Origin: Candidatus Latescibacterota bacterium
Lineage (GTDB): Bacteria > Latescibacterota > UBA2968
Length of the DNA stretch: 64,000 bases
Direction: 5' to 3'
NCBI GenBank assembly: GCA_022821275.1
Contig: JAJEDY010000011.1
Span: forward strand, 1-64,000
Shown in pieces: positions 1 through 64,000 of this stretch. The position numbers were made by a program, and so were the translations under genes. Within the stretch, counting starts at the first letter, position 1, and each line of letters opens with the position of its first letter. A model generated the notes under the pieces. The model did no database searches and was not told where the DNA came from. It worked only from the letters and a program-made list of their open reading frames with translations.

Positions 1-373
1 AATTATCCTGATGCCAGCCCGTTGACGTGCCGCCATTGGGCAACTTGGGAAAAAACTTGGTGCCAAACAAATCGATATTTTCACCAATCAATGCCGCCAC
101 GCGGTCTAAAATTGCCGGCTCGCGCGCCAGTTCCAACACGCTGGAATCGACCACACAAACACCCTGAATTTTGTGTAACAAACCCGCCCGAGGCACACCT
201 TGACCGTCCAACTCAAGCGTCCAGTGCGGCACCTGCTCGGTCAGTTCGCGCCCCTCTGCGACCAGTTCATCAAAAACCTGCTTGTAATAGGCCAATCGCT
301 CGCCCTGAATCAGGGCTTTAAAAACGAGATACCCATCTTCTCGAAACTGCTGCACCTGTTCGCCAGTCAACAT
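1..373 (-). CDS. Phytanoyl-CoA dioxygenase (PhyH) family protein, partial
   Basis: Reading the minus strand from ATG at 373 gives an open frame of 124 codons that runs off the left edge. A GGAGGG ribosome site lies 4 bases before the ATG. The N-terminus (MLTGEQVQQFREDGYLVF) is typical of PhyH proteins, Fe(II)/2-oxoglutarate oxygenases that hydroxylate small molecules. The last visible residues, GWHQDN, hold the His-x-Asp iron ligand pair; the distal His and the 2-oxoglutarate-binding Arg lie outside the window. The substrate cannot be predicted. A second PhyH gene lies at 57671-58435. Confidence 0.85.
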   Translation of the reverse strand, partial: MLTGEQVQQFREDGYLVFKALIQGERLAYYKQVFDELVAEGRELTEQVPHWTLELDGQGVPRAGLLHKIQGVCVVDSSVLELAREPAILDRVAALIGENIDLFGTKFFPKLPNGGTSTGWHQDN

Positions 374-396
374 AAAACCCTCCATCTTGTATCTTA

Positions 397-480
397 AAAC
401 GGGCACCACGAGGTGGCGGTTTCAAACCGCCACCTACCGCCCCTACGTTCTATCCCTTCGTGTCCTTCGTGGATTTTACA
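397..480. repeat. Intergenic palindrome plus short tandem repeat
   Basis: A perfect 12+1+12 palindrome lies at 411-435 (AGGTGGCGGTTT, C, AAACCGCCACCT). It is followed by ACC...CCCTAC and then a CCTTCGTGTCCTTCGTGG tandem. The element at 14419-14443 has the same 12+1+12 layout and flank, so this looks like a dispersed extragenic repeat family rather than a gene-specific terminator. Confidence 0.6.
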
Positions 481-482
481 TC

Positions 483-1427
483 TCATTTCTCACCGCGAAG
501 TTCCCGATTCAACCGTGCGGCTTTCACCAACTCGCGCTCCAACAATTTATAATAAACCGCAGAATCCATTGTCGATTTTTTTTTCACCAGAGCCTGCACC
601 TCGTCAATCGCCTTGCCATAAGCGGCAACAAGCGCGGGCGAAGCACCTTTGGGAACGCGAAAATTGAGCAAAAAACAACGGTCTGCCAACACCCCATCAC
701 CCTCGCCAATATCGGACAGACGCGTACCCAACCCATCGCCATTATCGTCCAAAATCGCGTTCTCTGTCGCGATCAGCCCCTCACTCAAAAACCAGGCATC
801 TGTCAGTGAAGATGCTTGTGTGCAAATCTCCAGAACCGAAATGCGATCATCGCGATTCTGATCGGCACTCCCATCCTCCAGTGCCTGAACAAAAAAACGC
901 ATAAATTGCGTGGCATTGCGCTGATCTGTACTGCGCGTACTCGCGCATATAATGCGCCCATCTCGACTCAGAGCATTGACAAAAGGCGCACTCATCGACG
1001 CACCATTAACAACAATAATGCGCCGCGCAGATAACGTCTTCAAAAATCCGTCCAGATCTTCCGCCGTCAAATCCGCACCGGGAATATTCAGCTTGCCAAC
1101 CTGACGTCGATAACTCCCGTGCCCAATCAAAAAAATAAACACATCGTCGCCCGGCATTACCCGCTCCGACAAACTGCGGAATGCATTGCGAAGGCCCGCT
1201 ATTGACGACCTGCCATCGGCATTCTCACCCGTCTCATTTACCAACTGCACATTTGCTGCGGGATGATCGCATTGATCAATCAGCACCCGGCGCAAACGCT
1301 GCCCCCAATCGTCAAACCGCTCGGAATACTCGTCCTCTCCACCGCTACCGCTGATAATCACATCAAAAACAGCGGCATTCGCCTGCGCCAACATCAACAC
1401 CCAAATCGAGAACACCCATAATTTCAC
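483..1427 (-). CDS. Secreted caspase/legumain-like (C13-type) protein, probably inactive
   Basis: Start is the GTG at 1427, which overlaps the stop of the upstream gene (GTGA) and has GAGGAG just before it; an ATG at 1457 would overlap more. The 314-residue product begins with a signal peptide (KLWVFSIWVLMLAQANA). The FLIGHGS segment matches the His-Gly block of the clan CD (caspase/legumain) fold. At the following strand, where active members carry the nucleophilic Cys, the sequence reads VVNGASMSAPF, with no Cys. I infer a non-catalytic relative. It is the last gene of the VWA/MoxR operon. Clan assignment is by motif only. Confidence 0.6.
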   Translation of the reverse strand: MKLWVFSIWVLMLAQANAAVFDVIISGSGGEDEYSERFDDWGQRLRRVLIDQCDHPAANVQLVNETGENADGRSSIAGLRNAFRSLSERVMPGDDVFIFLIGHGSYRRQVGKLNIPGADLTAEDLDGFLKTLSARRIIVVNGASMSAPFVNALSRDGRIICASTRSTDQRNATQFMRFFVQALEDGSADQNRDDRISVLEICTQASSLTDAWFLSEGLIATENAILDDNGDGLGTRLSDIGEGDGVLADRCFLLNFRVPKGASPALVAAYGKAIDEVQALVKKKSTMDSAVYYKLLERELVKAARLNRELRGEK

Positions 1428-3781
1428 GGCTCTCCTCGCTTCCGTCTCAAATACCATTCAAGGCCGAGCAACAACACAAGTACTATATAAAAAGGCGGAA
1501 AATGCCACAACGGAAAACGATCCAATCGCGCATGGGCCTGATCGGTATATGGAATCTGCTCAGCCAATTCGTCCAGCGCGTCCAACTCGATAAATTTGCC
1601 CCCCGTATGTGCAGACAGGCGTTTCAAAAAGTCGGGATTATAACGCGCAGATAAAAACTCGAGATTATCCGGACGCGCCAGCACAGCTGCGTCCAGCTGT
1701 CCAACATCTGCGCCATCGGCATCGCGTGCAGTAAGTTTTACGCGGTGCAATCCCGCTTCTGTAGCCTCAAAAATCGCAGAATACGTACCCACCTCGGCAA
1801 TAGATTCAGAAACCGGCAACCTAACTGTCCCACCATTCGGTAACTCGACCAACACATCAACGGACAGCCCTTCGCGGGATTCAAAAAGAGAATCGCGCAC
1901 CACAAACTTCAAATCGCGCAGGTCCCCCACCACAACATCCTCGCCGCTATCAATCATCGTCACAGGCTCTGGCACCCGCATCGCCAGCAAACGCGCCAAC
2001 TGCCGCCAAAAGCGTTCGTGGGCGGCATTGTCAACATTCTGCATCATCTGCCACTGCCACGTCTCGCCCGTTCCCAGTGCCGCACTCAAACCCTCTCCAT
2101 ACCGCTGCCAGGCAAACAGCGGCTGTGCATCCACAGCTTCAGACTCGGCATCCACCGTCGCCATCACCGTTGCACCAGCGCGCACAGATGCAAACGCATT
2201 GACCCCGTAAAGCGCGGATAAATTCGCCCACTGCTCGGCATTGACTTCGGCATCTTCGCTCAAAGACCAGACCCCTGACAATAAGCCTTCAATCGTCGGC
2301 TTAGCGCGAAAAGCCACATCGTCATAATCGCCTGCAGGACCCAACACAACGGGTAACATCGGTTCAATAGTCGAATGCGCCCACCCGCCCTCTGAGTATG
2401 CACGCGGACCGCCCAGCATCAAAAAACTGCCCCCGCGTTTGGACACAAATTCCCGCGTCAAATTTAGTTGTGCAAGAGAAAAGAAATCGCGCTCAATATC
2501 CCCCCAGATCACCAGATGGTAGCGAAAAAGTTCTGAAACATCTGAGGGATACCCACTTGCCAACTCCGATTTTGACACGCCAATGCGGATAAAAACCGCT
2601 TCGTCATAACGCGGCGCATTCAACGCCTGATCGTCAAAGCCCTCAAAAAGGGGATTCGCCATCGTCGCATCGCGCCCCCGAAATACAAACTTGCGCTCGG
2701 CACCAGAAATGCGAACCAGACTCGATAGAACAAGTTGCGGTGCCCCATCTAAGGCACGTCTCAAAAACTTGCCCTCCCAATTGGGCCGCCCGCTAAAATA
2801 CAAAATGCGAAAAACGCGCTCGCGATTATCCACCAGAATATCCCGCGCATTATTCGCAGCAATGCGATCTTTGATCGCAACACCCGTAGTATCTGCCAAA
2901 CGCGTTCTCACGCGATGTGATAGCCAGCCCTCTCTTTGCGGGTCAAAATGGAGCCGGACATAATTCTCTTCCTGCGGTCCCACAATAGAGAGCGGTGACG
3001 ACGCCACCACCCGCGTGCCGTCCAGCACCTCAACCATTACATCTTCACCACCCAAACCCTCGGCCACCACCCGCGCTGTAATCGCTACCTCATCGGACCG
3101 CACGCGCGACACCGACACATCGGCCAATGCCAGATCGCGCCAGAGATCATCGCGACCTACCCCCACCGTAAAAACGGGCACATCGCCAGGCAAATCCGTT
3201 ATCGGAACAGGCGCAGCACTTTGCTGCACCCCATCGCTAAACACCACCACAGCCGACACCGCAGCACCCGACATTTGCTTTAGCACCCCGCGAACTGCAC
3301 CGACAATATCTGATCGCCCCTGATCAAACACCAGGTCTTCAATCTCATTTATGCGCGCTGTTGTGCTGCCAAACCGAAACCGCGCCACCTGGTGAGACTG
3401 CGTCAACACGCGCTCAAAATCCGACGTCTGGTACACCTGCACAAATCGTTCTGCCCGCGTCTCTCCACCATTTTCAGGCACCGTCATACTGCGAGAATCA
3501 TCAAACAAAACAGGCACAAAATGTGTACCAGGCTCCAATCTCTGCGCCACCAGCGCAGGCCCCAATAACAAAAACAGCACCAGCGTCAATGCCAGCGCGC
3601 GCAACCCAATCAACACCTTTGAAAGCGCGGGTCGCCGCCTGTGCCAAAGAACCAAACTCACACAAAAAACAACGCCGAGCAAGACCAGCGCCACAGGCCA
3701 TGCGACATCCAGCGCAAACCGCACATCTCGATACGCAACAGCGCGGTCTCCGGCCAATAAGTGTAATAACCAGTCAGTCAC
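1424..3781 (-). CDS. Membrane VWA-domain protein (BatA-like, with amidotransferase-like fold)
   Basis: The 785-residue protein has two membrane segments at the N-terminus, a von Willebrand A domain beginning around residue 85 (VPVLFDDSRSMTV, a MIDAS-like DxSxS variant), a central Rossmann-like part (RILYFSGRPNWEGKFLRRAL) of the kind annotated as class I glutamine-amidotransferase-like, and a C-terminal membrane helix before RRKRGEP. Its ATG overlaps the stop of the DUF4175 gene (ATGA) and its own stop overlaps the next start, so translation is probably coupled. In MoxR operons such VWA proteins are thought to be periplasm-facing partners of the AAA ATPase. The substrate of the system is unknown. 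Confidence 0.75.
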   Translation of the reverse strand: MTDWLLHLLAGDRAVAYRDVRFALDVAWPVALVLLGVVFCVSLVLWHRRRPALSKVLIGLRALALTLVLFLLLGPALVAQRLEPGTHFVPVLFDDSRSMTVPENGGETRAERFVQVYQTSDFERVLTQSHQVARFRFGSTTARINEIEDLVFDQGRSDIVGAVRGVLKQMSGAAVSAVVVFSDGVQQSAAPVPITDLPGDVPVFTVGVGRDDLWRDLALADVSVSRVRSDEVAITARVVAEGLGGEDVMVEVLDGTRVVASSPLSIVGPQEENYVRLHFDPQREGWLSHRVRTRLADTTGVAIKDRIAANNARDILVDNRERVFRILYFSGRPNWEGKFLRRALDGAPQLVLSSLVRISGAERKFVFRGRDATMANPLFEGFDDQALNAPRYDEAVFIRIGVSKSELASGYPSDVSELFRYHLVIWGDIERDFFSLAQLNLTREFVSKRGGSFLMLGGPRAYSEGGWAHSTIEPMLPVVLGPAGDYDDVAFRAKPTIEGLLSGVWSLSEDAEVNAEQWANLSALYGVNAFASVRAGATVMATVDAESEAVDAQPLFAWQRYGEGLSAALGTGETWQWQMMQNVDNAAHERFWRQLARLLAMRVPEPVTMIDSGEDVVVGDLRDLKFVVRDSLFESREGLSVDVLVELPNGGTVRLPVSESIAEVGTYSAIFEATEAGLHRVKLTARDADGADVGQLDAAVLARPDNLEFLSARYNPDFLKRLSAHTGGKFIELDALDELAEQIPYTDQAHARLDRFPLWHFPPFYIVLVLLLGLEWYLRRKRGEP

Positions 3782-6700
3782 TTCTCACTTTCCGTCAATG
3801 CCTTAAAATACTCGGCAACGCGGGCGCGGTATTGCTCGGGGATTTCATCTGACTTGCCAGCGGAAAGACCATAGTCTCCTTTACGCTCGCGAATCAGCAC
3901 CGACAATTCTTCGGCAGACAGCGTCAAAGGCTTGATCGCGCGCTCAAAAATCAAATCGTATTGCGGCACAGCCCCCTTGCGATAATAATCGCGCCCAATA
4001 CCCGCCAGATCTTCGCGGATACCCGTCAACCGCAGTCGCACATTCAAATCAGCCGGCAAAAGCGACTCGGCCTCGCGCAATCGATCCATCCAATCGCGAA
4101 AACCGCCTTCGGCAAATCGGCGCAACGCATCGGGATCTTGCGGTCCCCAGCCAAATCGCCTGTCATCGCCCCCCCTTTCTCCCCCCATCACACTCTCCAG
4201 ACGCTCCTGCGCCCGCTCCAGCGCCTCCAGGTCATCGCGCACCAGAAGTTGCGCGACCCCATCGAGTTTTTCAGCCGCCTGATCCAACTTTTCCGCCACA
4301 CCGCGCTCGTGTGTCTCCGATGCCCGCCACGCCCCCAACCTCACGAACCGCTCGCCCGCTTGCATATCTTCAAAAATACCCTCTCGGCTCGTCTCGCGCA
4401 GCCAATCATTGAGTTTTTGCGCCATCAAACCCTGGCTTTCAACGGCCTTTTCCGCCAACGCACTCGCCTCCTCCATCATATCGCGGAACTGATCAGCCGT
4501 GCGTTGCTTGCCCTCGAGCATCTCGCTCAACGCGCGCTCCGATTCAGAAAGCGTTCCGCGCCGCGTCTGCTGCGCCTCTGCCTGCGCAACCAGTCCCTCC
4601 TGTTGGACGCGCAAACTATCCATCTTGTCTTGCAACATTTTCATGCGCTCAGCCGCTGCCCCGCGCGATAAATTGCCCAATTGCTCCTGCACATCGCGCA
4701 ATGCGTCCAAAGCGCGATTGCCCGCAGCCCGCGCCCGTTGCAACTGATCATTATTCAGATTTTGTGCGCTGCGACTCATTTGCTGTCGCGCACCTTCCAA
4801 TTGTTCCCGCGCCCGCCGCGCCTGTTGTGGGTCCATATCTCCAGACGCAATCTCGCCGTTGACCGCATCGAGGGCGTCCATCGTCTGACGCTGTGCCTCG
4901 CGCAACTGCTCCAGGCGCCGTTCGGCTTCTTCGCGCGCTTCGCGCTCCAGCTTTTCCGCCTCTGAAATCAACTGCGCCACATCTTCGTTAATCGCCGCCT
5001 GCCGCCTGGTCAATTCCTCAATTTTATTTTGCGCCTCTGCGGTCTCCGCAAGTTGCTGTTGCAATGTAGATGCCTCTTCCCGAAAATCTCGCCGTTGCGC
5101 CAACTCCAGACCATCCAGTTCGCGTTGCTGTCCCTGACCTCCACCGCCGCGCTGCCGCTGCCTACCTTGCACAACCTCCGACTCTCTCGGTCTCATTTGC
5201 AACAGGTATCGGTACGCGCGCTGTGCGTGCCCCCATGCCCTTGCCAATGCCGCATCGGGATCGTCAAAAGACGCCTCGTGCAGTGCCTCTACAACCCCAG
5301 CAAACTCCGCCTCCAAATCCGCAGATGGATTCCTCACAGAACCCCGAACATTCTCCTGTGCCTCGATAATAGCTTGCTTCTGCTCATCGTATTCTTCCCA
5401 ATCCATTCCCGACGCGCCTTTGCGCAAATTCCAGATCGCAATAATCACCTGCTTCTGGCCCTCAGCACCACCCCGCTGTCCCCTGCCCTGTCCTTGCTGA
5501 CCGCCCTCATTGCTCACAGCCTGGCGATAGAGCCGTTCAAAAGGCCGAATCTCCAAAAAGTAGGGATCGCCCAAAGTCTCCACCTCAGACCGTCCCGGCT
5601 TGCCATCTTCTGCCCAGACCGTCCAGGTAATAAAATCGCCCGCGGCGAGACCCAGACCTTCCAATGCCATCGGATACTCGCCATCGGCACTTTCTATCCG
5701 CGCAGTCTCCTTCGCAAGAGAAATCCGCACGGGATCGCGCCCTGCCACCTCGTATTGCAAACCGTAATCCGTGAGCATGTAATCGTCTTTTATCGAAAAC
5801 CCAAAAGCCACCTCCTCAATTGCCGTAGCTTCGTCATCTCCGCGGGGAAAACGAACCTGGATACGCGGCGGCTGATCGACCTTCGCCGTAATTTTATACG
5901 CGCGCGCATACTCATTTTCCCGGCCATCGGCATCTTGCAACCCCACCTCGTACGAGCCATTCTCCGTAATCGACAGCGTACCTTCCCACAAGGCATCGTC
6001 TGATTTCTCCAACACCATTTCTTCCCCATCATCCAATACCAGTGATGCCTTCTCCAACTCTTTATTTACCGTCACCGACACCACCACCTCAGTACCTTCG
6101 GGTGCCGTAATATCGCCGCCATAAGGCACATCCCGATCTTCCATCTCCAAATAGTCGGGGTAGCGATACAGGAGTCCTATCGACACCACTTCGGGCGGCG
6201 TCCACACCGACAGCCGATACACTTCTGAACGATAAGTCCCAACCTGCACCTGGTATTCTGTATCGGCATACAAATCGCGCAACTGGTGGGCAAACACATC
6301 GCCAGCCTCTCCTGGCTCTAACGGCGCAGTTTGCCAGTCCCCGCCCGATGTCCGCCACTGAATCGCCTTGCTCGCACCCATAAGATCTGTCGTCACCCAC
6401 ACCATCTGATGCGCCCCGCGCCGCACCCGCGCATCACCCGGTTCAACCGTATAGGGCAACGGCAAAGCCGGTGCAAAAAACAACCGCCCTGCAATATCGC
6501 GCAGATCAACCTGCCAAAACGCCAGGAACAACACAACAGCCCCCAATCCCCAAACCCCAACAACCGCGCGTCGCACCCGCTTCAAAACGCGCAAATCAAT
6601 CACAGGTGGCGCCTGTATCGCCGACAATTCGCGCACCTGCTGAAACACCTGCTCGGTCATCCACTCGGAAACCGGCGTTGCCCCGTGCAGCGACACAGTG

Positions 6701-7011
6701 CTCACAATCAGATCCTCAAGCTCGGGATGATGTGCATCGATAAACAGCGCGATCTGCTCTCGCGTCACCACCGCCCGCTGCGGAACGTACAACCACTTAT
6801 AACCCGCGCCAAAAACCAGAATGAGAAATGCGATCACCGGTACAATCACAGGCATGCGGTCGGTAAAAGCCACCACAGCGCACAACCCGATCAGCAACCC
6901 CAAAAATACGGCACCAAATATCAACCGACCCTGCAAACGCCGCCGTCGCTCAAATTGCGCAGCCACTTCGCGGATCGCGTGTTCCAATTTAAGCGGTAGC
7001 AATGGTATCAT
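3778..7011 (-). CDS. DUF4175-type membrane protein with long Gln/Glu-rich coiled coil
   Basis: Start is the ATG at 7011, which forms an ATGA overlap with the upstream stop; an in-frame start at 7092 would overlap by 85 bases and lacks support. The 1077-residue product has N-terminal membrane helices (LIFGAVFLGLLIGLCAVVAF), a beta-rich extracytoplasmic part, a low-complexity GQ-rich linker (GQQGQGRGQRGGAEGQ) around residue 510 and several hundred residues of charged, Gln/Glu/Arg-rich coiled coil. Layout and position between two VWA genes fit DUF4175 proteins of MoxR operons. It probably acts as an envelope scaffold, but no activity can be assigned. Confidence 0.7.
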   Translation of the reverse strand: MIPLLPLKLEHAIREVAAQFERRRRLQGRLIFGAVFLGLLIGLCAVVAFTDRMPVIVPVIAFLILVFGAGYKWLYVPQRAVVTREQIALFIDAHHPELEDLIVSTVSLHGATPVSEWMTEQVFQQVRELSAIQAPPVIDLRVLKRVRRAVVGVWGLGAVVLFLAFWQVDLRDIAGRLFFAPALPLPYTVEPGDARVRRGAHQMVWVTTDLMGASKAIQWRTSGGDWQTAPLEPGEAGDVFAHQLRDLYADTEYQVQVGTYRSEVYRLSVWTPPEVVSIGLLYRYPDYLEMEDRDVPYGGDITAPEGTEVVVSVTVNKELEKASLVLDDGEEMVLEKSDDALWEGTLSITENGSYEVGLQDADGRENEYARAYKITAKVDQPPRIQVRFPRGDDEATAIEEVAFGFSIKDDYMLTDYGLQYEVAGRDPVRISLAKETARIESADGEYPMALEGLGLAAGDFITWTVWAEDGKPGRSEVETLGDPYFLEIRPFERLYRQAVSNEGGQQGQGRGQRGGAEGQKQVIIAIWNLRKGASGMDWEEYDEQKQAIIEAQENVRGSVRNPSADLEAEFAGVVEALHEASFDDPDAALARAWGHAQRAYRYLLQMRPRESEVVQGRQRQRGGGGQGQQRELDGLELAQRRDFREEASTLQQQLAETAEAQNKIEELTRRQAAINEDVAQLISEAEKLEREAREEAERRLEQLREAQRQTMDALDAVNGEIASGDMDPQQARRAREQLEGARQQMSRSAQNLNNDQLQRARAAGNRALDALRDVQEQLGNLSRGAAAERMKMLQDKMDSLRVQQEGLVAQAEAQQTRRGTLSESERALSEMLEGKQRTADQFRDMMEEASALAEKAVESQGLMAQKLNDWLRETSREGIFEDMQAGERFVRLGAWRASETHERGVAEKLDQAAEKLDGVAQLLVRDDLEALERAQERLESVMGGERGGDDRRFGWGPQDPDALRRFAEGGFRDWMDRLREAESLLPADLNVRLRLTGIREDLAGIGRDYYRKGAVPQYDLIFERAIKPLTLSAEELSVLIRERKGDYGLSAGKSDEIPEQYRARVAEYFKALTESEK

Positions 7012-8924
7012 GTCCGCACCTCCCGCGCACTCAAATACGCGGCGTAAAAATGTTCGACCAAAAGCAAGGCGAGCAAAAAACCGAGTATCCAACGCCCATA
7101 TTCATACACAATCGAAAGATCATCCAAAAGTTTGCCAGCACTCTGAAATAACACGGGCGCATCGCACAGCCGAATCTCAAATTCCGCGGGCGTTATCCGC
7201 ATCAAATCGCTCTCTCGATCTGAGACATTGACCGATGCGGTTTGCGTTCCCCACCGATATACGCCTGGCGCATGGAATATGTGTCCATCACCAATTACAG
7301 AACCCGACCCCTCTGGTCCCAGAACCCGCTCCACCGCATCAGGAGCGCTTATGGCATCGCCCACCTGGTAATCTGTCTCGATCTCTCGATCACCAGATAA
7401 ATAGCGCAACGTCTCGTGCAACAAAGGCACAAACCGCGGCGTTCGCGCCAGATTTGACCGATCAAACCCCATACCACCGGCCCAGACCACAATGCGACCT
7501 TCTCCTATCCTGCCCTCGACAATAGCGGGCATCAAATCGTCGTATTTTGCCAGCACTGCGGCTGAACTGTCAGCGGTAATAACGTGGTAATTCTCATAGC
7601 GCACAGATGAAAAATCGTTAAACCGCGCCCCCCTGAAAGGGCGAAAAATGGGATGTTCTAAATCGACCCACGCCAGCGCGGCATACCTCGCATCTTCCAC
7701 CTCGGAAACCCGGATATTCGCACGCGCGAGCAAGGCATTCACAGACTGAATATCGGCATCCTTGCGAAGCGGCAAAAACAGCGCGCCGCCGTTCTCAACA
7801 TAGTCTGCAAACTCGTCCGCAGAAGTCACATCTTCGGCAATCACCACCGACCCCATAAGTTCTCCAGACCAGACCAATCGCCAGTCCGCACTCTCAGGTA
7901 CAGCAGCCTTGAGCATAAACTGCGAGGACTCCGAAGCATTCACCACCGCAATGGGATGTTGCGGTTTGGCAAGCCACGCAAAAAAACGGCGATCATCTCG
8001 CAGCAAGCCATCGCCTCCCGCGAGTGCGACATATCCGCTTATCCCATCCTCCAAAGGCACGGAGAACGCCACCTGTGTCGCATTGCCCTGCAACACCGTC
8101 ACATCGCGTGTTTCTATCACCTCTCCATCGACCATGAGTTGCGCGGCAAGTCCCCCTTGCCCAGACCAATTTCTCACCCGCGCGCGAACCCGCAACGCAT
8201 CGTCCTTTACAGCTCGCACAGCGAGCGCGTCAACCGACGCATTGGACACCTGGGCAGCCCCCACATCCACCGCTTGAAACGCAATCGCCCCCGGTAACCG
8301 CCATCCCATATCGGACAGCGGCATGCCACTCGCCTGAAAATCGCTGATCACATGCACCACGCGCTTCACCTGCGCGGTATCGGCAGCAAAAACATGCTCG
8401 ACCACCTGAAGTGCCGAAACATAATCGGTATGTGCCCACGTCACATCGGCATCGTCAATAGCGTGTCGCACATCTGTCACATCACCCGAAAGTGGTACAT
8501 CCACCACTCCCTGCTGTGCAAAGCGCACAAACCCAACCCGATCTCCAGGCGCCACGGTCTCCAGCACGGATTTCGCTCCCAACTTCGCGCGCTCCCACAC
8601 CCCATCATATCCCATACTCAGCGACACATCCATCGCAATTACATGATCAGTCGTCCCCGAAGACGCCGCCTCAGCATTCAACATCATCTCCTGGAAAGGC
8701 CGTGCAAACGCAAGCGCCAGAGCGACCAGCACCGCCATTCTCAACAACATCAACACAACGTGTTGAACGCGCCTGCGCTCGATCACCTCGCGCTTGACAT
8801 CGGGCACAAACATCAAACTGCTAAACCGCACGGTCTCGCGCTCAGGACGGCGAATGCGATGCACAAAATAGGGAATGCCAATCAGCGCAACACCCAGAGC
8901 AAAAAGTGGAGCCAGCAACCCCAT
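7008..8924 (-). CDS. BatA-domain / VWA membrane protein
   Basis: Start is the ATG at 8924 (GGGAGGT five bases upstream), overlapping the DUF58 stop by one base as TGATG; the adjacent GTG at 8927 is spaced too close to the ribosome site. The N-terminus (MGLLAPLFALGVALIGIPYFVH..RRP) is the BatA signature, followed by a membrane helix and a VWA domain with the intact MIDAS start AMDVSLSM near residue 94. A C-terminal helix (GRWILGFLLALLLVEHFY) closes the 638-residue protein. It would pair with MoxR (9867-10895) and DUF58 (8924-9856) at the membrane. Confidence 0.82.
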   Translation of the reverse strand: MGLLAPLFALGVALIGIPYFVHRIRRPERETVRFSSLMFVPDVKREVIERRRVQHVVLMLLRMAVLVALALAFARPFQEMMLNAEAASSGTTDHVIAMDVSLSMGYDGVWERAKLGAKSVLETVAPGDRVGFVRFAQQGVVDVPLSGDVTDVRHAIDDADVTWAHTDYVSALQVVEHVFAADTAQVKRVVHVISDFQASGMPLSDMGWRLPGAIAFQAVDVGAAQVSNASVDALAVRAVKDDALRVRARVRNWSGQGGLAAQLMVDGEVIETRDVTVLQGNATQVAFSVPLEDGISGYVALAGGDGLLRDDRRFFAWLAKPQHPIAVVNASESSQFMLKAAVPESADWRLVWSGELMGSVVIAEDVTSADEFADYVENGGALFLPLRKDADIQSVNALLARANIRVSEVEDARYAALAWVDLEHPIFRPFRGARFNDFSSVRYENYHVITADSSAAVLAKYDDLMPAIVEGRIGEGRIVVWAGGMGFDRSNLARTPRFVPLLHETLRYLSGDREIETDYQVGDAISAPDAVERVLGPEGSGSVIGDGHIFHAPGVYRWGTQTASVNVSDRESDLMRITPAEFEIRLCDAPVLFQSAGKLLDDLSIVYEYGRWILGFLLALLLVEHFYAAYLSAREVRT

Positions 8925-9856
8925 CACACACCTCCCTGCGACCGCCTGCTCGGCGCGATCAGCCCATCATTGCGCCGATGTAAAAACCGGTGCAACGCCA
9001 TATCCAGAGGTTCAGAACACGCGAACTCTTCAATATCGATCTCCGCCGACAAACACGCTTCTCTTATCGCGTCAAAATGTCGTCTGCGATTTTCCAAATA
9101 GGCTTCGCGCACCTCCTCTGGCACGGCAAATTGCTCGCGACTATCCTCGGCATCCACCAGCGTCACCGACCGGTCAAAGGGAAACGTCTGTTCAGCCGGA
9201 TCGCTCACCTGCAACACCAGCACATCGTGACGCTGCGCCCGCAGAGAACGCAAATGCAAAATCATCTCATCTGCCGGATGCAACAAATCCCCGATCAACA
9301 CCACCATGCCCCGCGCAGGCAACACATCGCCCATCACGCGCAACGTCCCCGCCGTATCCGTCTCTTCACCCGCGGGTCTCAAATTGTCGATCTCCATCAA
9401 AATGCGATGGCGTTGCCCATCCCGACGACGCGCTGGCACGTGCGCAATCAACTCCCGATGATAAGCCGCAAAACCCACGGCATCCCCCTGACCGGAAGCC
9501 AGCATCACCAGACACGCCGCCAGCATCTGTGCGTAGCGAAATTTGCTCACCACCCCCGAACCATAATCCATAGACGCACTGCAATCCAGCAAAATAGTAG
9601 AACGCAAATTGCGCTCATCCTGAAACTGCTTCACGTGCAGCCGATCACTCCGCCCGTACAACCGCCAATCCACAAAGCGCAAATCATCACCCCACGCATA
9701 AGGGCGATATTGGGCAAACTCGACCGACGCCCCGTGGTGAATACTGCGATGCGCCCCACCTTGCAGCCCAGAAATAACCGTACGCGCCAGAAGTTCCAGA
9801 TCCGCAATACGCGCCAACTCAGCCGGATCGAGATATGTGTAAATGGAATTTTGCAT
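8924..9856 (-). CDS. DUF58 domain protein
   Basis: The 310-residue protein carries the DUF58 hallmark Y.PGDD.R.IDW-type segment (here QYRPYAWGDDLRFVDWRLYG, residues about 49-68) and a VWA-like stretch with LLDCSASM (about 90-97). DUF58 proteins are cytoplasmic partners of MoxR ATPases. The gene follows MoxR by 10 bases and its stop overlaps the start of the BatA-like gene. The ribosome site is weak, so coupling to MoxR translation is plausible. Confidence 0.85.
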   Translation of the reverse strand: MQNSIYTYLDPAELARIADLELLARTVISGLQGGAHRSIHHGASVEFAQYRPYAWGDDLRFVDWRLYGRSDRLHVKQFQDERNLRSTILLDCSASMDYGSGVVSKFRYAQMLAACLVMLASGQGDAVGFAAYHRELIAHVPARRRDGQRHRILMEIDNLRPAGEETDTAGTLRVMGDVLPARGMVVLIGDLLHPADEMILHLRSLRAQRHDVLVLQVSDPAEQTFPFDRSVTLVDAEDSREQFAVPEEVREAYLENRRRHFDAIREACLSAEIDIEEFACSEPLDMALHRFLHRRNDGLIAPSRRSQGGV

Positions 9857-9866
9857 AGCGGCTGTC

Positions 9867-10895
9867 TTATACGAGATCCGCCTCTGGCGGATGAACGGTC
9901 TCTAACAGTCGATTGATAACATCCTCGGCATTAACGCGATCGGCTTCGGCTCTGAAATTGGTCAAAATGCGATGGCGCAACACATTGGGCGCAACAGCCT
10001 GAACATCACCAAAAGAAACGTGGTATCGCCCCTTGAGCAGTGCCCGCGCCTTCGCCCCCAGCAACAACCCCTGTACGCCGCGTGTGCCAGCCCCCCAACT
10101 CACCCATGAAGTCACAAAATCCGGTGCCGTATCCCCCGGGCGGCTCGCCTGCACCAGTTGCACCGCATAACGCGCCACAGGCTCGGCAACCGGAACCATC
10201 CGCACCAGCCTGGAAAAATCGAGCATATCTGCACCCGAAAACACAGACTCCACCTCCTCGGCCTCAATCGACGTCGTGCGCGTCGCCACATCCAACTCCT
10301 CATCCTCCGTCAAATAATCGATCCAGATATTCATCATAAAGCGATCCAACTGAGCCTCGGGCAGTGGATAAGTCCCCTCCAATTCAATGGGATTCTGCGT
10401 TGCCAGAACGTAAAACGGTTGCTCCAGCGCGTGCAAATTACCCCCTATTGTCACCTGCTTCTCCTCCATCGCCTCCAGCAGTGCAGCCTGCGTCTTGGGC
10501 GGCGTGCGGTTAATTTCATCCGCCAGCAAAATATGCGTAAAAATAGGACCCGAAATAAACCGCAACTCGCGGTGCCCGCCCACGCGATCCTCGTCGATAA
10601 TCTCTGTACCCGTTATATCCGAAGGCATCAGATCCGGCGTAAACTGCACGCGCTTAAAATCCAAATCCAAAATCTTTGCAATCGTACGCACCAGCAGCGT
10701 CTTCGCCAAACCCGGCGCCCCCGTCAACAAACAATGACCGCCGCTAAACAACACAATCAGCAGCGACTCAATAACCTCATCCTGCCCGACGATCACCTTG
10801 CGAATCTGCTCCATCATCCGCGCGCGACCATCGCGCAACCTGCCTATCGCCTCGGCTTCAAATGGCGTTTCTCGAACTTGAATGGTTTCTCCCAA
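9867..10895 (-). CDS. MoxR-family AAA+ ATPase
   Basis: The 342-residue protein has Walker A GAPGLAKT (residues 59-66), Walker B ILLADEINR (122-130) and the family segment QNPIE.EGTYPLPEAQLDRF. The start is TTG at 10895, reading TTG-GGA-GAA, with GAGGTGA upstream. MoxR ATPases act as chaperones for metal insertion or envelope complex assembly together with DUF58 and VWA proteins, all encoded immediately downstream here. The client of this system is unknown. Confidence 0.93.
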   Translation of the reverse strand: MGETIQVRETPFEAEAIGRLRDGRARMMEQIRKVIVGQDEVIESLLIVLFSGGHCLLTGAPGLAKTLLVRTIAKILDLDFKRVQFTPDLMPSDITGTEIIDEDRVGGHRELRFISGPIFTHILLADEINRTPPKTQAALLEAMEEKQVTIGGNLHALEQPFYVLATQNPIELEGTYPLPEAQLDRFMMNIWIDYLTEDEELDVATRTTSIEAEEVESVFSGADMLDFSRLVRMVPVAEPVARYAVQLVQASRPGDTAPDFVTSWVSWGAGTRGVQGLLLGAKARALLKGRYHVSFGDVQAVAPNVLRHRILTNFRAEADRVNAEDVINRLLETVHPPEADLV

Positions 10896-10912
10896 AAGTC
10901 ACCTCAATTATC

Positions 10913-11764
10913 TTAATGCGTCATCGCATACACCACGATATTAATACCCATCGGATACGCCTTCGGCGCGGAAAAATTGCGGAAATACTCGTAATTCTCG
11001 CCCTCGCGCTCCCAGCCATCGCCCAAATCTGTATTGTGCATCACCACGACCATCAACCGCCCATCCCGATCAAAAATGCCCTTGCAGTGCGCCTCAGAAC
11101 CGTATTCGTCATAGCGCCCTGCCCAGCCCTCATAAGTAATCCCCGTCGATTGCCACTCCCAGAAACTCCCCAGACCCGGCACCTGTGGCACCTCCTTGAT
11201 ATCAAACACAATGTGAAACAACTCGTGATCCAGCGGAATATCAACCAGGGGAAATTCATCGGGCGGCAAAACCTGAGCAATCTCGTACTCCCAATTTCGC
11301 CACGCCTCATCCCCCCAGAAATCATCCACCAGCAAAAAGCCACCGCGCAACAAATAATCGCGCAACCCCTCTTGCTCGGACGCACTCAGCGCCATCCGCC
11401 CCACTTCGAGCATATAAATAAACGGATACTTAAACACCTCGGGATCATCGAGACGCACGATCACATGCTTAAACCGCCCGTCTTCTGTGCGATTGACATT
11501 GAGCGTTGTAATTTGAGACAAACGCAGAGAAAAATTCTCATCCGACTCGGGATAATCCACCGACCAACTGCCCCGCCGCCGATATCCCCAATCATCATTG
11601 CCCGTATAATTCGAATACTCGATACGACAAAACGTAAACGTATTGCCCGGAAAAATATCGCGTTCCATCCGCTCGAGGGGGCCTCGCCGTCTGCGCCCGA
11701 ACTGTGCATCGACATCCCACTCGGGCATCAACAGCACCAACAAACACGCCAACAAAATTCGCAT
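10913..11764 (-). CDS. Secreted DUF4159 protein
   Basis: Start ATG at 11764 has GGAGATTT seven bases upstream and begins a signal peptide (MRILLACLLVLLMPEWDVDA). The core, including LRDYLLRGGFLLVDDFWGD and DIPLDHELFHIVFDI, is the DUF4159 pattern, a fold related to class I amidotransferases. DUF4159 proteins occur in MoxR/BatA operons. The 283-residue length is normal. The enzyme activity, if any, is not known. Confidence 0.8.
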   Translation of the reverse strand: MRILLACLLVLLMPEWDVDAQFGRRRRGPLERMERDIFPGNTFTFCRIEYSNYTGNDDWGYRRRGSWSVDYPESDENFSLRLSQITTLNVNRTEDGRFKHVIVRLDDPEVFKYPFIYMLEVGRMALSASEQEGLRDYLLRGGFLLVDDFWGDEAWRNWEYEIAQVLPPDEFPLVDIPLDHELFHIVFDIKEVPQVPGLGSFWEWQSTGITYEGWAGRYDEYGSEAHCKGIFDRDGRLMVVVMHNTDLGDGWEREGENYEYFRNFSAPKAYPMGINIVVYAMTH

Positions 11765-11774
11765 TGTGAAATCT

Positions 11775-11844
11775 CCATCCAGTTCCCTGTCTCCAGTCCC
11801 CAATCCCTTATCTTTTATCTGTGTTCATCTGCGTTCATCTGCGG
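11775..11844. repeat. Dispersed ~70-bp intergenic repeat, copy 1
   Basis: On the minus strand this reads GCAGATGAACGCAGATGAAC, then ACAGATAAAAG, GGGGACTGGAGACAGGG and TGGATGG. The same order and spacing appears at 46441-46511. The repeat overlaps the 3' end of the gluzincin gene: the last residues SADERR and its stop come from the GCAGATGA repeat units. Confidence 0.7.
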
Positions 11845-14269
11845 ATACTTTTGCATCCACCAATTCCAACAACAACTGTTGTGCATCCCAAAAATGCGGC
11901 ATTGTCTCCAGCAGAGCCAGCACCTCGGCTTTTGCGGCCACAACCTCGCCCTTTTTAGCGAGTGCCTCCGCCAGATTGAGCCGATGCCCGGCTCTCCCCG
12001 GCACATCCAGATAAATCAACCGACGCCAATCGGCGATAGCCGCATCCCAATCCTCCAACATCTCGTGAACCTCAGCGCTTCGTGCCAGTATTTCCACCTG
12101 AAAAGGACGCACCGCCAATGCCCGATTCAGCACTGCACGCGCAGCCGCCCAGTCTTTATCCTTCACATAAAACCCACTCAACGTCAGACAGGCTTCATGC
12201 GCCATCGCATCCCATCCAACGAGCTTTTTTAATGCTTTGCGATACCACTCCGGATCACCGCGCACGGCACTGGCATCTACCCATAGCCGCAGGGGCGCAT
12301 CTTCCGCCGCATAATCTGGATACAGTGCATGTGCCTTCAAAAAAAATCGCTCAGCATCCGCCCAATTCTTTGCCTCCACCGCCTTTTTCCCGGCATTCAA
12401 CGCCCTGTGAAACTCCGAATTTTTGGACAACGCCTTGAGGGACGCACACCGATTGCCCACATGCTCCATAAACCGCTCATCCAGGCGACGGGCAGAAACA
12501 CCACTCGCCGATACCAACGCCTCAACAGCCTCCATGCCATCGCCAATGCGGTCGAGTGCTGTCACCAGCGCATCAACACCGTAATTATTCACGTAAAAAG
12601 CCACAAACTCACCCGATACAAAATACCCATACATCAGATGCATCGGCGTTTCTGGATCCGTAAAAAAACGCCCGAGATCGCCTACAGCCGGGAACCCCTC
12701 GCCATCTACAATATGCTTAAATTCAGGACTCAGCCGCTGCCCCCACGTCACATCCTTTTGCGTCTCTTCATAAACCGAAATCCCCTCCGACAACCAGCGC
12801 GGCATGCGATTGTGGGTCTTCTGCAGCGTAATCACATGCACAAACTCGTGCCACAACACCTGTTGCCAATTCATCGTACCGGGTGGTCGCGCCCGAGGAG
12901 AATCCATTGTAACCAACCGCCCAAAACAAATGCCCAAATGCCCTGCATTACCCGGCAAACCAATCGACCGCACCATAAACACATCGTGATCGTCAAACAC
13001 CTGCACCACCACGGGCGTTTGCAATTCAACATCGTATTTTCTCTGATAGTACAAAGCCGCTTCATTGAGCAGCTTCAACAACTCATCCGACATCACCTCG
13101 GCTTCTTGCCCGGGCAATTGCAACTTGAAAATACCGCGAGATATCGTCACAAAACCATCGATCGCATCCGCGGCCTCGAGCAAATTATACGCCCGCACGC
13201 TATATGGATCGGCAGCAAAAACCCGCTCCAACTCGCTCCGCGCCTCGGCATCCTTGCCCAACCGCAACAAATCATACGCCAACAACAATCGCGCCTCGAC
13301 ATCTTTTGCGTCAATCTCCAACGCACGCGCTTGAAAAGCACGCCCCTCTTCAAACCGGTATTGCCGAGACGCAATGCGCCCGGGAATGCGAAAAGCACCT
13401 GAAAAATACCCATTAAAAGCCAATGCCCGTTCCTGAGTTTCCTGCATCGCAGCAGAATCGTCCAATAAAAAAAACGCCGCCGCCTTTAACCCCAGCGCTT
13501 TCAGATGGTTTGGATTAACAGACAGAATAGAATCCAGCACCGCAAGCGCATCATGTGGGTCATTGCGATCCAGCAATTGCTCGGCTTGCAACCGCTGAAC
13601 CTCTAAGTGATTCGGATTGTGGGCGAGAAGTTGCGCCATCACCTCCAGAACCCGATCATCGCCCGCGTGATAATAACACCACATCAACCCCGCCAAAGCC
13701 TCCTGGTTTTCGGGATCCAAAGCGAGTGCTGCGCCGTATTTTTCTGCCGCCACATCAAAAGCGCGTTTGCCCAGCGCCAGATCGCCCGCTGCAATCGGTA
13801 CAGACGCGCTATTGGGAAAAACCTCAGCCATCAAATTGTAAAACCGCAACAGCGATTTTGGATCTTCGCCCTTTAACTCGCGCAGACGCGCAATCGCGAT
13901 CAAATCATCGACATCATGGCGATATTCCGACAACAGGCGCACCTGATTCTCGGCCTCCATCAATGCCAGACCATAATCGCCCATCCGACCGCGCATGCGA
14001 TACAACTCTGCCAATTGCACGGTCACATCGAGCGCACTTCCAACCCCTTCCAATTGCGCAATCGCCTCGTCAACGCGACCTGTCAATGCCAGCAACTCGG
14101 CATAATCCCGCCGCGTTGACCACGGATGATAAGACGCGCGTTCGAGCACTTTTACCGCCTCTGCATAATCGCCCCGCTTCCACAGCGTGCGATAATCCGT
14201 CTCCTGAGCAGAAACGCTTTCCGCGCTAAGGAAGACTACAAAGATTAAATATGTAATTTGAGAACGCAT
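11825..14269 (-). CDS. Secreted TPR protein with gluzincin (peptidase MA-like) domain
   Basis: The chosen start at 14269 begins a signal peptide (MRSQITYLIFVVFLSAESVSA); no clear ribosome site is visible there, and an in-frame ATG lies at 14305. The 814-residue product has N-terminal TPR-like helices, then a metallopeptidase segment with HEFVH (zinc-binding HExxH) followed by PRWLSEGISVYEE, giving the third ligand Glu, and further TPRs at the C-terminus. This matches the peptidase MA-like gluzincins. It is probably periplasmic or extracellular. It is the first gene of the MoxR operon by orientation. Its last few codons lie in a dispersed repeat. Confidence 0.8.
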   Translation of the reverse strand: MRSQITYLIFVVFLSAESVSAQETDYRTLWKRGDYAEAVKVLERASYHPWSTRRDYAELLALTGRVDEAIAQLEGVGSALDVTVQLAELYRMRGRMGDYGLALMEAENQVRLLSEYRHDVDDLIAIARLRELKGEDPKSLLRFYNLMAEVFPNSASVPIAAGDLALGKRAFDVAAEKYGAALALDPENQEALAGLMWCYYHAGDDRVLEVMAQLLAHNPNHLEVQRLQAEQLLDRNDPHDALAVLDSILSVNPNHLKALGLKAAAFFLLDDSAAMQETQERALAFNGYFSGAFRIPGRIASRQYRFEEGRAFQARALEIDAKDVEARLLLAYDLLRLGKDAEARSELERVFAADPYSVRAYNLLEAADAIDGFVTISRGIFKLQLPGQEAEVMSDELLKLLNEAALYYQRKYDVELQTPVVVQVFDDHDVFMVRSIGLPGNAGHLGICFGRLVTMDSPRARPPGTMNWQQVLWHEFVHVITLQKTHNRMPRWLSEGISVYEETQKDVTWGQRLSPEFKHIVDGEGFPAVGDLGRFFTDPETPMHLMYGYFVSGEFVAFYVNNYGVDALVTALDRIGDGMEAVEALVSASGVSARRLDERFMEHVGNRCASLKALSKNSEFHRALNAGKKAVEAKNWADAERFFLKAHALYPDYAAEDAPLRLWVDASAVRGDPEWYRKALKKLVGWDAMAHEACLTLSGFYVKDKDWAAARAVLNRALAVRPFQVEILARSAEVHEMLEDWDAAIADWRRLIYLDVPGRAGHRLNLAEALAKKGEVVAAKAEVLALLETMPHFWDAQQLLLELVDAKVSADERR

Positions 14270-14414
14270 AATCAGTGAAAAAAAATTATCCCTATTCAAA
14301 GGCATTTCGCCAATAATATGGCTTATCATCTAAAGGATATCGAAACGTTCTTCGCATATCAATTTCGACCTCAATATCATCAAGTTTGTTCCCTTCACAC
14401 GTCTTGGACAATCA

Positions 14415-14495
14415 TTATAGGTGCGAGTTTAAAACCCGCACCTACGGATTGCCCTACAACATCTGCGTCTATCTGCGCCATCTGCGGATCACACT
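14415..14495. repeat. Intergenic palindrome plus CAGATG-type tandem
   Basis: A 12+1+12 palindrome lies at 14419-14443 (AGGTGCGAGTTT, A, AAACCCGCACCT, one G-T pair), followed by CTACGGATTGCCCTAC and a tandem ATCTGCGTCTATCTGCGCCATCTGCGG. It matches the 397-480 element in architecture and the 11775-11844 element in its tandem part. It fills most of the gap between the aldo/keto reductase and gluzincin genes. Confidence 0.6.
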
Positions 14496-14497
14496 TC

Positions 14498-15469
14498 TCA
14501 CCTATTATACGGAAAATGTCCCCCACGCACATTGCGCCACACCGCGTCGCAAGCCTCTAACACATCCTCATCCAGACGCCCATCTGCGGCCTGAATATTG
14601 TGCGTCAGGTGTTCCAACTTGCTCGCGCCCAAAATCATCGAATCGACAATCGACTGAGACATCAACCATTGCAAAGACAATTCAATTATCGTCTTGTCCG
14701 CAGTATGTGCAATCTGCTTCAACGCATCAAGCGCGTCAAAATTTCGATCGTGCCAGAACCTGCCGTAATAATCCCGATTCAAATCGAAACGCGTACCCGC
14801 CGCGGGTGCGGTATCCCGCGTGTGCTTGCCCGTCAGCATGCCCGCTGCAAGCGGATTATATACGGCCATTCCAATATTCATTTCACGACTAAACGCAACG
14901 CACTCCTCATCGATACTCCGCGTAATCAAATTGTAGGGCACCTGCAACACCACAGGTGGTGCCCAATTATTTACATCGCATTTCCAGAGCGCTTTCATCA
15001 CCTGCCAGGAAGCGAAATTCGACATCCCCACATATATAATCTTGCCCTGTTGTACCAATGTGTCAAACGCCGCCATCGTCTCCTCAAGAGGCGTATCCCA
15101 ATCGGGCTTGTGCAAATAGAGAATATCCAGACAATCGGTCTGCAACCGCTTCAAACACGCTTCCACACCCCGAATCACATGCCAGCGGTGCAACCCCTGA
15201 TCCTTAATCTCATCCTGTCCGACAAAATTGGCGATCTTGCTCGCCAAAATCACCCGATCGCGTTTGCCCTTGAGTGCCTTGCCCACAATCTCTTCGGACA
15301 CGCCATTCACATAAGTATCTGCCGTATCGATAAAATTCACACCGGCATCCAGAGCCGTATCCACCATGCGAATGGATGTAGCCTCATCGGCCTGATCGCC
15401 AAATGTCATAGCTCCCAAACATATACGCGACACGCGAATACCCGTCCCTCTCAAAACGCGATACTCCAT
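14498..15469 (-). CDS. Aldo/keto reductase
   Basis: The ATG at 15469 has AGGAGGAG just upstream. The 323-residue protein opens with EYRVLRGTGIRVSRICLGAMTFG, carries the AKR active-site Asp/Tyr block (NFIDTADTYVNGVSEEIVGKAL) and Lys (ILASKIAN) and the usual barrel strands (DILYLHKPD). It is an NAD(P)H-dependent oxidoreductase of the YajO/Tas-like group; the substrate is not predictable. It is transcribed divergently from the small membrane protein at 15562. Confidence 0.9.
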   Translation of the reverse strand: MEYRVLRGTGIRVSRICLGAMTFGDQADEATSIRMVDTALDAGVNFIDTADTYVNGVSEEIVGKALKGKRDRVILASKIANFVGQDEIKDQGLHRWHVIRGVEACLKRLQTDCLDILYLHKPDWDTPLEETMAAFDTLVQQGKIIYVGMSNFASWQVMKALWKCDVNNWAPPVVLQVPYNLITRSIDEECVAFSREMNIGMAVYNPLAAGMLTGKHTRDTAPAAGTRFDLNRDYYGRFWHDRNFDALDALKQIAHTADKTIIELSLQWLMSQSIVDSMILGASKLEHLTHNIQAADGRLDEDVLEACDAVWRNVRGGHFPYNR

Positions 15470-15561
15470 CTCTCCTCCTAACTGTTGCTTGTGCAATCTT
15501 TTTTTTTATCTTTACCACTATCGCTATAACATAACACTGTCTCGTGACTTCGCAATATACT

Positions 15562-15735
15562 ATGATCTGGGTCTTCATCTTCATTTTTATTGCATTTTGG
15601 GTCTATATGGGCATCGAACTCTACCTGTATTTCCGCAAACCCAAAAATACCGACAACTGGGATGACATGTCCGAATGGGCGTGGCGGCGCACAGTGCGCA
15701 AAGCCATTGACGAGATGTTAAAAGAGAAGCGGTAG
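15562..15735 (+). CDS. Small single-span membrane protein
   Basis: A 57-residue product starts at ATG 15562 (a GTG at 15544 is also possible; neither has a clear ribosome site). It has one hydrophobic helix (MIWVFIFIFIAFWVYMGIEL) and a basic/acidic tail ending in EMLKEKR. It lies 12 bases before the heme A synthase gene on the same strand, so co-transcription and a role near cytochrome oxidase assembly are possible. I do not recognise the family. Confidence 0.5.
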   Translation: MIWVFIFIFIAFWVYMGIELYLYFRKPKNTDNWDDMSEWAWRRTVRKAIDEMLKEKR

Positions 15736-15747
15736 TCAGCAGGTTTT

Positions 15748-16689
15748 ATGAACGCCTTCCAAAAAACCGCCATCACCACCCTCGTTGCGACCCTCTTGCT
15801 CATCGGCGTTGGCAGTCTCGTGCGCGTTTCGGGCGCGGGCCTGGGGTGTCCAGACTGGCCCCGGTGCTGGGGCTGCTGGTTTCCGCCCTCGAGTATCGAC
15901 GGCATCGACCGTGCCTATCTCGCAGAACGCGGGCTAAACATCGAAGACTTCAACCCGGTCAAAATGTGGATCGAATACATCAACCGTCTCATCGGCATGA
16001 TCATCGGCCTGCTGGTCATCGCCACCTTCTTATGCGCCATCCCATATCGAAAAACACATCCCGCCATCTTCTACGGCTCGCTCATTGCCGTCTTCCTCGT
16101 CGGCTTTGAAGGCTGGCTCGGCGGGCAAGTCGTAACATCCGGTCTCAAACCCGGCATGATCACATTGCACATGGCAGGCGCAATGGTACTCTTATGCCTG
16201 TTGCTCTACGTCACATTTCGCGCCATTGACATCCGCCTTCCCGCCACATTGCCCTCCCCCAAAATGCTCGCCCACCTCTCTGCTCTGCTCTTCATCATCG
16301 TCTGTCTTCAGATGCTACTCGGCACACAGGTGCGCGAAGCCATCGACCCCTACATCAAAGACAGTGCGGGCGTCGCTCGCAGTGCCTGGATTGCCAATAT
16401 TGGCCTTATGGATCACATCCACCGCTCCTTCACCTGGGTGGTAATTGCCGTTGCCGCTTATCTCGTCTATATCATACGCAAAAATGCCATAGGAGGCTTG
16501 CTCAAAGTGAGCAGCTACCTCTCATTCGCACTCATCCTGTTCCAGGCAGCCACTGGCATAGCTCTGGCTTATGGCGGCCTACCCCGCGTTTTTCAAGTAC
16601 TCCATCTCGTAACCTCGGCCCTGCTAATCTGCGCGGTCTATACCCTGTGGCTCACACTGAGAGCCACCAACACAAGGAGGTCTTCATGA
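15748..16689 (+). CDS. ctaA: Heme A synthase (COX15/CtaA family)
   Basis: The 313-residue, eight-helix membrane protein contains the family hallmark RVSGAGLGCPDWPRCWG near the N-terminus. It converts heme O to heme A for aa3-type oxidases. Candidate heme-ligand His residues are in ITLHMAG, MDHIHRS and LQVLHLV. In the first conserved Glu-x-x-His position the sequence reads EYINR, with Asn where many members have His; I believe some lineages carry this. The next gene starts 4 bases inside the end of this one (16686). Confidence 0.88.
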   Translation: MNAFQKTAITTLVATLLLIGVGSLVRVSGAGLGCPDWPRCWGCWFPPSSIDGIDRAYLAERGLNIEDFNPVKMWIEYINRLIGMIIGLLVIATFLCAIPYRKTHPAIFYGSLIAVFLVGFEGWLGGQVVTSGLKPGMITLHMAGAMVLLCLLLYVTFRAIDIRLPATLPSPKMLAHLSALLFIIVCLQMLLGTQVREAIDPYIKDSAGVARSAWIANIGLMDHIHRSFTWVVIAVAAYLVYIIRKNAIGGLLKVSSYLSFALILFQAATGIALAYGGLPRVFQVLHLVTSALLICAVYTLWLTLRATNTRRSS

Positions 16690-17645
16690 AAATTTCCGTC
16701 TGGCACCGCGAACTCTCCGATTCGTATCTGCGATTTGTCACCCAACTCGGCGCTGACGCCCTCGATTTTGGGACTGATACGGACATTCCCGGCGTTGTAG
16801 AACAGGGATACCCCGACCTGGATGAACTTCTAAAAATGAAGAAAAAAATCCAATCCTGGGGCCTGTCGATCAACCGCGTCAGCCTGCCAAATATCACGGA
16901 AAAATTTATGACCGATCAACCCGGCGGCGAAAAAGAACTCGAAAATACATGTACGGCACTGCGCATACTCGGCGAAGCAGGCGTACCCATTGCCCGACAG
17001 CGATTCTGGGGCGACACATTTAACGAACTCATGTTTCGCTACCGTTCTGAACACCGCGGCGGATACCTCTCGCGCGGCGAAAGTCAGGCATTGACCAAAC
17101 CCGTGCCCGAAACACCCGATTACGAAGCCCTGCAAGACTGGTGGAAACACTTCTGCATCGTCTATGAAAACCTCGTGCCCATAGCCGAAGAAACCGGGAT
17201 CAAGCTCGCCATTCACCCGTCCGACACCCCCAACCCGGACACGCCACTGGGCGGCCTGGGATTTCATCGCGTCATAGACGCCTTTCCCAGCGCGCAAGTG
17301 GGCTACCTCTACTGCTGTGGCACCCGCGCCGAAGCGGGCGGTTCACCGCTCGTCCTCGACGAAATTAACAACTACGGCCGCAAAGGCCGCATCTTCATGG
17401 TACACTTCCGCAATGTGCGCGGCTCACTCGCCACAGCGCGCGGTTTTGAAGAAACCCTGCTCGACGACGGCGATATGAACATGTTTAAGCTCCTGTTGGA
17501 ACTCAACCGCGTGGGCTTTGACGGCTGCCTGAATCCCGACCACATTCCCGGGCTTGAAGGCGACAACGGTCCCACCACTGGCGGGCTGGCTTACTCCGTG
17601 GGCTACATCAAAGCGCTATTCGCCGCCCTTGCTGCCCTGCCGTGA
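16686..17645 (+). CDS. Mannonate dehydratase (UxuA)-family protein
   Basis: ATG at 16686 follows AAGGAGG by six bases. The 319-residue TIM-barrel protein keeps the UxuA blocks LAIHPSDTP, YCCGT, VHFRNVRG, DGDMNM and NPDHIPGLEGD, which supply the His, Cys, His and Asp metal ligands. UxuA dehydrates D-mannonate to 2-keto-3-deoxygluconate in hexuronate breakdown. The protein is shorter than E. coli UxuA (about 394 residues), and no other hexuronate genes are nearby, so the true substrate may differ. Confidence 0.75.
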   Translation: MKISVWHRELSDSYLRFVTQLGADALDFGTDTDIPGVVEQGYPDLDELLKMKKKIQSWGLSINRVSLPNITEKFMTDQPGGEKELENTCTALRILGEAGVPIARQRFWGDTFNELMFRYRSEHRGGYLSRGESQALTKPVPETPDYEALQDWWKHFCIVYENLVPIAEETGIKLAIHPSDTPNPDTPLGGLGFHRVIDAFPSAQVGYLYCCGTRAEAGGSPLVLDEINNYGRKGRIFMVHFRNVRGSLATARGFEETLLDDGDMNMFKLLLELNRVGFDGCLNPDHIPGLEGDNGPTTGGLAYSVGYIKALFAALAALP

Positions 17646-17647
17646 TG

Positions 17648-17745
17648 AAGTGTGAAATGTGAAGTGTGAAGTGTGAGATGAAGCACCCGCCTTTGGAGTG
17701 GTGTTGGGTGGACTTCTCACTTCTAACTTCTTACTTCTCACTTCC
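17648..17745. repeat. Imperfect inverted repeat of GAAGTG units
   Basis: GAAGTGTGAAATGTGAAGTG-type units at 17648-17680 are mirrored by CTTCTCACTTCTAACTTC-type units at 17713-17745. The arms could fold into a long imperfect hairpin behind the UxuA-like gene. It resembles the dispersed intergenic repeats elsewhere in the flanks. Confidence 0.5.
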
Positions 17746-17774
17746 TTGACAACCCATAGGCGATTTGATATATT
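17746..17774 (+). promoter_or_regulatory. Promoter of tRNA-Leu
   Basis: A perfect -35 box TTGACA (17746-17751) is followed by a 17-base spacer and -10 TATATT (17769-17774, 5 of 6). The expected start near 17781 lies just upstream of the tRNA. Confidence 0.75.
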
Positions 17775-17795
17775 TGCCTTCGCACTGGATCAGGT

Positions 17796-17882
17796 GCCGA
17801 AGTGATGGAATTGGTAGACGTGCGGCGTTCAGGGCGCCGTGGGCTTAGGCCCGTGTGGGTTCGAATCCCACCTTCGGCACCA
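17796..17882 (+). tRNA. tRNA-Leu (anticodon CAG)
   Basis: The acceptor stem GCCGAAG (17796-17802) pairs with CTTCGGC (17872-17878), followed by discriminator A and an encoded CCA. The anticodon stem CGGCG/CGCCG encloses the loop TTCAGGG, giving anticodon CAG. A long variable arm (GGGCTTAGGCCC), typical of tRNA-Leu, and a GGGTTCGAATCCC T-arm are present. Confidence 0.97.
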
Positions 17883-17903
17883 TAAATTTTTACACAAAGA
17901 CGC

Positions 17904-17936
17904 AAAGGGTTATGTCGCTCGGCATAACCCTTTTTT
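17904..17936 (+). terminator. Terminator after tRNA-Leu
   Basis: AAAGGGTTATG pairs with CATAACCCTTT around a short TCGCTCGG loop and is followed by T residues. Confidence 0.85.
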
Positions 17937-17956
17937 ATACGCAATGGAGCGCGAGA

Positions 17957-18844
17957 GTGATCAGTTACGGCGAAGGGGTTGCACTCGGGGCGTCACTGGT
18001 GTGGGCATCCACCAGCCTCGTCTTAAGAACGCTATCCCAGCACCAGCCATCGGCACTCATCACGGCCATCCGCTGTGGGATTTCTGGACCTTTTTTTTGG
18101 ATGCTATTGCCTTTTGGTCCCCCCTTATCCACACTGGTCAACGTGCCGCTGCACGAATGGGGGCTATTGATCGGCTCCGTTTTCATCGGTATAGTCATTG
18201 GCGATCAACTCTATTTGCACGCCATGAAAGAAATTGGCGTATCGCGCACAATGGCTCTGGTTGGCACGCTTCCAATAACCACATTGATTTGGGAGCAATT
18301 GCTGCTCGATGTACCCGTCACCCATACCTTTATTTTTGGGTGTGTATTGGCTGCATCCGGCGTTATCTTACTCTCTCAGCGACCGCGCCAAAATCGCAAA
18401 GACGCACAAGAACCCCCCATCCGCCTCAAACGCGGGATAGCTTTTGCACTTATCACATCTTTACTCTGGGGTTTGAGCACCACCATGCTCAAACCTGCGA
18501 TGGCACATCTCACCAGTATTCAGGCCAACAGCGTGCGAATGCCGCTCGTAGCTCTGGCATTATTTGGCATTTGGCGGCTCAATCAAGGGCGCGGCAACCT
18601 GCGCGACATCGGATGGCGTACATTTATTCTGATTGCTATAACCGGACTTTTGGGCATGGGCTTCGGATCTTTCTTCTATGTCGAGGCCGTTCTGTTCATC
18701 GGCCCCGCCAAAACAGCAACACTGACAACTGCAACCCCCGTCCTTGCACTTATTCTGGCCGTGATCTTTCTGAAAGAACAAATTACGCTCCGCCTCCTCA
18801 CAGGCGTTGCGCTCTGCGTGACCGGCGTTCTACTCGTACTTTGA
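17957..18844 (+). CDS. EamA/DMT-family transporter
   Basis: The start GTG at 17957 has GGAG seven bases upstream; longer readings would overlap the tRNA and its terminator. The 295-residue protein has about ten hydrophobic helices in two EamA halves, the second starting near RGIAFALITSLLWGLSTT. The family exports metabolites or amino acids across the inner membrane. The substrate is not predictable. Confidence 0.85.
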   Translation: MISYGEGVALGASLVWASTSLVLRTLSQHQPSALITAIRCGISGPFFWMLLPFGPPLSTLVNVPLHEWGLLIGSVFIGIVIGDQLYLHAMKEIGVSRTMALVGTLPITTLIWEQLLLDVPVTHTFIFGCVLAASGVILLSQRPRQNRKDAQEPPIRLKRGIAFALITSLLWGLSTTMLKPAMAHLTSIQANSVRMPLVALALFGIWRLNQGRGNLRDIGWRTFILIAITGLLGMGFGSFFYVEAVLFIGPAKTATLTTATPVLALILAVIFLKEQITLRLLTGVALCVTGVLLVL

Positions 18845-18876
18845 CTCCTTTATTTAGTATTTAGAAGATTGCACAG

Positions 18877-18904
18877 TTGACAAAATTTAAGTGATAATTA
18901 AATT
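18877..18904 (+). promoter_or_regulatory. Candidate promoter of nitrile hydratase operon
   Basis: A perfect TTGACA (18877-18882) is followed after 16 bases by TAAATT (18899-18904, 4 of 6), about 57 bases before the first start codon, in a locally AT-rich gap. Confidence 0.4.
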
Positions 18905-18960
18905 ATGAATCCCTTCGGAAACCCAATGAACATACACAACAGCTAACCACGGGAGTAACC

Positions 18961-19632
18961 ATGGACGGCATTCACGACATGGGTGGGATGCATGGATTTG
19001 GTCCCATAGAGCGCGAAGAAAACGAACCTTTATTTCATCACCCCTGGGAAAGCCGGGTACTCGCCATCTCCGTAGCCACGCCTGTACCGATCCCCGGAGG
19101 CTCCCGCAACAACATCGAAAACATGGACCCGGCGCACTACCTCTCGTCCAGCTACTACGAAAAATGGCTGTATTCCCGTATCAAAGGACTGATCGACGCC
19201 GGCGTACTAACCCCGGAAGAAATGAAAACGCGGATGGCGCTCTTGCGGAACAATCCCAATGCCGAAACCCCGGCACATCCCGACCCCGATGCCGTCAGAT
19301 CTGAATTCAAGCGCTCTCGTCCTGCCACCCCTCCCCAACAGAAAATGGACATCCAGCCGCAATTTTCCAATGGCGACCGCGTAAAAGCGCGCAATATCCA
19401 CCCCGAAGGCCACACCCGGCTTCCCCGATACGTAAGGGGGAAATACGGCACCGTCACCAATTACTACGGCATCGACAACCTCCAGGACGCCGAACTGCCC
19501 ACAGGGTGTACAAACCGCCAGCAGCCCTTATACGCCGTGCGCTTTGAAGCCTCGGAACTATGGGGTAGTGCCGCCGAAACAAAAAGTGCCGTCTATCTGG
19601 ATATGTGGGAAAGTTATCTGGAACCCGTTTAA
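18961..19632 (+). CDS. nthB: Nitrile hydratase beta subunit
   Basis: The N-terminus MDGIHDMGGMHGFGPI is the NHase beta signature. A GGGAG ribosome site precedes the ATG. The 223-residue protein has the helical N-terminal half (AHYLSSSYYEKWL) and the C-terminal SH3-like barrel (GDRVKARNIHPEGHTRLPRY). With the alpha subunit encoded 27 bases downstream it forms the hydratase that converts nitriles to amides. Beta-alpha-accessory order is common for cobalt-type enzymes. Confidence 0.93.
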   Translation: MDGIHDMGGMHGFGPIEREENEPLFHHPWESRVLAISVATPVPIPGGSRNNIENMDPAHYLSSSYYEKWLYSRIKGLIDAGVLTPEEMKTRMALLRNNPNAETPAHPDPDAVRSEFKRSRPATPPQQKMDIQPQFSNGDRVKARNIHPEGHTRLPRYVRGKYGTVTNYYGIDNLQDAELPTGCTNRQQPLYAVRFEASELWGSAAETKSAVYLDMWESYLEPV

Positions 19633-19659
19633 CCATCCCCAAGCAAAAAGGATTCTTTT

Positions 19660-20250
19660 ATGAACACCGCCGAGACTGACGCAGCCCTGCGCACCAGAGC
19701 GCTCGAATCGCTCCTGATTGAAAAGGGATTGATTACAGAGGACATTATAGACGAAGTTGTAGAAAAATACGAAAAAGACGTAGGTCCGCTCAACGGTGCC
19801 AGAGTGGTTGCCCGCGCCTGGACCGATCCGGACTACAAGCAACGGCTGCTTGAAGATGGCAGAGCGACGATTGCCGAACTGGGTTTTGACAGCGCGCAGG
19901 GCGCCAAAATCGTCGTACTCGAAAACACCCCAGACGTCCACCACCTCGTCGTCTGCACCCTGTGCTCCTGTTATCCCTGGTCCGTACTCGGCCTGCCCCC
20001 AAACTGGTACAAATCCTACGCGTACCGCTCTCGAGCCGTACGAGAGCCAAGAGCCGTCTTGCTGGAATTTGACCTCGACCTGCCCGATGCCGTAGAAATC
20101 CGCGTCTGGGACAGCAACTCGGACCTCCGCTACATGGTCCTGCCCGAACGCCCTGCTGGCACAGAAGACTACACCGAAGAACAACTCATCTCACTCGTCA
20201 CGCGCGACTCAATGATCGGCGTCGCCAAAATCGAATCGCCCTCAAAGTGA
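19660..20250 (+). CDS. nthA: Nitrile hydratase alpha subunit, cobalt type
   Basis: The 196-residue protein contains [10 protein letters not shown] with Cys99, Cys102, Ser103 and Cys104, the metal-binding claw. Thr after the first Cys (CTLCSC rather than CSLCSC) indicates a low-spin Co(III) site. A thiocyanate hydrolase gamma subunit shares this motif, but the downstream NHase accessory gene and fused-type beta subunit favour nitrile hydratase. The start at 19660 follows AAAAGGATTC. Confidence 0.93.
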
Positions 20251-20257
20251 GGCCGGG

Positions 20258-20602
20258 ATGACGCAAAAAACCGATAAAAACATCGCCACTATGGAAGCGC
20301 GAATCGCCCTGCCCAGAGAAAATGGAGAACTCGTTTTTCAGGCTCCCTGGGAAGCGCGGGCTTTCGGTCTCGCCGTTGCACTCAACGAAAAAGACCTCTA
20401 CGAATGGCGTGAGTTCAGTTCCCAATTGGCTTCGAAAATCGCGGCAGCAGAACAAAACAACACCCCATCGAGCTACTATGCCCGATGGGTCGCCTCCCTC
20501 GAAGAATTGATCATTGCCCAGGGCTTAATCAGCCGGGAACAACTGGACGCCAGAACAGCGGAATACGCCATTCACGACGATCACGATCATCACGACCACT
20601 AA
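20258..20602 (+). CDS. Nitrile hydratase accessory protein with His-rich tail
   Basis: The 114-residue product resembles the N-terminal half of NHase beta subunits (FQAPWEARAFGLAVALNEK; SSYYARWVASLEELI), as do the P14K/activator proteins that swap cobalt-loaded alpha subunits into the apoenzyme. The C-terminus HDDHDHHDH is an obvious metal-binding tail. It starts 8 bases after the alpha stop, so the three genes form one operon ending in a terminator. Confidence 0.85.
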   Translation: MTQKTDKNIATMEARIALPRENGELVFQAPWEARAFGLAVALNEKDLYEWREFSSQLASKIAAAEQNNTPSSYYARWVASLEELIIAQGLISREQLDARTAEYAIHDDHDHHDH

Positions 20603-20622
20603 AATTTACGGTAGGAAAACAG

Positions 20623-20658
20623 AAAGAGTTACGTCACCTCGACGTAACTCTTTTTTTT
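20623..20658 (+). terminator. Terminator of nitrile hydratase operon
   Basis: AAAGAGTTACGTC pairs with GACGTAACTCTTT around ACCTC or similar, followed by eight T. It also marks the left edge of the AT-rich island and can serve the convergent gene at 20681-21844. Confidence 0.85.
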
Positions 20659-20680
20659 ATAGTCGCTAACTAATTGTCTT

Positions 20681-21844
20681 TTAGCTAATTATTCCAGCCT
20701 GAAATTGCTCGAATAAAATTTCCTCTAAGCGACATTTTAAGGTTCTGGGTTTGAGAAAGAGCTGTTTTTCCTCTTCGGGCGGACAGGTATCCACAGGTAC
20801 TGCATGTGCAAGCCGTGTGAACTTGTACTGCACGCCTTCAAGTTGAAATGTGTAATTCTCAAGCTGGGCGTATAATGTGTACAAATCAGGCCAGTCGCGA
20901 TAATTTTCTCCGTACAGGTCAACCAAAAAAGGGTATTTGATATCTCGTTCCAGCTTCAAATGCCAATTGAATCCCCACGCGGGATTTTGAAGTAATACAC
21001 TCCATATTTCTTCTTGTTCAGAATATGAAAAGTACGTATTTGTGTGCCAGATAAGGCCAAGCCAGCACATGCCGGTACCGCGGGCATTGATATCCACACC
21101 TCCAGCCAGCGTCTTCCATTCTGGCCTGTTCGCTGCATTGTGGAGAAACAATTCAGACGCAAACGCATGGGTATGCGGAAACCAGCAAAATCCCGAGAAA
21201 TCTGCATCCGTCCCAATAAATCCACCCTTATATGAATCTGAAAGCCAGCGAACGTGCGTACCTGTCTTGAGTCGTGTAAAGTTGATCCCTGTGTGAATAA
21301 AATTCCTGAAATTTGATTCCGTAAGATACGCATCTGTCCAGTTGGACACTCTACCATCAGCGCGAAAGAACGTGCAACCGTCAACGGTCGTCCTGGAAAA
21401 GTCTGCGTCCAACATTTGAGCACCATCGAAGGTACAGTCCAAAAATTTGGCTTCTCGAAAAATCGCTCTGGTGAGATTGGCCCTGCTAAAATTGCAACGC
21501 GTGAAAACCGATTGTGAGTGATCTGAAAAGGACAAATTGAAACCTGAATAATCCTGATCCGTATGCTTGCAATTTTTTCCCTTTCTCAAGACCGTAGTGG
21601 AAAGACCATTCGCGTTCAGAAGGTAATCTATTGATATCTTACCCTTTGACTCATAGTCGATAAATTCGGCCAATTTCAATGCCGTGCGGCGTTGGAGTCT
21701 AACATCACCCTCCTTTGCGCGATGCACTGTTGAACGCGGGAGCCCTGAACAACTTGCGACATATTCCAACGTAAGACAGTCATTCTGCTCGAATAGCCAA
21801 CGCAGTTCACGCGATATTCTATGGCTTGAATTTTCCTGTTGCAC
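20681..21844 (-). CDS. HTH protein with pentapeptide repeats
   Basis: The chosen start is GTG at 21844, preceded by AGGGGGGAAGAGAA; the frame is open upstream to 22003 but that part has no ribosome site. The 387-residue protein opens with a helix-turn-helix-like segment (TLEYVASCSGLPRSTVHRAKEGD) and continues with pentapeptide repeats around residues 110-200 (FTRCNFSRANLTRAIFREAKF; ADFSRTTV). The C-terminal ~200 residues are not recognised. Divergent from the acyl carrier gene, it is well placed to regulate the island. Confidence 0.6.
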   Translation of the reverse strand: MQQENSSHRISRELRWLFEQNDCLTLEYVASCSGLPRSTVHRAKEGDVRLQRRTALKLAEFIDYESKGKISIDYLLNANGLSTTVLRKGKNCKHTDQDYSGFNLSFSDHSQSVFTRCNFSRANLTRAIFREAKFLDCTFDGAQMLDADFSRTTVDGCTFFRADGRVSNWTDAYLTESNFRNFIHTGINFTRLKTGTHVRWLSDSYKGGFIGTDADFSGFCWFPHTHAFASELFLHNAANRPEWKTLAGGVDINARGTGMCWLGLIWHTNTYFSYSEQEEIWSVLLQNPAWGFNWHLKLERDIKYPFLVDLYGENYRDWPDLYTLYAQLENYTFQLEGVQYKFTRLAHAVPVDTCPPEEEKQLFLKPRTLKCRLEEILFEQFQAGIIS

Positions 21845-22005
21845 TTCTCTTCCCCCCCTAAAAAATGGAACAAAATAGAACAGCAGTAACTTGCTTGTTC
21901 GCTGGTTAAAATTATATTTGAAGCACATTTTTGTCACAGTTTGTGCAGTCAGATAAACAAACGTTGTCCAAAGAATTAGTAATCTACTCTCTGTCAATAA
22001 CATCT

Positions 22006-22269
22006 ATGCTTATAGAAAACTCAAACATAAATGAAAAAGTAAAAAGCGTGATTATTGATTCATTAGAGCTTGATATTGCGCCAGATGAAATGGACAATAA
22101 TGATCCGTTATTTGGTGAAGGATTAGGTGGGAACTCTATGGCACTGATGGAAGTGATCGTTGGTCTCGAAAAGGCTTTTGGGATAGAAATATCGGATGAA
22201 GAGTTGATCATGGATGTTTTTGAGACCGTAAATAGCATTGCTGAGTTCATCAAATCTAAGGTATCCTGA
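22006..22269 (+). CDS. Acyl carrier protein (phosphopantetheine site)
   Basis: The 87-residue product from ATG 22006 is a four-helix carrier protein with GLGGNSMALMEVI at the 4'-phosphopantetheine site; Ser follows Asn where most carriers have Asp. An earlier in-frame TTG at 21931 is less likely because carriers are about 80 residues. Neither start has a good ribosome site. It is the first plus-strand gene of the island and lies 23 bases before a glycosyltransferase. No ketosynthase, adenylation or phosphopantetheinyl transferase gene is nearby, so loading must use enzymes encoded elsewhere. Confidence 0.85.
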   Translation: MLIENSNINEKVKSVIIDSLELDIAPDEMDNNDPLFGEGLGGNSMALMEVIVGLEKAFGIEISDEELIMDVFETVNSIAEFIKSKVS

Positions 22270-22292
22270 ATGAATACAATAGGAACTGAAGT

Positions 22293-23426
22293 GTGACAGG
22301 AAGAAAGAGACTGATTTTTTATAGCCAACATCTCGTAGGTGTGGGACACCACTTTCGTAATCGCCAAATTATTAGCGAGTTGGTTGATGAATACGAAGTC
22401 TATTTCATTGATGGCGGCAGGTCGGTGCCGGGAGCGACACTGCCAGCCTCGGTTCAAACACATCACCTGATCCCTATCTTCAAAGACCTGACTTCCGGGT
22501 GCTTAACCTCGGAAACTGAATATGATATCCAGACAGTATTAAAATTGAGGAAACAAGCACTGATCAGCCTGATTGACCGTATTTGTCCCGATATTTTTAT
22601 CATCGAATACTTTCCCTTTGCCCGTTGGGAACTCGCCAGTGAATTGCTCACAGCCATCTACAAAGCTCGATCTATTAACTCCAACATTCGCATTATATGT
22701 TCGCTACGCGATGTGCCAAGGCGCACACAGAATGCTGACCGGATTTTTTCAATTTTGAATCGCCACTTCAATGCGCTGTTAATACATGCAGACCCCCAAT
22801 TGACCCGGTTGGAAGATCATTTTTCTCATACAAACAAGATTCACATACCGGTTCACTATACGGGATATGTTGTAGAACCACTAAATAGTGTTGATCATGA
22901 ATGCCCAAAACAGAACAGTGTGCTGGTCAGTGCGGGTGGTGGAGCCGATGGATACGATTTGATCAAACCGTGCATCAAAGCCTGGCAGTATTTGTCACAA
23001 AAAGGCATTGTGAAAGACCGAAAGATGGTCATTTTTACAGGTCCTTTTATGCCACAAGCGCAATACGCTGCTCTTGAATCCGTTTGCAACGGAGGACCTT
23101 TTCAAATTGACCAGTTTACACCCCACTTTCTCCACTGGATGCAGTGTGCCGATCTCTCCATCAGTCGTGCAGGATACAATACTTGCATGAATATCTTGGA
23201 AACCTGCACCAGAGCCATTCTGGTCCCTGGCTCGCTCGTCAGCGATCAGGAATTTCGCGCTCATAGACTGTTTAAATTGGGCATAGCCGATACCATTTCA
23301 CCGAAAAATCTGACGACCGATAAACTGGCGAAAGCCATTGTAAATGCGCTCTCAAGTGCGCCACCTGTTCACAACATTGCCCTGAACGGTGCGACTACAA
23401 CCCGTGATTTGATCAGAGCTATTTAG
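22293..23426 (+). CDS. MurG-like (GT28-type) glycosyltransferase
   Basis: GTG start with AGGAACTG upstream. The 377-residue protein has the GT-B N-terminus with a Gly/His-rich loop (FYSQHLVGVGHHFRNRQI) and a C-terminal nucleotide-sugar half with VSAGGGADGYDLI and the MurG-like SRAGYNTCMNILETCTRAILVPG block. It probably transfers a sugar from a nucleotide donor. Position between a carrier protein and a possible acyltransferase suggests tailoring of the island product; donor and acceptor are unknown. Confidence 0.8.
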   Translation: MTGRKRLIFYSQHLVGVGHHFRNRQIISELVDEYEVYFIDGGRSVPGATLPASVQTHHLIPIFKDLTSGCLTSETEYDIQTVLKLRKQALISLIDRICPDIFIIEYFPFARWELASELLTAIYKARSINSNIRIICSLRDVPRRTQNADRIFSILNRHFNALLIHADPQLTRLEDHFSHTNKIHIPVHYTGYVVEPLNSVDHECPKQNSVLVSAGGGADGYDLIKPCIKAWQYLSQKGIVKDRKMVIFTGPFMPQAQYAALESVCNGGPFQIDQFTPHFLHWMQCADLSISRAGYNTCMNILETCTRAILVPGSLVSDQEFRAHRLFKLGIADTISPKNLTTDKLAKAIVNALSSAPPVHNIALNGATTTRDLIRAI

Positions 23427-23433
23427 ACAAACC

Positions 23434-24462
23434 ATGAAGAAAACTCTTCCCATCACCATCCCTCCAGTTACCGGCTATCTACACCACGCCTATCCACTTT
23501 CAATCCTCGCTAATTGGACGGCGTATCTTCCATGGTTCTACAGTAATTACATCCAGTTATACTGCCCTCAAAATCTTCAGAACCTGCGCAGGAACCGAAC
23601 TCTGAAATTCAATTTTTATCGCCGACCCGATCAACGCTTCTCCTTTTCTCCTTACTTGAAGGTTCAATTTTTAGACCGAAACCTGATTTTTAAATCTCCG
23701 ACAGACATCGTGCCTTTCATCACCGCCTGCATTGACAAGGGCTACTATGTCCAACCCACTGTGGATGAATATTTTTTGCCTGATAGTGCTGCGTATCAGA
23801 CAAGGCATTTTATGCATGAAACGCTCATCCACGGCTACGACAATCAAATTTTTATTGGCATCGGTTACAACAAACAGGGCGATTACGCCGCATACCACAT
23901 CGCTTTTTCTGAGTTGGAACGGGCGATTCTACATGCCGACCTGACTGGTCATTACGATTCTGATGGCCTAAGACTGTTCAAGTATGACCTGCATGCCAAA
24001 TACGATTTTGACATACATCTGGTTCGAGAACAACTCTCCGATCTTCTCCAGGCGCGCAACTCATCCGAACGCTTTCGCATGGTTGCAAATCCCATAGACG
24101 GTGCTTATGGCCTGGCGACATATCCTTGCCTAAAAAGCTATATTGAGTCCTTTTTACATCCTCCGTTCTCTTTCGATATTCGCCCTGCTCACATTCTTTG
24201 GGAACACAAAAAATGCATGGTTGATAGGCTTAAATATATGGAAGTGCAAGGCTATTTAAAGTCCGAATATGGGTTCTCTGCTGAATATGACGAACTGATG
24301 CGAAACACCGGTATAGTCAGACTGATGTTACTCAAGTTCAAAATAACGCGCAGCCCCGATCTAATACACCGCGTGCTTTCACGCCTGGACAACATCGCAG
24401 AAAAAGAAAAAAGCCTCCTTCAAAATTTGCTGAGCAAACTCGATTCATTCGAGATGAAATAG
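23434..24462 (+). CDS. Unrecognised biosynthetic protein, possibly BtrH-like
   Basis: The 342-residue soluble protein starts 7 bases after the glycosyltransferase stop. The segment VDEYFLPDSAAYQTRHFMHE and the following LIHGYDNQIFIGIGYN, a beta-rich part ending in YHIAFSELERAI, recalls N-terminal domains of BtrH-type papain-fold acyltransferases, which move acyl groups off carrier proteins. A helical C-terminal part follows. The resemblance is by eye and weak; I see no obvious Cys nucleophile near the N-terminus (GYLHHAYPLS). The adjacent carrier protein makes an acyl-transfer role plausible. Confidence 0.4.
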   Translation: MKKTLPITIPPVTGYLHHAYPLSILANWTAYLPWFYSNYIQLYCPQNLQNLRRNRTLKFNFYRRPDQRFSFSPYLKVQFLDRNLIFKSPTDIVPFITACIDKGYYVQPTVDEYFLPDSAAYQTRHFMHETLIHGYDNQIFIGIGYNKQGDYAAYHIAFSELERAILHADLTGHYDSDGLRLFKYDLHAKYDFDIHLVREQLSDLLQARNSSERFRMVANPIDGAYGLATYPCLKSYIESFLHPPFSFDIRPAHILWEHKKCMVDRLKYMEVQGYLKSEYGFSAEYDELMRNTGIVRLMLLKFKITRSPDLIHRVLSRLDNIAEKEKSLLQNLLSKLDSFEMK

Positions 24463-24495
24463 TCGCTCTTTCCGCTTACTAAGAGAAAAATAGCC

Positions 24496-26349
24496 ATGAG
24501 TGTAAAAATCGCTGTTATTGATAGTGGTATTGAAAGTGCTCACCCCGGTATCGAAACGGTTGCCGGTGGTGTGAATTTGTCACTGGATGAAAAAGGAAAC
24601 GTTATTCATTCTGATGACTATGAAGATTGTGCGGGTCACGGAACCGCATGTGCGGGCATTATTCGAAAGAAGGCTCCCGATGCCGAATTGTACAGTATTC
24701 GGATTTTCGACCCGTCGCTATCTGCCCACGGCGATGTTTTAATTGCGGCGATTGAGTGGGCTATTGACAATAAAATAGACGTTTTGAATCTAAGTCTGGG
24801 TTCGACAGATGTATCCTATAAAGAGCGGCTTAGAGATGTGTGCCTACGAGCCGTTAAAGCCGGGCTGACCATTGTCGCTGCCGAGCACAATGCGGGTCTT
24901 GAATGCTATCCGGCTGTCTTCCCGGAGGTCATAGGTGTCGGTGGAGGAGATATTTACCATCCAGATACCTACCTGTACAGAGATGCACAGGCTATTGAAT
25001 TTGTCGCAAGAGGAAATAAACAGAGGCTTTGCTGGTTGGACGGTAAGGAAATCATCAGCGATGGAACCAGCTTCGCAGCACCTCATATTACAGGGATTGT
25101 AGGGCGATTACTTCAGGAAAATCCCGGACGATCCTTATCTGACATCAGGCAAATTCTCATTGAGAATGCAGAGAAGATACCATCTGATTCGCAGGCTGTT
25201 CGGTCGCTCCAGGGTCGAAGATCTCTTGACAGAGATTACAGTTGGGTAAAAAGAGCGGTCTTGTATCCGTATAATAAAGAAATGCATTCTCTGATGCGTT
25301 ATCGCGACATGCTGCAATTTGAGATTGTTGCTGTGGCCGACCCGGTAGCAAAGGGATTGGTGGGCAATGATGCTGGCTCTGTTATAGGGGAACAACCGTG
25401 CGGGCTGCGGATTCAACCCAATTTGTCTGAGGCACTGCGCGAAGGGGATACACTTATTTTAGGCTATGTGGATCAGTTAATGCGGATACAACAGCGGGAT
25501 TTACTGAAAGAATTTATCGTGATGGCATTGGAAGCGGATCTAAATATTTTCAGTTTTCAGACCGTAGATCCAGACCGATATCGAGACTTATATCAATTGG
25601 CCGAACAGAACAACCGATCTATTGTATTTCCACACATTGGTTTTGACGAAATCGCTGCTTCCCAGGAGGCGTATGATCTTTATCCCAATGTGGATGCACC
25701 TGTAATCGCTGTCATGGGCACGAGTTCTCAACAAGGCAAATTTACGTTGCAGATGGCTTTACGCCGGTCATTCTTAAAAGCCGATTACAAAGTGGCTCAG
25801 ATCGGCACTGAACACCACTCGGAATTGTTCGGAATGGATTTTGCCTTTCCCATGGGGTATGGTTCAACACTCAAAATGCCCCAGCAATCCTATGTCCCGT
25901 TTTTGGATTTTAAGATGCGCGAAATCAACCACCACATGCAACCCGAAATCATCATCACGGGTTCACAATCCGGCACCATACCTTATGATGTGTATGATCA
26001 CACGACACATTCTCTATCTTCACTTGCTTTTCTTCTCGGTGTCAAACCAGATGCGTGTGTTCTTATTGTCAACAGTATTGATACCGATGAATACATCCGG
26101 GACACGATAGATGGCATACGCGCCATAAGTAAAGCACCCACTCTGGCCCTTGCTATGGGGGACAAAGAAAAGCATGTCCGCACAGCTTATGGCAAAAGCC
26201 TTGTGACGACGAGTGAACTGCCACAAAAAGAAATAGATTCGCATCTCAAACGGCTAACGGAGTCTTTCGACTTGCCAGCAATACAAATTTTATCTGAGAG
26301 AGATCAAGAGCGGTTATTCAAAATTATCGTGGACTATTTTTCGAAATAG
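24496..26349 (+). CDS. Cytoplasmic subtilase (S8) fused to DUF1611 domain
   Basis: The 617-residue protein has no signal peptide. Residues 1-245 form a compact subtilisin domain with Asp9 (IAVIDSG), His48 (GHGTACAG), oxyanion Asn132 (VAAEHN, with Glu-His replacing the usual Gly) and Ser192 (GTSFAAPH). Residues about 252-617 match DUF1611: a Rossmann-like part (KRAVLYPY..VAVADPVAKG) and a P-loop part with GTSSQQGKFT (408-417) and TGSQSGTIP. DUF1611 includes the D-glutamate N-acetyltransferase DgcN. An intracellular protease in this setting could remove a leader peptide; the DUF1611 half could acylate or otherwise modify. The fusion itself is unusual. Confidence 0.8.
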   Translation: MSVKIAVIDSGIESAHPGIETVAGGVNLSLDEKGNVIHSDDYEDCAGHGTACAGIIRKKAPDAELYSIRIFDPSLSAHGDVLIAAIEWAIDNKIDVLNLSLGSTDVSYKERLRDVCLRAVKAGLTIVAAEHNAGLECYPAVFPEVIGVGGGDIYHPDTYLYRDAQAIEFVARGNKQRLCWLDGKEIISDGTSFAAPHITGIVGRLLQENPGRSLSDIRQILIENAEKIPSDSQAVRSLQGRRSLDRDYSWVKRAVLYPYNKEMHSLMRYRDMLQFEIVAVADPVAKGLVGNDAGSVIGEQPCGLRIQPNLSEALREGDTLILGYVDQLMRIQQRDLLKEFIVMALEADLNIFSFQTVDPDRYRDLYQLAEQNNRSIVFPHIGFDEIAASQEAYDLYPNVDAPVIAVMGTSSQQGKFTLQMALRRSFLKADYKVAQIGTEHHSELFGMDFAFPMGYGSTLKMPQQSYVPFLDFKMREINHHMQPEIIITGSQSGTIPYDVYDHTTHSLSSLAFLLGVKPDACVLIVNSIDTDEYIRDTIDGIRAISKAPTLALAMGDKEKHVRTAYGKSLVTTSELPQKEIDSHLKRLTESFDLPAIQILSERDQERLFKIIVDYFSK

Positions 26350-26368
26350 CAGCATTTGGGAGGGGTGA

Positions 26369-27223
26369 ATGCCACATCAATCAATCGTTCTGGCCTGTGC
26401 CAATTCTGTTTTTCTTTTAGAAATGCGCTCTGAAATTGAGAAAAATTTTGAAGCCGAGATAATCGAAACCACAGATGACAAGAACAGGTTTTGGGATTGT
26501 TTGAAGGAAATGAGGCCCTCGGTCCTCTGTATTTCAATGGATTTACTCGACAGTATTGGGCAAGTCTCTCAAATCAGGAAATTGGCGAAGAGATCGAAAG
26601 TGATTATTTGGGGCGAGGATAATATCGTCCAAGCTGTTGACGCGATGTATTTGGGGGCTGATTACTATATCCCGAAGGGAGGGAATATAGCGTTCTTTTT
26701 TCAGAAACTCCTGATGATCACGGGTTTGAGAAGAAAATCTCACTCTGTATGGGCTTCAAAATTAGACGGTTTTTTGAGAGACCATTTCACAGATCCATCC
26801 TTAAAATTGAGCACACTGTGCGATCATTTCGGGATTTCATCGAGCTATGCGACGCGGTTATTTCGCGAACATATCGGGATGTCCTTTCACAAGTGTTTAT
26901 CCTTTTATCGCGTGGAAGAAGCAAAACGTCATCTTGCTGAAACTAAAGATCTGGTTTATGAGATTGCTGACAAGTGCGGGTTCACAAATAGCAACCATTT
27001 GATCAGAGTCTTTTTTGATTTTACAAATATGTCGCCAGGCCAGTATCGAAAGTCCTTAAAGGACACTGATTGGTTGGCATACAATTTGTCTGATCATTCG
27101 ATGCCACTGCCCCTCTCCCAACCCCCAATGCCTTCAAATCCATTGCAAAAGAGAATCTTCCGATACGACAACAACTCTGTGACTGACTTTGCAGCAAAAG
27201 ATGTGTTTAAGTGTACAAAATAG
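26369..27223 (+). CDS. AraC-type regulator with degenerate receiver domain
   Basis: GGAGGGGTGA precedes the ATG. Residues 1-115 look like a response-regulator receiver: VLCISMDLLD at strand 3, VIIWGE at strand 4 and DYYIPKGG with the conserved Lys at strand 5, but the phospho-acceptor position appears to be Ser and the N-terminal acidic pair is missing. Residues about 125-230 are an AraC double HTH (LSTLCDHFGISSSYATRLFREH; VYEIADKCGFTNSNHLIRVFF). It sits just before the first peptide cassette, and the duplicated upstream leader begins inside its 3' end, so it may control both cassettes. Confidence 0.8.
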   Translation: MPHQSIVLACANSVFLLEMRSEIEKNFEAEIIETTDDKNRFWDCLKEMRPSVLCISMDLLDSIGQVSQIRKLAKRSKVIIWGEDNIVQAVDAMYLGADYYIPKGGNIAFFFQKLLMITGLRRKSHSVWASKLDGFLRDHFTDPSLKLSTLCDHFGISSSYATRLFREHIGMSFHKCLSFYRVEEAKRHLAETKDLVYEIADKCGFTNSNHLIRVFFDFTNMSPGQYRKSLKDTDWLAYNLSDHSMPLPLSQPPMPSNPLQKRIFRYDNNSVTDFAAKDVFKCTK

Positions 27224-27420
27224 ATACGAGTGGCAGAAAATGATATTCATAAGGTTTGTCGCTGCAATCACAAGACCATATCTTTAGATCAAGTTACGAT
27301 GCAGAGTGCATCGAGGTTGTTCACTACAGAGAGCCGCGTGATTGTTTGGTCAAAAGCATTCTGATGACCTTAAAGCCGCCATTCATGTTGGTTTCGAAAC
27401 ACACCGAAAGGAGATCTCAG
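27195..27420 (+). repeat. Duplicated upstream leader, copy A
   Basis: About 225 bases before the first small peptide gene match 29437-29660 almost without gaps, e.g. CAAAATAGATACG, TGGCAGAAAATGATATTCAT, TTTAGATCAAGTTACGATGC and GGTCAAAAGCATTCTGATGA. Copy A overlaps the end of the AraC gene. An ORF continuing upstream of ATG 27421 exists here but the equivalent frame in copy B is out of phase, so the region is likely a promoter/5' leader and not coding. Confidence 0.8.
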
Positions 27421-27669
27421 ATGAAGATCACGTTGCACAAACCCCAGCGCGAGGCTGTAAATGCAGTTCTTGCATATCATGACGAGTCTCATCCTGCTTG
27501 GGATTGCAACCAGGCTGATTATTGGTATGAAAACGGTACCTATTTTGCTTATTGGGAATGTGACACTACCTGTAGAGGTGTGAAATGTTACTATGAAGAA
27601 GATGCTGGAGAGTGCACTATGTGGGAAAAGCCCTCATCTGACTATACAGTTAAGGGATGCTTAGGGTAA
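27421..27669 (+). CDS. Candidate peptide precursor A (Cys-rich, KPQRE leader)
   Basis: AAAGGAG lies 8 bases before ATG 27421. The 82-residue product begins MKITLHKPQREAVNAVLAYH, shares its first ~20 residues with the second peptide (29661), and then turns into an acidic, Tyr/Trp-rich segment with six Cys (29, 47, 51, 56, 65, 80). A conserved short leader followed by a variable Cys/aromatic core is what ribosomal natural product precursors look like. It is flanked by a regulator, a strong hairpin and a lipoprotein gene. No known precursor family was recognised; a small secreted toxin or structural peptide is the alternative. Confidence 0.7.
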   Translation: MKITLHKPQREAVNAVLAYHDESHPAWDCNQADYWYENGTYFAYWECDTTCRGVKCYYEEDAGECTMWEKPSSDYTVKGCLG

Positions 27670-27738
27670 GAGTTGTTGGAAAATATTATATGGGCAACAG
27701 ATGGATGATTCTGTAGCATTGGTTGCCTCATATTAGAC

Positions 27739-27777
27739 AACAGGACAGCGTACTTGCATCGTATGTTGTCCTGTTTA
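27739..27777 (+). terminator. Hairpin/terminator after peptide A
   Basis: AACAGGACAGCGTAC (27739-27753) pairs with GTATGTTGTCCTGTT (27761-27775) around TTGCATC, a 15-bp stem with two G-T pairs, then TTAATATT. The outer nine base pairs are the same as in the hairpin at 29183-29219. Confidence 0.75.
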
Positions 27778-27823
27778 ATATTCATTACTGTTGGATATTG
27801 AACCTCGCTTGCGAAGGGTCAAC

Positions 27824-27841
27824 GCCTGTTTGCCAACAGGC
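27824..27841. repeat. Short palindrome before lipoprotein A
   Basis: GCCTGTT, TGCC, AACAGGC form a perfect 7-bp stem, about 105 bases before the lipoprotein start. Function unknown; the remainder of 27670-27946 shows no gene. Confidence 0.4.
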
Positions 27842-27946
27842 AGGTGTTGGCTGTTAACCGAACTGGCTGGCGTTTATTATTTTCACTAAAAACAGCACTT
27901 GACCGATTTTTCTATTTCCCTGTATTTTACTCTGAGGAGATTATGT

Positions 27947-29140
27947 ATGACAAAAACAATCATTCTATTTTGTGTTTTTTGCTTCTTTTTTTCCTGTAAT
28001 CACAATACAGAAATGCAAGACAAGCCGTCTTTGCAAAATTCAGCGGCACAAACAACAGAGAACCATCAAATACGGATGACAAAAAACTCTGAAATCCGCT
28101 TAAAAGAAAATGAAAAAGCATATATTGGAACAATTCAAAAAATAAAAGTTGATGAAAGCCGAATTTATCTTATGGATAATAGCCTGAAACAAATTCTAAT
28201 ATTTTCCTTGGAAGGCGAATTTATTCGCGCCTTTGGTAGAAGCGGTGAAGGGCCTGGCGAATTTCGCTTTTTATATACGATGGATGTCAAAGATAACTTG
28301 ATCGCCTGCTTTGACCAGGGAACCCGTCGAATGACCTTGTTTGACACTTCGGGCGTATTCATCAGGTCTTTTGGGACACAATCGAAAAAGTCAGTCCCTT
28401 CGGGTAACCGCATTGCAATCACACAACATTATACGATTCTACACTGTCAAAAAACTAAGGGACTTCCCAAGAAACAGTGGCTATCATACTCCTATCCTTA
28501 TTTGATCTGTGAATTTGATACATTGGGCAACGTCCTTTCGCATCATGGAAAATTCAACCAACAGATTGTCAGGGATAAACTGGACAAACCACTTGCTGAA
28601 TTTAAGTGGTCATTTCCTCAATTTATCGCAACAAGAGATTCTCAAACGTATCTTTGGTTTGACAATCTTCCCATTGTTGTTGAATATGACAAAAGCCATG
28701 CGGTTTCCAAAGTTTTCAACGTTGCAACGCCAATTACAAAACCACAGTGGGTTGATAAAGACGATGAGAAAAATGCAGAAAAACTCCGACATTTGAGTAA
28801 AGAAGAAAGAAGGAAATTGGTCATCGAAAAAATAAAAAAAGATCATTCGGAAATAACGCAAATGTATGACATTGCTTATGTTGACACGCATTCCATCTTA
28901 TTGACTTTACAAACAGAAGAAGTACGCCGAGGTTTGGACCGAACACGTACTCACTATCTGAGTGCTTATGATGTAAATACGGGGCGTCGTTTAATGACAG
29001 ATATGCCTCTACAATCAGAAACACAATTGACAGAACAGAGCATCGCCGTTGGCCCTGATGGCTTTATATATTGCATTCAGAGTGATAAACCCGACAATTT
29101 TGTAATTGCTAAATACGAGATAGTTAGAGAGGACAATTAG
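27947..29140 (+). CDS. Six-bladed beta-propeller lipoprotein A
   Basis: ATG 27947 has GAGGAG seven bases upstream. The 397-residue protein starts with a lipoprotein signal (MTKTIILFCVFCFFFSC; Cys17). The body has beta-propeller strands such as VDESRIYLMDNSLKQILIFS, GEFIRAFGRSGEGPGEFRFL and NLIACFDQGTRRMTLFD, as in the NHL/6-bladed propeller lipoproteins of Bacteroidetes. It is a close paralogue of 31416-32618. Cell-surface or periplasmic binding is likely. Pairing of one such gene with each peptide gene suggests a peptide-specific partner such as an immunity, receptor or maturation factor. Confidence 0.8.
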   Translation: MTKTIILFCVFCFFFSCNHNTEMQDKPSLQNSAAQTTENHQIRMTKNSEIRLKENEKAYIGTIQKIKVDESRIYLMDNSLKQILIFSLEGEFIRAFGRSGEGPGEFRFLYTMDVKDNLIACFDQGTRRMTLFDTSGVFIRSFGTQSKKSVPSGNRIAITQHYTILHCQKTKGLPKKQWLSYSYPYLICEFDTLGNVLSHHGKFNQQIVRDKLDKPLAEFKWSFPQFIATRDSQTYLWFDNLPIVVEYDKSHAVSKVFNVATPITKPQWVDKDDEKNAEKLRHLSKEERRKLVIEKIKKDHSEITQMYDIAYVDTHSILLTLQTEEVRRGLDRTRTHYLSAYDVNTGRRLMTDMPLQSETQLTEQSIAVGPDGFIYCIQSDKPDNFVIAKYEIVREDN

Positions 29141-29182
29141 AGATCGAGAACCGGAATAAAAATATCTTTCGCGAAATGAGAC

Positions 29183-29227
29183 AACAGGACAATGCACTCA
29201 AAAAGTGTGTTGTCCTGTTCCATTTTA
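29183..29227 (+). terminator. Terminator after lipoprotein A
   Basis: AACAGGACAATGCAC (29183-29197) pairs with GTGTGTTGTCCTGTT (29205-29219) around TCAAAAA, followed by CCATTTT. The stretch 29228-29436 holds no gene I can recognise. Confidence 0.8.
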
Positions 29228-29436
29228 CAGAATCTCGCTGACACACATCTCAAGGTCCTGCTGTTTTACTTGATTATTGAAGCGATCACGTTGCTGTGAA
29301 CAGTATTGCGCTAATGGTACGCCAGATCCTCAGCAGCGTGGGATAGAGGTCAGGCATCAAAATTTATAGACATAATCCGTGTTTTGCCAGGAATACCTCC
29401 AACACCGCGCTTAATTATCCTATGCCGTTTTTGCTA

Positions 29437-29660
29437 CAAAAGACACATTTGAGTGTGCAAAATAGATACGTGTGGCAGAAAATGATATTCATAAGGTTTG
29501 TCGCTGGAATCACAAGGCCATATCTTTAGATCAAGTTACGATGCAGAGTGCATCAAGGTTGTTAATCACAGGGAACCGTGTGATTATTTGGTCAAAAGCA
29601 TTCTGATGACCTTTAGCCGCTGTTCACGCGGGTCTCGAAACATAACGAAAGGAGCTTCAA
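29437..29660 (+). repeat. Duplicated upstream leader, copy B
   Basis: This matches 27195-27420 from CAAAAG through the ribosome site (AAAGGAGC) and into the first codons of the peptide gene. The spacing from repeat start to ATG differs by only two bases (226 and 224). Substitutions are scattered and do not preserve a reading frame into the peptide gene. Confidence 0.8.
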
Positions 29661-29871
29661 ATGAAGCGCGTATTGCTCAAACCTCAGAGGGAGATTATGA
29701 ACTCTGTTCTCGCATATCAGAACGAGGATTGGGTTGATGAATATGAGTATGAGTATTTTGATGACTATTACTGTGACGGTGATGATATCTGTGAGTATAA
29801 AATCGATATGGGTGATTGGACTTGACCCGTTTTAGTGGACAACTTATCTCTTTCAGAGAAAGGAGTCCAAA

Positions 29872-30183
29872 ATGGGCAGAAAAAGATCATATCCAGCAGC
29901 ATTTCGCCAGCAAATGGTCGCGCTGGTCAGATCGGGTCGTAGTGCCAATGATTTGGCCAAAGAGTTTGAGCCGACCGCCCAGACGATCAGTGCCTGGGTG
30001 CGTCAAGCAGATCGCGATGAAGGCCGTCGAGACGATGGGTTGACCAGTCGTGAGCGGGAAGAACTTCAAAGGCTTCGCAGAGAAAATAAACGCTTACGAC
30101 AAGAGCGCGAGATCCTTGCAAAAGCCGCGGCCTGGTTCGCACGGGAGACCGAAGCGATACCCCCCAAATCTTCAGATATATAA
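29872..30183 (+). CDS. IS3 transposase OrfA (HTH)
   Basis: The 103-residue protein has the N-terminal HTH (YPAAFRQQMVALVRSGRSANDLAKEF, split helices) and a Leu-zipper-like segment (EELQRLRRENKRLRQEREIL) followed by AKAAAWFARE, typical of IS3 OrfA. A ribosome site AAAGGAG lies upstream. An AAAAG run at 30119-30123 could serve for -1 frameshifting into orfB. Confidence 0.92.
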   Translation: MGRKRSYPAAFRQQMVALVRSGRSANDLAKEFEPTAQTISAWVRQADRDEGRRDDGLTSREREELQRLRRENKRLRQEREILAKAAAWFARETEAIPPKSSDI

Positions 30184-31063
30184 AGGCGCATCAGGCCGTC
30201 TATCCAATCACCATGCTATGCCAAATGCTGGGCGTCTCCACCAGCGGGTATTATGTCTGGTGTGATCGACCTGTATCTCAAAGGGCACAGGACGATAAAC
30301 AGTTGACAGAACTCATAAAAGGTTTTCACCAACGTTCCAAAGGAACTTATGGTGCGCCTCGTATTTTTCATGACCTGCGTGAGATAGGGATCCACACGAG
30401 TCGTAAGCGTGTTGCAAGACTGATGCGACAAGCCAATATATGTGGTGTCAGCCGAAGAAAAGGTATCCGTATAACACAACAATCTGAGACAGCAGAAAAA
30501 GCCCCTGATCTGGTCAAGCGAGACTTTAGGGTTGAGGCGCCCAACACGCTATGGGTTGCTGATATTACCTACATACCCACCTACTCTGGCTTTTTGTATC
30601 TATCTGTTGTTCTCGACGCCTTCTCCAGACGTGTGGTTGGCTGGGCCATGGCCTCACACTTGAAGACGCAATTGGTCTTGGATGCCCTGGATATGGCACT
30701 TTGGAATCGACGACCAGATGGGGTCATCCATCACTCAGATCAAGGGTCTCAATATACCTCCTACGCTTTCGGTCAACGCTGCGTAAGAATGGGGGTCAGA
30801 CCTCTGTCGGATCGGTTGGCGATTGTTTTGACAATGCCTTGTGTGAAAGCTTCTTTGCTACCCTTGAGTGCGAGGTGATAGACCGAGAAAGCTTCCCCAA
30901 TCATAGCCAGGCCAAACTCGCTATCTTTGAGTATATTGAAGGGTGGTATAATCCACATCGCAGACACTCTGCACTGAAGTACCAATCGCCCATCACCTAT
31001 GAAAAACTGATGGCAATGGGTGATGAAGTTGAAACTTATACACTATCCACTAAAGCGGGGTAA
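30165..31063 (+). pseudogene. IS3 transposase OrfB, one-base frameshift
   Basis: The first part reads from about 30165 (IFRYIKAHQAVYPITMLCQM) through the HTH-like and integrase core with the first Asp (WVADITYI) and second Asp (IHHSDQGSQYTS). At about 30802 the frame breaks: the expected RP-SVGSVGDCFDNALCESFF continues in a frame shifted by one base and carries the catalytic Glu and the C-terminus up to 31063. A single missing base explains it. Either the transposase is dead or the base is a sequencing error. Confidence 0.85.
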
Positions 31064-31261
31064 CTCCAGATTGCACAGAGTATACTAGATTCGGTGAAAT
31101 TAACGGTGAACCTTTCGATCTGGCTACTTGTTAGATACCTGAAGGGTTGCATAAATCATAGTATCTGGAGATGATTATGAACAGCATATGAGTTCTGCCA
31201 ACCTGAGCCATTTCATACATCAAGGCAGTCTGCAATTATGCGCACCTCGCAGATAGATAAT

Positions 31262-31305
31262 ATGGGGCAACTGATAGTCAGGTAGCATCAATTGCCCCAT
31301 TCTTA
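31262..31305 (+). terminator. Terminator after peptide B remnant
   Basis: ATGGGGCAA pairs with TTGCCCCAT, with an inner TGAT/ATCA pairing across a mismatch, followed by TCTT. It separates the peptide B remnant from the lipoprotein B operon. The rest of 31135-31415 shows no gene. Confidence 0.65.
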
Positions 31306-31415
31306 ACTGATCTAATTATTGACTTACAAAAATTAGATATGTAGATTCTTAGAATTAACCAATCTAAAGATTATTTCATATAACTAAAAGGTTAAAGTAG
31401 CTTTTGAGGATGTAC

Positions 31416-32618
31416 ATGACGAAATCAATTACTTTACTTTCTTTTTTTTACTTATTTTTCGCTTGCAATCAGAATGCAGAAATATCTCAAGACAAGATAC
31501 CTTTGCAAAATTCAGTTGCAAAAACAGTAAAGAAAAAGCAGATACAGATGGAGAAGGTTTCAGAGATACACATAAAAGAAAATGAGGAAAATTATATTGG
31601 AACAATTCATAGAATGCGAGTTGATGAAAACCGAATTTATCTCATGGATAAGAGCCGTAAGCAAGTTCTGATCTTTTCTAAGGAAGGTGAATTTATTCGC
31701 GCCCTGGGCAGGAGCGGCGAAGGACCCGGTGAGTTTCGCTATTTATATACGATGGATGTCAAAGATAACTTAGTCGTTTGTTTTGACCAGGGGAACCTTC
31801 GAATGACCTTGTTTGACACTTCGGGTGTATTCATCAGGTCTTTTGGAACTCGATCACAAAAGTCAGCACCTCAGGGCAATTGTGTTGCGATCACACAACA
31901 TCATACGATCCTACACTGCCAACAACCTACAGCATTAACAAGAGAGCAGGATTTGGCACATACCTATCCCTGGTTGATTTGTGAATTTGATACCTTGGGC
32001 AACGTCCTTTCTCATCATGGAAAATTCAACCAACAGATTGTCAACCGTCAGATCATAGGTGATAAAATTGACAAACCGTTCACTGAATTTAAGTGGTCAT
32101 TTCCTCGTTTTATCACAAACAGAGCTTCACAAACGTATCTTTATTTTTCTAACATCCCGATTGTTGTTGAGTATGATGAAAGCCAGGCGGTTTCCAAAGT
32201 TTTCAACGTTGCAACAACGATTACGAAACCCACATGGGTTGATAAAAGTGCAGAAAAATTTCAGCATTTGAATGACGAAGCAAGAAGGAACTTGGTCAAT
32301 CAACGAATAAAGAACGAGCATTCGATAAGAACATTTATCTCTGATGTTGCTTATGTTGACAAATATTCAGTTTTATTAGTTTTACAAACCGAAGAAGTAC
32401 GCCGAGGCATTTTTGACCGGACGCGTTCTTATTATCTCAGTGCGTATGATGTAAATACTGGGCATCTATTAATGGCGGATATGCACATATCATCGGACGT
32501 ACCCCTGTCTATCCAGCGCATACCAGTTGACCAAGATGGTTTTGTGTATTGCATTCAGAATGATCAGCCTGACAATTTTATAATCGCCAAATATAAGATC
32601 GTTAGAGGAGAAATTTAA
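31416..32618 (+). CDS. Six-bladed beta-propeller lipoprotein B
   Basis: ATG 31416 lies six bases after GAGGA. The 400-residue product has a lipoprotein signal (MTKSITLLSFFYLFFAC) and is alignable with lipoprotein A over its whole length, e.g. GEFIRALGRSGEGPGEFRYL, TLFDTSGVFIRSFGT and LQTEEVRRG near the end. Its stop overlaps the next start (TAATG), so it is coupled to the thioredoxin-like gene. The duplication includes the upstream peptide gene. Confidence 0.82.
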   Translation: MTKSITLLSFFYLFFACNQNAEISQDKIPLQNSVAKTVKKKQIQMEKVSEIHIKENEENYIGTIHRMRVDENRIYLMDKSRKQVLIFSKEGEFIRALGRSGEGPGEFRYLYTMDVKDNLVVCFDQGNLRMTLFDTSGVFIRSFGTRSQKSAPQGNCVAITQHHTILHCQQPTALTREQDLAHTYPWLICEFDTLGNVLSHHGKFNQQIVNRQIIGDKIDKPFTEFKWSFPRFITNRASQTYLYFSNIPIVVEYDESQAVSKVFNVATTITKPTWVDKSAEKFQHLNDEARRNLVNQRIKNEHSIRTFISDVAYVDKYSVLLVLQTEEVRRGIFDRTRSYYLSAYDVNTGHLLMADMHISSDVPLSIQRIPVDQDGFVYCIQNDQPDNFIIAKYKIVRGEI

Positions 32619-33316
32619 TGGACAAAACCTTAAACCATAATCCCTTAAAATTGCCGATACCCAAAAAGGCGATAATCGGTTTGGGAAGCCTCATTCTCGT
32701 GGGATGGGCAATCATTACAGTTGTTTTGTTCGTCGAATATCGCAAAAGCAAGGCATTGCTTGCCGAGTATTCACCTATTGTAGAAAGGTATAATTATGTT
32801 AAGAATCTGGGCGTGCAACACAGAACGCTGGAAACGATGACTTTTCCCGAAGCTTCTCTAAAAATCTTGACTGGCGATTCAACAGCAGTAAGAAATCTTG
32901 GAGAAAAAACGGATTACTCTGTTGCGATTCTTTTTACGAAAAATGATTGTTCTTCCTGTTTGGAGACCGAGTTGGACTTATGGCAAAAGTTTTACACCCA
33001 AAATGCAGAAAACCTCGATGTGGTTGCCATAGCCAAAATTACCCCACTGACGACGCAAGAAAAAATTGAAAGAGAACTCGGTGGTTTGTGGAAAGAGCCT
33101 GTTTATTATGACAAAAATGAGCCTTCGCTATTCGAGCATCTGAATATTACACATACACCGACCTTGCTCTTTTACGAAAAAAGAACGCGCAAAATTATAT
33201 ACGCGCACCTCGGAATGGTTGGTGATCGCGTTGGACCAGAAAGTTTTAAGCAAAAAGTGGCAGCCTGGCTCAAGCTCAAAGGTAAGACGGTAAATCTGGA
33301 CTATGATAAATCCTGA
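32618..33316 (+). CDS. Membrane-anchored thioredoxin-like protein (MauD/TlpA-like)
   Basis: The 232-residue protein has one N-terminal helix (AIIGLGSLILVGWAIITVVLF) with the rest presumably periplasmic, a redox motif CSSC (ILFTKNDCSSCLETELD) and a thioredoxin-like cis-Pro region (HTPTLLFYEK). It is encoded in a TAATG overlap with lipoprotein B and upstream of a MauE-like gene. In methylamine dehydrogenase maturation MauD and MauE help form disulfides, so this pair may oxidise the Cys-rich peptides after export. Confidence 0.75.
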   Translation: MDKTLNHNPLKLPIPKKAIIGLGSLILVGWAIITVVLFVEYRKSKALLAEYSPIVERYNYVKNLGVQHRTLETMTFPEASLKILTGDSTAVRNLGEKTDYSVAILFTKNDCSSCLETELDLWQKFYTQNAENLDVVAIAKITPLTTQEKIERELGGLWKEPVYYDKNEPSLFEHLNITHTPTLLFYEKRTRKIIYAHLGMVGDRVGPESFKQKVAAWLKLKGKTVNLDYDKS

Positions 33317-33450
33317 TGCGTATGGAGGAAGATCTGGTCTCCCTACATCGGAGAGGGGCTGGAGGAGGGGTTCTAAATAGACCTGTGATTTTTGATTAAG
33401 AGTGGAGGTTATTTTAGACACTTATAGCCCCACTCTTTTTTGCGTGTATT

Positions 33451-33897
33451 ATGAATAATTTCCTAAAAATGGGCATACTGGTCGCCTTTTCGTCTCTCCT
33501 CAGTATTGGAAGTCTCAGCTTTCAGAATACAGATCACCTGTTTCATTCCAAAGACATTCCGGCCATTTCTCTACAAGCTGCAAGATGGTTTTTTGACCAA
33601 CAGGGCGTCGTATTTCTCGATGCGCGATCTCATCGAGAATACGCTATAGGTCACATACCGGGAGCCATCAATCTGCCTATCTCAAATTTTGAAAAACAGA
33701 AAACCGTTTTATTAAATATTCCATTAAGTGCTACGATTATTGTGTATTGCTCTGGGGTGACTTGTCAGAGCAGCTTGAAAATTGCGGAATGGACAAAAGA
33801 CTACTTGGGCGATCATAGAAACGTGTACGTATTCATAGAAGGTTTTCCCGCCTGGGAGAAAGCGAAGTTTCCCATTGCAGTTGAGAAAGATCAGTAA
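33451..33897 (+). CDS. Secreted rhodanese-like protein
   Basis: The 148-residue protein has an N-terminal signal or anchor (MGILVAFSSLLSIGSLSF) and a single rhodanese domain: VVFLDARSHREYAIGHIPGA and active-site loop YCSGVTCQSS with Cys. Rhodaneses carry sulfane sulfur or participate in thiol redox. It overlaps the MauE-like gene by TAATG. The 134-base gap to the previous gene has no recognisable gene. Confidence 0.88.
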   Translation: MNNFLKMGILVAFSSLLSIGSLSFQNTDHLFHSKDIPAISLQAARWFFDQQGVVFLDARSHREYAIGHIPGAINLPISNFEKQKTVLLNIPLSATIIVYCSGVTCQSSLKIAEWTKDYLGDHRNVYVFIEGFPAWEKAKFPIAVEKDQ

Positions 33898-34385
33898 TGT
33901 TCTTCTCTTTCATACAAGTCATGATGCGCCTCGTTTTGGGAGGCGTATTTTTATGGGCTGGCATCGTAAAAATACCGAATATCGAGTTATTCTCATATAC
34001 CGTGCGGGCGTATCATCTGCTGCCCGAGTTTTTGATTCTTCCAGTAACAATATTAGTGCCCTATCTCGAATGCGTCATTGGCCTGTGTTTGATCCTGGGA
34101 TTTTGGACGCACGCGAGCACGATCATTGCTTCGGGCCTGCTTATTGCCTTTGCCAGTGCATTGGGCACTAAAATTTATCAGGGCGTGAATATGTCCTGCG
34201 GATGCTTTGGCTTTGGCACGGAGCGCGGTTCTCTGGAATGGGTTCTGTCGCAGGATATGTTGCTGCTCTCATTTGCTCTAGTGCTCTTTTGGAAACAGAA
34301 GGTTCCATTTTCTCTCGATGGGTATTGGCAGAATCTGAGTGATCGCGGCAGGGATGTCGCTCCTACAGCATCCTTTCTTGATTAG
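33897..34385 (+). CDS. MauE/DoxX-like membrane protein
   Basis: The 162-residue protein has four hydrophobic helices and begins MFFSFIQVMMRLVLGGVFLWAG, with P..ELFSYTVRAYHLLP after helix 1 and the CGCFGFG motif after helix 3, typical of MauE. MauE partners a thioredoxin-like protein in periplasmic disulfide formation. It is coupled to the rhodanese gene. Confidence 0.85.
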   Translation: MFFSFIQVMMRLVLGGVFLWAGIVKIPNIELFSYTVRAYHLLPEFLILPVTILVPYLECVIGLCLILGFWTHASTIIASGLLIAFASALGTKIYQGVNMSCGCFGFGTERGSLEWVLSQDMLLLSFALVLFWKQKVPFSLDGYWQNLSDRGRDVAPTASFLD

Positions 34386-34471
34386 GTGCAATGATCATAG
34401 CTTCCTTTTGTAATTTTGTGCCTTTTGTGGCTGGATAATTACTCATTCTCAACATTTGGTGGAAAGCAAGA

Positions 34472-36247
34472 ATGAAAAAAAACAAAGACATGATCGCATT
34501 CTTTTTAAAATTCGTCATTCCCTACTGGCATTATGGCCTGGTTGTGCTCGCCTTTATGCTGGTCGGGATTGCGACATCGCTTGTATTCCCTTATGTCTTT
34601 AAAATTATTGTTGATGAAGCACTGCCGACACGAGATTATGAGTATTTGGTGACGCTGGTCGGCATATTGCTGGGGATCACGGGTCTCAATTTGATTCTGT
34701 CGTTTGTGTCGTACTATGTGTATAACTGGATCAACAACCGGGTCGTCAATGATATGCGGAGTACAATTTTTGAACACCTACTCTATGTCCCTTTTGAATT
34801 TCATCAAAAAACAAAGACAGGCGATCTGGTACACAGAATCAACAACGACATTAGTATCATCAGAAATTTTCTAACCTCAAGTGCATTCAATTTCTTGCGC
34901 AGTTGCCTGATGCTATTGGGGCTATCGTCAATTATGGCGTATCTGAATGTGAAACTCTTTCTCCTGTGTTTGATTGCAGCCCCTATCTTTATTGCCAACC
35001 TGATTTATTTTCGTCCCAAAATCAAAAATGTCACCGAAGAACGCCAAAAGGAGCGGTCTGAGTTGCTCAGTTTCTTTGTCGAGCGATTGAGCCGCGTTTT
35101 ACTGATTCAGTCTCACAACGGATATGGGAGTGAAAAGAATATCTTAGATAACAGGCTATCTACACTGATGGACTTAAATTTGCGAAATGTCTTCTATTCT
35201 GCTTCTATGGGTACGATATCTGGCGGAGTCCGCGCTGCGGTCCCCGCATCGATCTTACTCATTGGGGGGTATCAGGTCATAATGGGCACCATGAGTTTGG
35301 GAAGTTTATTTGCCTTTCTCCAGTATTTTTCCCGCATATTTTCGCCGATTCAAAGTTTAAATGGCCTGTACGTCAACTATGTAAGAACAACTGTCTCCAT
35401 GCGTCGCATATTAGACCTGATGGAAATCCCCGCGGCATCTTCAAAGTCTAATCTCCAAGCTCAGCCCTTTGCGTTTCAAGATCGCATTCGATTTGAGAAT
35501 GTTCACTACGCTTATGAAAAAGAAAAAATTGTTGAAGATTTGAATCTGGAATTGGTGAAAGGAAAGTCTTACGCATTGGTCGGGCCAAGCGGATGTGGAA
35601 AAACGACAGTGCTCCATTTGCTGTGTGGCTTTGTCCATCCACAGAATGGCCGTGTCACCATTGACAATGTTAATACCCGGGACATGGATATACATGACCT
35701 GAGAAACCATATTGCTTATGGTACGCAAACGCCCATGCTCTACCAGGACAGCATCCGGGCCAATATTTCTTATGGCAATTCGGAAATTCACGCTGAAGCT
35801 GTTGAAAGTGTTTTCAATGCTATGGGTTTTGAAAGTCTCAGTTTGGACACTCTTGTGGGCGACCAGGGGACGAAAATTTCTGGCGGACAACAGCAACGCA
35901 TCGCGCTTGCCCGCTTATTGATAAAAAAGGGTGATATTCTACTACTCGATGAGGCGACTTCAGCACTCGATTCTGAGAGTGAAGGCGTTATATATGACTT
36001 ATTGCGTTCACATTATCGAGACAAAACGATTCTCGTGGTCAGCCATCGCTGGTCCACGATACAAAAGGTTGAGGAAGTTATTTGTCTGTCAGATGGCAAA
36101 GTCGCAGAACGGGGAACCCCTGAAGAATTGATGCAAAAACGCGGGGTTTGCTGGCGGCTGTTTCAAGACCAGTATCACGTCGATAAGCCAAACCGTGAAT
36201 TAAGAGAGGCAGAATCCCCGAAACGTCTCGCCCTATTGGAAAGTTGA
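34472..36247 (+). CDS. ABC exporter (fused membrane and ATPase domains)
   Basis: The 591-residue half-transporter has six membrane helices (residues about 15-310) and an ATPase domain with Walker A GPSGCGKT (~370), signature ISGGQQQR (~469) and Walker B ILLLDEATS (~488). There is no N-terminal C39 peptidase domain, so any leader removal would need another protease, for which the subtilase-DUF1611 protein is a candidate. Being the last gene before a terminator, it is the probable exporter of the island peptide. Confidence 0.9.
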   Translation: MKKNKDMIAFFLKFVIPYWHYGLVVLAFMLVGIATSLVFPYVFKIIVDEALPTRDYEYLVTLVGILLGITGLNLILSFVSYYVYNWINNRVVNDMRSTIFEHLLYVPFEFHQKTKTGDLVHRINNDISIIRNFLTSSAFNFLRSCLMLLGLSSIMAYLNVKLFLLCLIAAPIFIANLIYFRPKIKNVTEERQKERSELLSFFVERLSRVLLIQSHNGYGSEKNILDNRLSTLMDLNLRNVFYSASMGTISGGVRAAVPASILLIGGYQVIMGTMSLGSLFAFLQYFSRIFSPIQSLNGLYVNYVRTTVSMRRILDLMEIPAASSKSNLQAQPFAFQDRIRFENVHYAYEKEKIVEDLNLELVKGKSYALVGPSGCGKTTVLHLLCGFVHPQNGRVTIDNVNTRDMDIHDLRNHIAYGTQTPMLYQDSIRANISYGNSEIHAEAVESVFNAMGFESLSLDTLVGDQGTKISGGQQQRIALARLLIKKGDILLLDEATSALDSESEGVIYDLLRSHYRDKTILVVSHRWSTIQKVEEVICLSDGKVAERGTPEELMQKRGVCWRLFQDQYHVDKPNRELREAESPKRLALLES

Positions 36248-36287
36248 TGTTTATCTTTTGATATTAGTAGAAAATTAGAGATGTATT

Positions 36288-36313
36288 AAATCCCTTGTAT
36301 CAAGGGATTTTTT
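36288..36313 (+). terminator. Terminator after ABC exporter
   Basis: AAATCCCTTG and CAAGGGATTT form a perfect 10-bp stem around TAT, followed by TT. It separates the exporter operon from the RND genes. Confidence 0.85.
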
Positions 36314-36372
36314 ACTTGATATTGTCTGAAACCGATTTGACATCTCCAGATGGTGGATAACGGGTTCAAATT

Positions 36373-37617
36373 ATGAATCAAAAAAACAAAAAATGGATAT
36401 GGGTCATTATCGGGGCTTTTGGTATTGGTCTCTATTTCCTTGAATTTGGACTCAAGGCTGAAAACACCGCGATTCCCCAGAGCGCGAGCGAAAGCACATC
36501 GACCGCAACATCTGTTGAACCGCGCAAAGTTCAGATAGACATAGAACCCGTGCCGGTTGAGGTGGCAGTCGCAAAAAAACAAAAATTGATACAACACGTC
36601 CGTGCGACAGGTTATACAGAAGCACTGCGAGAAATGTCGATGATCTCGCAACAGAGTGGACAGATTACTGAATTGCCGATTCGAGAAAATATGCTTGTGG
36701 AACGGGATCAGCTCTTATTGGCCTTAAATTCAGAAGAACAAAGGCAAGCATTCATCGATGCCCAAAACCGCTACACGTCAAAATTGTCGCAATATGCCAT
36801 TGAACTGGGATTTGATTCTTCAGAGCGCGAAAACATTTTAGGGCAGGCTGAAGAACGCTTTTTGGCCTCTATGGCTGAAGAATTAAAAAAAGTGGATGGG
36901 CAAACAAAAAATCGAAAGACGGATGTAAGGCTTACCGATAAATCGACCAAATACAACCGACTCTGGTTGACCGCTGGACGAGTGGGTTTGATTACTGCTT
37001 GGACCAATTTAGAGCGAGCCAGATTAACCCTTGAGCAAACAAGGCTCTATGCCCCTTTTAACGGGCATATTGTGGATTTGGAGCTCTCTTTAGGAAGTTG
37101 GATCAAAAACGGTGAGGAAGTCCTGCGACTGATTGATTTAGATCAAGTAGTTGTCAACTCTCGTGTGTTAGAGAGCGAGATGCGCCATATCAATGTGGGA
37201 TCACCTGCTCAGGTGATTTTTGTTGCGTATCCCGATACGGTTTATACGGGAACTGTCGATGTGATTCGCTCTGTAGTCGATCCCGAAACAGGCACCTGCG
37301 AAGTGCGTATTTTAATCGACAATCCCGATTTCAGGCTAAAACCCGGCATGTTTGCCAATGCTCAGATTGCGGCTCGCGTTTACAATCACAGGTTGGTCGT
37401 AAAAACCGATGCCATCTTAAACCGAGATGAGAGAGATGTGATTTTTGTTGTCGAAAATGGATTGGCAAAATGGCGATACATCGCGAGCGATCTAAAAAAT
37501 GAGATCTATACGGAGATCTTAAAGGGTGTTCAAGAAGGAGATTCCGTGATTGTATCTGGGCATTACAACCTCGCTCACGATACACCTGTTGCGGTTGTCA
37601 AGACGATTGAGCCATAA
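36373..37617 (+). CDS. RND membrane-fusion (periplasmic adaptor) protein
   Basis: The 414-residue protein has an N-terminal membrane helix (WIWVIIGAFGIGLYFLEFGL), a biotinyl-lipoyl half (ISQQSGQITELPIRENMLV), a coiled hairpin and the second lipoyl half (TRLYAPFNGHIVDLELSLGSW), then beta-barrel segments. It links an inner-membrane RND pump to an outer-membrane channel. Two permease genes follow; no TolC-like gene is present. Confidence 0.88.
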   Translation: MNQKNKKWIWVIIGAFGIGLYFLEFGLKAENTAIPQSASESTSTATSVEPRKVQIDIEPVPVEVAVAKKQKLIQHVRATGYTEALREMSMISQQSGQITELPIRENMLVERDQLLLALNSEEQRQAFIDAQNRYTSKLSQYAIELGFDSSERENILGQAEERFLASMAEELKKVDGQTKNRKTDVRLTDKSTKYNRLWLTAGRVGLITAWTNLERARLTLEQTRLYAPFNGHIVDLELSLGSWIKNGEEVLRLIDLDQVVVNSRVLESEMRHINVGSPAQVIFVAYPDTVYTGTVDVIRSVVDPETGTCEVRILIDNPDFRLKPGMFANAQIAARVYNHRLVVKTDAILNRDERDVIFVVENGLAKWRYIASDLKNEIYTEILKGVQEGDSVIVSGHYNLAHDTPVAVVKTIEP

Positions 37618-37641
37618 AATTTAAGAGCTTTTGGACAAACG

Positions 37642-40600
37642 ATGCATATCTCCGAACTATCAGTCAAAAGACCCGTTGCGACTTTCATGTTTTTTGTCGC
37701 GTTTTGTCTTTTGGGAGCTTTTGGATTTTCCCATTTAAGCGTGGAACTGCTTCCCGATATATCGATTCCTCGTCTGGTGATCGAAACGAGATTTTCAGGG
37801 GCTGCGCCCGAGGAAGTTGAGACGCAAATAACGCAACAAATCGAATCCCAGTTTGCGACACTCAAGTCAGTTAGAAACATACAATCGGTATCGAAATCGG
37901 GCATCTCCCTTGTTACGCTTGAGTTTTATTGGGGCACGCAGATGGATCAGGTGCTTCTGGAAGTGCGGGAGAAACTCGATGATTTGTCTTACGCACTTCC
38001 GGAATCCGCCGGGCGACCAAATCTTTTGAGGTTTGATCCGGCTGCCGATCCCATCATGACAGTGGTTGTCACTTCTGGTCGCCTTGAAAACCCAAAGAAT
38101 CAGCGTGACGCCACTGAAGCGTTAATGGAGCTTAAAAATTTTGTCACATTTATTGCCAAACGCAGGTTGGAGCAAATCAATGGCATTGCACAAGCCGTTA
38201 TTTTAGGTGGGCTTGAACGCGAAATAAGGGTTATTGTCGATATAAACCGCCTCAATAGTATGGGCATTGCACTAAATCAGGTCGCTCAAGCACTTGACCG
38301 CAACAACTGGACACAGCAGTCTGCAGGCACAATTCGAAAAGGACTCTTCCGATACTCATTCAGGGCCATTGGGCAATTTCAAGACGTAGAGGATATTCAA
38401 AAAACCATCGTTGGACATAAACCCAATGGGGCGGTGATTTCTCTTTCCGATGTGGCATCCGTTTCTAACACCTATCGAGAAAGATCTGGTTTTACAAATT
38501 GGAATGGACGAGAGATTGTCGCGTTATCCATCTTAAAAGAGGGCAGTAGCAATACTGTCTTGAGCTGTCGGGAAGTGCATCGAATATTGCGCCAAATACA
38601 GCGCGAATTTCCGGGCTTTAAGGTCGGGGTTATTTCAGATCAGGGATTTTTTATTGAGCAAGCCATTGACAATGTCTTAATGGCCCTTTTTTTAGGGGCC
38701 TGCTGTGCCTTCGGTGTTCTGTTTCTGTTCTTAAGAGGTGGGAAAATTCCCGCGATGGTCGGTGTCGCCATCCCGATAGCGATTACAGCGACATTCATTC
38801 TCCTGTTTCTTCTGGATATAAATTTCAATGTTATTTCCTTAGGCGGATTGGCATTAGGCACGGGATTGATCGTCGATAACTCCATCGTTGTTTTGGAAAA
38901 TATTCAAAGACACAGAGAAAGCGGCATGCCGCTTATGGCGGCTGCAATTTCTGGAAGCCGTGAAATCAGCCTTGCGGTCACAGCATCAACGCTGACCACT
39001 GTGTCCGTTTTTTTTCCCTTAATTTTTGTAAAAGGATTGGCAGGAGAGCTCTTTTTTGATCTGTCAATGGCTGTGACCTGTGTACTTTTAATCTCCCTAT
39101 TGGTATCTTTAACCCTGCTCCCCATGTTGATTTCTCGACTCAGTGACATGGAGCAAACGCCATCTGATCACAGGTCAGATACTATAATACGCAGTTTCTT
39201 ACATGGCCCTGTTCTGCGGCCTATTTTTTTTGTTTTTAATCTCCTTTTTGACGCATTTCAGACCGCGTTTAACGCATTTGCCCGCTGGTATGAAGCGCGT
39301 TTGCGTTGGGTGATTCAACATCGCGTCTTTGTAATCTGCATTTATGGTTGTCTATTGGGGCTCTCTGCCTATCTGTATTTGGGGCTTGAGAAAGAGCTTG
39401 TGCCGTCGGTTGACCAGCGAGGCATCACGATTAAAATCTCTCTTCCTCAGGGAACGGACCTGCTCGCCACGCGCCATATTGCCAGTAAAGTAGAAAGTTT
39501 ATTTTTCAATCATCCGGGAGTCGAAGATGTCTTTTCTCAAGTGGGCATTGTACATGCGGTTTTGTCAACTCAACGCGATGAGTTATCCGTAGAAACTGCA
39601 AAAATTGAGGTGCGATTCAAAGAGGGTTATTCTTTTAATCCATTTATTCAAAGCGTTCAGGAGGTCGCAAAGAACTATCCCAATTGCGATATCGAAATTC
39701 AAGAACCACAATCCCCTTTTGTAACGCTTTTTCAGATGTCTTCGCGTGAGGTTCAAATGCGTTTCTTTGGACCCGATTTAAAAAAATGTGAATCTATCGC
39801 ACAGAATATTGCAAAAACACTGACCACCTGGCCTTCACTCGATTTCATTCGGGTCGTTCCAAAACTTGGAAATCCCGAATACCACATTTACATCGACCGA
39901 GACCGAACCGCCCACTATGGTATTACATCACAGCAGATCATTGATTTTTTGAGCGCGTACTTGCGCGGGGTTGAGGCGAGCCAGATTGAAGCTTTTGGCG
40001 GCAAAACACCTCTCGAAGTGACAATAAAACGAGATGTACAGGTACAATTGTCCGATCTCCTGAATGCTGAAATACCGCATTCGTCTGGTACTATGCTGCC
40101 CATGCGGGAATTTATCCGCGTGAGAGAGGGCGTGGGGTATTCTGAAATTCGACATGAAAAGGGCACGAGGGTTGTGGCAATTTTGGCGGATGTTCGGGGA
40201 GAAGACCCCGTCGAAATTTCTCGGCAATTACAGGCGTATATCAACCAGTTGGAAATACCCGAAGGATATGATGTTGAGATCGCGGGCCAAAATGCCTTCA
40301 TCGTGGAGTCGCTGGATAATTTAACTGTCATTATTGCCCTATCGATTGCACTCGTTTTTATGGTCATTGCGTCCCATTTTGAGTCTCTGCGTCTGCCATT
40401 TGTTATTCTCACAGCAGTTCCACTTGCCATGGCAGGCGTCATTTTTATCCTTCTGGTCACAGGACAATCTCTAAATATTATGTCCTTGATTGGCATTGTG
40501 GTGCTGGTGGGAATCGTCGTAAATGATTCTATTGTTAAAATCGATTTTATTGATAAGCGGTATAAAGAAGGAGCGACTTTGCTGGTCGCAATTCAGGAGG

Positions 40601-40806
40601 CCGGGCAAAAACGTCTTCGACCTATTGTTATGACGACGGTCACAACAATTTTGGGATTGGTTCCCATGGCCCTTAGCAAAGGGGTAGGTGCTGAGTTGTG
40701 GCATCCGCTTGCGTGGACGATTATTGGGGGTATGGGGTTGTCAACCTTTTTGATTTTATTTGCTGTGCCAGCCTTGTATGGCATAGTGGTGCGTAAAAAC
40801 CGATGA
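37642..40806 (+). CDS. RND efflux permease 1
   Basis: The 1054-residue protein has the AcrB/MdtB-type plan: helix 1 then porter domain (SIPRLVIETRFSGAAPEEVE), helices 2-6 with the TM4 acidic pair region GTGLIVDNSIVVLENI, second porter half and helices 8-12 (GIVVLVGIVVNDSIVKIDFI). It is proton driven. Its stop overlaps the start of permease 2 by ATGA. Substrate is unknown. Confidence 0.92.
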   Translation: MHISELSVKRPVATFMFFVAFCLLGAFGFSHLSVELLPDISIPRLVIETRFSGAAPEEVETQITQQIESQFATLKSVRNIQSVSKSGISLVTLEFYWGTQMDQVLLEVREKLDDLSYALPESAGRPNLLRFDPAADPIMTVVVTSGRLENPKNQRDATEALMELKNFVTFIAKRRLEQINGIAQAVILGGLEREIRVIVDINRLNSMGIALNQVAQALDRNNWTQQSAGTIRKGLFRYSFRAIGQFQDVEDIQKTIVGHKPNGAVISLSDVASVSNTYRERSGFTNWNGREIVALSILKEGSSNTVLSCREVHRILRQIQREFPGFKVGVISDQGFFIEQAIDNVLMALFLGACCAFGVLFLFLRGGKIPAMVGVAIPIAITATFILLFLLDINFNVISLGGLALGTGLIVDNSIVVLENIQRHRESGMPLMAAAISGSREISLAVTASTLTTVSVFFPLIFVKGLAGELFFDLSMAVTCVLLISLLVSLTLLPMLISRLSDMEQTPSDHRSDTIIRSFLHGPVLRPIFFVFNLLFDAFQTAFNAFARWYEARLRWVIQHRVFVICIYGCLLGLSAYLYLGLEKELVPSVDQRGITIKISLPQGTDLLATRHIASKVESLFFNHPGVEDVFSQVGIVHAVLSTQRDELSVETAKIEVRFKEGYSFNPFIQSVQEVAKNYPNCDIEIQEPQSPFVTLFQMSSREVQMRFFGPDLKKCESIAQNIAKTLTTWPSLDFIRVVPKLGNPEYHIYIDRDRTAHYGITSQQIIDFLSAYLRGVEASQIEAFGGKTPLEVTIKRDVQVQLSDLLNAEIPHSSGTMLPMREFIRVREGVGYSEIRHEKGTRVVAILADVRGEDPVEISRQLQAYINQLEIPEGYDVEIAGQNAFIVESLDNLTVIIALSIALVFMVIASHFESLRLPFVILTAVPLAMAGVIFILLVTGQSLNIMSLIGIVVLVGIVVNDSIVKIDFIDKRYKEGATLLVAIQEAGQKRLRPIVMTTVTTILGLVPMALSKGVGAELWHPLAWTIIGGMGLSTFLILFAVPALYGIVVRKNR

Positions 40807-43800
40807 CATTTACCGATAAATTACAAAGGCGATCCATAGCGGTCGCCATGTTTACGATTGCTGTCATTTCAGTTGGCCTGATCGCTGTTTTGCAATTGCC
40901 TATTGAACTGCTGCCCGCTCTGGAATATCCCCGGATGAGTCTTTCTGCGTCCTGGACAGGAGCTTCCCCGGAAACGATAGAGTCACAATTAACAACGCCT
41001 CTTGAAGCGATTGCTGTTAGCATCCCCGGCGTTAAGAGTGTGAGTTCCAGTTCTGGTTTTGGATATGCACAGTTGACGATGGAGCTATTGAGAACAGCCA
41101 ACCCGACCTATGTTCGTCTGGAGTTAAAAGACAAATTGGCGCGTTTCTATGAGCAACTTCCCGAAGAGATTAAACCTCCCAAAATTCGACCTTATATTCC
41201 CCGGGAATTTCGCGATAAAATCGGTTTTATGCGTCTGAGAATAACGGGACCCAAAAGCCTCAATCAACTTCGCAAAATTTCAGAAGAAGTTTTAAGTCCT
41301 GGGCTTATCGGTATGGATGGGGTTGGTGAAATTAGCATCACCGGAGGGGCACAGAAAGTCTTGCGGATTCAAGTTTCGCGAGCATTGATGAATTCTTTGG
41401 GTTTGAATCTCCAGGATATTTATCGACAAATTTCTGCATTTAATAAAGAAATTTATCTCGGAAAAATATCTAATAATGACCAGACATTCTGGGTGAAATT
41501 GGAGTCTTTAGATACACATCCTGTCTCCGCGCTTTCCAGATTGCCTATTTCAACAGGCGATCTAACCGTTTTGCTCGGTGATCTGGCGACCATAAAATAC
41601 GATTATGACGATCCCGAAACATTCTTTCGAATCAATGGGCGCGACTTTGTCGTCATGGAAATCACGCGCGAACCGGGATCTAATATCCTGGCCCTCGCCA
41701 ACGATATTCACAAAAAATTGGAGAATTTCAAAAAAGAAAGTGCTTTACCGCCTGATGTCAAAATCGATGTCATTCAAGACAGAAGTCAGGATTTGAAAGA
41801 AGATATTTCGGTTTTACTTCAAAGTGTGGTTTTTTCTGCCGGGTGTCTGTTCTTGATTTTGCTTGTTGCGTTTCGGTCCATGGCAGCGGTTATCATTGTA
41901 TTTGTTTCTTTAATATTTTCTTTATGTTTGACGTTTATTGTGATGTTCTTTTGCAAAATCAGTGTGAACAGCGTGACGTTGATAGGGCTTGGCATTGCAT
42001 TGGGCATCATGGCAGACAACGCCATTGTGGTTATCGACCGCTTGCAAAAAGATCAGGCGACTCGCGACGCTGGTGAATTAGAAGATCGTGGCATTCGAAG
42101 TGTTAGAATGCCCATATTCGCATCTACGCTTACGACACTTGGCGCGTTTTTACCTCTGGTCATTTTATCGGCTCAGACAAAGCTTTATCTGATACCCTTT
42201 GCCATTGTCGTATCAAGTGCCCTTGTGGCTTCGACTTTATCGGCTTTTACACTGGTTTATGTCGCTACACACCACTTTATTTTGCGATCTAAAAAAAATC
42301 ATCCGCAGGAGATCATTTCTGCTAATACCGACTCCGAAAAACGAGATGGATGGCAGGCTACCTATTGGTGGCTATTGAATAAAACGATTCGCTACCGACC
42401 ATTTGCTATAGTTGCGATGGTGTGGTTGTTTGGAATACCGCTGTGGCTTTTGCCAGACAATATGGCGTCTAATGTTCAAAGCAAAGAGAGAAAACAGGAA
42501 TTATCCACTACACAGATGATTAAATCGCGGTTCGCTGAATTATACGATTCGGTATTGGCAAGTGAGACATACTTAAATGCAAGACCTTATATCGACACTG
42601 TGTTGGGGGGAAGCCATTATTTATTCTATCGCCATGTTCCCATTGTTGGTTCTGTAGGAGGGCGTGTAAGATTAGAAGATAGTTATGTAACTGTCGATAT
42701 TAAAATGCCTCGTTATACAGAGGTCAAATATCTTTTACAAGTCGTGTCGGCATTTGAGACCCATTTGGACAAATTCGCTTCAGATATTTATTATGAAACG
42801 CGGGTTGAGAATAATTACGAAGCCCTTTTGAAGGTTAAAATGGCGCGCAGGCAGGATCCAGATGATTTATTGATCGAACTCCAACAGGCATTTGAGCAGG
42901 TGGCTGTTTCGCTTGGCGGCATAGAATGCTCAGTCCAAGGGTATGGTCCGGGGTTTCGAAATCTGAGAGGGGCTGATATTTCAAAACTTGTCACTTCTGT
43001 GAGTGGTTATAATTATTTGAAAGTAAAAGAAATAGCGCAAAATTTAGCTGTGGAAATCTCTAAACACAGGCGTTTTTCTAATATTTCGATAGATCAAGCA
43101 TCATTTGGCAGAAAACCTGCATGGAATGTTGTCGCAATACCAGATAGAGAGCACTTGTGGAAAACGCGTGAAGACGTTGGTACTATGTTCAGCCGTATTT
43201 CCAGTTTAACCCTATCGGACGGCATGTATCGATCTGCTATAGAGGGACAAAAGAAGGGTATTCCAGTATATATAGATTATCTCTTAGAAGATCGCGTCCA
43301 TACGATTTCTGATCTGAACAAACAAACACAGGCCGCAGAAAGGGTATTGAAAGTAGAAGATATTGCACAAATCGAAAAAAGTCCGACACTACCTGTTATT
43401 CATAGAAAAGATCAAGCCTACTCGCGTTTGGTGACCAGTGACTACGCAGGGCTACGACGCTATGGCGGTCGAATTATCATGAATATCCAGGACGCAATGG
43501 TTTTGCCTCTGGGATATGGTTTTAATAGGGGGGGATTCGATTTTTTTGATGATGAGGGGACATTGTGGGGCGCAGTGCTCCTGAGTGCCATTCTCATTTA
43601 TATGATTTTGGCTGCACTATATGAATCATTTCGGCAACCTTTTATTATTCTTTGGACTGTGCCCATGGCTTTTATTGGGCTTTTTCTTGTGTTTTTCATT
43701 TTTGACGGCGTATTTACACAGGGTGGATATTTTGCGATGGTATTCTTGATCGGGATTTCTGTTAATAACGCGATCATTTTACTCTATCAGCTACAAAAAA

Positions 43801-44036
43801 GAGCAGTGAAAAATCAAGCCCCCCTTCCCCAGTCGGCAATATTCGAGGTTTGCCTGAGCCGGCTTCGTCCCATTCTGGTCACTGGCGCGACGTCTATAGG
43901 CGGGTTATTACCTTTCTTAATCTGGTTTCCAAACGGCACACTCTGGCACGCTTTTGCCCTGGGTACAGTTGGTGGACTCTGTTTTTCCTCTATTGGCGTA
44001 TTATTGATACTCCCCGCGCTTTTTTTTAGAAATTAA
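40803..44036 (+). CDS. RND efflux permease 2
   Basis: The 1077-residue paralogue has the same plan with GIMADNAIVVIDRL in TM4 and LIGISVNNAIILLYQL in TM10. It is diverged from permease 1 throughout. Overlap with permease 1 and a single shared adaptor suggest a heteromeric pump, as known for MdtBC. Confidence 0.9.
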   Translation: MTFTDKLQRRSIAVAMFTIAVISVGLIAVLQLPIELLPALEYPRMSLSASWTGASPETIESQLTTPLEAIAVSIPGVKSVSSSSGFGYAQLTMELLRTANPTYVRLELKDKLARFYEQLPEEIKPPKIRPYIPREFRDKIGFMRLRITGPKSLNQLRKISEEVLSPGLIGMDGVGEISITGGAQKVLRIQVSRALMNSLGLNLQDIYRQISAFNKEIYLGKISNNDQTFWVKLESLDTHPVSALSRLPISTGDLTVLLGDLATIKYDYDDPETFFRINGRDFVVMEITREPGSNILALANDIHKKLENFKKESALPPDVKIDVIQDRSQDLKEDISVLLQSVVFSAGCLFLILLVAFRSMAAVIIVFVSLIFSLCLTFIVMFFCKISVNSVTLIGLGIALGIMADNAIVVIDRLQKDQATRDAGELEDRGIRSVRMPIFASTLTTLGAFLPLVILSAQTKLYLIPFAIVVSSALVASTLSAFTLVYVATHHFILRSKKNHPQEIISANTDSEKRDGWQATYWWLLNKTIRYRPFAIVAMVWLFGIPLWLLPDNMASNVQSKERKQELSTTQMIKSRFAELYDSVLASETYLNARPYIDTVLGGSHYLFYRHVPIVGSVGGRVRLEDSYVTVDIKMPRYTEVKYLLQVVSAFETHLDKFASDIYYETRVENNYEALLKVKMARRQDPDDLLIELQQAFEQVAVSLGGIECSVQGYGPGFRNLRGADISKLVTSVSGYNYLKVKEIAQNLAVEISKHRRFSNISIDQASFGRKPAWNVVAIPDREHLWKTREDVGTMFSRISSLTLSDGMYRSAIEGQKKGIPVYIDYLLEDRVHTISDLNKQTQAAERVLKVEDIAQIEKSPTLPVIHRKDQAYSRLVTSDYAGLRRYGGRIIMNIQDAMVLPLGYGFNRGGFDFFDDEGTLWGAVLLSAILIYMILAALYESFRQPFIILWTVPMAFIGLFLVFFIFDGVFTQGGYFAMVFLIGISVNNAIILLYQLQKRAVKNQAPLPQSAIFEVCLSRLRPILVTGATSIGGLLPFLIWFPNGTLWHAFALGTVGGLCFSSIGVLLILPALFFRN

Positions 44037-44157
44037 AGGTAGTGAGTGTTTTCCTTCTCCGTCAATAAAGATGAGATCATCCACGAAACTGCGATGAGCG
44101 AACCCAATATTGCCCGCCTGTTTGTTTCAAATTTTAGAATTATAAATGGGACCTGAA

Positions 44158-44186
44158 TTGACTATCTATAGCGATTGTGGTATGTT
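44158..44186 (+). promoter_or_regulatory. Candidate promoter of toxin-antitoxin operon
   Basis: TTGACT (44158-44163), 17-base spacer, TATGTT (44181-44186), 40 bases before the antitoxin start. Confidence 0.45.
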
Positions 44187-44225
44187 TTTATTTATAGTAC
44201 ACACTACTTAACAAAGGAATAAAAT

Positions 44226-44513
44226 ATGGCCCAGATGATACAGTTGCAGAACAGTGATAAAGCGTTACGCCGGATGGTCGAAACGTGCCGGAACCAAAAT
44301 GAAGAATGCGTAATTCAGGATAATCAGAATCGGCCTGTAGCGGTTATGATGCCCATCGAACGTTATAAATCCTATCAAGCTTATCTGAAGCAGAAGGAGA
44401 AAAATTTTGCGATTCTCGATACAGTAGCTGAAGACCTGAAAAATTATGAACCTGATTTTATAGAGAACCAGATCGAAAAAGCAGTGCAGGAAGTGAAAGC
44501 CAAAAAGCAATAA
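44226..44513 (+). CDS. Antitoxin, Phd/YefM-like
   Basis: The 95-residue protein has a Phd/YefM-like N-terminus (VIQDNQNRPVAVMMPIERYKSYQAYLK) that would bind the operator, and a C-terminal tail rich in Glu/Lys for toxin neutralisation. AAAGGAATAAAAT precedes the ATG. It is 15 bases upstream of the PIN toxin. Confidence 0.75.
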   Translation: MAQMIQLQNSDKALRRMVETCRNQNEECVIQDNQNRPVAVMMPIERYKSYQAYLKQKEKNFAILDTVAEDLKNYEPDFIENQIEKAVQEVKAKKQ

Positions 44514-44528
44514 CAGGTAAACTGATTT

Positions 44529-44960
44529 ATGCCCCGTGTTGTACTTGATGTAAATGTTTTGGTGAGCAGTTTGATTAATCCCCGAGGTTCTACTGGTCAA
44601 ATACAGGGCGCGTGGCGGCGAGATGAAGTCAGTGTGATTACTTCAAAGGCTATTATAACCAAAACTGAGGAAGTTTTACGTCGTCCTCACATATTTGCCT
44701 TGTTTCCTCCTGCTCGAGCAGAGGCGCGTATTAAGGGACTGCTCGCATTGCTTCAAAACCAGACAATTCTAACTCCTCACGCGCTCAACCTGATGGTCAT
44801 AGAAGATGATCCCGAGGATGATACCATTATCATAGCAGCAGTTGAAGGCAACGCGGATTGTATTGTATCTGGTGATCGTCATCTTAGGAATTTGAAATCA
44901 TATCGGGGTATTCCAATTCTATCACCTGCTGAATTTTTGGCACGGTATAAGATCGAGTGA
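44529..44960 (+). CDS. PIN-domain toxin
   Basis: The 143-residue protein has the PIN acidic residues: VLDVNVLVSSLINPRG, EDDPEDDTIIIAA and CIVSGDRHLRNL. It belongs to the group of putative RNase toxins paired with small antitoxins. It closes the island and converges with the sulfatase gene 18 bases away. Confidence 0.9.
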   Translation: MPRVVLDVNVLVSSLINPRGSTGQIQGAWRRDEVSVITSKAIITKTEEVLRRPHIFALFPPARAEARIKGLLALLQNQTILTPHALNLMVIEDDPEDDTIIIAAVEGNADCIVSGDRHLRNLKSYRGIPILSPAEFLARYKIE

Positions 44961-44978
44961 ACTCTATGCCTGTATCCC

Positions 44979-46415
44979 TCAACGCTCTCGCCCCGACACA
45001 AACAAATCGTAAGAATTTGACTGCCAGCCGCCATCATTTACAATCCCATCATTCGTATCTCTCAGCCATTTGACCATGCGCTCCTTCATGCGCCTGAGCA
45101 CGTGTTTGTATCCCAGCTTCGGAGCTAAATTGTGCAACTCTCCGGGATCACTCTCCAGATCGTAGAGTTCATCCTCGCTACACGGATTGTAGATATACTT
45201 CCACTTTTGGGTCTGCACCATCCGAATCGTACACAGCGCAGGCTCGTACCCGTGATGCTCTGCAAAAATATCCTCCCGCCAATCCGATGGCGTTTCCCCG
45301 CGCAGTAAGGGCATCAAAGAACACCCATCGACCTTATCGGGAATATCCACACCCGCCATCTCTAGAAACGTCGGCATCATATCGACCAAACTCACAAAAT
45401 CATCGCAAACGCGATTGGGCTCAACAACACCCGGCCAACGGATCGCCAATGGAACCTGGTGCGTCTCGTTGTACATATTCATCATCTTATTAAACAAGCG
45501 GTGACTGCCCAACATATCGCCGTGATCCGAACTGTACACAATCACCGTATTGTCCAGCTGACCCGCCTCTTCTAAAGCCTGTAGAACGCGCTGCACCTGA
45601 TCATCGATAAACGTGCAATATCCCCAATAGGTCGCGATCACCTTCTGCCAATCGGGCCATGTCAAATGGCTGGCATTCCACCTGAGCATCTCCTTTTGTT
45701 GAACACTCGGTTTATCGACAAACTGCTCGTCGAAGTTGATCCAGCGCGCCACAGTATCGGGATCGTACATCTCGTCATAGGGTTCCGGAACACAGTAGGG
45801 AAAATGCGGACCAAAAAAACTGCTGCAAATCATAAAGGGTTTGTCGCCCTCGCAAAAACCTTCAATCAGATCAATCGTCCTATCGGCAGTCCAGTGCTCC
45901 TGCATATACTCGGCGGGCAACTGCGACCGGCCGCAAAAAGGCGCGTCACCCCCCCATTCCATGCGCTGAACCTCTTGTGCATATCCCCAATCAAAACCCG
46001 CATCGCGCACACTCTGGTTCCAATCACGCGTCGTATGCCACGGGTCAAACCCCCAAAACTCGCCATCGCCCTCCCTGGGCAAATGCCACTTGCCCACATA
46101 ACCGACATTATAACCCGCGTCAGATAAAATCTGCGGATAGGCGGGCTTATCCAGAATATTCAAATCAAAAGCCCGATTAAAATTGCCCATATTCGACATC
46201 TGTCCGTGATTGTGCGGAAACATTCCCGTAAGCAACGACCCGCGCGCGGGAGAGCAAAGGGCAATGGGCGTATAAGCCCGGCAAAAACGCATGCCCTCTC
46301 TCGCAATGCGATCAATCGCCGGCGTCTTGCACACCGCATTCCCATTAAATCCCAGCGCATCATAGCGCTGCATATCGGTAAGCAAAAAAAGGATATTGGG
46401 TCTCTCCGTATTCAT
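44979..46415 (-). CDS. Sulfatase
   Basis: The 478-residue protein has the N-terminal metal site NILFLLTDMQRYDALG, formylglycine motif CSPAR (Cys54-Arg58), GYVGKWHLP and SDHGDMLGSHRLFNK, all family I sulfatase signatures. Cys54 must be oxidised to formylglycine. No signal peptide is seen. AGGAGGC precedes the ATG. It hydrolyses a sulfate ester of unknown nature and is followed upstream by an MFS transporter on the same strand. Confidence 0.93.
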   Translation of the reverse strand: MNTERPNILFLLTDMQRYDALGFNGNAVCKTPAIDRIAREGMRFCRAYTPIALCSPARGSLLTGMFPHNHGQMSNMGNFNRAFDLNILDKPAYPQILSDAGYNVGYVGKWHLPREGDGEFWGFDPWHTTRDWNQSVRDAGFDWGYAQEVQRMEWGGDAPFCGRSQLPAEYMQEHWTADRTIDLIEGFCEGDKPFMICSSFFGPHFPYCVPEPYDEMYDPDTVARWINFDEQFVDKPSVQQKEMLRWNASHLTWPDWQKVIATYWGYCTFIDDQVQRVLQALEEAGQLDNTVIVYSSDHGDMLGSHRLFNKMMNMYNETHQVPLAIRWPGVVEPNRVCDDFVSLVDMMPTFLEMAGVDIPDKVDGCSLMPLLRGETPSDWREDIFAEHHGYEPALCTIRMVQTQKWKYIYNPCSEDELYDLESDPGELHNLAPKLGYKHVLRRMKERMVKWLRDTNDGIVNDGGWQSNSYDLFVSGRER

Positions 46416-46440
46416 ATCAGCCTCCTGTGTCAGCGGTTAG

Positions 46441-46511
46441 CCCATCCAACCCCTGTCTCCAGCCCCACAGCCTTTTGCTTTTATCCGTGTCCATCTGTGT
46501 CCATCTGTGGT
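46441..46511. repeat. Dispersed ~70-bp intergenic repeat, copy 2
   Basis: The minus strand reads ACAGATGGACACAGATGGAC, then ACGGATAAAAG, GGGGCTGGAGACAGGGG and TTGGATGG, matching 11775-11844 in order. It supplies the last ten codons of the MFS gene. Confidence 0.7.
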
Positions 46512-47764
46512 TGCTTTTGAAGTTGGTGTTTATCTCTCCGAAAACAAACCCAAAACAAAAACGCCCCCATCCCCGTGAGCACTGCCCCGGTAAGGAAAAG
46601 ACTCGAATATCCCGCAACCGGGATCATATACCCACCCCCCAGAGCCATAGCCGAATAGCCCACGCCCGACATCATAGCAATCGCGCCCGACATCGCAGTA
46701 CGCCAGCGCACAGGCACCAACTCCTGGTGAAAAATGGCAAAAGCCGAGCGGCGAAGCGAAGCCATCGCCATAATCCCCACCAGACAAACACCCGCAACAA
46801 TCCAATTTGAGACCAGCGCCATAAAAAAAAGAAAAAGAGCCGTAAAAACCGTTACCAGAAACACCATCCGACGAATGCCAAGACGCGCAGAGAAAAATGG
46901 AAGGGACAGCGCAGCCGGAACAGCGAGCAACTGCCCCGCGGCGAGTTGCACACTGATAAGAGAAAGACTGATATTTAGCCCTTTATCCATATAAACATTA
47001 AAAAATGTGCGCGCCGCCGCTTCGCCAGCAACGTGGAGAACGGAAATCAGCGACGTAATAACAATAGCCCCAAGAGGAAGTGCAGGCGCATTGGACACAT
47101 CGCCATTACCCCCTTCTTCCCGTTTGCGTTCAACCTGAACATCCTGTGTGGCAAGCAACGCGAAAACCGCCGGAATCAAACAGAGCACCCCGGCGGACAA
47201 CGTATAGCGGTAAACAACTGGCTGCGCGAGTGAAACATCGAGCACACCTGCCAAATAATCCGGAACAACGCCCCCCAACATACTCCCGACAAAACCCGAA
47301 AATGGCATCAACGCGGCCTGCATGGCGAAGACCGGATCGCGCTCAACCGGACTCGTAATACCCATCAAATAAGGCGTGCCATTTACAATAAAAAGCGCAA
47401 TGCCCATCACGCCGAGCGAATAAGATATTAAAATAAAATAATCGCGGGTGCCGGAAGAAATCAACTCCGCCTGTGAAAGCAATCCAAAACCCGCCACAGA
47501 CACACAAATCCCAACAACCATCGTAAACCGGCTACCCCAGCGTCCACCCAGCATCCCACTGGGCAAGCTGGACAGAGCAAAACAAAGTGCCCCCGTCGCA
47601 TTTGCCAACCCCACAAACTCGGTATTATACCCCAGGCGCAACAAATAGAGATTGTACAAAAGGGGATAAATACCGCCAAAAAGGACAAAACCAAACAGCG
47701 CATTGGCCGTTAAATAAAGGCGCACATCGCGGGAAAAATGCACATCTGAAAAGAGAATAGGCAT
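46481..47764 (-). CDS. MFS transporter
   Basis: The 427-residue protein has about twelve helices and a loop 2-3 motif-like segment (LPSGMLGGRWGSRFTM). AGGTGA precedes the ATG. The C-terminus QPQMDTDGHG is the translation of a dispersed repeat rather than a conserved tail. Possibly imports the product or substrate of the neighbouring sulfatase; this is inference. Confidence 0.88.
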   Translation of the reverse strand: MPILFSDVHFSRDVRLYLTANALFGFVLFGGIYPLLYNLYLLRLGYNTEFVGLANATGALCFALSSLPSGMLGGRWGSRFTMVVGICVSVAGFGLLSQAELISSGTRDYFILISYSLGVMGIALFIVNGTPYLMGITSPVERDPVFAMQAALMPFSGFVGSMLGGVVPDYLAGVLDVSLAQPVVYRYTLSAGVLCLIPAVFALLATQDVQVERKREEGGNGDVSNAPALPLGAIVITSLISVLHVAGEAAARTFFNVYMDKGLNISLSLISVQLAAGQLLAVPAALSLPFFSARLGIRRMVFLVTVFTALFLFFMALVSNWIVAGVCLVGIMAMASLRRSAFAIFHQELVPVRWRTAMSGAIAMMSGVGYSAMALGGGYMIPVAGYSSLFLTGAVLTGMGAFLFWVCFRRDKHQLQKQPQMDTDGHG

Positions 47765-47770
47765 CTGCGC

Positions 47771-48988
47771 TCACCTGTTTCCACCCAAACCGTGCCTTTT
47801 CCATGCCGCGGGCAGGTCGTCTTGCAGGAGTTCGCTTTGTATGCGAATATGTGCGGTATCTCGATCTGCTGCATGTGCGGTCCAAAAAGAGCTATCTCGC
47901 GTGGTCGCCTCTGGAAGAATCACAATTTCCGGCGCTTCAAAAATTGCGGGAGGCAAATCCGTATTGAAATCATAGCGATAGCAACGCGTTGTCGCTTGCG
48001 CGGTATAATCGCGTGTTTTAATCGTACAAATTTGACGCTCGGGCAACCAGTACTCGTTGAGATATCGCGTATTTTGCTGATAAACCTGCCAGTGGTCTAT
48101 GCCGCGCAATTGCAAGAGCGCGGGAAAATTGAGACGCAGATCATAACCCACAAGCGAAAAATCATCGCGGGCGATCCACAAATCGCCGAGCAGACCCGGC
48201 TTGTGTCCGTGCCGCGGCGACACACCAATACGCGAAACGTGAAGATCGCCCACCTGCACCGTAGAAATGCGTTCATAGTGGTAGTGTTCAAGCGCGTCTG
48301 GCGACAGCGGATGCGGCGCAATTTCAAAGGATTTATCATCTACAATACCCCGCGCAGGATTTTGCGTGAGCCCCGGGGAAACACTCAACCGCCACTTGCC
48401 CCAATTGCGTATGCCCGTAATATGCTGTGCGATACTATCTGGGGATTGGTGATAGCCTTTGATCGTGTATTCAATACCCGCAACAATTTCTTCTGTTTTG
48501 CGGTCAATCACCTTCTGGCTGCTGTACGCATCAAATGCGTACGTAGCCATATTTGCGTAACCAGTGTGGAGATATTCAAAGCGGGTATTTGCGATCAAAT
48601 GACGGACCAGATCGGTCGCAGAGTGCTCCTGCACCGCAGTTTCCTCGCGCAGGAGTATAGGGACGGGTAAAAGTAGAAGTTCCAGCGTGGAGACCAAACC
48701 GCGCGAAAGCACAAGCGTTGTATCCGATGGGGCATATCCCTGGCGACGTGCCTGGACGTGTGTGATCCCCGGCGCGAGTCCTTCTATCTCAATGCGCCCG
48801 TGTAGATCGGTAATGTAAACGCGGGGAAATTCGTCTGGTCGGCGGATAACAACAGTGACATAAGGCAGACTTGCACCGGTATCGGCATCGCGGCACTGCG
48901 CATCGAGAACAGATGTCGAATCAGTCTGTGCAGGCGAGATTGAAGGCCAGAGAAAAGCAGAAAAAAAAAGCGGCAAAAAGCGGATCAT
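47771..48988 (-). CDS. Secreted protein with carboxypeptidase-regulatory-like domain
   Basis: ATG 48988 overlaps the previous stop (ATGA). The 405-residue product has a signal peptide (MIRFLPLFFSAFLWPSISPAQ), then a CarboxypepD_reg-like beta sandwich (DADTGASLPYVTVVIRR; TDLHGRIEIEGLAPG). The C-terminal part resembles DUF5686-like outer-membrane-associated proteins of Bacteroidetes only loosely. Function unknown. Confidence 0.65.
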   Translation of the reverse strand: MIRFLPLFFSAFLWPSISPAQTDSTSVLDAQCRDADTGASLPYVTVVIRRPDEFPRVYITDLHGRIEIEGLAPGITHVQARRQGYAPSDTTLVLSRGLVSTLELLLLPVPILLREETAVQEHSATDLVRHLIANTRFEYLHTGYANMATYAFDAYSSQKVIDRKTEEIVAGIEYTIKGYHQSPDSIAQHITGIRNWGKWRLSVSPGLTQNPARGIVDDKSFEIAPHPLSPDALEHYHYERISTVQVGDLHVSRIGVSPRHGHKPGLLGDLWIARDDFSLVGYDLRLNFPALLQLRGIDHWQVYQQNTRYLNEYWLPERQICTIKTRDYTAQATTRCYRYDFNTDLPPAIFEAPEIVILPEATTRDSSFWTAHAADRDTAHIRIQSELLQDDLPAAWKRHGLGGNR

Positions 48989-50076
48989 TGTTTTTTGCCG
49001 CGCGCGAGAATATCCCACACGACTTCGACGCGATCATTGCGCGTGCCGTAGATCTGATCGTGCAAAAATACGGTCATGTCGGAATATCCGGAAATAAATT
49101 GGATTTTATCGCCAATTTTGAGATCGCTATTCTTCAAGCTGAGCAAGGCGTGTTCTGCCGCCAGACCGGCTACGACAACATCTGTTCGGTCTTTGACCTC
49201 GGGCAATGAAGGGTGACTACTCGTTGTCTTGCGCCCGGCATCGGCGACTGCGCGGTCGGGAGCCGCGCGACTAATAACCGTGGTCAGCACGGAAAGTGCG
49301 TGTTCCAAACCGCGAACATGGAGCCCATCGCGATAATAAGTATCCATAAAAATGCCCCCGCCAGCCTGTATCTCAGTAATACCCGGAAAATCGGGGGTAA
49401 ACGCGAGCGTACCCGTACCGCCCGCGCTGACAATACCAACGCACAACCCCGCATTCTCGATGAGACTGCGCGTCTTTGACAATTCTCCCACAGCCTTCCT
49501 GCAGGCGGCTTCTTTAGCGGCATCATCCAGAGACATCGCGTGTCCCTCGTAACCCATAATCCCCGCAAAAACCACACCGGGCGCAGCATCAGCCTCCTGT
49601 GCCAGCGCGAGGGTTGGCGCACCCGGCGGCACGCCACAGCGTTTCATGCCAACATCTACTTCGATAAGCACGCGCACGTTGACGCCAACATCTGTGGCCG
49701 CGTCACTTATCGCGCGGATATGAACGGGATCGTCAACCGCCACCATAACATCGGCGCGGCGACACAGATTGACCAGCCGCGCGACTTTTTCCCGTCCAAC
49801 AACTTGATTGGCGACGAGTATGTCAGAAATCCCGGCATCTGCCAGCACTTCGGCTTCACCGAGTTTGGCACAAGTAATGCCAATAGCACCTGCGCGCAAT
49901 TGTTCGTGGGCAATAGCGGGCGTTTTGTGGCCCTTGGCATGGGGCCGCCAGTGCAACCCACTGTCTCGACATCGAGCCGCCATCTTCTGGATATTATTTT
50001 TCATCTTATCCAGATCGATGAGCAGTGCGGGCGTATCGAGCGCCTGTATGGATTGACCAATAGGAGAATAGGGCAT
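48985..50076 (-). CDS. D-threonine aldolase/D-serine dehydratase-like PLP protein
   Basis: The 363-residue fold III protein has LDTPALLIDLDKM at the N-terminus and RPHAKGHKTP, with the PLP Lys. The C-terminal metal site, usually a PxHxC/D motif, here reads SGYSDMT: the His is Tyr. The metal dependence or reaction may therefore differ. It is coupled by ATGA to the downstream gene. Confidence 0.8.
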   Translation of the reverse strand: MPYSPIGQSIQALDTPALLIDLDKMKNNIQKMAARCRDSGLHWRPHAKGHKTPAIAHEQLRAGAIGITCAKLGEAEVLADAGISDILVANQVVGREKVARLVNLCRRADVMVAVDDPVHIRAISDAATDVGVNVRVLIEVDVGMKRCGVPPGAPTLALAQEADAAPGVVFAGIMGYEGHAMSLDDAAKEAACRKAVGELSKTRSLIENAGLCVGIVSAGGTGTLAFTPDFPGITEIQAGGGIFMDTYYRDGLHVRGLEHALSVLTTVISRAAPDRAVADAGRKTTSSHPSLPEVKDRTDVVVAGLAAEHALLSLKNSDLKIGDKIQFISGYSDMTVFLHDQIYGTRNDRVEVVWDILARGKKQ

Positions 50077-50102
50077 AATAAACCTTTTAATTTTCTCACC
50101 TC

Positions 50103-51116
50103 TTACCCGAGATGAACATTGCTATCCCGCCACTCGGAAAGCGGAGGCAAGATACCGTCGTCAATAGTCTGGTCTCGCAACGCAGTCAGATGGGCGTAAG
50201 ATTCGCGCAGGGCATTGATATCGTCTTCAGTGCCTTCGGGCATGGACCAGTTCACACCCGAAGCAGACAGGGTCACAGGCATAGCCATCATAATATGATC
50301 AAATTCCCCATCATTGAGATATGCACCGCAGGGCCAATCATAAGACTCGCCCACCAGAACGCCGCGCAGCATAAAAACGCTTTGTTGTGCCGGTGATTGA
50401 AACGAAGAACGTCCGCGCAGATCGATAATACGAGCACCTCCCCCGCGCACATGTTCCTGAACACCTGTCCATTCATCGGCACTCATGCCAACGCCATTGA
50501 CGGTCTCTCCATCGAGAATATCGGTGAGAGGCGTCCCGTCAATCTGAATACCGCCGATAAACACGGCCATCTGTTCGCCGTGCCCCCCATACGTGCGACA
50601 ACCAGTGACTTTGCTTTGCAAAATGTCGAAATGTTGTGCCAATCGGGTTTGTAAGCGCGTGCTATCGAGCGCGGCGAGGGTCGTCACGCGTCCGGGTTCG
50701 AGTCCCGAATGCACCAGCGTGGTCAACCCCGTGATGTCAGCCGGATTAAAAATAATGATGGCAAACTTACAGTTGGAACAATACTGTTTGATATCGAGAC
50801 CGAGTTGTTTGGCAATTTCTGCATTATCGCGTCGCAAGTCCTCGCGGGTCATGCCTTCTTTGCGCGGCGCGCCGCCAGAGCTGATAACATAAGATGCGCC
50901 TTCAAGTGCTTCGGCAACATCGGTTGTCCACGTAACATCGGCATTGGGAAAACTGCAGTGATAGACTTCCTCTGCCGCGCCTTCAAGCCCCGGCGCAAAA
51001 GGATCGTACATAGATACGCGAGACGCCGTGCCCGAAGACAGGAGCGTTTGTGCAAGATTGGAACCAATAGCGCCTGCTGCGCCCATTACAGCAACTTTTT
51101 CATCTGTCAGATACAT
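50103..51116 (-). CDS. Malate/lactate dehydrogenase-like protein
   Basis: The ATG at 51116 has AGAGGAG upstream. The 337-residue protein has the NAD-binding loop VMGAAGAIGSNLAQ, substrate Arg in GAPRKEGMTREDL, FNPADI (in place of NPVD) and catalytic His in TYGGHGEQM. It fits the LDH/MDH superfamily, oxidising a 2-hydroxyacid. The true substrate is uncertain because several active-site-adjacent residues differ from classical MDH. Confidence 0.8.
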   Translation of the reverse strand: MYLTDEKVAVMGAAGAIGSNLAQTLLSSGTASRVSMYDPFAPGLEGAAEEVYHCSFPNADVTWTTDVAEALEGASYVISSGGAPRKEGMTREDLRRDNAEIAKQLGLDIKQYCSNCKFAIIIFNPADITGLTTLVHSGLEPGRVTTLAALDSTRLQTRLAQHFDILQSKVTGCRTYGGHGEQMAVFIGGIQIDGTPLTDILDGETVNGVGMSADEWTGVQEHVRGGGARIIDLRGRSSFQSPAQQSVFMLRGVLVGESYDWPCGAYLNDGEFDHIMMAMPVTLSASGVNWSMPEGTEDDINALRESYAHLTALRDQTIDDGILPPLSEWRDSNVHLG

Positions 51117-51142
51117 CGATACTCCTCTTCCTGGTGAAAGAT

Positions 51143-51174
51143 TGAGAAAACCCCGCACTTTGGTACGGGGTTTT
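51143..51174 (-). terminator. Terminator after TPR protein gene
   Basis: AAAACCCCG and CGGGGTTTT form a 9-bp stem; on the minus strand it ends in TTTTCTC, downstream of the gene ending at 51233. Confidence 0.75.
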
Positions 51175-51232
51175 CGGGTTTGAATTGTCTATCTAAATAC
51201 ACATTGCGGTGAACCGAAACGCGATTGATCAG

Positions 51233-52411
51233 CTACTCCTGATTCTGAAGCGCTTCGTACATCTGAAATGCCTCAGTTGCTTTTTTCACACATTCTGCGG
51301 CAACCTCGCCTTCCGAGACTTCTGATTTGCGCGCATAAACGCGAGACAACGCCGCCCATGCTCTGGCATTACTCGCTTGCAAATCGGTCACTTTTGTAAA
51401 AGCTTCAATAGCTTTATCATAAGCATCTATTTTGTCTGCGAGCAGGCCAAGCTGGTACCACGCATCGGCGTCAGTAGGATTTGCTTCAACGCTTTTTCCA
51501 AACAGATCGAGTGCTTTATCGCCCTTGTCGAGTTGCTTATACGCGATTGCGAGGTTGAACAACGCGTCCATATTATCGGGTTGTATCTCAACCACTTTTT
51601 CGAGAATTCCGGCAGACTTTTCGTAATTCTCGGCCTGCAAATAAATGGTTGCGGCAATATTTAAAATTTTTGGATCATCACCGGCAATAGCCAGTGCTTT
51701 TTCCGCTGATTCCGCCGCGCCTTCTTTGTCGCCCAGTCGATATTGGGCAATCGACATGTGCTGCAAAATATTGATTTCTTCGGGATCAATCTCGTGGCCC
51801 TTTTTGAACATTTCAAGGGCTTCCTCAATCCGTTCGACATTCATAAGCGCACCGCCCAGATTGAAAAAGGACTGCGCTTTTTTGGGATTGAGCTCAATTG
51901 CTTTTTGATACATCTCAATACCCGCATCTGAACTGCCCATATTGAGATGCGTAATAGCCAGCCCCTCATAGGCATCGGCTTCATTGGGGTTAATCGTAAT
52001 GGCGAGATCGAATTGCTCAATGGCAAAATCGAACCTCTGGGCATTCATCCCCTTGACCGCCATATTGTAATACCGCGTCCAGAGCTCTTTGCGATCGGCA
52101 TCGACTTTCCTTTTCCACTTTCTGTCCGTTGCCAGATTATAGTGATCATTCATCTCTTCAAAAAGCTCTTTCTGGCTGTAGAGCCAACCCAAATAATACT
52201 GGACTTCGGAATCTTCTGGACGTCCTTCCGCCGCGATCAAATACTGCTCCATCGCCTTGTCGTATTGGCGCTGGTTGATATACAGCTTGCCCGAGCGTTT
52301 GGCTACAGAAGCCTGCCCTTTCGTCACTTTTGCCTCTGCGGTCTGTACAAACAATGGCGCCGCAACAAAGGCCAGTGCAAGAGCAACAACAAATCCGCGT
52401 TTAAATGTCAT
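51233..52411 (-). CDS. Secreted TPR-repeat protein
   Basis: Start ATG 52411 follows AAAGGAAG. The 392-residue product has a signal peptide (MTFKRGFVVALALAFVAAPL...TAEA) and at least eight TPR units, e.g. AIEQFDLAITINPNEADAYE and ALDLFGKSVEANPTDADAW. Such proteins scaffold protein complexes in the periplasm. It is monocistronic, with a terminator downstream. Confidence 0.88.
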   Translation of the reverse strand: MTFKRGFVVALALAFVAAPLFVQTAEAKVTKGQASVAKRSGKLYINQRQYDKAMEQYLIAAEGRPEDSEVQYYLGWLYSQKELFEEMNDHYNLATDRKWKRKVDADRKELWTRYYNMAVKGMNAQRFDFAIEQFDLAITINPNEADAYEGLAITHLNMGSSDAGIEMYQKAIELNPKKAQSFFNLGGALMNVERIEEALEMFKKGHEIDPEEINILQHMSIAQYRLGDKEGAAESAEKALAIAGDDPKILNIAATIYLQAENYEKSAGILEKVVEIQPDNMDALFNLAIAYKQLDKGDKALDLFGKSVEANPTDADAWYQLGLLADKIDAYDKAIEAFTKVTDLQASNARAWAALSRVYARKSEVSEGEVAAECVKKATEAFQMYEALQNQE

Positions 52412-52548
52412 GGGGAGTCTTCCTTTCTCAACGCAACCGGTGCGTTCCGGTAGCAGGTTAAACGATCTCAAAAATGGACAGTGCAATATATGCAGTGGGC
52501 AAAATCATGTCAAGTCTATGGACGAATCAACAAATTAACGGATCGGTT

Positions 52549-52935
52549 TTAATCCTCAAATGACTGAAAAGAAAGATTATCAATATGTCGGAAATGCGCT
52601 ACGTTTCTGGTAACTAAAGTGAGGCCACGGATTTCAGCACAGGCCGCAATAAGTGCATCGGGAACGGCGCAATTGTATCGACGAACGATCATTCCAGCCT
52701 GTATGGCGATACGACCATCGATAAAAACCAAGCGAAAGGTATGCAAAAACCGACGCAACCTGCTTTCCTCATCGGGATTTTCGAGACTTTTTGCACAATA
52801 AAGTTCTGTAAGGGTAATTGTCGAAATCCAGAGCTGATTGCCCTGTCGGCGTTGATTGAGCAAAAACCGACGCGTTGACTCAACGCCTCGTAGCGCATCA
52901 ATTAACACATCGGTATCGATCAGGAGACCACTCAA
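52549..52935 (-). CDS. VapC-like PIN-domain toxin
   Basis: The TTG at 52935 is chosen because GGAGGT lies five bases upstream and it forms a TTGA overlap with the antitoxin stop; the ATG at 52962 lacks a ribosome site. The 128-residue protein has LLIDTDVLIDALRG, the Glu in LTELYCA and PDALIAACAEIRGLTLVTRN, all PIN active-site elements. It would be an RNase toxin. Confidence 0.88.
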   Translation of the reverse strand: MSGLLIDTDVLIDALRGVESTRRFLLNQRRQGNQLWISTITLTELYCAKSLENPDEESRLRRFLHTFRLVFIDGRIAIQAGMIVRRYNCAVPDALIAACAEIRGLTLVTRNVAHFRHIDNLSFQSFED

Positions 52936-53201
52936 TCGGCACCTCCAAATGGGCCTCGCCATGTGTTGCGAAGCTGGTTGGTATATTTTATGCCATCAAT
53001 TTCATCCTTCCAGCGTCCAAAACAATCGTCTAACAGTATTTCAAACTCCTGATCGGAAACTTGTAATGTATCTTCGCGTACTCGTAGATTCTCTTGTTCT
53101 TCAATAAATGTAACGAAATCCAGGACTTCGATAATTTTCTCAGATGGTAGATTACCTACTTTCTCCAGGATTTGTTTTGTATAAGTATCTTGCGTGCCCA
53201 T
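52932..53201 (-). CDS. Antitoxin partner of VapC-like toxin
   Basis: ATG 53201 has AGGGAGAT upstream. The 89-residue protein (MGTQDTYTKQILEKVGNLPS) has a helical PSEKIIEVLDFVTFIE segment like DUF2281/VapB-type antitoxins and an acidic C-terminus. It overlaps the toxin start by TTGA, the usual antitoxin-toxin coupling. Confidence 0.75.
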   Translation of the reverse strand: MGTQDTYTKQILEKVGNLPSEKIIEVLDFVTFIEEQENLRVREDTLQVSDQEFEILLDDCFGRWKDEIDGIKYTNQLRNTWRGPFGGAD

Positions 53202-53214
53202 TGTATCTATCTCC

Positions 53215-53400
53215 CTATTGTTCCGACAGAAGTGTGCCGCCTCGCGCCCAGTGATCGCGGGGAATATCTTCAATAACGACCATCGTGCCATCGGCTTTGG
53301 CATCGCAAATATTGACCATTGCATCAGTAATAGCTCTGGCGAGTTCGCGTTTTTGCTCGTGCGTACGGCCTTCGAGCATTTTGACATTAATGAAAGGCAT
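53215..53400 (-). CDS. 4-oxalocrotonate tautomerase-like protein
   Basis: The 61-residue product MPFINVKMLEGRTHEQKREL has Pro right after the initiator Met, the catalytic base of the tautomerase superfamily. It probably forms a hexamer. AAAGGAGATACC precedes the start. The substrate is unknown. Confidence 0.9.
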   Translation of the reverse strand: MPFINVKMLEGRTHEQKRELARAITDAMVNICDAKADGTMVVIEDIPRDHWARGGTLLSEQ

Positions 53401-53411
53401 GGTATCTCCTT

Positions 53412-54740
53412 TTAGAAAACAATCAGTTCTGGACTTAGCAACCTGGGAATCGCGGGTTTGGATGCGCCGAAGGAAAAGGCAACTGGCAAACTAAAGCCGC
53501 GGATAGTACCCAGGGTTCTATTATTTTCGAGATCGACAATAAAGACCTGTAAATTGCCCGTTGTAGCGAATGCGTCGAGTCTTTCGACACCGGCGACGTA
53601 CACAGTCTTACCATCGGGCGTAAGGCCTATACTGGCCACACTTTCACCGACAAAAATTTCGGCTGTCTGCCTCCAGGTCTGTGTATCGATAACCACAATA
53701 CCCCCCCAGAACGCGGGCACGGAATTGCCCAACGCATCAAAGCCCAAAAAGAGGCGACTGAGAGATACGACAAGGCGCGTGCCATCGGCAGAAAGCGCGA
53801 TATCGCGGATTTCAACGCCCAGATCATTGGCCTGCCCGAGTGTGAGGCTATCGGCAATCGCCTTAGTACTCGTATTGACGTTGAGCACGCGACCCGCGCG
53901 GGTGTTGTTGAGATAAAGGCTCTGTCCATCGGGCGAAACAGCCAATCGACTGACGGTTTGGCCCACAGAGATACTGTCGATCAGAGCTGGAATACCCGTG
54001 TCAATAACAGACACGGCATTTGTCGCATAGCCATGCCCAACGTAGAGACGCGTACCATCGGGCGAGATGGCAATGCCACTGGGCGTGGGCGGAATATTGA
54101 CGATGCCCAGAGACTCGCCCGCAGACACATCAAAAACTTCAACTGCCGCACCGGCTTCTTCGGTCACGTATGCAAATTGGTGATTGGGTGAAAGCGCAAT
54201 GCGAAATCCGCCGCGCCCAACGAATGGTTGGCCGGGTGCGACTGGCGTTTCGAGTGAGAGTTGAAATTCGGGAAATCCATCTTCAGTAAAGGCGTGGAAA
54301 GTATCGGTCGCTGCCACATAAAGCCGCTTATTGATATTGGAAAACGCGACACCCCGGGGAAAAGAAACGGGAATCATTCGGTTGGGATCGAGCAAATTGG
54401 TCGAGATGTCAATAACCTGAATACTGCCAATCAAATCGCTAATATAAAGAAACCGGGGCGCGGGTTCTGCCGGTGGCGTCGTCGGACTTGAAGGCTTGCC
54501 GAAGGCATTGACAAAAAGCAGAAAGTCTGAAAAATCGATTGTGCCATTGCCGTCGAGGTCGAGTTTTTCATTGAAACCATCCTGACCTGAGGACTTGCCA
54601 AAACCCTGAGCAAACGTCAGGAAGTCAGTAAAATCGACCGCGCCATTGCCATCAAAATCAGCCGATTTTGTTTCCTGGGCATTGAGCAGTGAGGATGTCA
54701 AAATTAGTATGAGAGACAATACAATCGCGGTATATTTCAT
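53412..54740 (-). CDS. Secreted beta-propeller protein with dockerin-like Ca-binding repeats
   Basis: ATG 54740 follows AAAGGAAATGCT. The 442-residue product has a signal peptide, then two dockerin/EF-hand-like loops (DFDGNGAVDFTDFLTFAQGF; DLDGNGTIDFSDFLLF), then YVTN-type beta-propeller repeats (IAISPDGTRLYVGHG; LAVSPDGQSLYL; IGLTPDGKTVYVAG). Probably an extracellular binding protein. Confidence 0.85.
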   Translation of the reverse strand: MKYTAIVLSLILILTSSLLNAQETKSADFDGNGAVDFTDFLTFAQGFGKSSGQDGFNEKLDLDGNGTIDFSDFLLFVNAFGKPSSPTTPPAEPAPRFLYISDLIGSIQVIDISTNLLDPNRMIPVSFPRGVAFSNINKRLYVAATDTFHAFTEDGFPEFQLSLETPVAPGQPFVGRGGFRIALSPNHQFAYVTEEAGAAVEVFDVSAGESLGIVNIPPTPSGIAISPDGTRLYVGHGYATNAVSVIDTGIPALIDSISVGQTVSRLAVSPDGQSLYLNNTRAGRVLNVNTSTKAIADSLTLGQANDLGVEIRDIALSADGTRLVVSLSRLFLGFDALGNSVPAFWGGIVVIDTQTWRQTAEIFVGESVASIGLTPDGKTVYVAGVERLDAFATTGNLQVFIVDLENNRTLGTIRGFSLPVAFSFGASKPAIPRLLSPELIVF

Positions 54741-54867
54741 AGCATTTCCTTTGGGAGAGTACTTTATGATACAATTGACTGCTGAGGCTGTCAATCTGAA
54801 TTGATTACATTTTGGGACGTTTGCCATTTGCTTATAGTTCCCGGTTCTGAGAAAAACAGGAGATATT

Positions 54868-55653
54868 GTGTTACCCGATTATCCGACGGTTTTCTGGATT
54901 CTGTCTATCATTTCTGTAATTTTTGTCGGTATAGCCAAAGCCGGATTTGGCGGCGGCGTTGGCATTTTGGCAACACCACTCATGGCACTCGTCATTCCCG
55001 TGGCAGATTCGGCGGCGATTTTGTTGCCACTCTTAATGGTGTGTGACGTATTTGCCGTCGCACACTACCGCAAGCATTTTCATCGGCGCAGTGTCAAATT
55101 GCTCTTGCCAGGTGCAGCAATCGGGATCGGCATAGGCGCACTATTCTTTGGATATTTTAGCGCGAATGAGCGCGTGTTACAAATCGGTTTGGGAGTTTTG
55201 AGTTTGTTTTTTGTCGTATTTCAGGCTTTGCGCGCATTGATTACAGGCGCACTTGCAAAGCGACATCCACACAGCGCAGAAGGCATTCTTATGGGTACAA
55301 TAGCGGGCTTTACATCGACCATTGCACATGCTGGCGGTCCCCCCACAACCATCTATTTGCTCCCCCAACAATTGCCTCGCGACCTCTTTGTGGGAACAAC
55401 CGTGATTCTTTTTGCAGCGATCAATCAGATGAAATTAATTCCCTATTTGGGATTGGACATCTTGCGAGCCGAACATCTCGCCACAATTGCAATCCTATCA
55501 CCACTGAGTTACGCAGGTGTGAGATTGGGTATTTTCTTAAACAAGCGTTTCACAGACCACTGGTTTAATATAGTCGTCTATTCAATTCTATTTATCGCAG
55601 GCGTACAGCTAATTTCGGGCAAAAACCTGATTCAGTTGTTAGGCATTGTGTAA
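54868..55653 (+). CDS. TauE/SafE-family membrane permease
   Basis: GTG start with CAGGAG upstream. The 261-residue protein has about eight helices and the family pattern AKAGFGGGVGILATPLMAL near the N-terminus and FTSTIAHAGGPPTT in the second half. Members export sulfite or sulfonates, or act as sulfur-compound channels. Confidence 0.88.
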   Translation: MLPDYPTVFWILSIISVIFVGIAKAGFGGGVGILATPLMALVIPVADSAAILLPLLMVCDVFAVAHYRKHFHRRSVKLLLPGAAIGIGIGALFFGYFSANERVLQIGLGVLSLFFVVFQALRALITGALAKRHPHSAEGILMGTIAGFTSTIAHAGGPPTTIYLLPQQLPRDLFVGTTVILFAAINQMKLIPYLGLDILRAEHLATIAILSPLSYAGVRLGIFLNKRFTDHWFNIVVYSILFIAGVQLISGKNLIQLLGIV

Positions 55654-55735
55654 AATGTAATATTGCCCTATTTTTTAGCAATAAGGAGCCGGGGACTCGT
55701 GTGATCCTTTCACGTCTTACCCTTGGAGGTTGGCC

Positions 55736-56377
55736 ATGGCATCGCGCATCTGCTTTATACTGACCTGTCTCATCGTTTTTTCCGGGTGTTATACACAACT
55801 TCGAGCACCGCGAGTGCATCGTGAACAACGCGCTGAATCCCCAGCCTCGCCTTCTGAAAATTCTGTGAAGAGATTTGAATATCATTATTATAATTATTGC
55901 AATCCCTCTGATCGGTTTTACAGTCCATACCGGTATTATAGCCCATACCGGCGATATCCGTCGTGGAACCGACACCGCCTCATTTGGAAATACTCATCCT
56001 GGGCAAGCGCGTACGATCCGTGGTGGCGAGGGTGGTCGCCGAGGACTCTGGTGTCTCATATTGTATATGCGCCAGCACCAATAGTAAGACCTCAGATAGA
56101 ACGCGAACGGGTCAATCCGCGTCCCCGCATCAGATACACAGGCGTACGTGGCGAACCCGCATCGGCCAGCACCGTTCGATCGGGCAATACCACAACAGAA
56201 AGCACACCTGCAGCACGGCCGGAGAACTCGCGCAGCACCAAAACGAAAAACACGCAACAGACGGGAAACTCGCGCAGCACCAAAACACAATCATCAGAAA
56301 AATCAAAAAAAGAAGAAAAATCTGAAAAGCGCGAAGAAAAACGCTCAACGCAGCGCCGCAGAGGGGAGATGAGATAA
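55736..56377 (+). CDS. Small Tyr/Arg-rich lipoprotein
   Basis: ATG 55736 follows GGAGGT. The 213-residue protein has a lipobox (LIVFSGC), a Tyr/Arg-rich middle (YRYYSPYRRYPSW) and a charged, repetitive C-terminus with two NSRSTKT repeats and many Lys/Glu. No family recognised. It overlaps the next gene by TAATG. Confidence 0.65.
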   Translation: MASRICFILTCLIVFSGCYTQLRAPRVHREQRAESPASPSENSVKRFEYHYYNYCNPSDRFYSPYRYYSPYRRYPSWNRHRLIWKYSSWASAYDPWWRGWSPRTLVSHIVYAPAPIVRPQIERERVNPRPRIRYTGVRGEPASASTVRSGNTTTESTPAARPENSRSTKTKNTQQTGNSRSTKTQSSEKSKKEEKSEKREEKRSTQRRRGEMR

Positions 56378-57651
56378 TGTCAAAACATCTCTGTATCCCG
56401 ACATTTGTGATTTGCGTTTTCGCGGTATCTATCCCCGCACAAGAAGTCGCTCTCGACAGCTTTTCTGGCATTGGTGCCCGCGCCATGGGCATGGGCGGCG
56501 CTTATATTTCCGTATCCGATGATTTTTCTGGCCTTTTCTGGAATCCCGCGGGATTGGCGAGGGTCGAGCGCGGAACCGTAAACTGGGGCGTTTCACACGA
56601 CCGTTTTCGCAATATATCGCAGTTTTTTGACCACTCTTCAACACTCGAATTGCGCAGCACGCGCATTGCATCCCTCGGCTTTGTCTATCCCGTTCCCGTG
56701 TATCGCGGGAGCCTGGTCTTTGCCGGAGGCTTTGGACGCAATCGAAATTTTGACGGCGGATTGCAGATCGATGCGTATGATACCATCGCCAATTTTGACA
56801 AAGCGGGATTTTCAGAAGACAAGGGTGCTCTCGGCGCCTGGACATTGGGAGCGGCGATTGATCTGATGCCGCGCTTATCGGCGGGGATCTCGTTATTTCG
56901 CTGGGGAGGAACCAATCGCTTTTTGCAGGAATTGACCCTTGAGGATGTGCAGCGAGTACACGCCGACACCGTCCGCATCTTCCAGCGTTTTGAATCTGAG
57001 GAAAGCTATTCCGCATGGGGTATCCAGGGCGGCATTCGGTATTGGCATCCCACGGGTTTTCAATTTGGCATCGTGGCAACAGCAGCCACGCCTTTGCGCG
57101 TATCAGCTGAGCTGGCGGATGAATTTGAAGATGAGTTTGAAGACCGCACAGATACCTATCCACGCGAATCTTTTTCGGACGCATATAAAATTCGTCAACC
57201 CCTGACTTTCGGGATGGGAATTGGATGGTCGTCGGGAGGGTTGACGGTGAGTGGTGACTTGCATTACGGCGACTTGCAAGAAGTAACTTACGAGATTTTG
57301 CCAGTAAATATTGCGCCCAATGTCGATGACTTCCGGCGGCAATATCGCAGCGCGGCGCGGCTGCACCTGGGATGTGAATACGCCATCTCGCCCTGGGGCA
57401 TCGCGGTCAGAGGTGGGTACTATCGCGATCCGGTTCGCTATGTGGGGGGGGGCAGTGTCCCGGAAATACAAATTGAGACAGACCGCGATGCCTGGACACT
57501 CGGTTTTGGCACCGAATTGGAAAAGGCTGTAACCCTGGATTTTGCCGCTGTTATTGGCGGCTACAAAGCCATCGAAGGCAATCGCGTAGATCGGGTACGT
57601 GCAGTGCGGGTGCTCGCGTCGGCGCGTTTTTATTTTTTTACAGGACTTTAG
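56377..57651 (+). CDS. Outer-membrane beta-barrel protein (PorV/FadL-like)
   Basis: The 424-residue protein has a signal peptide and the UPF0164/PorV N-terminus GIGARAMGMGGAYISVSDDF..LFWNPAGLARV, then amphipathic beta strands ending in aromatic residues (SARFYFFTGL). It should be an outer-membrane barrel. It is translationally coupled to the lipoprotein upstream. Confidence 0.82.
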   Translation: MSKHLCIPTFVICVFAVSIPAQEVALDSFSGIGARAMGMGGAYISVSDDFSGLFWNPAGLARVERGTVNWGVSHDRFRNISQFFDHSSTLELRSTRIASLGFVYPVPVYRGSLVFAGGFGRNRNFDGGLQIDAYDTIANFDKAGFSEDKGALGAWTLGAAIDLMPRLSAGISLFRWGGTNRFLQELTLEDVQRVHADTVRIFQRFESEESYSAWGIQGGIRYWHPTGFQFGIVATAATPLRVSAELADEFEDEFEDRTDTYPRESFSDAYKIRQPLTFGMGIGWSSGGLTVSGDLHYGDLQEVTYEILPVNIAPNVDDFRRQYRSAARLHLGCEYAISPWGIAVRGGYYRDPVRYVGGGSVPEIQIETDRDAWTLGFGTELEKAVTLDFAAVIGGYKAIEGNRVDRVRAVRVLASARFYFFTGL

Positions 57652-57670
57652 AGATCTCAAAGGAGTTAGC

Positions 57671-58435
57671 ATGGGGCAGCATATTTCTGAAGCACAGTGG
57701 GCAACATTTGAAGCGCAGGGGTATCTTCACCTGGGCAATATAATGGACGATGGAGAACTGGAGGCATTACAGCAACGGATAGACGAGATCATGCTGGGCA
57801 CGGCGTCCATCGACTACGATCAGGTGATGATGCAATTGGATTCCGACCCCGAGAACGATGGAAAACCCGGTCCACAAAGCAAAGGACATAAATACACGAC
57901 ACTCGGGTATCGCAAAATTCAAAATTTGGAATTGGATCCCCTCTTTCTTTCATTTTTGCAAAAAACGCAGTTTCGAGAAATCTGTGAACACATCTATGGC
58001 AAAAATACGCCCGTAGATTGTTTTCGGGCGATGTTCATGAACAAACCCGCGCACGATGGCACCCCACTGGTATGGCATCAGGACCGCTGGACGGATCTAA
58101 CCCTCGATCCTCAAATCACGATATGGACGGCACTGGATCCCACATCCGTTGAAAACGGCTGTGTGAAAATTATTCCGGGATCGCACAACAAGTTGATAAA
58201 TCCCGAACATGGCTCCGGATTTTTGACCGAAGAACACATTGAGACCATTGTCTCCCAATACGAGCCAATCGATTTGATATTAGAAGCCGGCGACTCGGTT
58301 TTGCTCCACAACTGGATGCTGCACAGTTCGGACGTAAACACCACAGATATCGCGCGGCGTGCATTCAGCGTGTGTTATATGCACGGTGAAACGCGCTCAT
58401 TGCGCGGCAACACCTTCACCCGTGTTTTTGAATAG
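57671..58435 (+). CDS. Phytanoyl-CoA dioxygenase (PhyH) family protein
   Basis: ATG 57671 follows AAAGGAG. The 254-residue protein has the iron ligands His136 and Asp138 (VWHQDRW) and His218 (MLHSSDVN), and Arg229/230 for 2-oxoglutarate. It would hydroxylate an unknown small molecule. It lies 17 bases upstream of a DegT aminotransferase, suggesting a shared sugar or amino-acid pathway. Confidence 0.9.
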   Translation: MGQHISEAQWATFEAQGYLHLGNIMDDGELEALQQRIDEIMLGTASIDYDQVMMQLDSDPENDGKPGPQSKGHKYTTLGYRKIQNLELDPLFLSFLQKTQFREICEHIYGKNTPVDCFRAMFMNKPAHDGTPLVWHQDRWTDLTLDPQITIWTALDPTSVENGCVKIIPGSHNKLINPEHGSGFLTEEHIETIVSQYEPIDLILEAGDSVLLHNWMLHSSDVNTTDIARRAFSVCYMHGETRSLRGNTFTRVFE

Positions 58436-58452
58436 ACGAATAGGAGAGTTTT

Positions 58453-59634
58453 ATGTACCGCATCGGACAACCCGAAATCAAGCGCGTGGAAACCCTTCTG
58501 GAAAGCGGTGAAATTTTTCGCTATGGCAAGGGCGGAGAATGCGATCAATTTGAAGCAGATTGGGGAAAGCGATTGGGCGATGTGCAGGTCCGCATGGCCA
58601 CCAGCGGCACGGCATCGCTCTATTGCGCCCTCATTGGTCTTAAGGTTGGACCGGGCGATTCGGTCATCGTACCTTCGTGTACGTATATGGCCACTGCCCT
58701 CGCCGTCGTTGCCGCAGGCGCCATGCCCATTATTGCCGAAATAGATGAATCGATCACCCTCTCGCCCGAAGATGTCGAACGAAAAATCGCCCCGCACACA
58801 AAAGCCATCATTCCCGTGCACATGTGGGGATTGCCCTGCAACATGGATGCCCTGATGGACATAGCCGAAAAACGCGGTGTAAAAGTATTAGAAGATGCCT
58901 GCCAGGCCGTGGGCGGCGGATACAAAGGGCGCGAACTCGGTTCCATCGGACATGCCGGAGCATTCAGCTTTAACTATTTCAAAAACATGACCAGCGGCGA
59001 AGGCGGCGCATTCGTCTCTGCCGATGAATCCGTATTTCGGCGCGGATCAGTGGCAGCGGATTGTTGTTCTTATTACTGGAATCCCGACGAACACCGGCCA
59101 GATGAACAATTTGCCGGATTGAATTTCAGAGCCACGGAAATCTCGGGCGCGATTCTCAACGCACAACTCGAGCGCATCGACGAAATGCTCGATCGCATGC
59201 GCGGCCACAAACGAACCCTGACAAAAGTGGGCGAAGACGCGGGCCTGACATCTATTACAAACAACAGCCTGGATTGCGAATGCGGCACCCATGTCGGCTT
59301 TATTTTCGATTCTGAAAAAAATGCTCGCGCCTTTGCCAAACAGATATCGGAATCGAAAGGACGCGCCTTTTTGCCCATCGATACCGGGCGACACGTTTAC
59401 ACGCGATGGGATCCCATTATGCGGAAGCAGGGGGCACACCATCCCGCGCTGGACCCATTTAATCTGCCGCAAAATAAGGCATTGAACATCGAATACTCAA
59501 TGGACATGTGCCCCAAATCGCTGGATATTTTGAGCCGCGCGGTACTCATTGGCATGCACCCGGACAACGACCGCGAAAAAATAGATGAACTCGCAGACGC
59601 CATTCGGGATGCTTCACAGGTCCTGAGTGCCTGA
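58453..59634 (+). CDS. DegT/DnrJ/EryC1-family aminotransferase
   Basis: The 393-residue PLP enzyme has ATSGTASLYCALIGLKVGPG, the cofactor Asp/Gln block VLEDACQAVGGGY and the PLP Lys177 in SFNYFKNMTSGEGG. Members usually aminate nucleotide keto-sugars. AGGAGAG precedes the ATG. No nucleotide-sugar dehydratase is nearby. Confidence 0.92.
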   Translation: MYRIGQPEIKRVETLLESGEIFRYGKGGECDQFEADWGKRLGDVQVRMATSGTASLYCALIGLKVGPGDSVIVPSCTYMATALAVVAAGAMPIIAEIDESITLSPEDVERKIAPHTKAIIPVHMWGLPCNMDALMDIAEKRGVKVLEDACQAVGGGYKGRELGSIGHAGAFSFNYFKNMTSGEGGAFVSADESVFRRGSVAADCCSYYWNPDEHRPDEQFAGLNFRATEISGAILNAQLERIDEMLDRMRGHKRTLTKVGEDAGLTSITNNSLDCECGTHVGFIFDSEKNARAFAKQISESKGRAFLPIDTGRHVYTRWDPIMRKQGAHHPALDPFNLPQNKALNIEYSMDMCPKSLDILSRAVLIGMHPDNDREKIDELADAIRDASQVLSA

Positions 59635-59640
59635 CGCTTC

Positions 59641-59710
59641 ACCTCCCTCACAACCTGCAACAAAATAATCCGTGAAATCCTCGTAATCCGTATAATCCGC
59701 GATCAACAAA
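59641..59710. repeat. Intergenic AATCCG-type repeat
   Basis: Contains TAATCCGTGAAATCCTCGTAATCCGTATAATCCGCG as three to four near-tandem AATCCG units between the DegT and TPR genes. I know this kind of short extragenic repeat from other bacterial genomes. Confidence 0.5.
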
Positions 59711-59722
59711 GGAGATTCTGGC

Positions 59723-60346
59723 ATGAAAATACAATGGATGTTGATTCTGATTTTAACCCTGAGCAGCAGCGTATTGGCTGCGCCGAGCAAACCCGCACCT
59801 CGCAAACCGAAAGAAGGCCAAAACGAAGCCGCGATCCGTCACCACAAAGAAGGCTTGCGCCACCGGGATGCGGCCTGGGTCTATGAAGAAAAAATGTCAT
59901 TCACGGAAGGCGAAGAGCGAGAAACGTACGCGCGGTTTATCCAGGATCTGTACAATCGCGCACTGGGAGAATTTGCGAAAGCGACCGAGCAGGACTCAAC
60001 GTATTACCAGGCATTTAGCAGTTTGGGATATGTCAAGCGCAAAACCGGAGATATGGACGGAGCAATGGCAGCGTACAATCGCGCTTTGACATTAAATCCA
60101 AACTACGCAGAAGCCATTGAATATCGCGCAGAAGCGTATTTGATCATGGGACAGGTGGAAAAAATGAAAAAAGCGTATGGCGTATTGGCCGCCCTGAACC
60201 GCCCTCACGCAGCGCGATTATTGACCTTTGTAACACAATGGGCAGATAGTGCAACCGACACAGATATGGCGACCTCTTTGCGCGCGTGGGCGTCTGAAAA
60301 AAAAGAAAAACTCGGCGAGGTAAAAACATTTGTCGAGAAGTGGTAA
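59723..60346 (+). CDS. Secreted TPR-repeat protein
   Basis: The 207-residue product has a signal peptide (MKIQWMLILILTLSSSVLAA) and two to three TPRs (YYQAFSSLGYVKRKTGDMDG; AMAAYNRALTLNPNYAEAI). GGAG precedes the ATG. Role unknown. Confidence 0.8.
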   Translation: MKIQWMLILILTLSSSVLAAPSKPAPRKPKEGQNEAAIRHHKEGLRHRDAAWVYEEKMSFTEGEERETYARFIQDLYNRALGEFAKATEQDSTYYQAFSSLGYVKRKTGDMDGAMAAYNRALTLNPNYAEAIEYRAEAYLIMGQVEKMKKAYGVLAALNRPHAARLLTFVTQWADSATDTDMATSLRAWASEKKEKLGEVKTFVEKW

Positions 60347-60377
60347 TAGGTGAGGGACTGGGGACTGGGTGAACTGA

Positions 60378-61091
60378 CTAAAAACGCCAGACTATTGAAG
60401 TAACCAAACCGATAAAACCGCCAAAAACGCCACCCCAAACAACCAGCCAGCCCAGATGTTTGTGAATCATATCCTGGACAATGGTCTTGACCATTTCGGG
60501 CGTCAACTCGTTTAGACGCTGCATAACAATGGCGTCAACCTTATCGATCATCTCGTCCGTATGACTCGCGGTATTCAGCCCTCTCTGGATGGCATCGAGA
60601 AATTTGGGTGAGGAGAGCAAAAGGCGGATTTCTGCCTGAATTTTTTCCACAAAGGGATCCCTGAGAGGCTGCAATGCCGCTGCACCGCCGAACATATTGA
60701 GCATGCTGCCAAAAGGAGAGGTCATAACAGCCTCCATCAGGCGGTCAAAAATGCGATCGCAGTCAACGGCTTCAATAACGGGATCGGCATTGAATTCATC
60801 TGGTATTTTTTGTTCGGCAAGAAATTTTGCAACATTTTCAGCGGTAAAAAACTGGTTCATAATCAAAGTGTGAATACCCGTCTTAAATTCTTCAAACCGG
60901 CTCGGCACAACACCCGAACCGTAGAGTCCCGGCACTTTCTCAAAAAGCATGTGAACCGCCAACCAGTTGGTCAAAGCACCTGACGTTGCAAAAAGACCAA
61001 CCGCGAGCAAGTGATCGGAATAAACAGGACTGACATAACCCACACCGATCAGGCTGACCGCGAGCAGATTTGTCACAAGACTTTTATTCAT
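60378..61091 (-). CDS. DUF445-family membrane protein
   Basis: ATG 61091 follows AAGGACG. The 237-residue protein has N-terminal helices (LLAVSLIGVGYVSP; ATSGALTNWLAVHMLF) with the DUF445 pattern TNWLAVHMLFEKVPGLYGSGVVPSRFEEFK and a C-terminal helix (WLVVWGGVFGGFIGLVTSIV). Function is unknown for the family. Confidence 0.82.
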   Translation of the reverse strand: MNKSLVTNLLAVSLIGVGYVSPVYSDHLLAVGLFATSGALTNWLAVHMLFEKVPGLYGSGVVPSRFEEFKTGIHTLIMNQFFTAENVAKFLAEQKIPDEFNADPVIEAVDCDRIFDRLMEAVMTSPFGSMLNMFGGAAALQPLRDPFVEKIQAEIRLLLSSPKFLDAIQRGLNTASHTDEMIDKVDAIVMQRLNELTPEMVKTIVQDMIHKHLGWLVVWGGVFGGFIGLVTSIVWRF

Positions 61092-61126
61092 ACTGGCGTC
61101 CTTACAGGGAGCGAGCGGAAAAAATC

Positions 61127-62203
61127 TCAAGCGTGGAGATAAGAAAACAAAGTGGCAATCAGATTGTCAAAAACGCTCAGACGGCAAACCTCATATCCGT
61201 GAGAATTTTCTCGCGGATACCCAATAGTTCCAGCCCGGGGTGCCTGGCCCGTCTGAAGAACGCCCGAGGCATCGGACGCCGCGCGATCGTACACGGCGTA
61301 TTGCAACTCTGTACCCGCGCGTTGAGCCGCTGCCGAGAGATCGGCAATCAGGCCCTGATCGAAATGCATCTGGCTATCTCTTGACCAGACCGCCGGACGA
61401 CCATCGAGTTGAAGTTGCTGGTTACGCGGCATGGGAGCAGAATCAACAGCGATAAAAATTTCGACCGGGTTTCGCGCAGTCCAGCCGCGTGCCCCAATCA
61501 ATCCGGTCTCTTCCTGAACGAGAAAACACAAACAGGTCGTGCGATTGGGGCTTGTATCTTCCTCCGCAATGCGCTGAAGCAGGCGCAACAACGTAAGACT
61601 CCCGCCCCGGTTATCAAATAACCACGCTGAAATGAGCGGATCGTCGGGCGGGCCAAAAAAATGAGGGCCTCGCACGCCGGCCACTGGCACAGCCGTTGAG
61701 CCAACGCGCACACCTGCGCGGGAGAGTTGATCGGGCGTCAGACCTGTGAGCAAATGACAATAGGGCCAGGTAATGCCGCTTTGTCCCGTGGCAAATTGCG
61801 TGTTGGGATCCGATGGGTCAGTCGTATGCGTAGAACCAAAACAGAGGTGTGCCGGAACCGTCTCTGCCCCATCTGAAATGATCTCAACAGGACATTCACC
61901 GATTTTCCAGGGATGCAACCCACCGCTCGGACGCACCTGCAGAGTACCATCGGCATTGATGGCAGTAACCACCATAGCGAGTTCATCCATGTGACTGGCA
62001 AGCGCGACACGCCCCAAATCGGGCTCTTGTCCGGGGACTTCCACCCAAACATTGCCCTGCTGGTCTTGTTTCGGCGCATGCCCCAAAGCGGCAATGCGAT
62101 CCATGATAAAACGGGCCATTCGTTCTTCGCGGCCCGATGGCGCGGGAACGCGCAAAAGATCTGACAGCAGAAGTACATTGGGATCATCTTGAGGATAGGA
62201 CAT
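61127..62203 (-). CDS. M42-type aminopeptidase
   Basis: The 358-residue protein has VPAPSGREE near the N-terminus, metal ligands His71 and Asp73 (SHMDELAMVV), the bridging Asp in FDNRGGSLT, the catalytic Glu pair in VQEETGLIGARG and Asp in AVDSAPM. M42 enzymes are dodecameric, cytosolic peptidases that trim short peptides or glutamyl residues. Confidence 0.9.
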   Translation of the reverse strand: MSYPQDDPNVLLLSDLLRVPAPSGREERMARFIMDRIAALGHAPKQDQQGNVWVEVPGQEPDLGRVALASHMDELAMVVTAINADGTLQVRPSGGLHPWKIGECPVEIISDGAETVPAHLCFGSTHTTDPSDPNTQFATGQSGITWPYCHLLTGLTPDQLSRAGVRVGSTAVPVAGVRGPHFFGPPDDPLISAWLFDNRGGSLTLLRLLQRIAEEDTSPNRTTCLCFLVQEETGLIGARGWTARNPVEIFIAVDSAPMPRNQQLQLDGRPAVWSRDSQMHFDQGLIADLSAAAQRAGTELQYAVYDRAASDASGVLQTGQAPRAGTIGYPRENSHGYEVCRLSVFDNLIATLFSYLHA

Positions 62204-62361
62204 AGAATATCACCTTTTCGTTTCAGGATTTTTAACGACCATTAAGAATACGCTGGCGTGTACAATTTATCAAGTGCTTTCAAAATTCCTGAAGCCCTTT
62301 TGACGATTTATACGTCCAATGATTTGACATAAAATCTTACATCCTTCCCTATGAGAAAACT

Positions 62362-64000
62362 ATGAACCGCCAATCCGCCCTGTTACCGCGCATCTCAGTA
62401 AATCGCCCCGTTACGGTTGCGATGTGCCTGGTCGCGTTGCTACTGGTGGGGATTGTGGCCTATTTTCGAGTACCGGTGAAATTTTTTCCCTCGGGATTTA
62501 CACCGGCTTTTTTGTATATAGATATTGAATACAATCACCGCAACGCCTCGCCCCAGGAAGCCGAACAACAAATCGCCCGCCCGCTGGAAGAACAGTTGCG
62601 CGCAGTAAAGGGCATAAAGAAAATTCGCACGTACAGCGCATCTTATGGCGTGGATGCGCCCATTGAATTCCAGCCCGATACAGATATGGTCCTGGCTTAT
62701 AATCAGGTGATTGACCGCCTCGAACGTCTCAAATTAGAATTGCCAGAAGAGGTGCGCGATCAAGTCTATGTGTATAAATTCAATGTAGATAGCTGGTCCA
62801 TTATGTGGGCGGGCGTCTCTCTGGATCCATCCATTACCGATCCCCATAAGTTCTTAAACCTGCATGTGAAACGGCGTTTGGAACGGGTCGAGGGTGTGGG
62901 CAGAGTCAGCTTTTGGGGTGTGGATGAAAAAGAAATCATGATTGAACTCAGCCACGAGCGATTGATGACCCGGGGGGTGGATTTGGGAACGGTGGTGCAA
63001 TCGCTGCGATCGGACAACTTCGCGCTTTCGGTCGGGCATGTGCGCGAAGGCGGCAAGCGATTTTTCGTGCGATCACTCGCCAAATATCAAAGTGTAGATG
63101 AAATCAAAAATATTCTCATCCGCACCCCCCGGGGCGAAGTCCGCCTCGGAGATATATCAGACGTAGTTTACGATATCCCTGGACGGTCCTGGTATCAGCG
63201 CATTGATGGACGAGAAGCCGTATCAATCGCAATTTATCAAGAATCAGGTGCCAATATTGTAGAAGTATGCGCGCGCGTGGTAGCTGCCTTGCAAGAGATC
63301 GAAAGTGATCCGCTAATGGGGAAACAGATCGCTTTTAATGTATTTTTTAATCAGGGCGAATACATCAACGATTCGATTCGCAATTTGGAAACCACAGGGC
63401 TTTGGGGCGGGCTATTTGCCGCGATGGTCTTGCTATTCTTTTTGCGAACAGTGCGGATGACGGCGATTATCACCCTATCTATTCCCCTGTGTGTAATGAT
63501 CACAATTACGGCACTTTATTTTCTCGGCTGGTCGCTCAATGTCCTGACCATGATGGGACTGATGGTCGGCGTGGGCATGGTGGTCGATAATGCCATTGTA
63601 ATCCTGGAAAATATCTATCGCATGCGCGGCAAAGGGCTGCCCACAAAAGAAGCGGCCATCGCAGGTGCCGGCGAAGTCGGATTGGCGATCACCATGGCAA
63701 CGCTGACTACGGTGGTCGTGTTTTTGCCGCTGATGCTGATGAGTGGCAGTGTAGAACTGACCTTTTTCCTCGCGCGCATTGGCGTTCCGGTTGTGGTCGC
63801 ACTTGTTGGATCGCTATTTGTGGCACTTATTTTTATTCCGCAGGCGGCATTGCGTTTTGGCGGTTCCCAGGTCAAATCCGACCCCGCGATCATTCAACGC
63901 ACGCGCCATTATTACGCGCGCATGCTAAACTGGACACTCGCCCATCGGCGCGATGCATTTTTGATCGCCCTCGTCCTGCTCGGAAGCATCAGCTATCCAA
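62362..64000 (+). CDS. RND efflux permease, partial
   Basis: The frame from ATG 62362 is open to the right edge (546 codons). It begins MNRQSALLPRISVNRPVTVA and shows helix 1, a porter domain (ASPQEAEQQIARPLEEQLRA) and TM4 GVGMVVDNAIVILENI. It is of the same superfamily as the island permeases but is GC-rich like its flank. Confidence 0.9.
   Translation, partial: MNRQSALLPRISVNRPVTVAMCLVALLLVGIVAYFRVPVKFFPSGFTPAFLYIDIEYNHRNASPQEAEQQIARPLEEQLRAVKGIKKIRTYSASYGVDAPIEFQPDTDMVLAYNQVIDRLERLKLELPEEVRDQVYVYKFNVDSWSIMWAGVSLDPSITDPHKFLNLHVKRRLERVEGVGRVSFWGVDEKEIMIELSHERLMTRGVDLGTVVQSLRSDNFALSVGHVREGGKRFFVRSLAKYQSVDEIKNILIRTPRGEVRLGDISDVVYDIPGRSWYQRIDGREAVSIAIYQESGANIVEVCARVVAALQEIESDPLMGKQIAFNVFFNQGEYINDSIRNLETTGLWGGLFAAMVLLFFLRTVRMTAIITLSIPLCVMITITALYFLGWSLNVLTMMGLMVGVGMVVDNAIVILENIYRMRGKGLPTKEAAIAGAGEVGLAITMATLTTVVVFLPLMLMSGSVELTFFLARIGVPVVVALVGSLFVALIFIPQAALRFGGSQVKSDPAIIQRTRHYYARMLNWTLAHRRDAFLIALVLLGSISYP

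Follow-up and report, generated by a model that had tools for sequence, protein, structure and literature searches.

When a mobile element lies inside a short open reading frame, was that frame ever a gene, and if so, what kind of gene was it and what has the genome lost with it? This question is raised by a 64,000-nucleotide stretch of a draft genome from Latescibacterota, an uncultured phylum reported from sponges; the whole stretch is called the window here, and all features described in it below lie on the forward strand. In the window, an insertion sequence (IS) separates two pieces of a candidate 72-codon peptide gene, gene B, downstream of an intact paralog, gene A. We consider it highly probable, taking the parts together, that gene B genuinely belongs to the peptide A family and that the locus consists of tandem modules within a peptide-maturation and export locus, with an IS3-family element in the second precursor gene.

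Boundaries and state of the IS3-family element

The element spans 1,252 bp (29817-31068) and ends in imperfect terminal inverted repeats of about 25 bp, which start with TGGA and match at 20 of 25 positions. By sequence reading, GAT stands on both sides of it, at 29814-29816 and at 31069-31071. The original prediction had placed the element here, with near-matching terminal repeats and bracketed by GAT, and is upheld on both points. Its orfA (29872-30183) encodes an HTH_Tnp_1 domain (PF01527, E = 3e-10) and matches IS3 family transposases (E = 1e-11), and its orfB (30213-31063) encodes HTH_21 and an rve integrase core (PF00665, PF13276), scoring 236.7 bits against the NF033516 transposase model (cut-off 160). 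The frames overlap, orfA being open over nucleotides 20-364 of the element and orfB starting at nucleotide 274 in the -1 frame. The element thus has the three IS3-family features for which it was examined: an IS3-type DDE/rve transposase, overlapping frames with orfB in -1, and inverted repeats with a target duplication in the 3-5 bp range. It differs in that orfB of the window copy carries a 1-nt frameshift near position 30800, a point that the original prediction missed, so this copy probably cannot move by itself.

Searching the phylum, we found a full-length copy (bases 1-1252, 90% identity) in L131 with CTTT on both flanks and an intact orfB, a 324-residue frame open to nucleotide 1245, together with more distant copies flanked by CAC in L133 and by ACT in L136. 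Since GAT, CTTT, CAC and ACT flank separate copies, the target duplication of this element is 3-4 bp. The other copies have the same ends as the window copy, each with its own duplication, which supports these ends and GAT as the duplication. In another genome, G008, the contigs L144, L149, L153 and L157 start or stop within the element, some 140 bp from its left terminus, which suggests that the element is multi-copy there and breaks the assembly.

As the source genome is itself a draft of 101 contigs, the element could in principle have been placed between two real halves by the assembly. However, the genome holds a single near-full copy, which lies inside its contig, far from the contig ends, and has a perfect target duplication; the remaining matches are short fragments, several of which begin exactly at base 1 of the element or end at base 1252. 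One contig-internal near-full copy makes a repeat-driven misjoin unlikely, and we regard an assembly artefact as extremely improbable. As a genome event, the insertion is ordinary. That the duplication is perfect and both halves of the gene are still open points to a recent event.

Gene B as an interrupted member of the peptide A family

A GGAG ribosome-binding site precedes gene B, which starts at 29661. Its left piece (29661-29816) comprises 52 codons, including one GAT copy, and aligns as a 19-residue leader followed by the first part of a Cys core. The right piece (31072-31134) is open for 20 codons (31072-31131), the first and the last of which encode Cys, and ends in TAG at 31132-31134. 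Rejoined, they give a gene of 72 codons that is split by the element just before the codon of the third core Cys, in agreement with the coordinates and the count of the original prediction. The two pieces were analysed and searched separately, and the flanks were joined across the empty site once, for module comparison only.

The alternative that the two pieces have separate origins, as a leader-only peptide gene before the element and as 20 open codons arisen by chance, has to be weighed, because the right piece is so short. It is also favoured by the outcome of the search for an uninterrupted allele, which the original prediction had proposed to look for in related strains: neither a profile search of 15 genomes of the family nor a right-flank DNA search of 11 genomes of the genus turned one up. 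With no copy of the same allele found, support for gene B comes instead from other members of the family. A profile built only from the peptides of two relatives, L044 and L045, and so made without any window sequence, recovers the left piece of B with E = 1.6e-8 and peptide A with E = 4.9e-27 among 1463 window frames. All three intact peptides (A, L044 and L045) have the pattern C-x(4-5)-C-x8-C and a further Cys at most two residues from the C-terminus, and the C-x8-C spacing of the last two internal cysteines is invariant. The left piece of B has C-x5-C and stops exactly 8 residues past its second Cys, and the right piece opens with Cys, so the C-x8-C spacing is reproduced exactly across the junction. 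The C-terminal residue is Cys in B and in one relative. Under a dinucleotide background model, a right piece like that of B (Cys as first codon, a stop at 10-30 codons and Cys among the last three residues) has a chance of P about 0.002. Moreover, the flanking GAT and the element ends backed by other copies argue that the two sides adjoined each other until the insertion. Chance juxtaposition is therefore very unlikely, and the earlier claims that gene B was real and that its restored end is of the peptide A type are borne out by the independent profile, the C-x8-C position and the C-terminal Cys.

In its present state, the left frame reaches an in-frame TGA after two codons of the element (TGG ACT TGA), giving a 54-residue product that keeps the leader and is without half its cysteines. 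The Cys-containing end had been described as lost; it is indeed cut off from its start codon, but its 20 codons are still there, undecayed. Most likely, as judged from sequence, B is non-functional and A is retained. The DNA after gene B (31166-31255) has about 72% identity to several scattered sites in related genomes and is possibly an interspersed repeat.

Tandem modules and the probable repeated loss of the second

Gene A (27421-27669), identified by sequence and alignment as the intact paralog, encodes 82 residues with 6 Cys. The segment that runs from its upstream region into its leader codons (27188-27486) shares 83% identity with the corresponding segment before and into B (29425-29727), which in turn has 80-85% identity to the sequence upstream of the peptides in L044 and L045. 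Each module also has a 6-bladed beta-propeller protein with a family match to DUF5128, at 27899-29140 in module A and at 31404-32618 in module B, with 76% DNA identity between the two. The upstream and propeller identities together indicate a locus in which upstream region, peptide and propeller were duplicated in tandem. A conserved hairpin, ACAACAGGACA...TGTTGTCCTGTT, occurs after peptide A (27732-27785) and after propeller A (29175-29227), and again in L045 after the peptide (13205-13257) and after the propeller (14851-14895); it may limit read-through.

Among the close relatives of the source genome are MAGs listed as Candidatus Latescibacterota. Two relatives, L044 and L045, have the same locus, with 93% identity in the subtilase-TIGR04066 protein, and each keeps one peptide gene (from 6020 in L044 and from 12926 in L045). 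L044 has one module. L045 has one peptide and one propeller, plus an 84-bp remnant, 89% identical to the region before B, between the propeller and the thioredoxin-like genes. As this remnant comes without a peptide, the second module appears to have been lost more than once, probably at least twice: by the IS in the window and by deletion in L045.

The single peptide genes and the L045 remnant imply that a second copy is dispensable, and they fit a history in which B, as a duplicate of A, had begun to decay before the element landed, so that the insertion had no functional effect. In contrast, both halves of B are open, its leader, ribosome-binding site and Cys pattern are kept, and module B still has an intact propeller gene downstream. 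Prior decay is thus a possible but somewhat doubtful history, and we favor a recent entry of the element into the second precursor gene, before the third core Cys codon and with duplication of GAT.

A probable maturation and export locus around the peptides

The genes around the two modules suggest peptide processing and export. Upstream lie an acyl carrier protein with a weak TIGR04069 match (21931-22269; 31.9 bits against a cut-off of 70), a 342-aa protein with no family match (23434-24462), a fusion of a QhpE-like subtilase with a TIGR04066 peptide maturation protein, assigned by family models (24496-26349), and an AraC-type regulator identified by family match (26369-27223). Downstream lie a thiol-redox block of thioredoxin-like, rhodanese-like and MauE/DoxX genes (32618-34385; family matches, the rhodanese-like gene assigned from its sequence) and an ABC exporter with membrane and ATPase parts, found by family models (34472-36247), beyond which are genes resembling HlyD and two RND pumps. 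A GT28-type glycosyltransferase is also among the neighbours. The fused protein aligns with the full TIGR04066 model at E = 2.8e-35, yet scores 122 bits against a cut-off of 200, and its subtilase domain reaches 150.4 bits against the QhpE model (cut-off 165). An Rfam search of the region gave no match. Adjoining the peptide locus, at 18961-20602, are genes resembling nitrile hydratase subunits, with a CTLCSC motif in 19660-20250.

The 342-aa protein takes the position held by a BtrH-type acyltransferase in the sister locus L051, where a BtrH_N/DUF4872 protein stands beside an acyl carrier protein; this makes acyl transfer from the carrier protein a possible modification. In contrast to its counterpart, the window protein has no significant match: profile comparison with the BtrH relative gave only a weak 42-residue match, and its predicted structure is poor (pLDDT 47.5).

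The peptides have no family match in NCBIfam or Pfam, and the TIGR04065 precursor model finds nothing at this locus and nothing above its cut-off. Other TIGR04066 loci of the phylum have precursor-like ORFs with a common leader pattern, M-x-x-L-x-K...V-x-A-Y, and the cores behind it differ strongly, being Cys-rich, acidic, or Gly-rich and hydrophobic. In L051, the leader peptide overlaps or adjoins the propeller gene. Another TIGR04066 locus, L168, has from 15496 on the reverse strand an ORF with a leader of this type, the core of which is hydrophobic, rich in Gly and bacteriocin-like. In L057 (9998-11862, chromosome-level genome OY282377.1), the subtilase-TIGR04066 gene lies in two frames and is either a pseudogene or a sequence error.

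The signature of bacteriocin or RiPP precursors is a conserved leader joined to a variable core and encoded next to a protease and an exporter. The peptides are most likely exported, protease-matured precursors of this bacteriocin/RiPP-like kind, akin to the CLI_3235/SacP23 type without its radical-SAM enzyme. In the pathway that we propose, the leader of about 19 residues in A and B would be recognised and cut by the subtilase/TIGR04066 protein, and the Cys-rich core would be oxidised with the assistance of the thioredoxin and MauE proteins and possibly acyl-modified through the acyl carrier protein. The mature peptide would then be exported by the ABC transporter, and the adjoining propeller lipoprotein may act as its partner in binding or immunity.

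Relation to known systems

The SacP23 cluster of Paenibacillus polymyxa, reported as a bacteriocin cluster, has subtilase, TIGR04066, ACP and ABC genes and a 19-residue leader (PMC10731318), and a Roseburia cluster has the same subtilase, TIGR04066, ACP and ABC set (PMC4573289). The window locus resembles the CLI_3235/SacP23 type (TIGR04065, 04066, 04068 and 04069) in having a subtilase, an ABC exporter and Cys-rich precursors with a leader of about 19 residues, as well as a TIGR04066-like protein and an acyl carrier protein, whose matches to TIGR04066 and TIGR04069 stay below the cut-offs. It differs in that the subtilase and TIGR04066 protein are fused, its precursors do not match TIGR04065, and beta-propeller, MauE/thioredoxin, HlyD-like and RND-like genes are added. 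Moreover, the SacP23 and Roseburia clusters have a radical-SAM maturase, whereas no relative of TIGR04068 is found on the window's contig. Relatives of TIGR04068 occur in the same genome on other contigs only, and a radical-SAM maturase from there was rejected as a partner, since those read stand in other neighbourhoods, some of them adjoining other precursor-like ORFs. Also in this genome, a SPASM-type radical-SAM gene on L121 (G000:C56; 318-7440) precedes four precursor-like ORFs and protease-like genes; the four ORFs share 'GLTCKPLAILS.TISP.EMS..RGG' or a close variant and form a separate multi-precursor peptide cluster.

The QhpE-like subtilase, the AraC regulator and the nearby ABC exporter also recall the maturation of quinohemoprotein amine dehydrogenase, in which QhpE processes a cross-linked small subunit. 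By analogy, the peptides could serve the producing cell as subunits or ligands, for example as Cys-rich ligands bound by the propeller lipoprotein. The near-cut-off QhpE score, the recurrence of the peptide-propeller pairing in L051 and the presence of MauE/thioredoxin genes are consistent with such a role. However, no dehydrogenase subunit (QhpA, QhpB or QhpC) and no QhpD was recognised among the 10 cluster proteins scanned against family models, and related leaders bear unrelated hydrophobic Gly-rich cores, a better fit to diverse exported peptides. We consider a subunit or ligand role unlikely and retain the exported-precursor interpretation.

Within the libraries searched, the peptide family hit by the element is undescribed, and the locus represents a known type of peptide maturation in a form that lacks the radical-SAM enzyme. 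A broader proposal, for which we see the balance as even, is that A and B belong to an undescribed Latescibacterota-wide precursor class. Such a class would be marked by a conserved leader that is about 19 residues long and closes with A-Y, and by hypervariable cores; a subtilase fused to TIGR04066 would accompany it, and an acyl carrier protein paired with an acyltransferase would replace the radical-SAM enzyme. In the window, its precursors would come in modules of peptide and beta-propeller that are duplicated and lost, in this genome through the IS.

The insertion is useful in that it shows the second peptide gene to be both real and dispensable, with an apparent independent loss in a relative. 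On sequence grounds, the locus suggests that the phylum has a still unnamed family of peptides with leaders; their maturation would proceed without the radical-SAM step known from the closest described systems and may instead use an acyl carrier protein.
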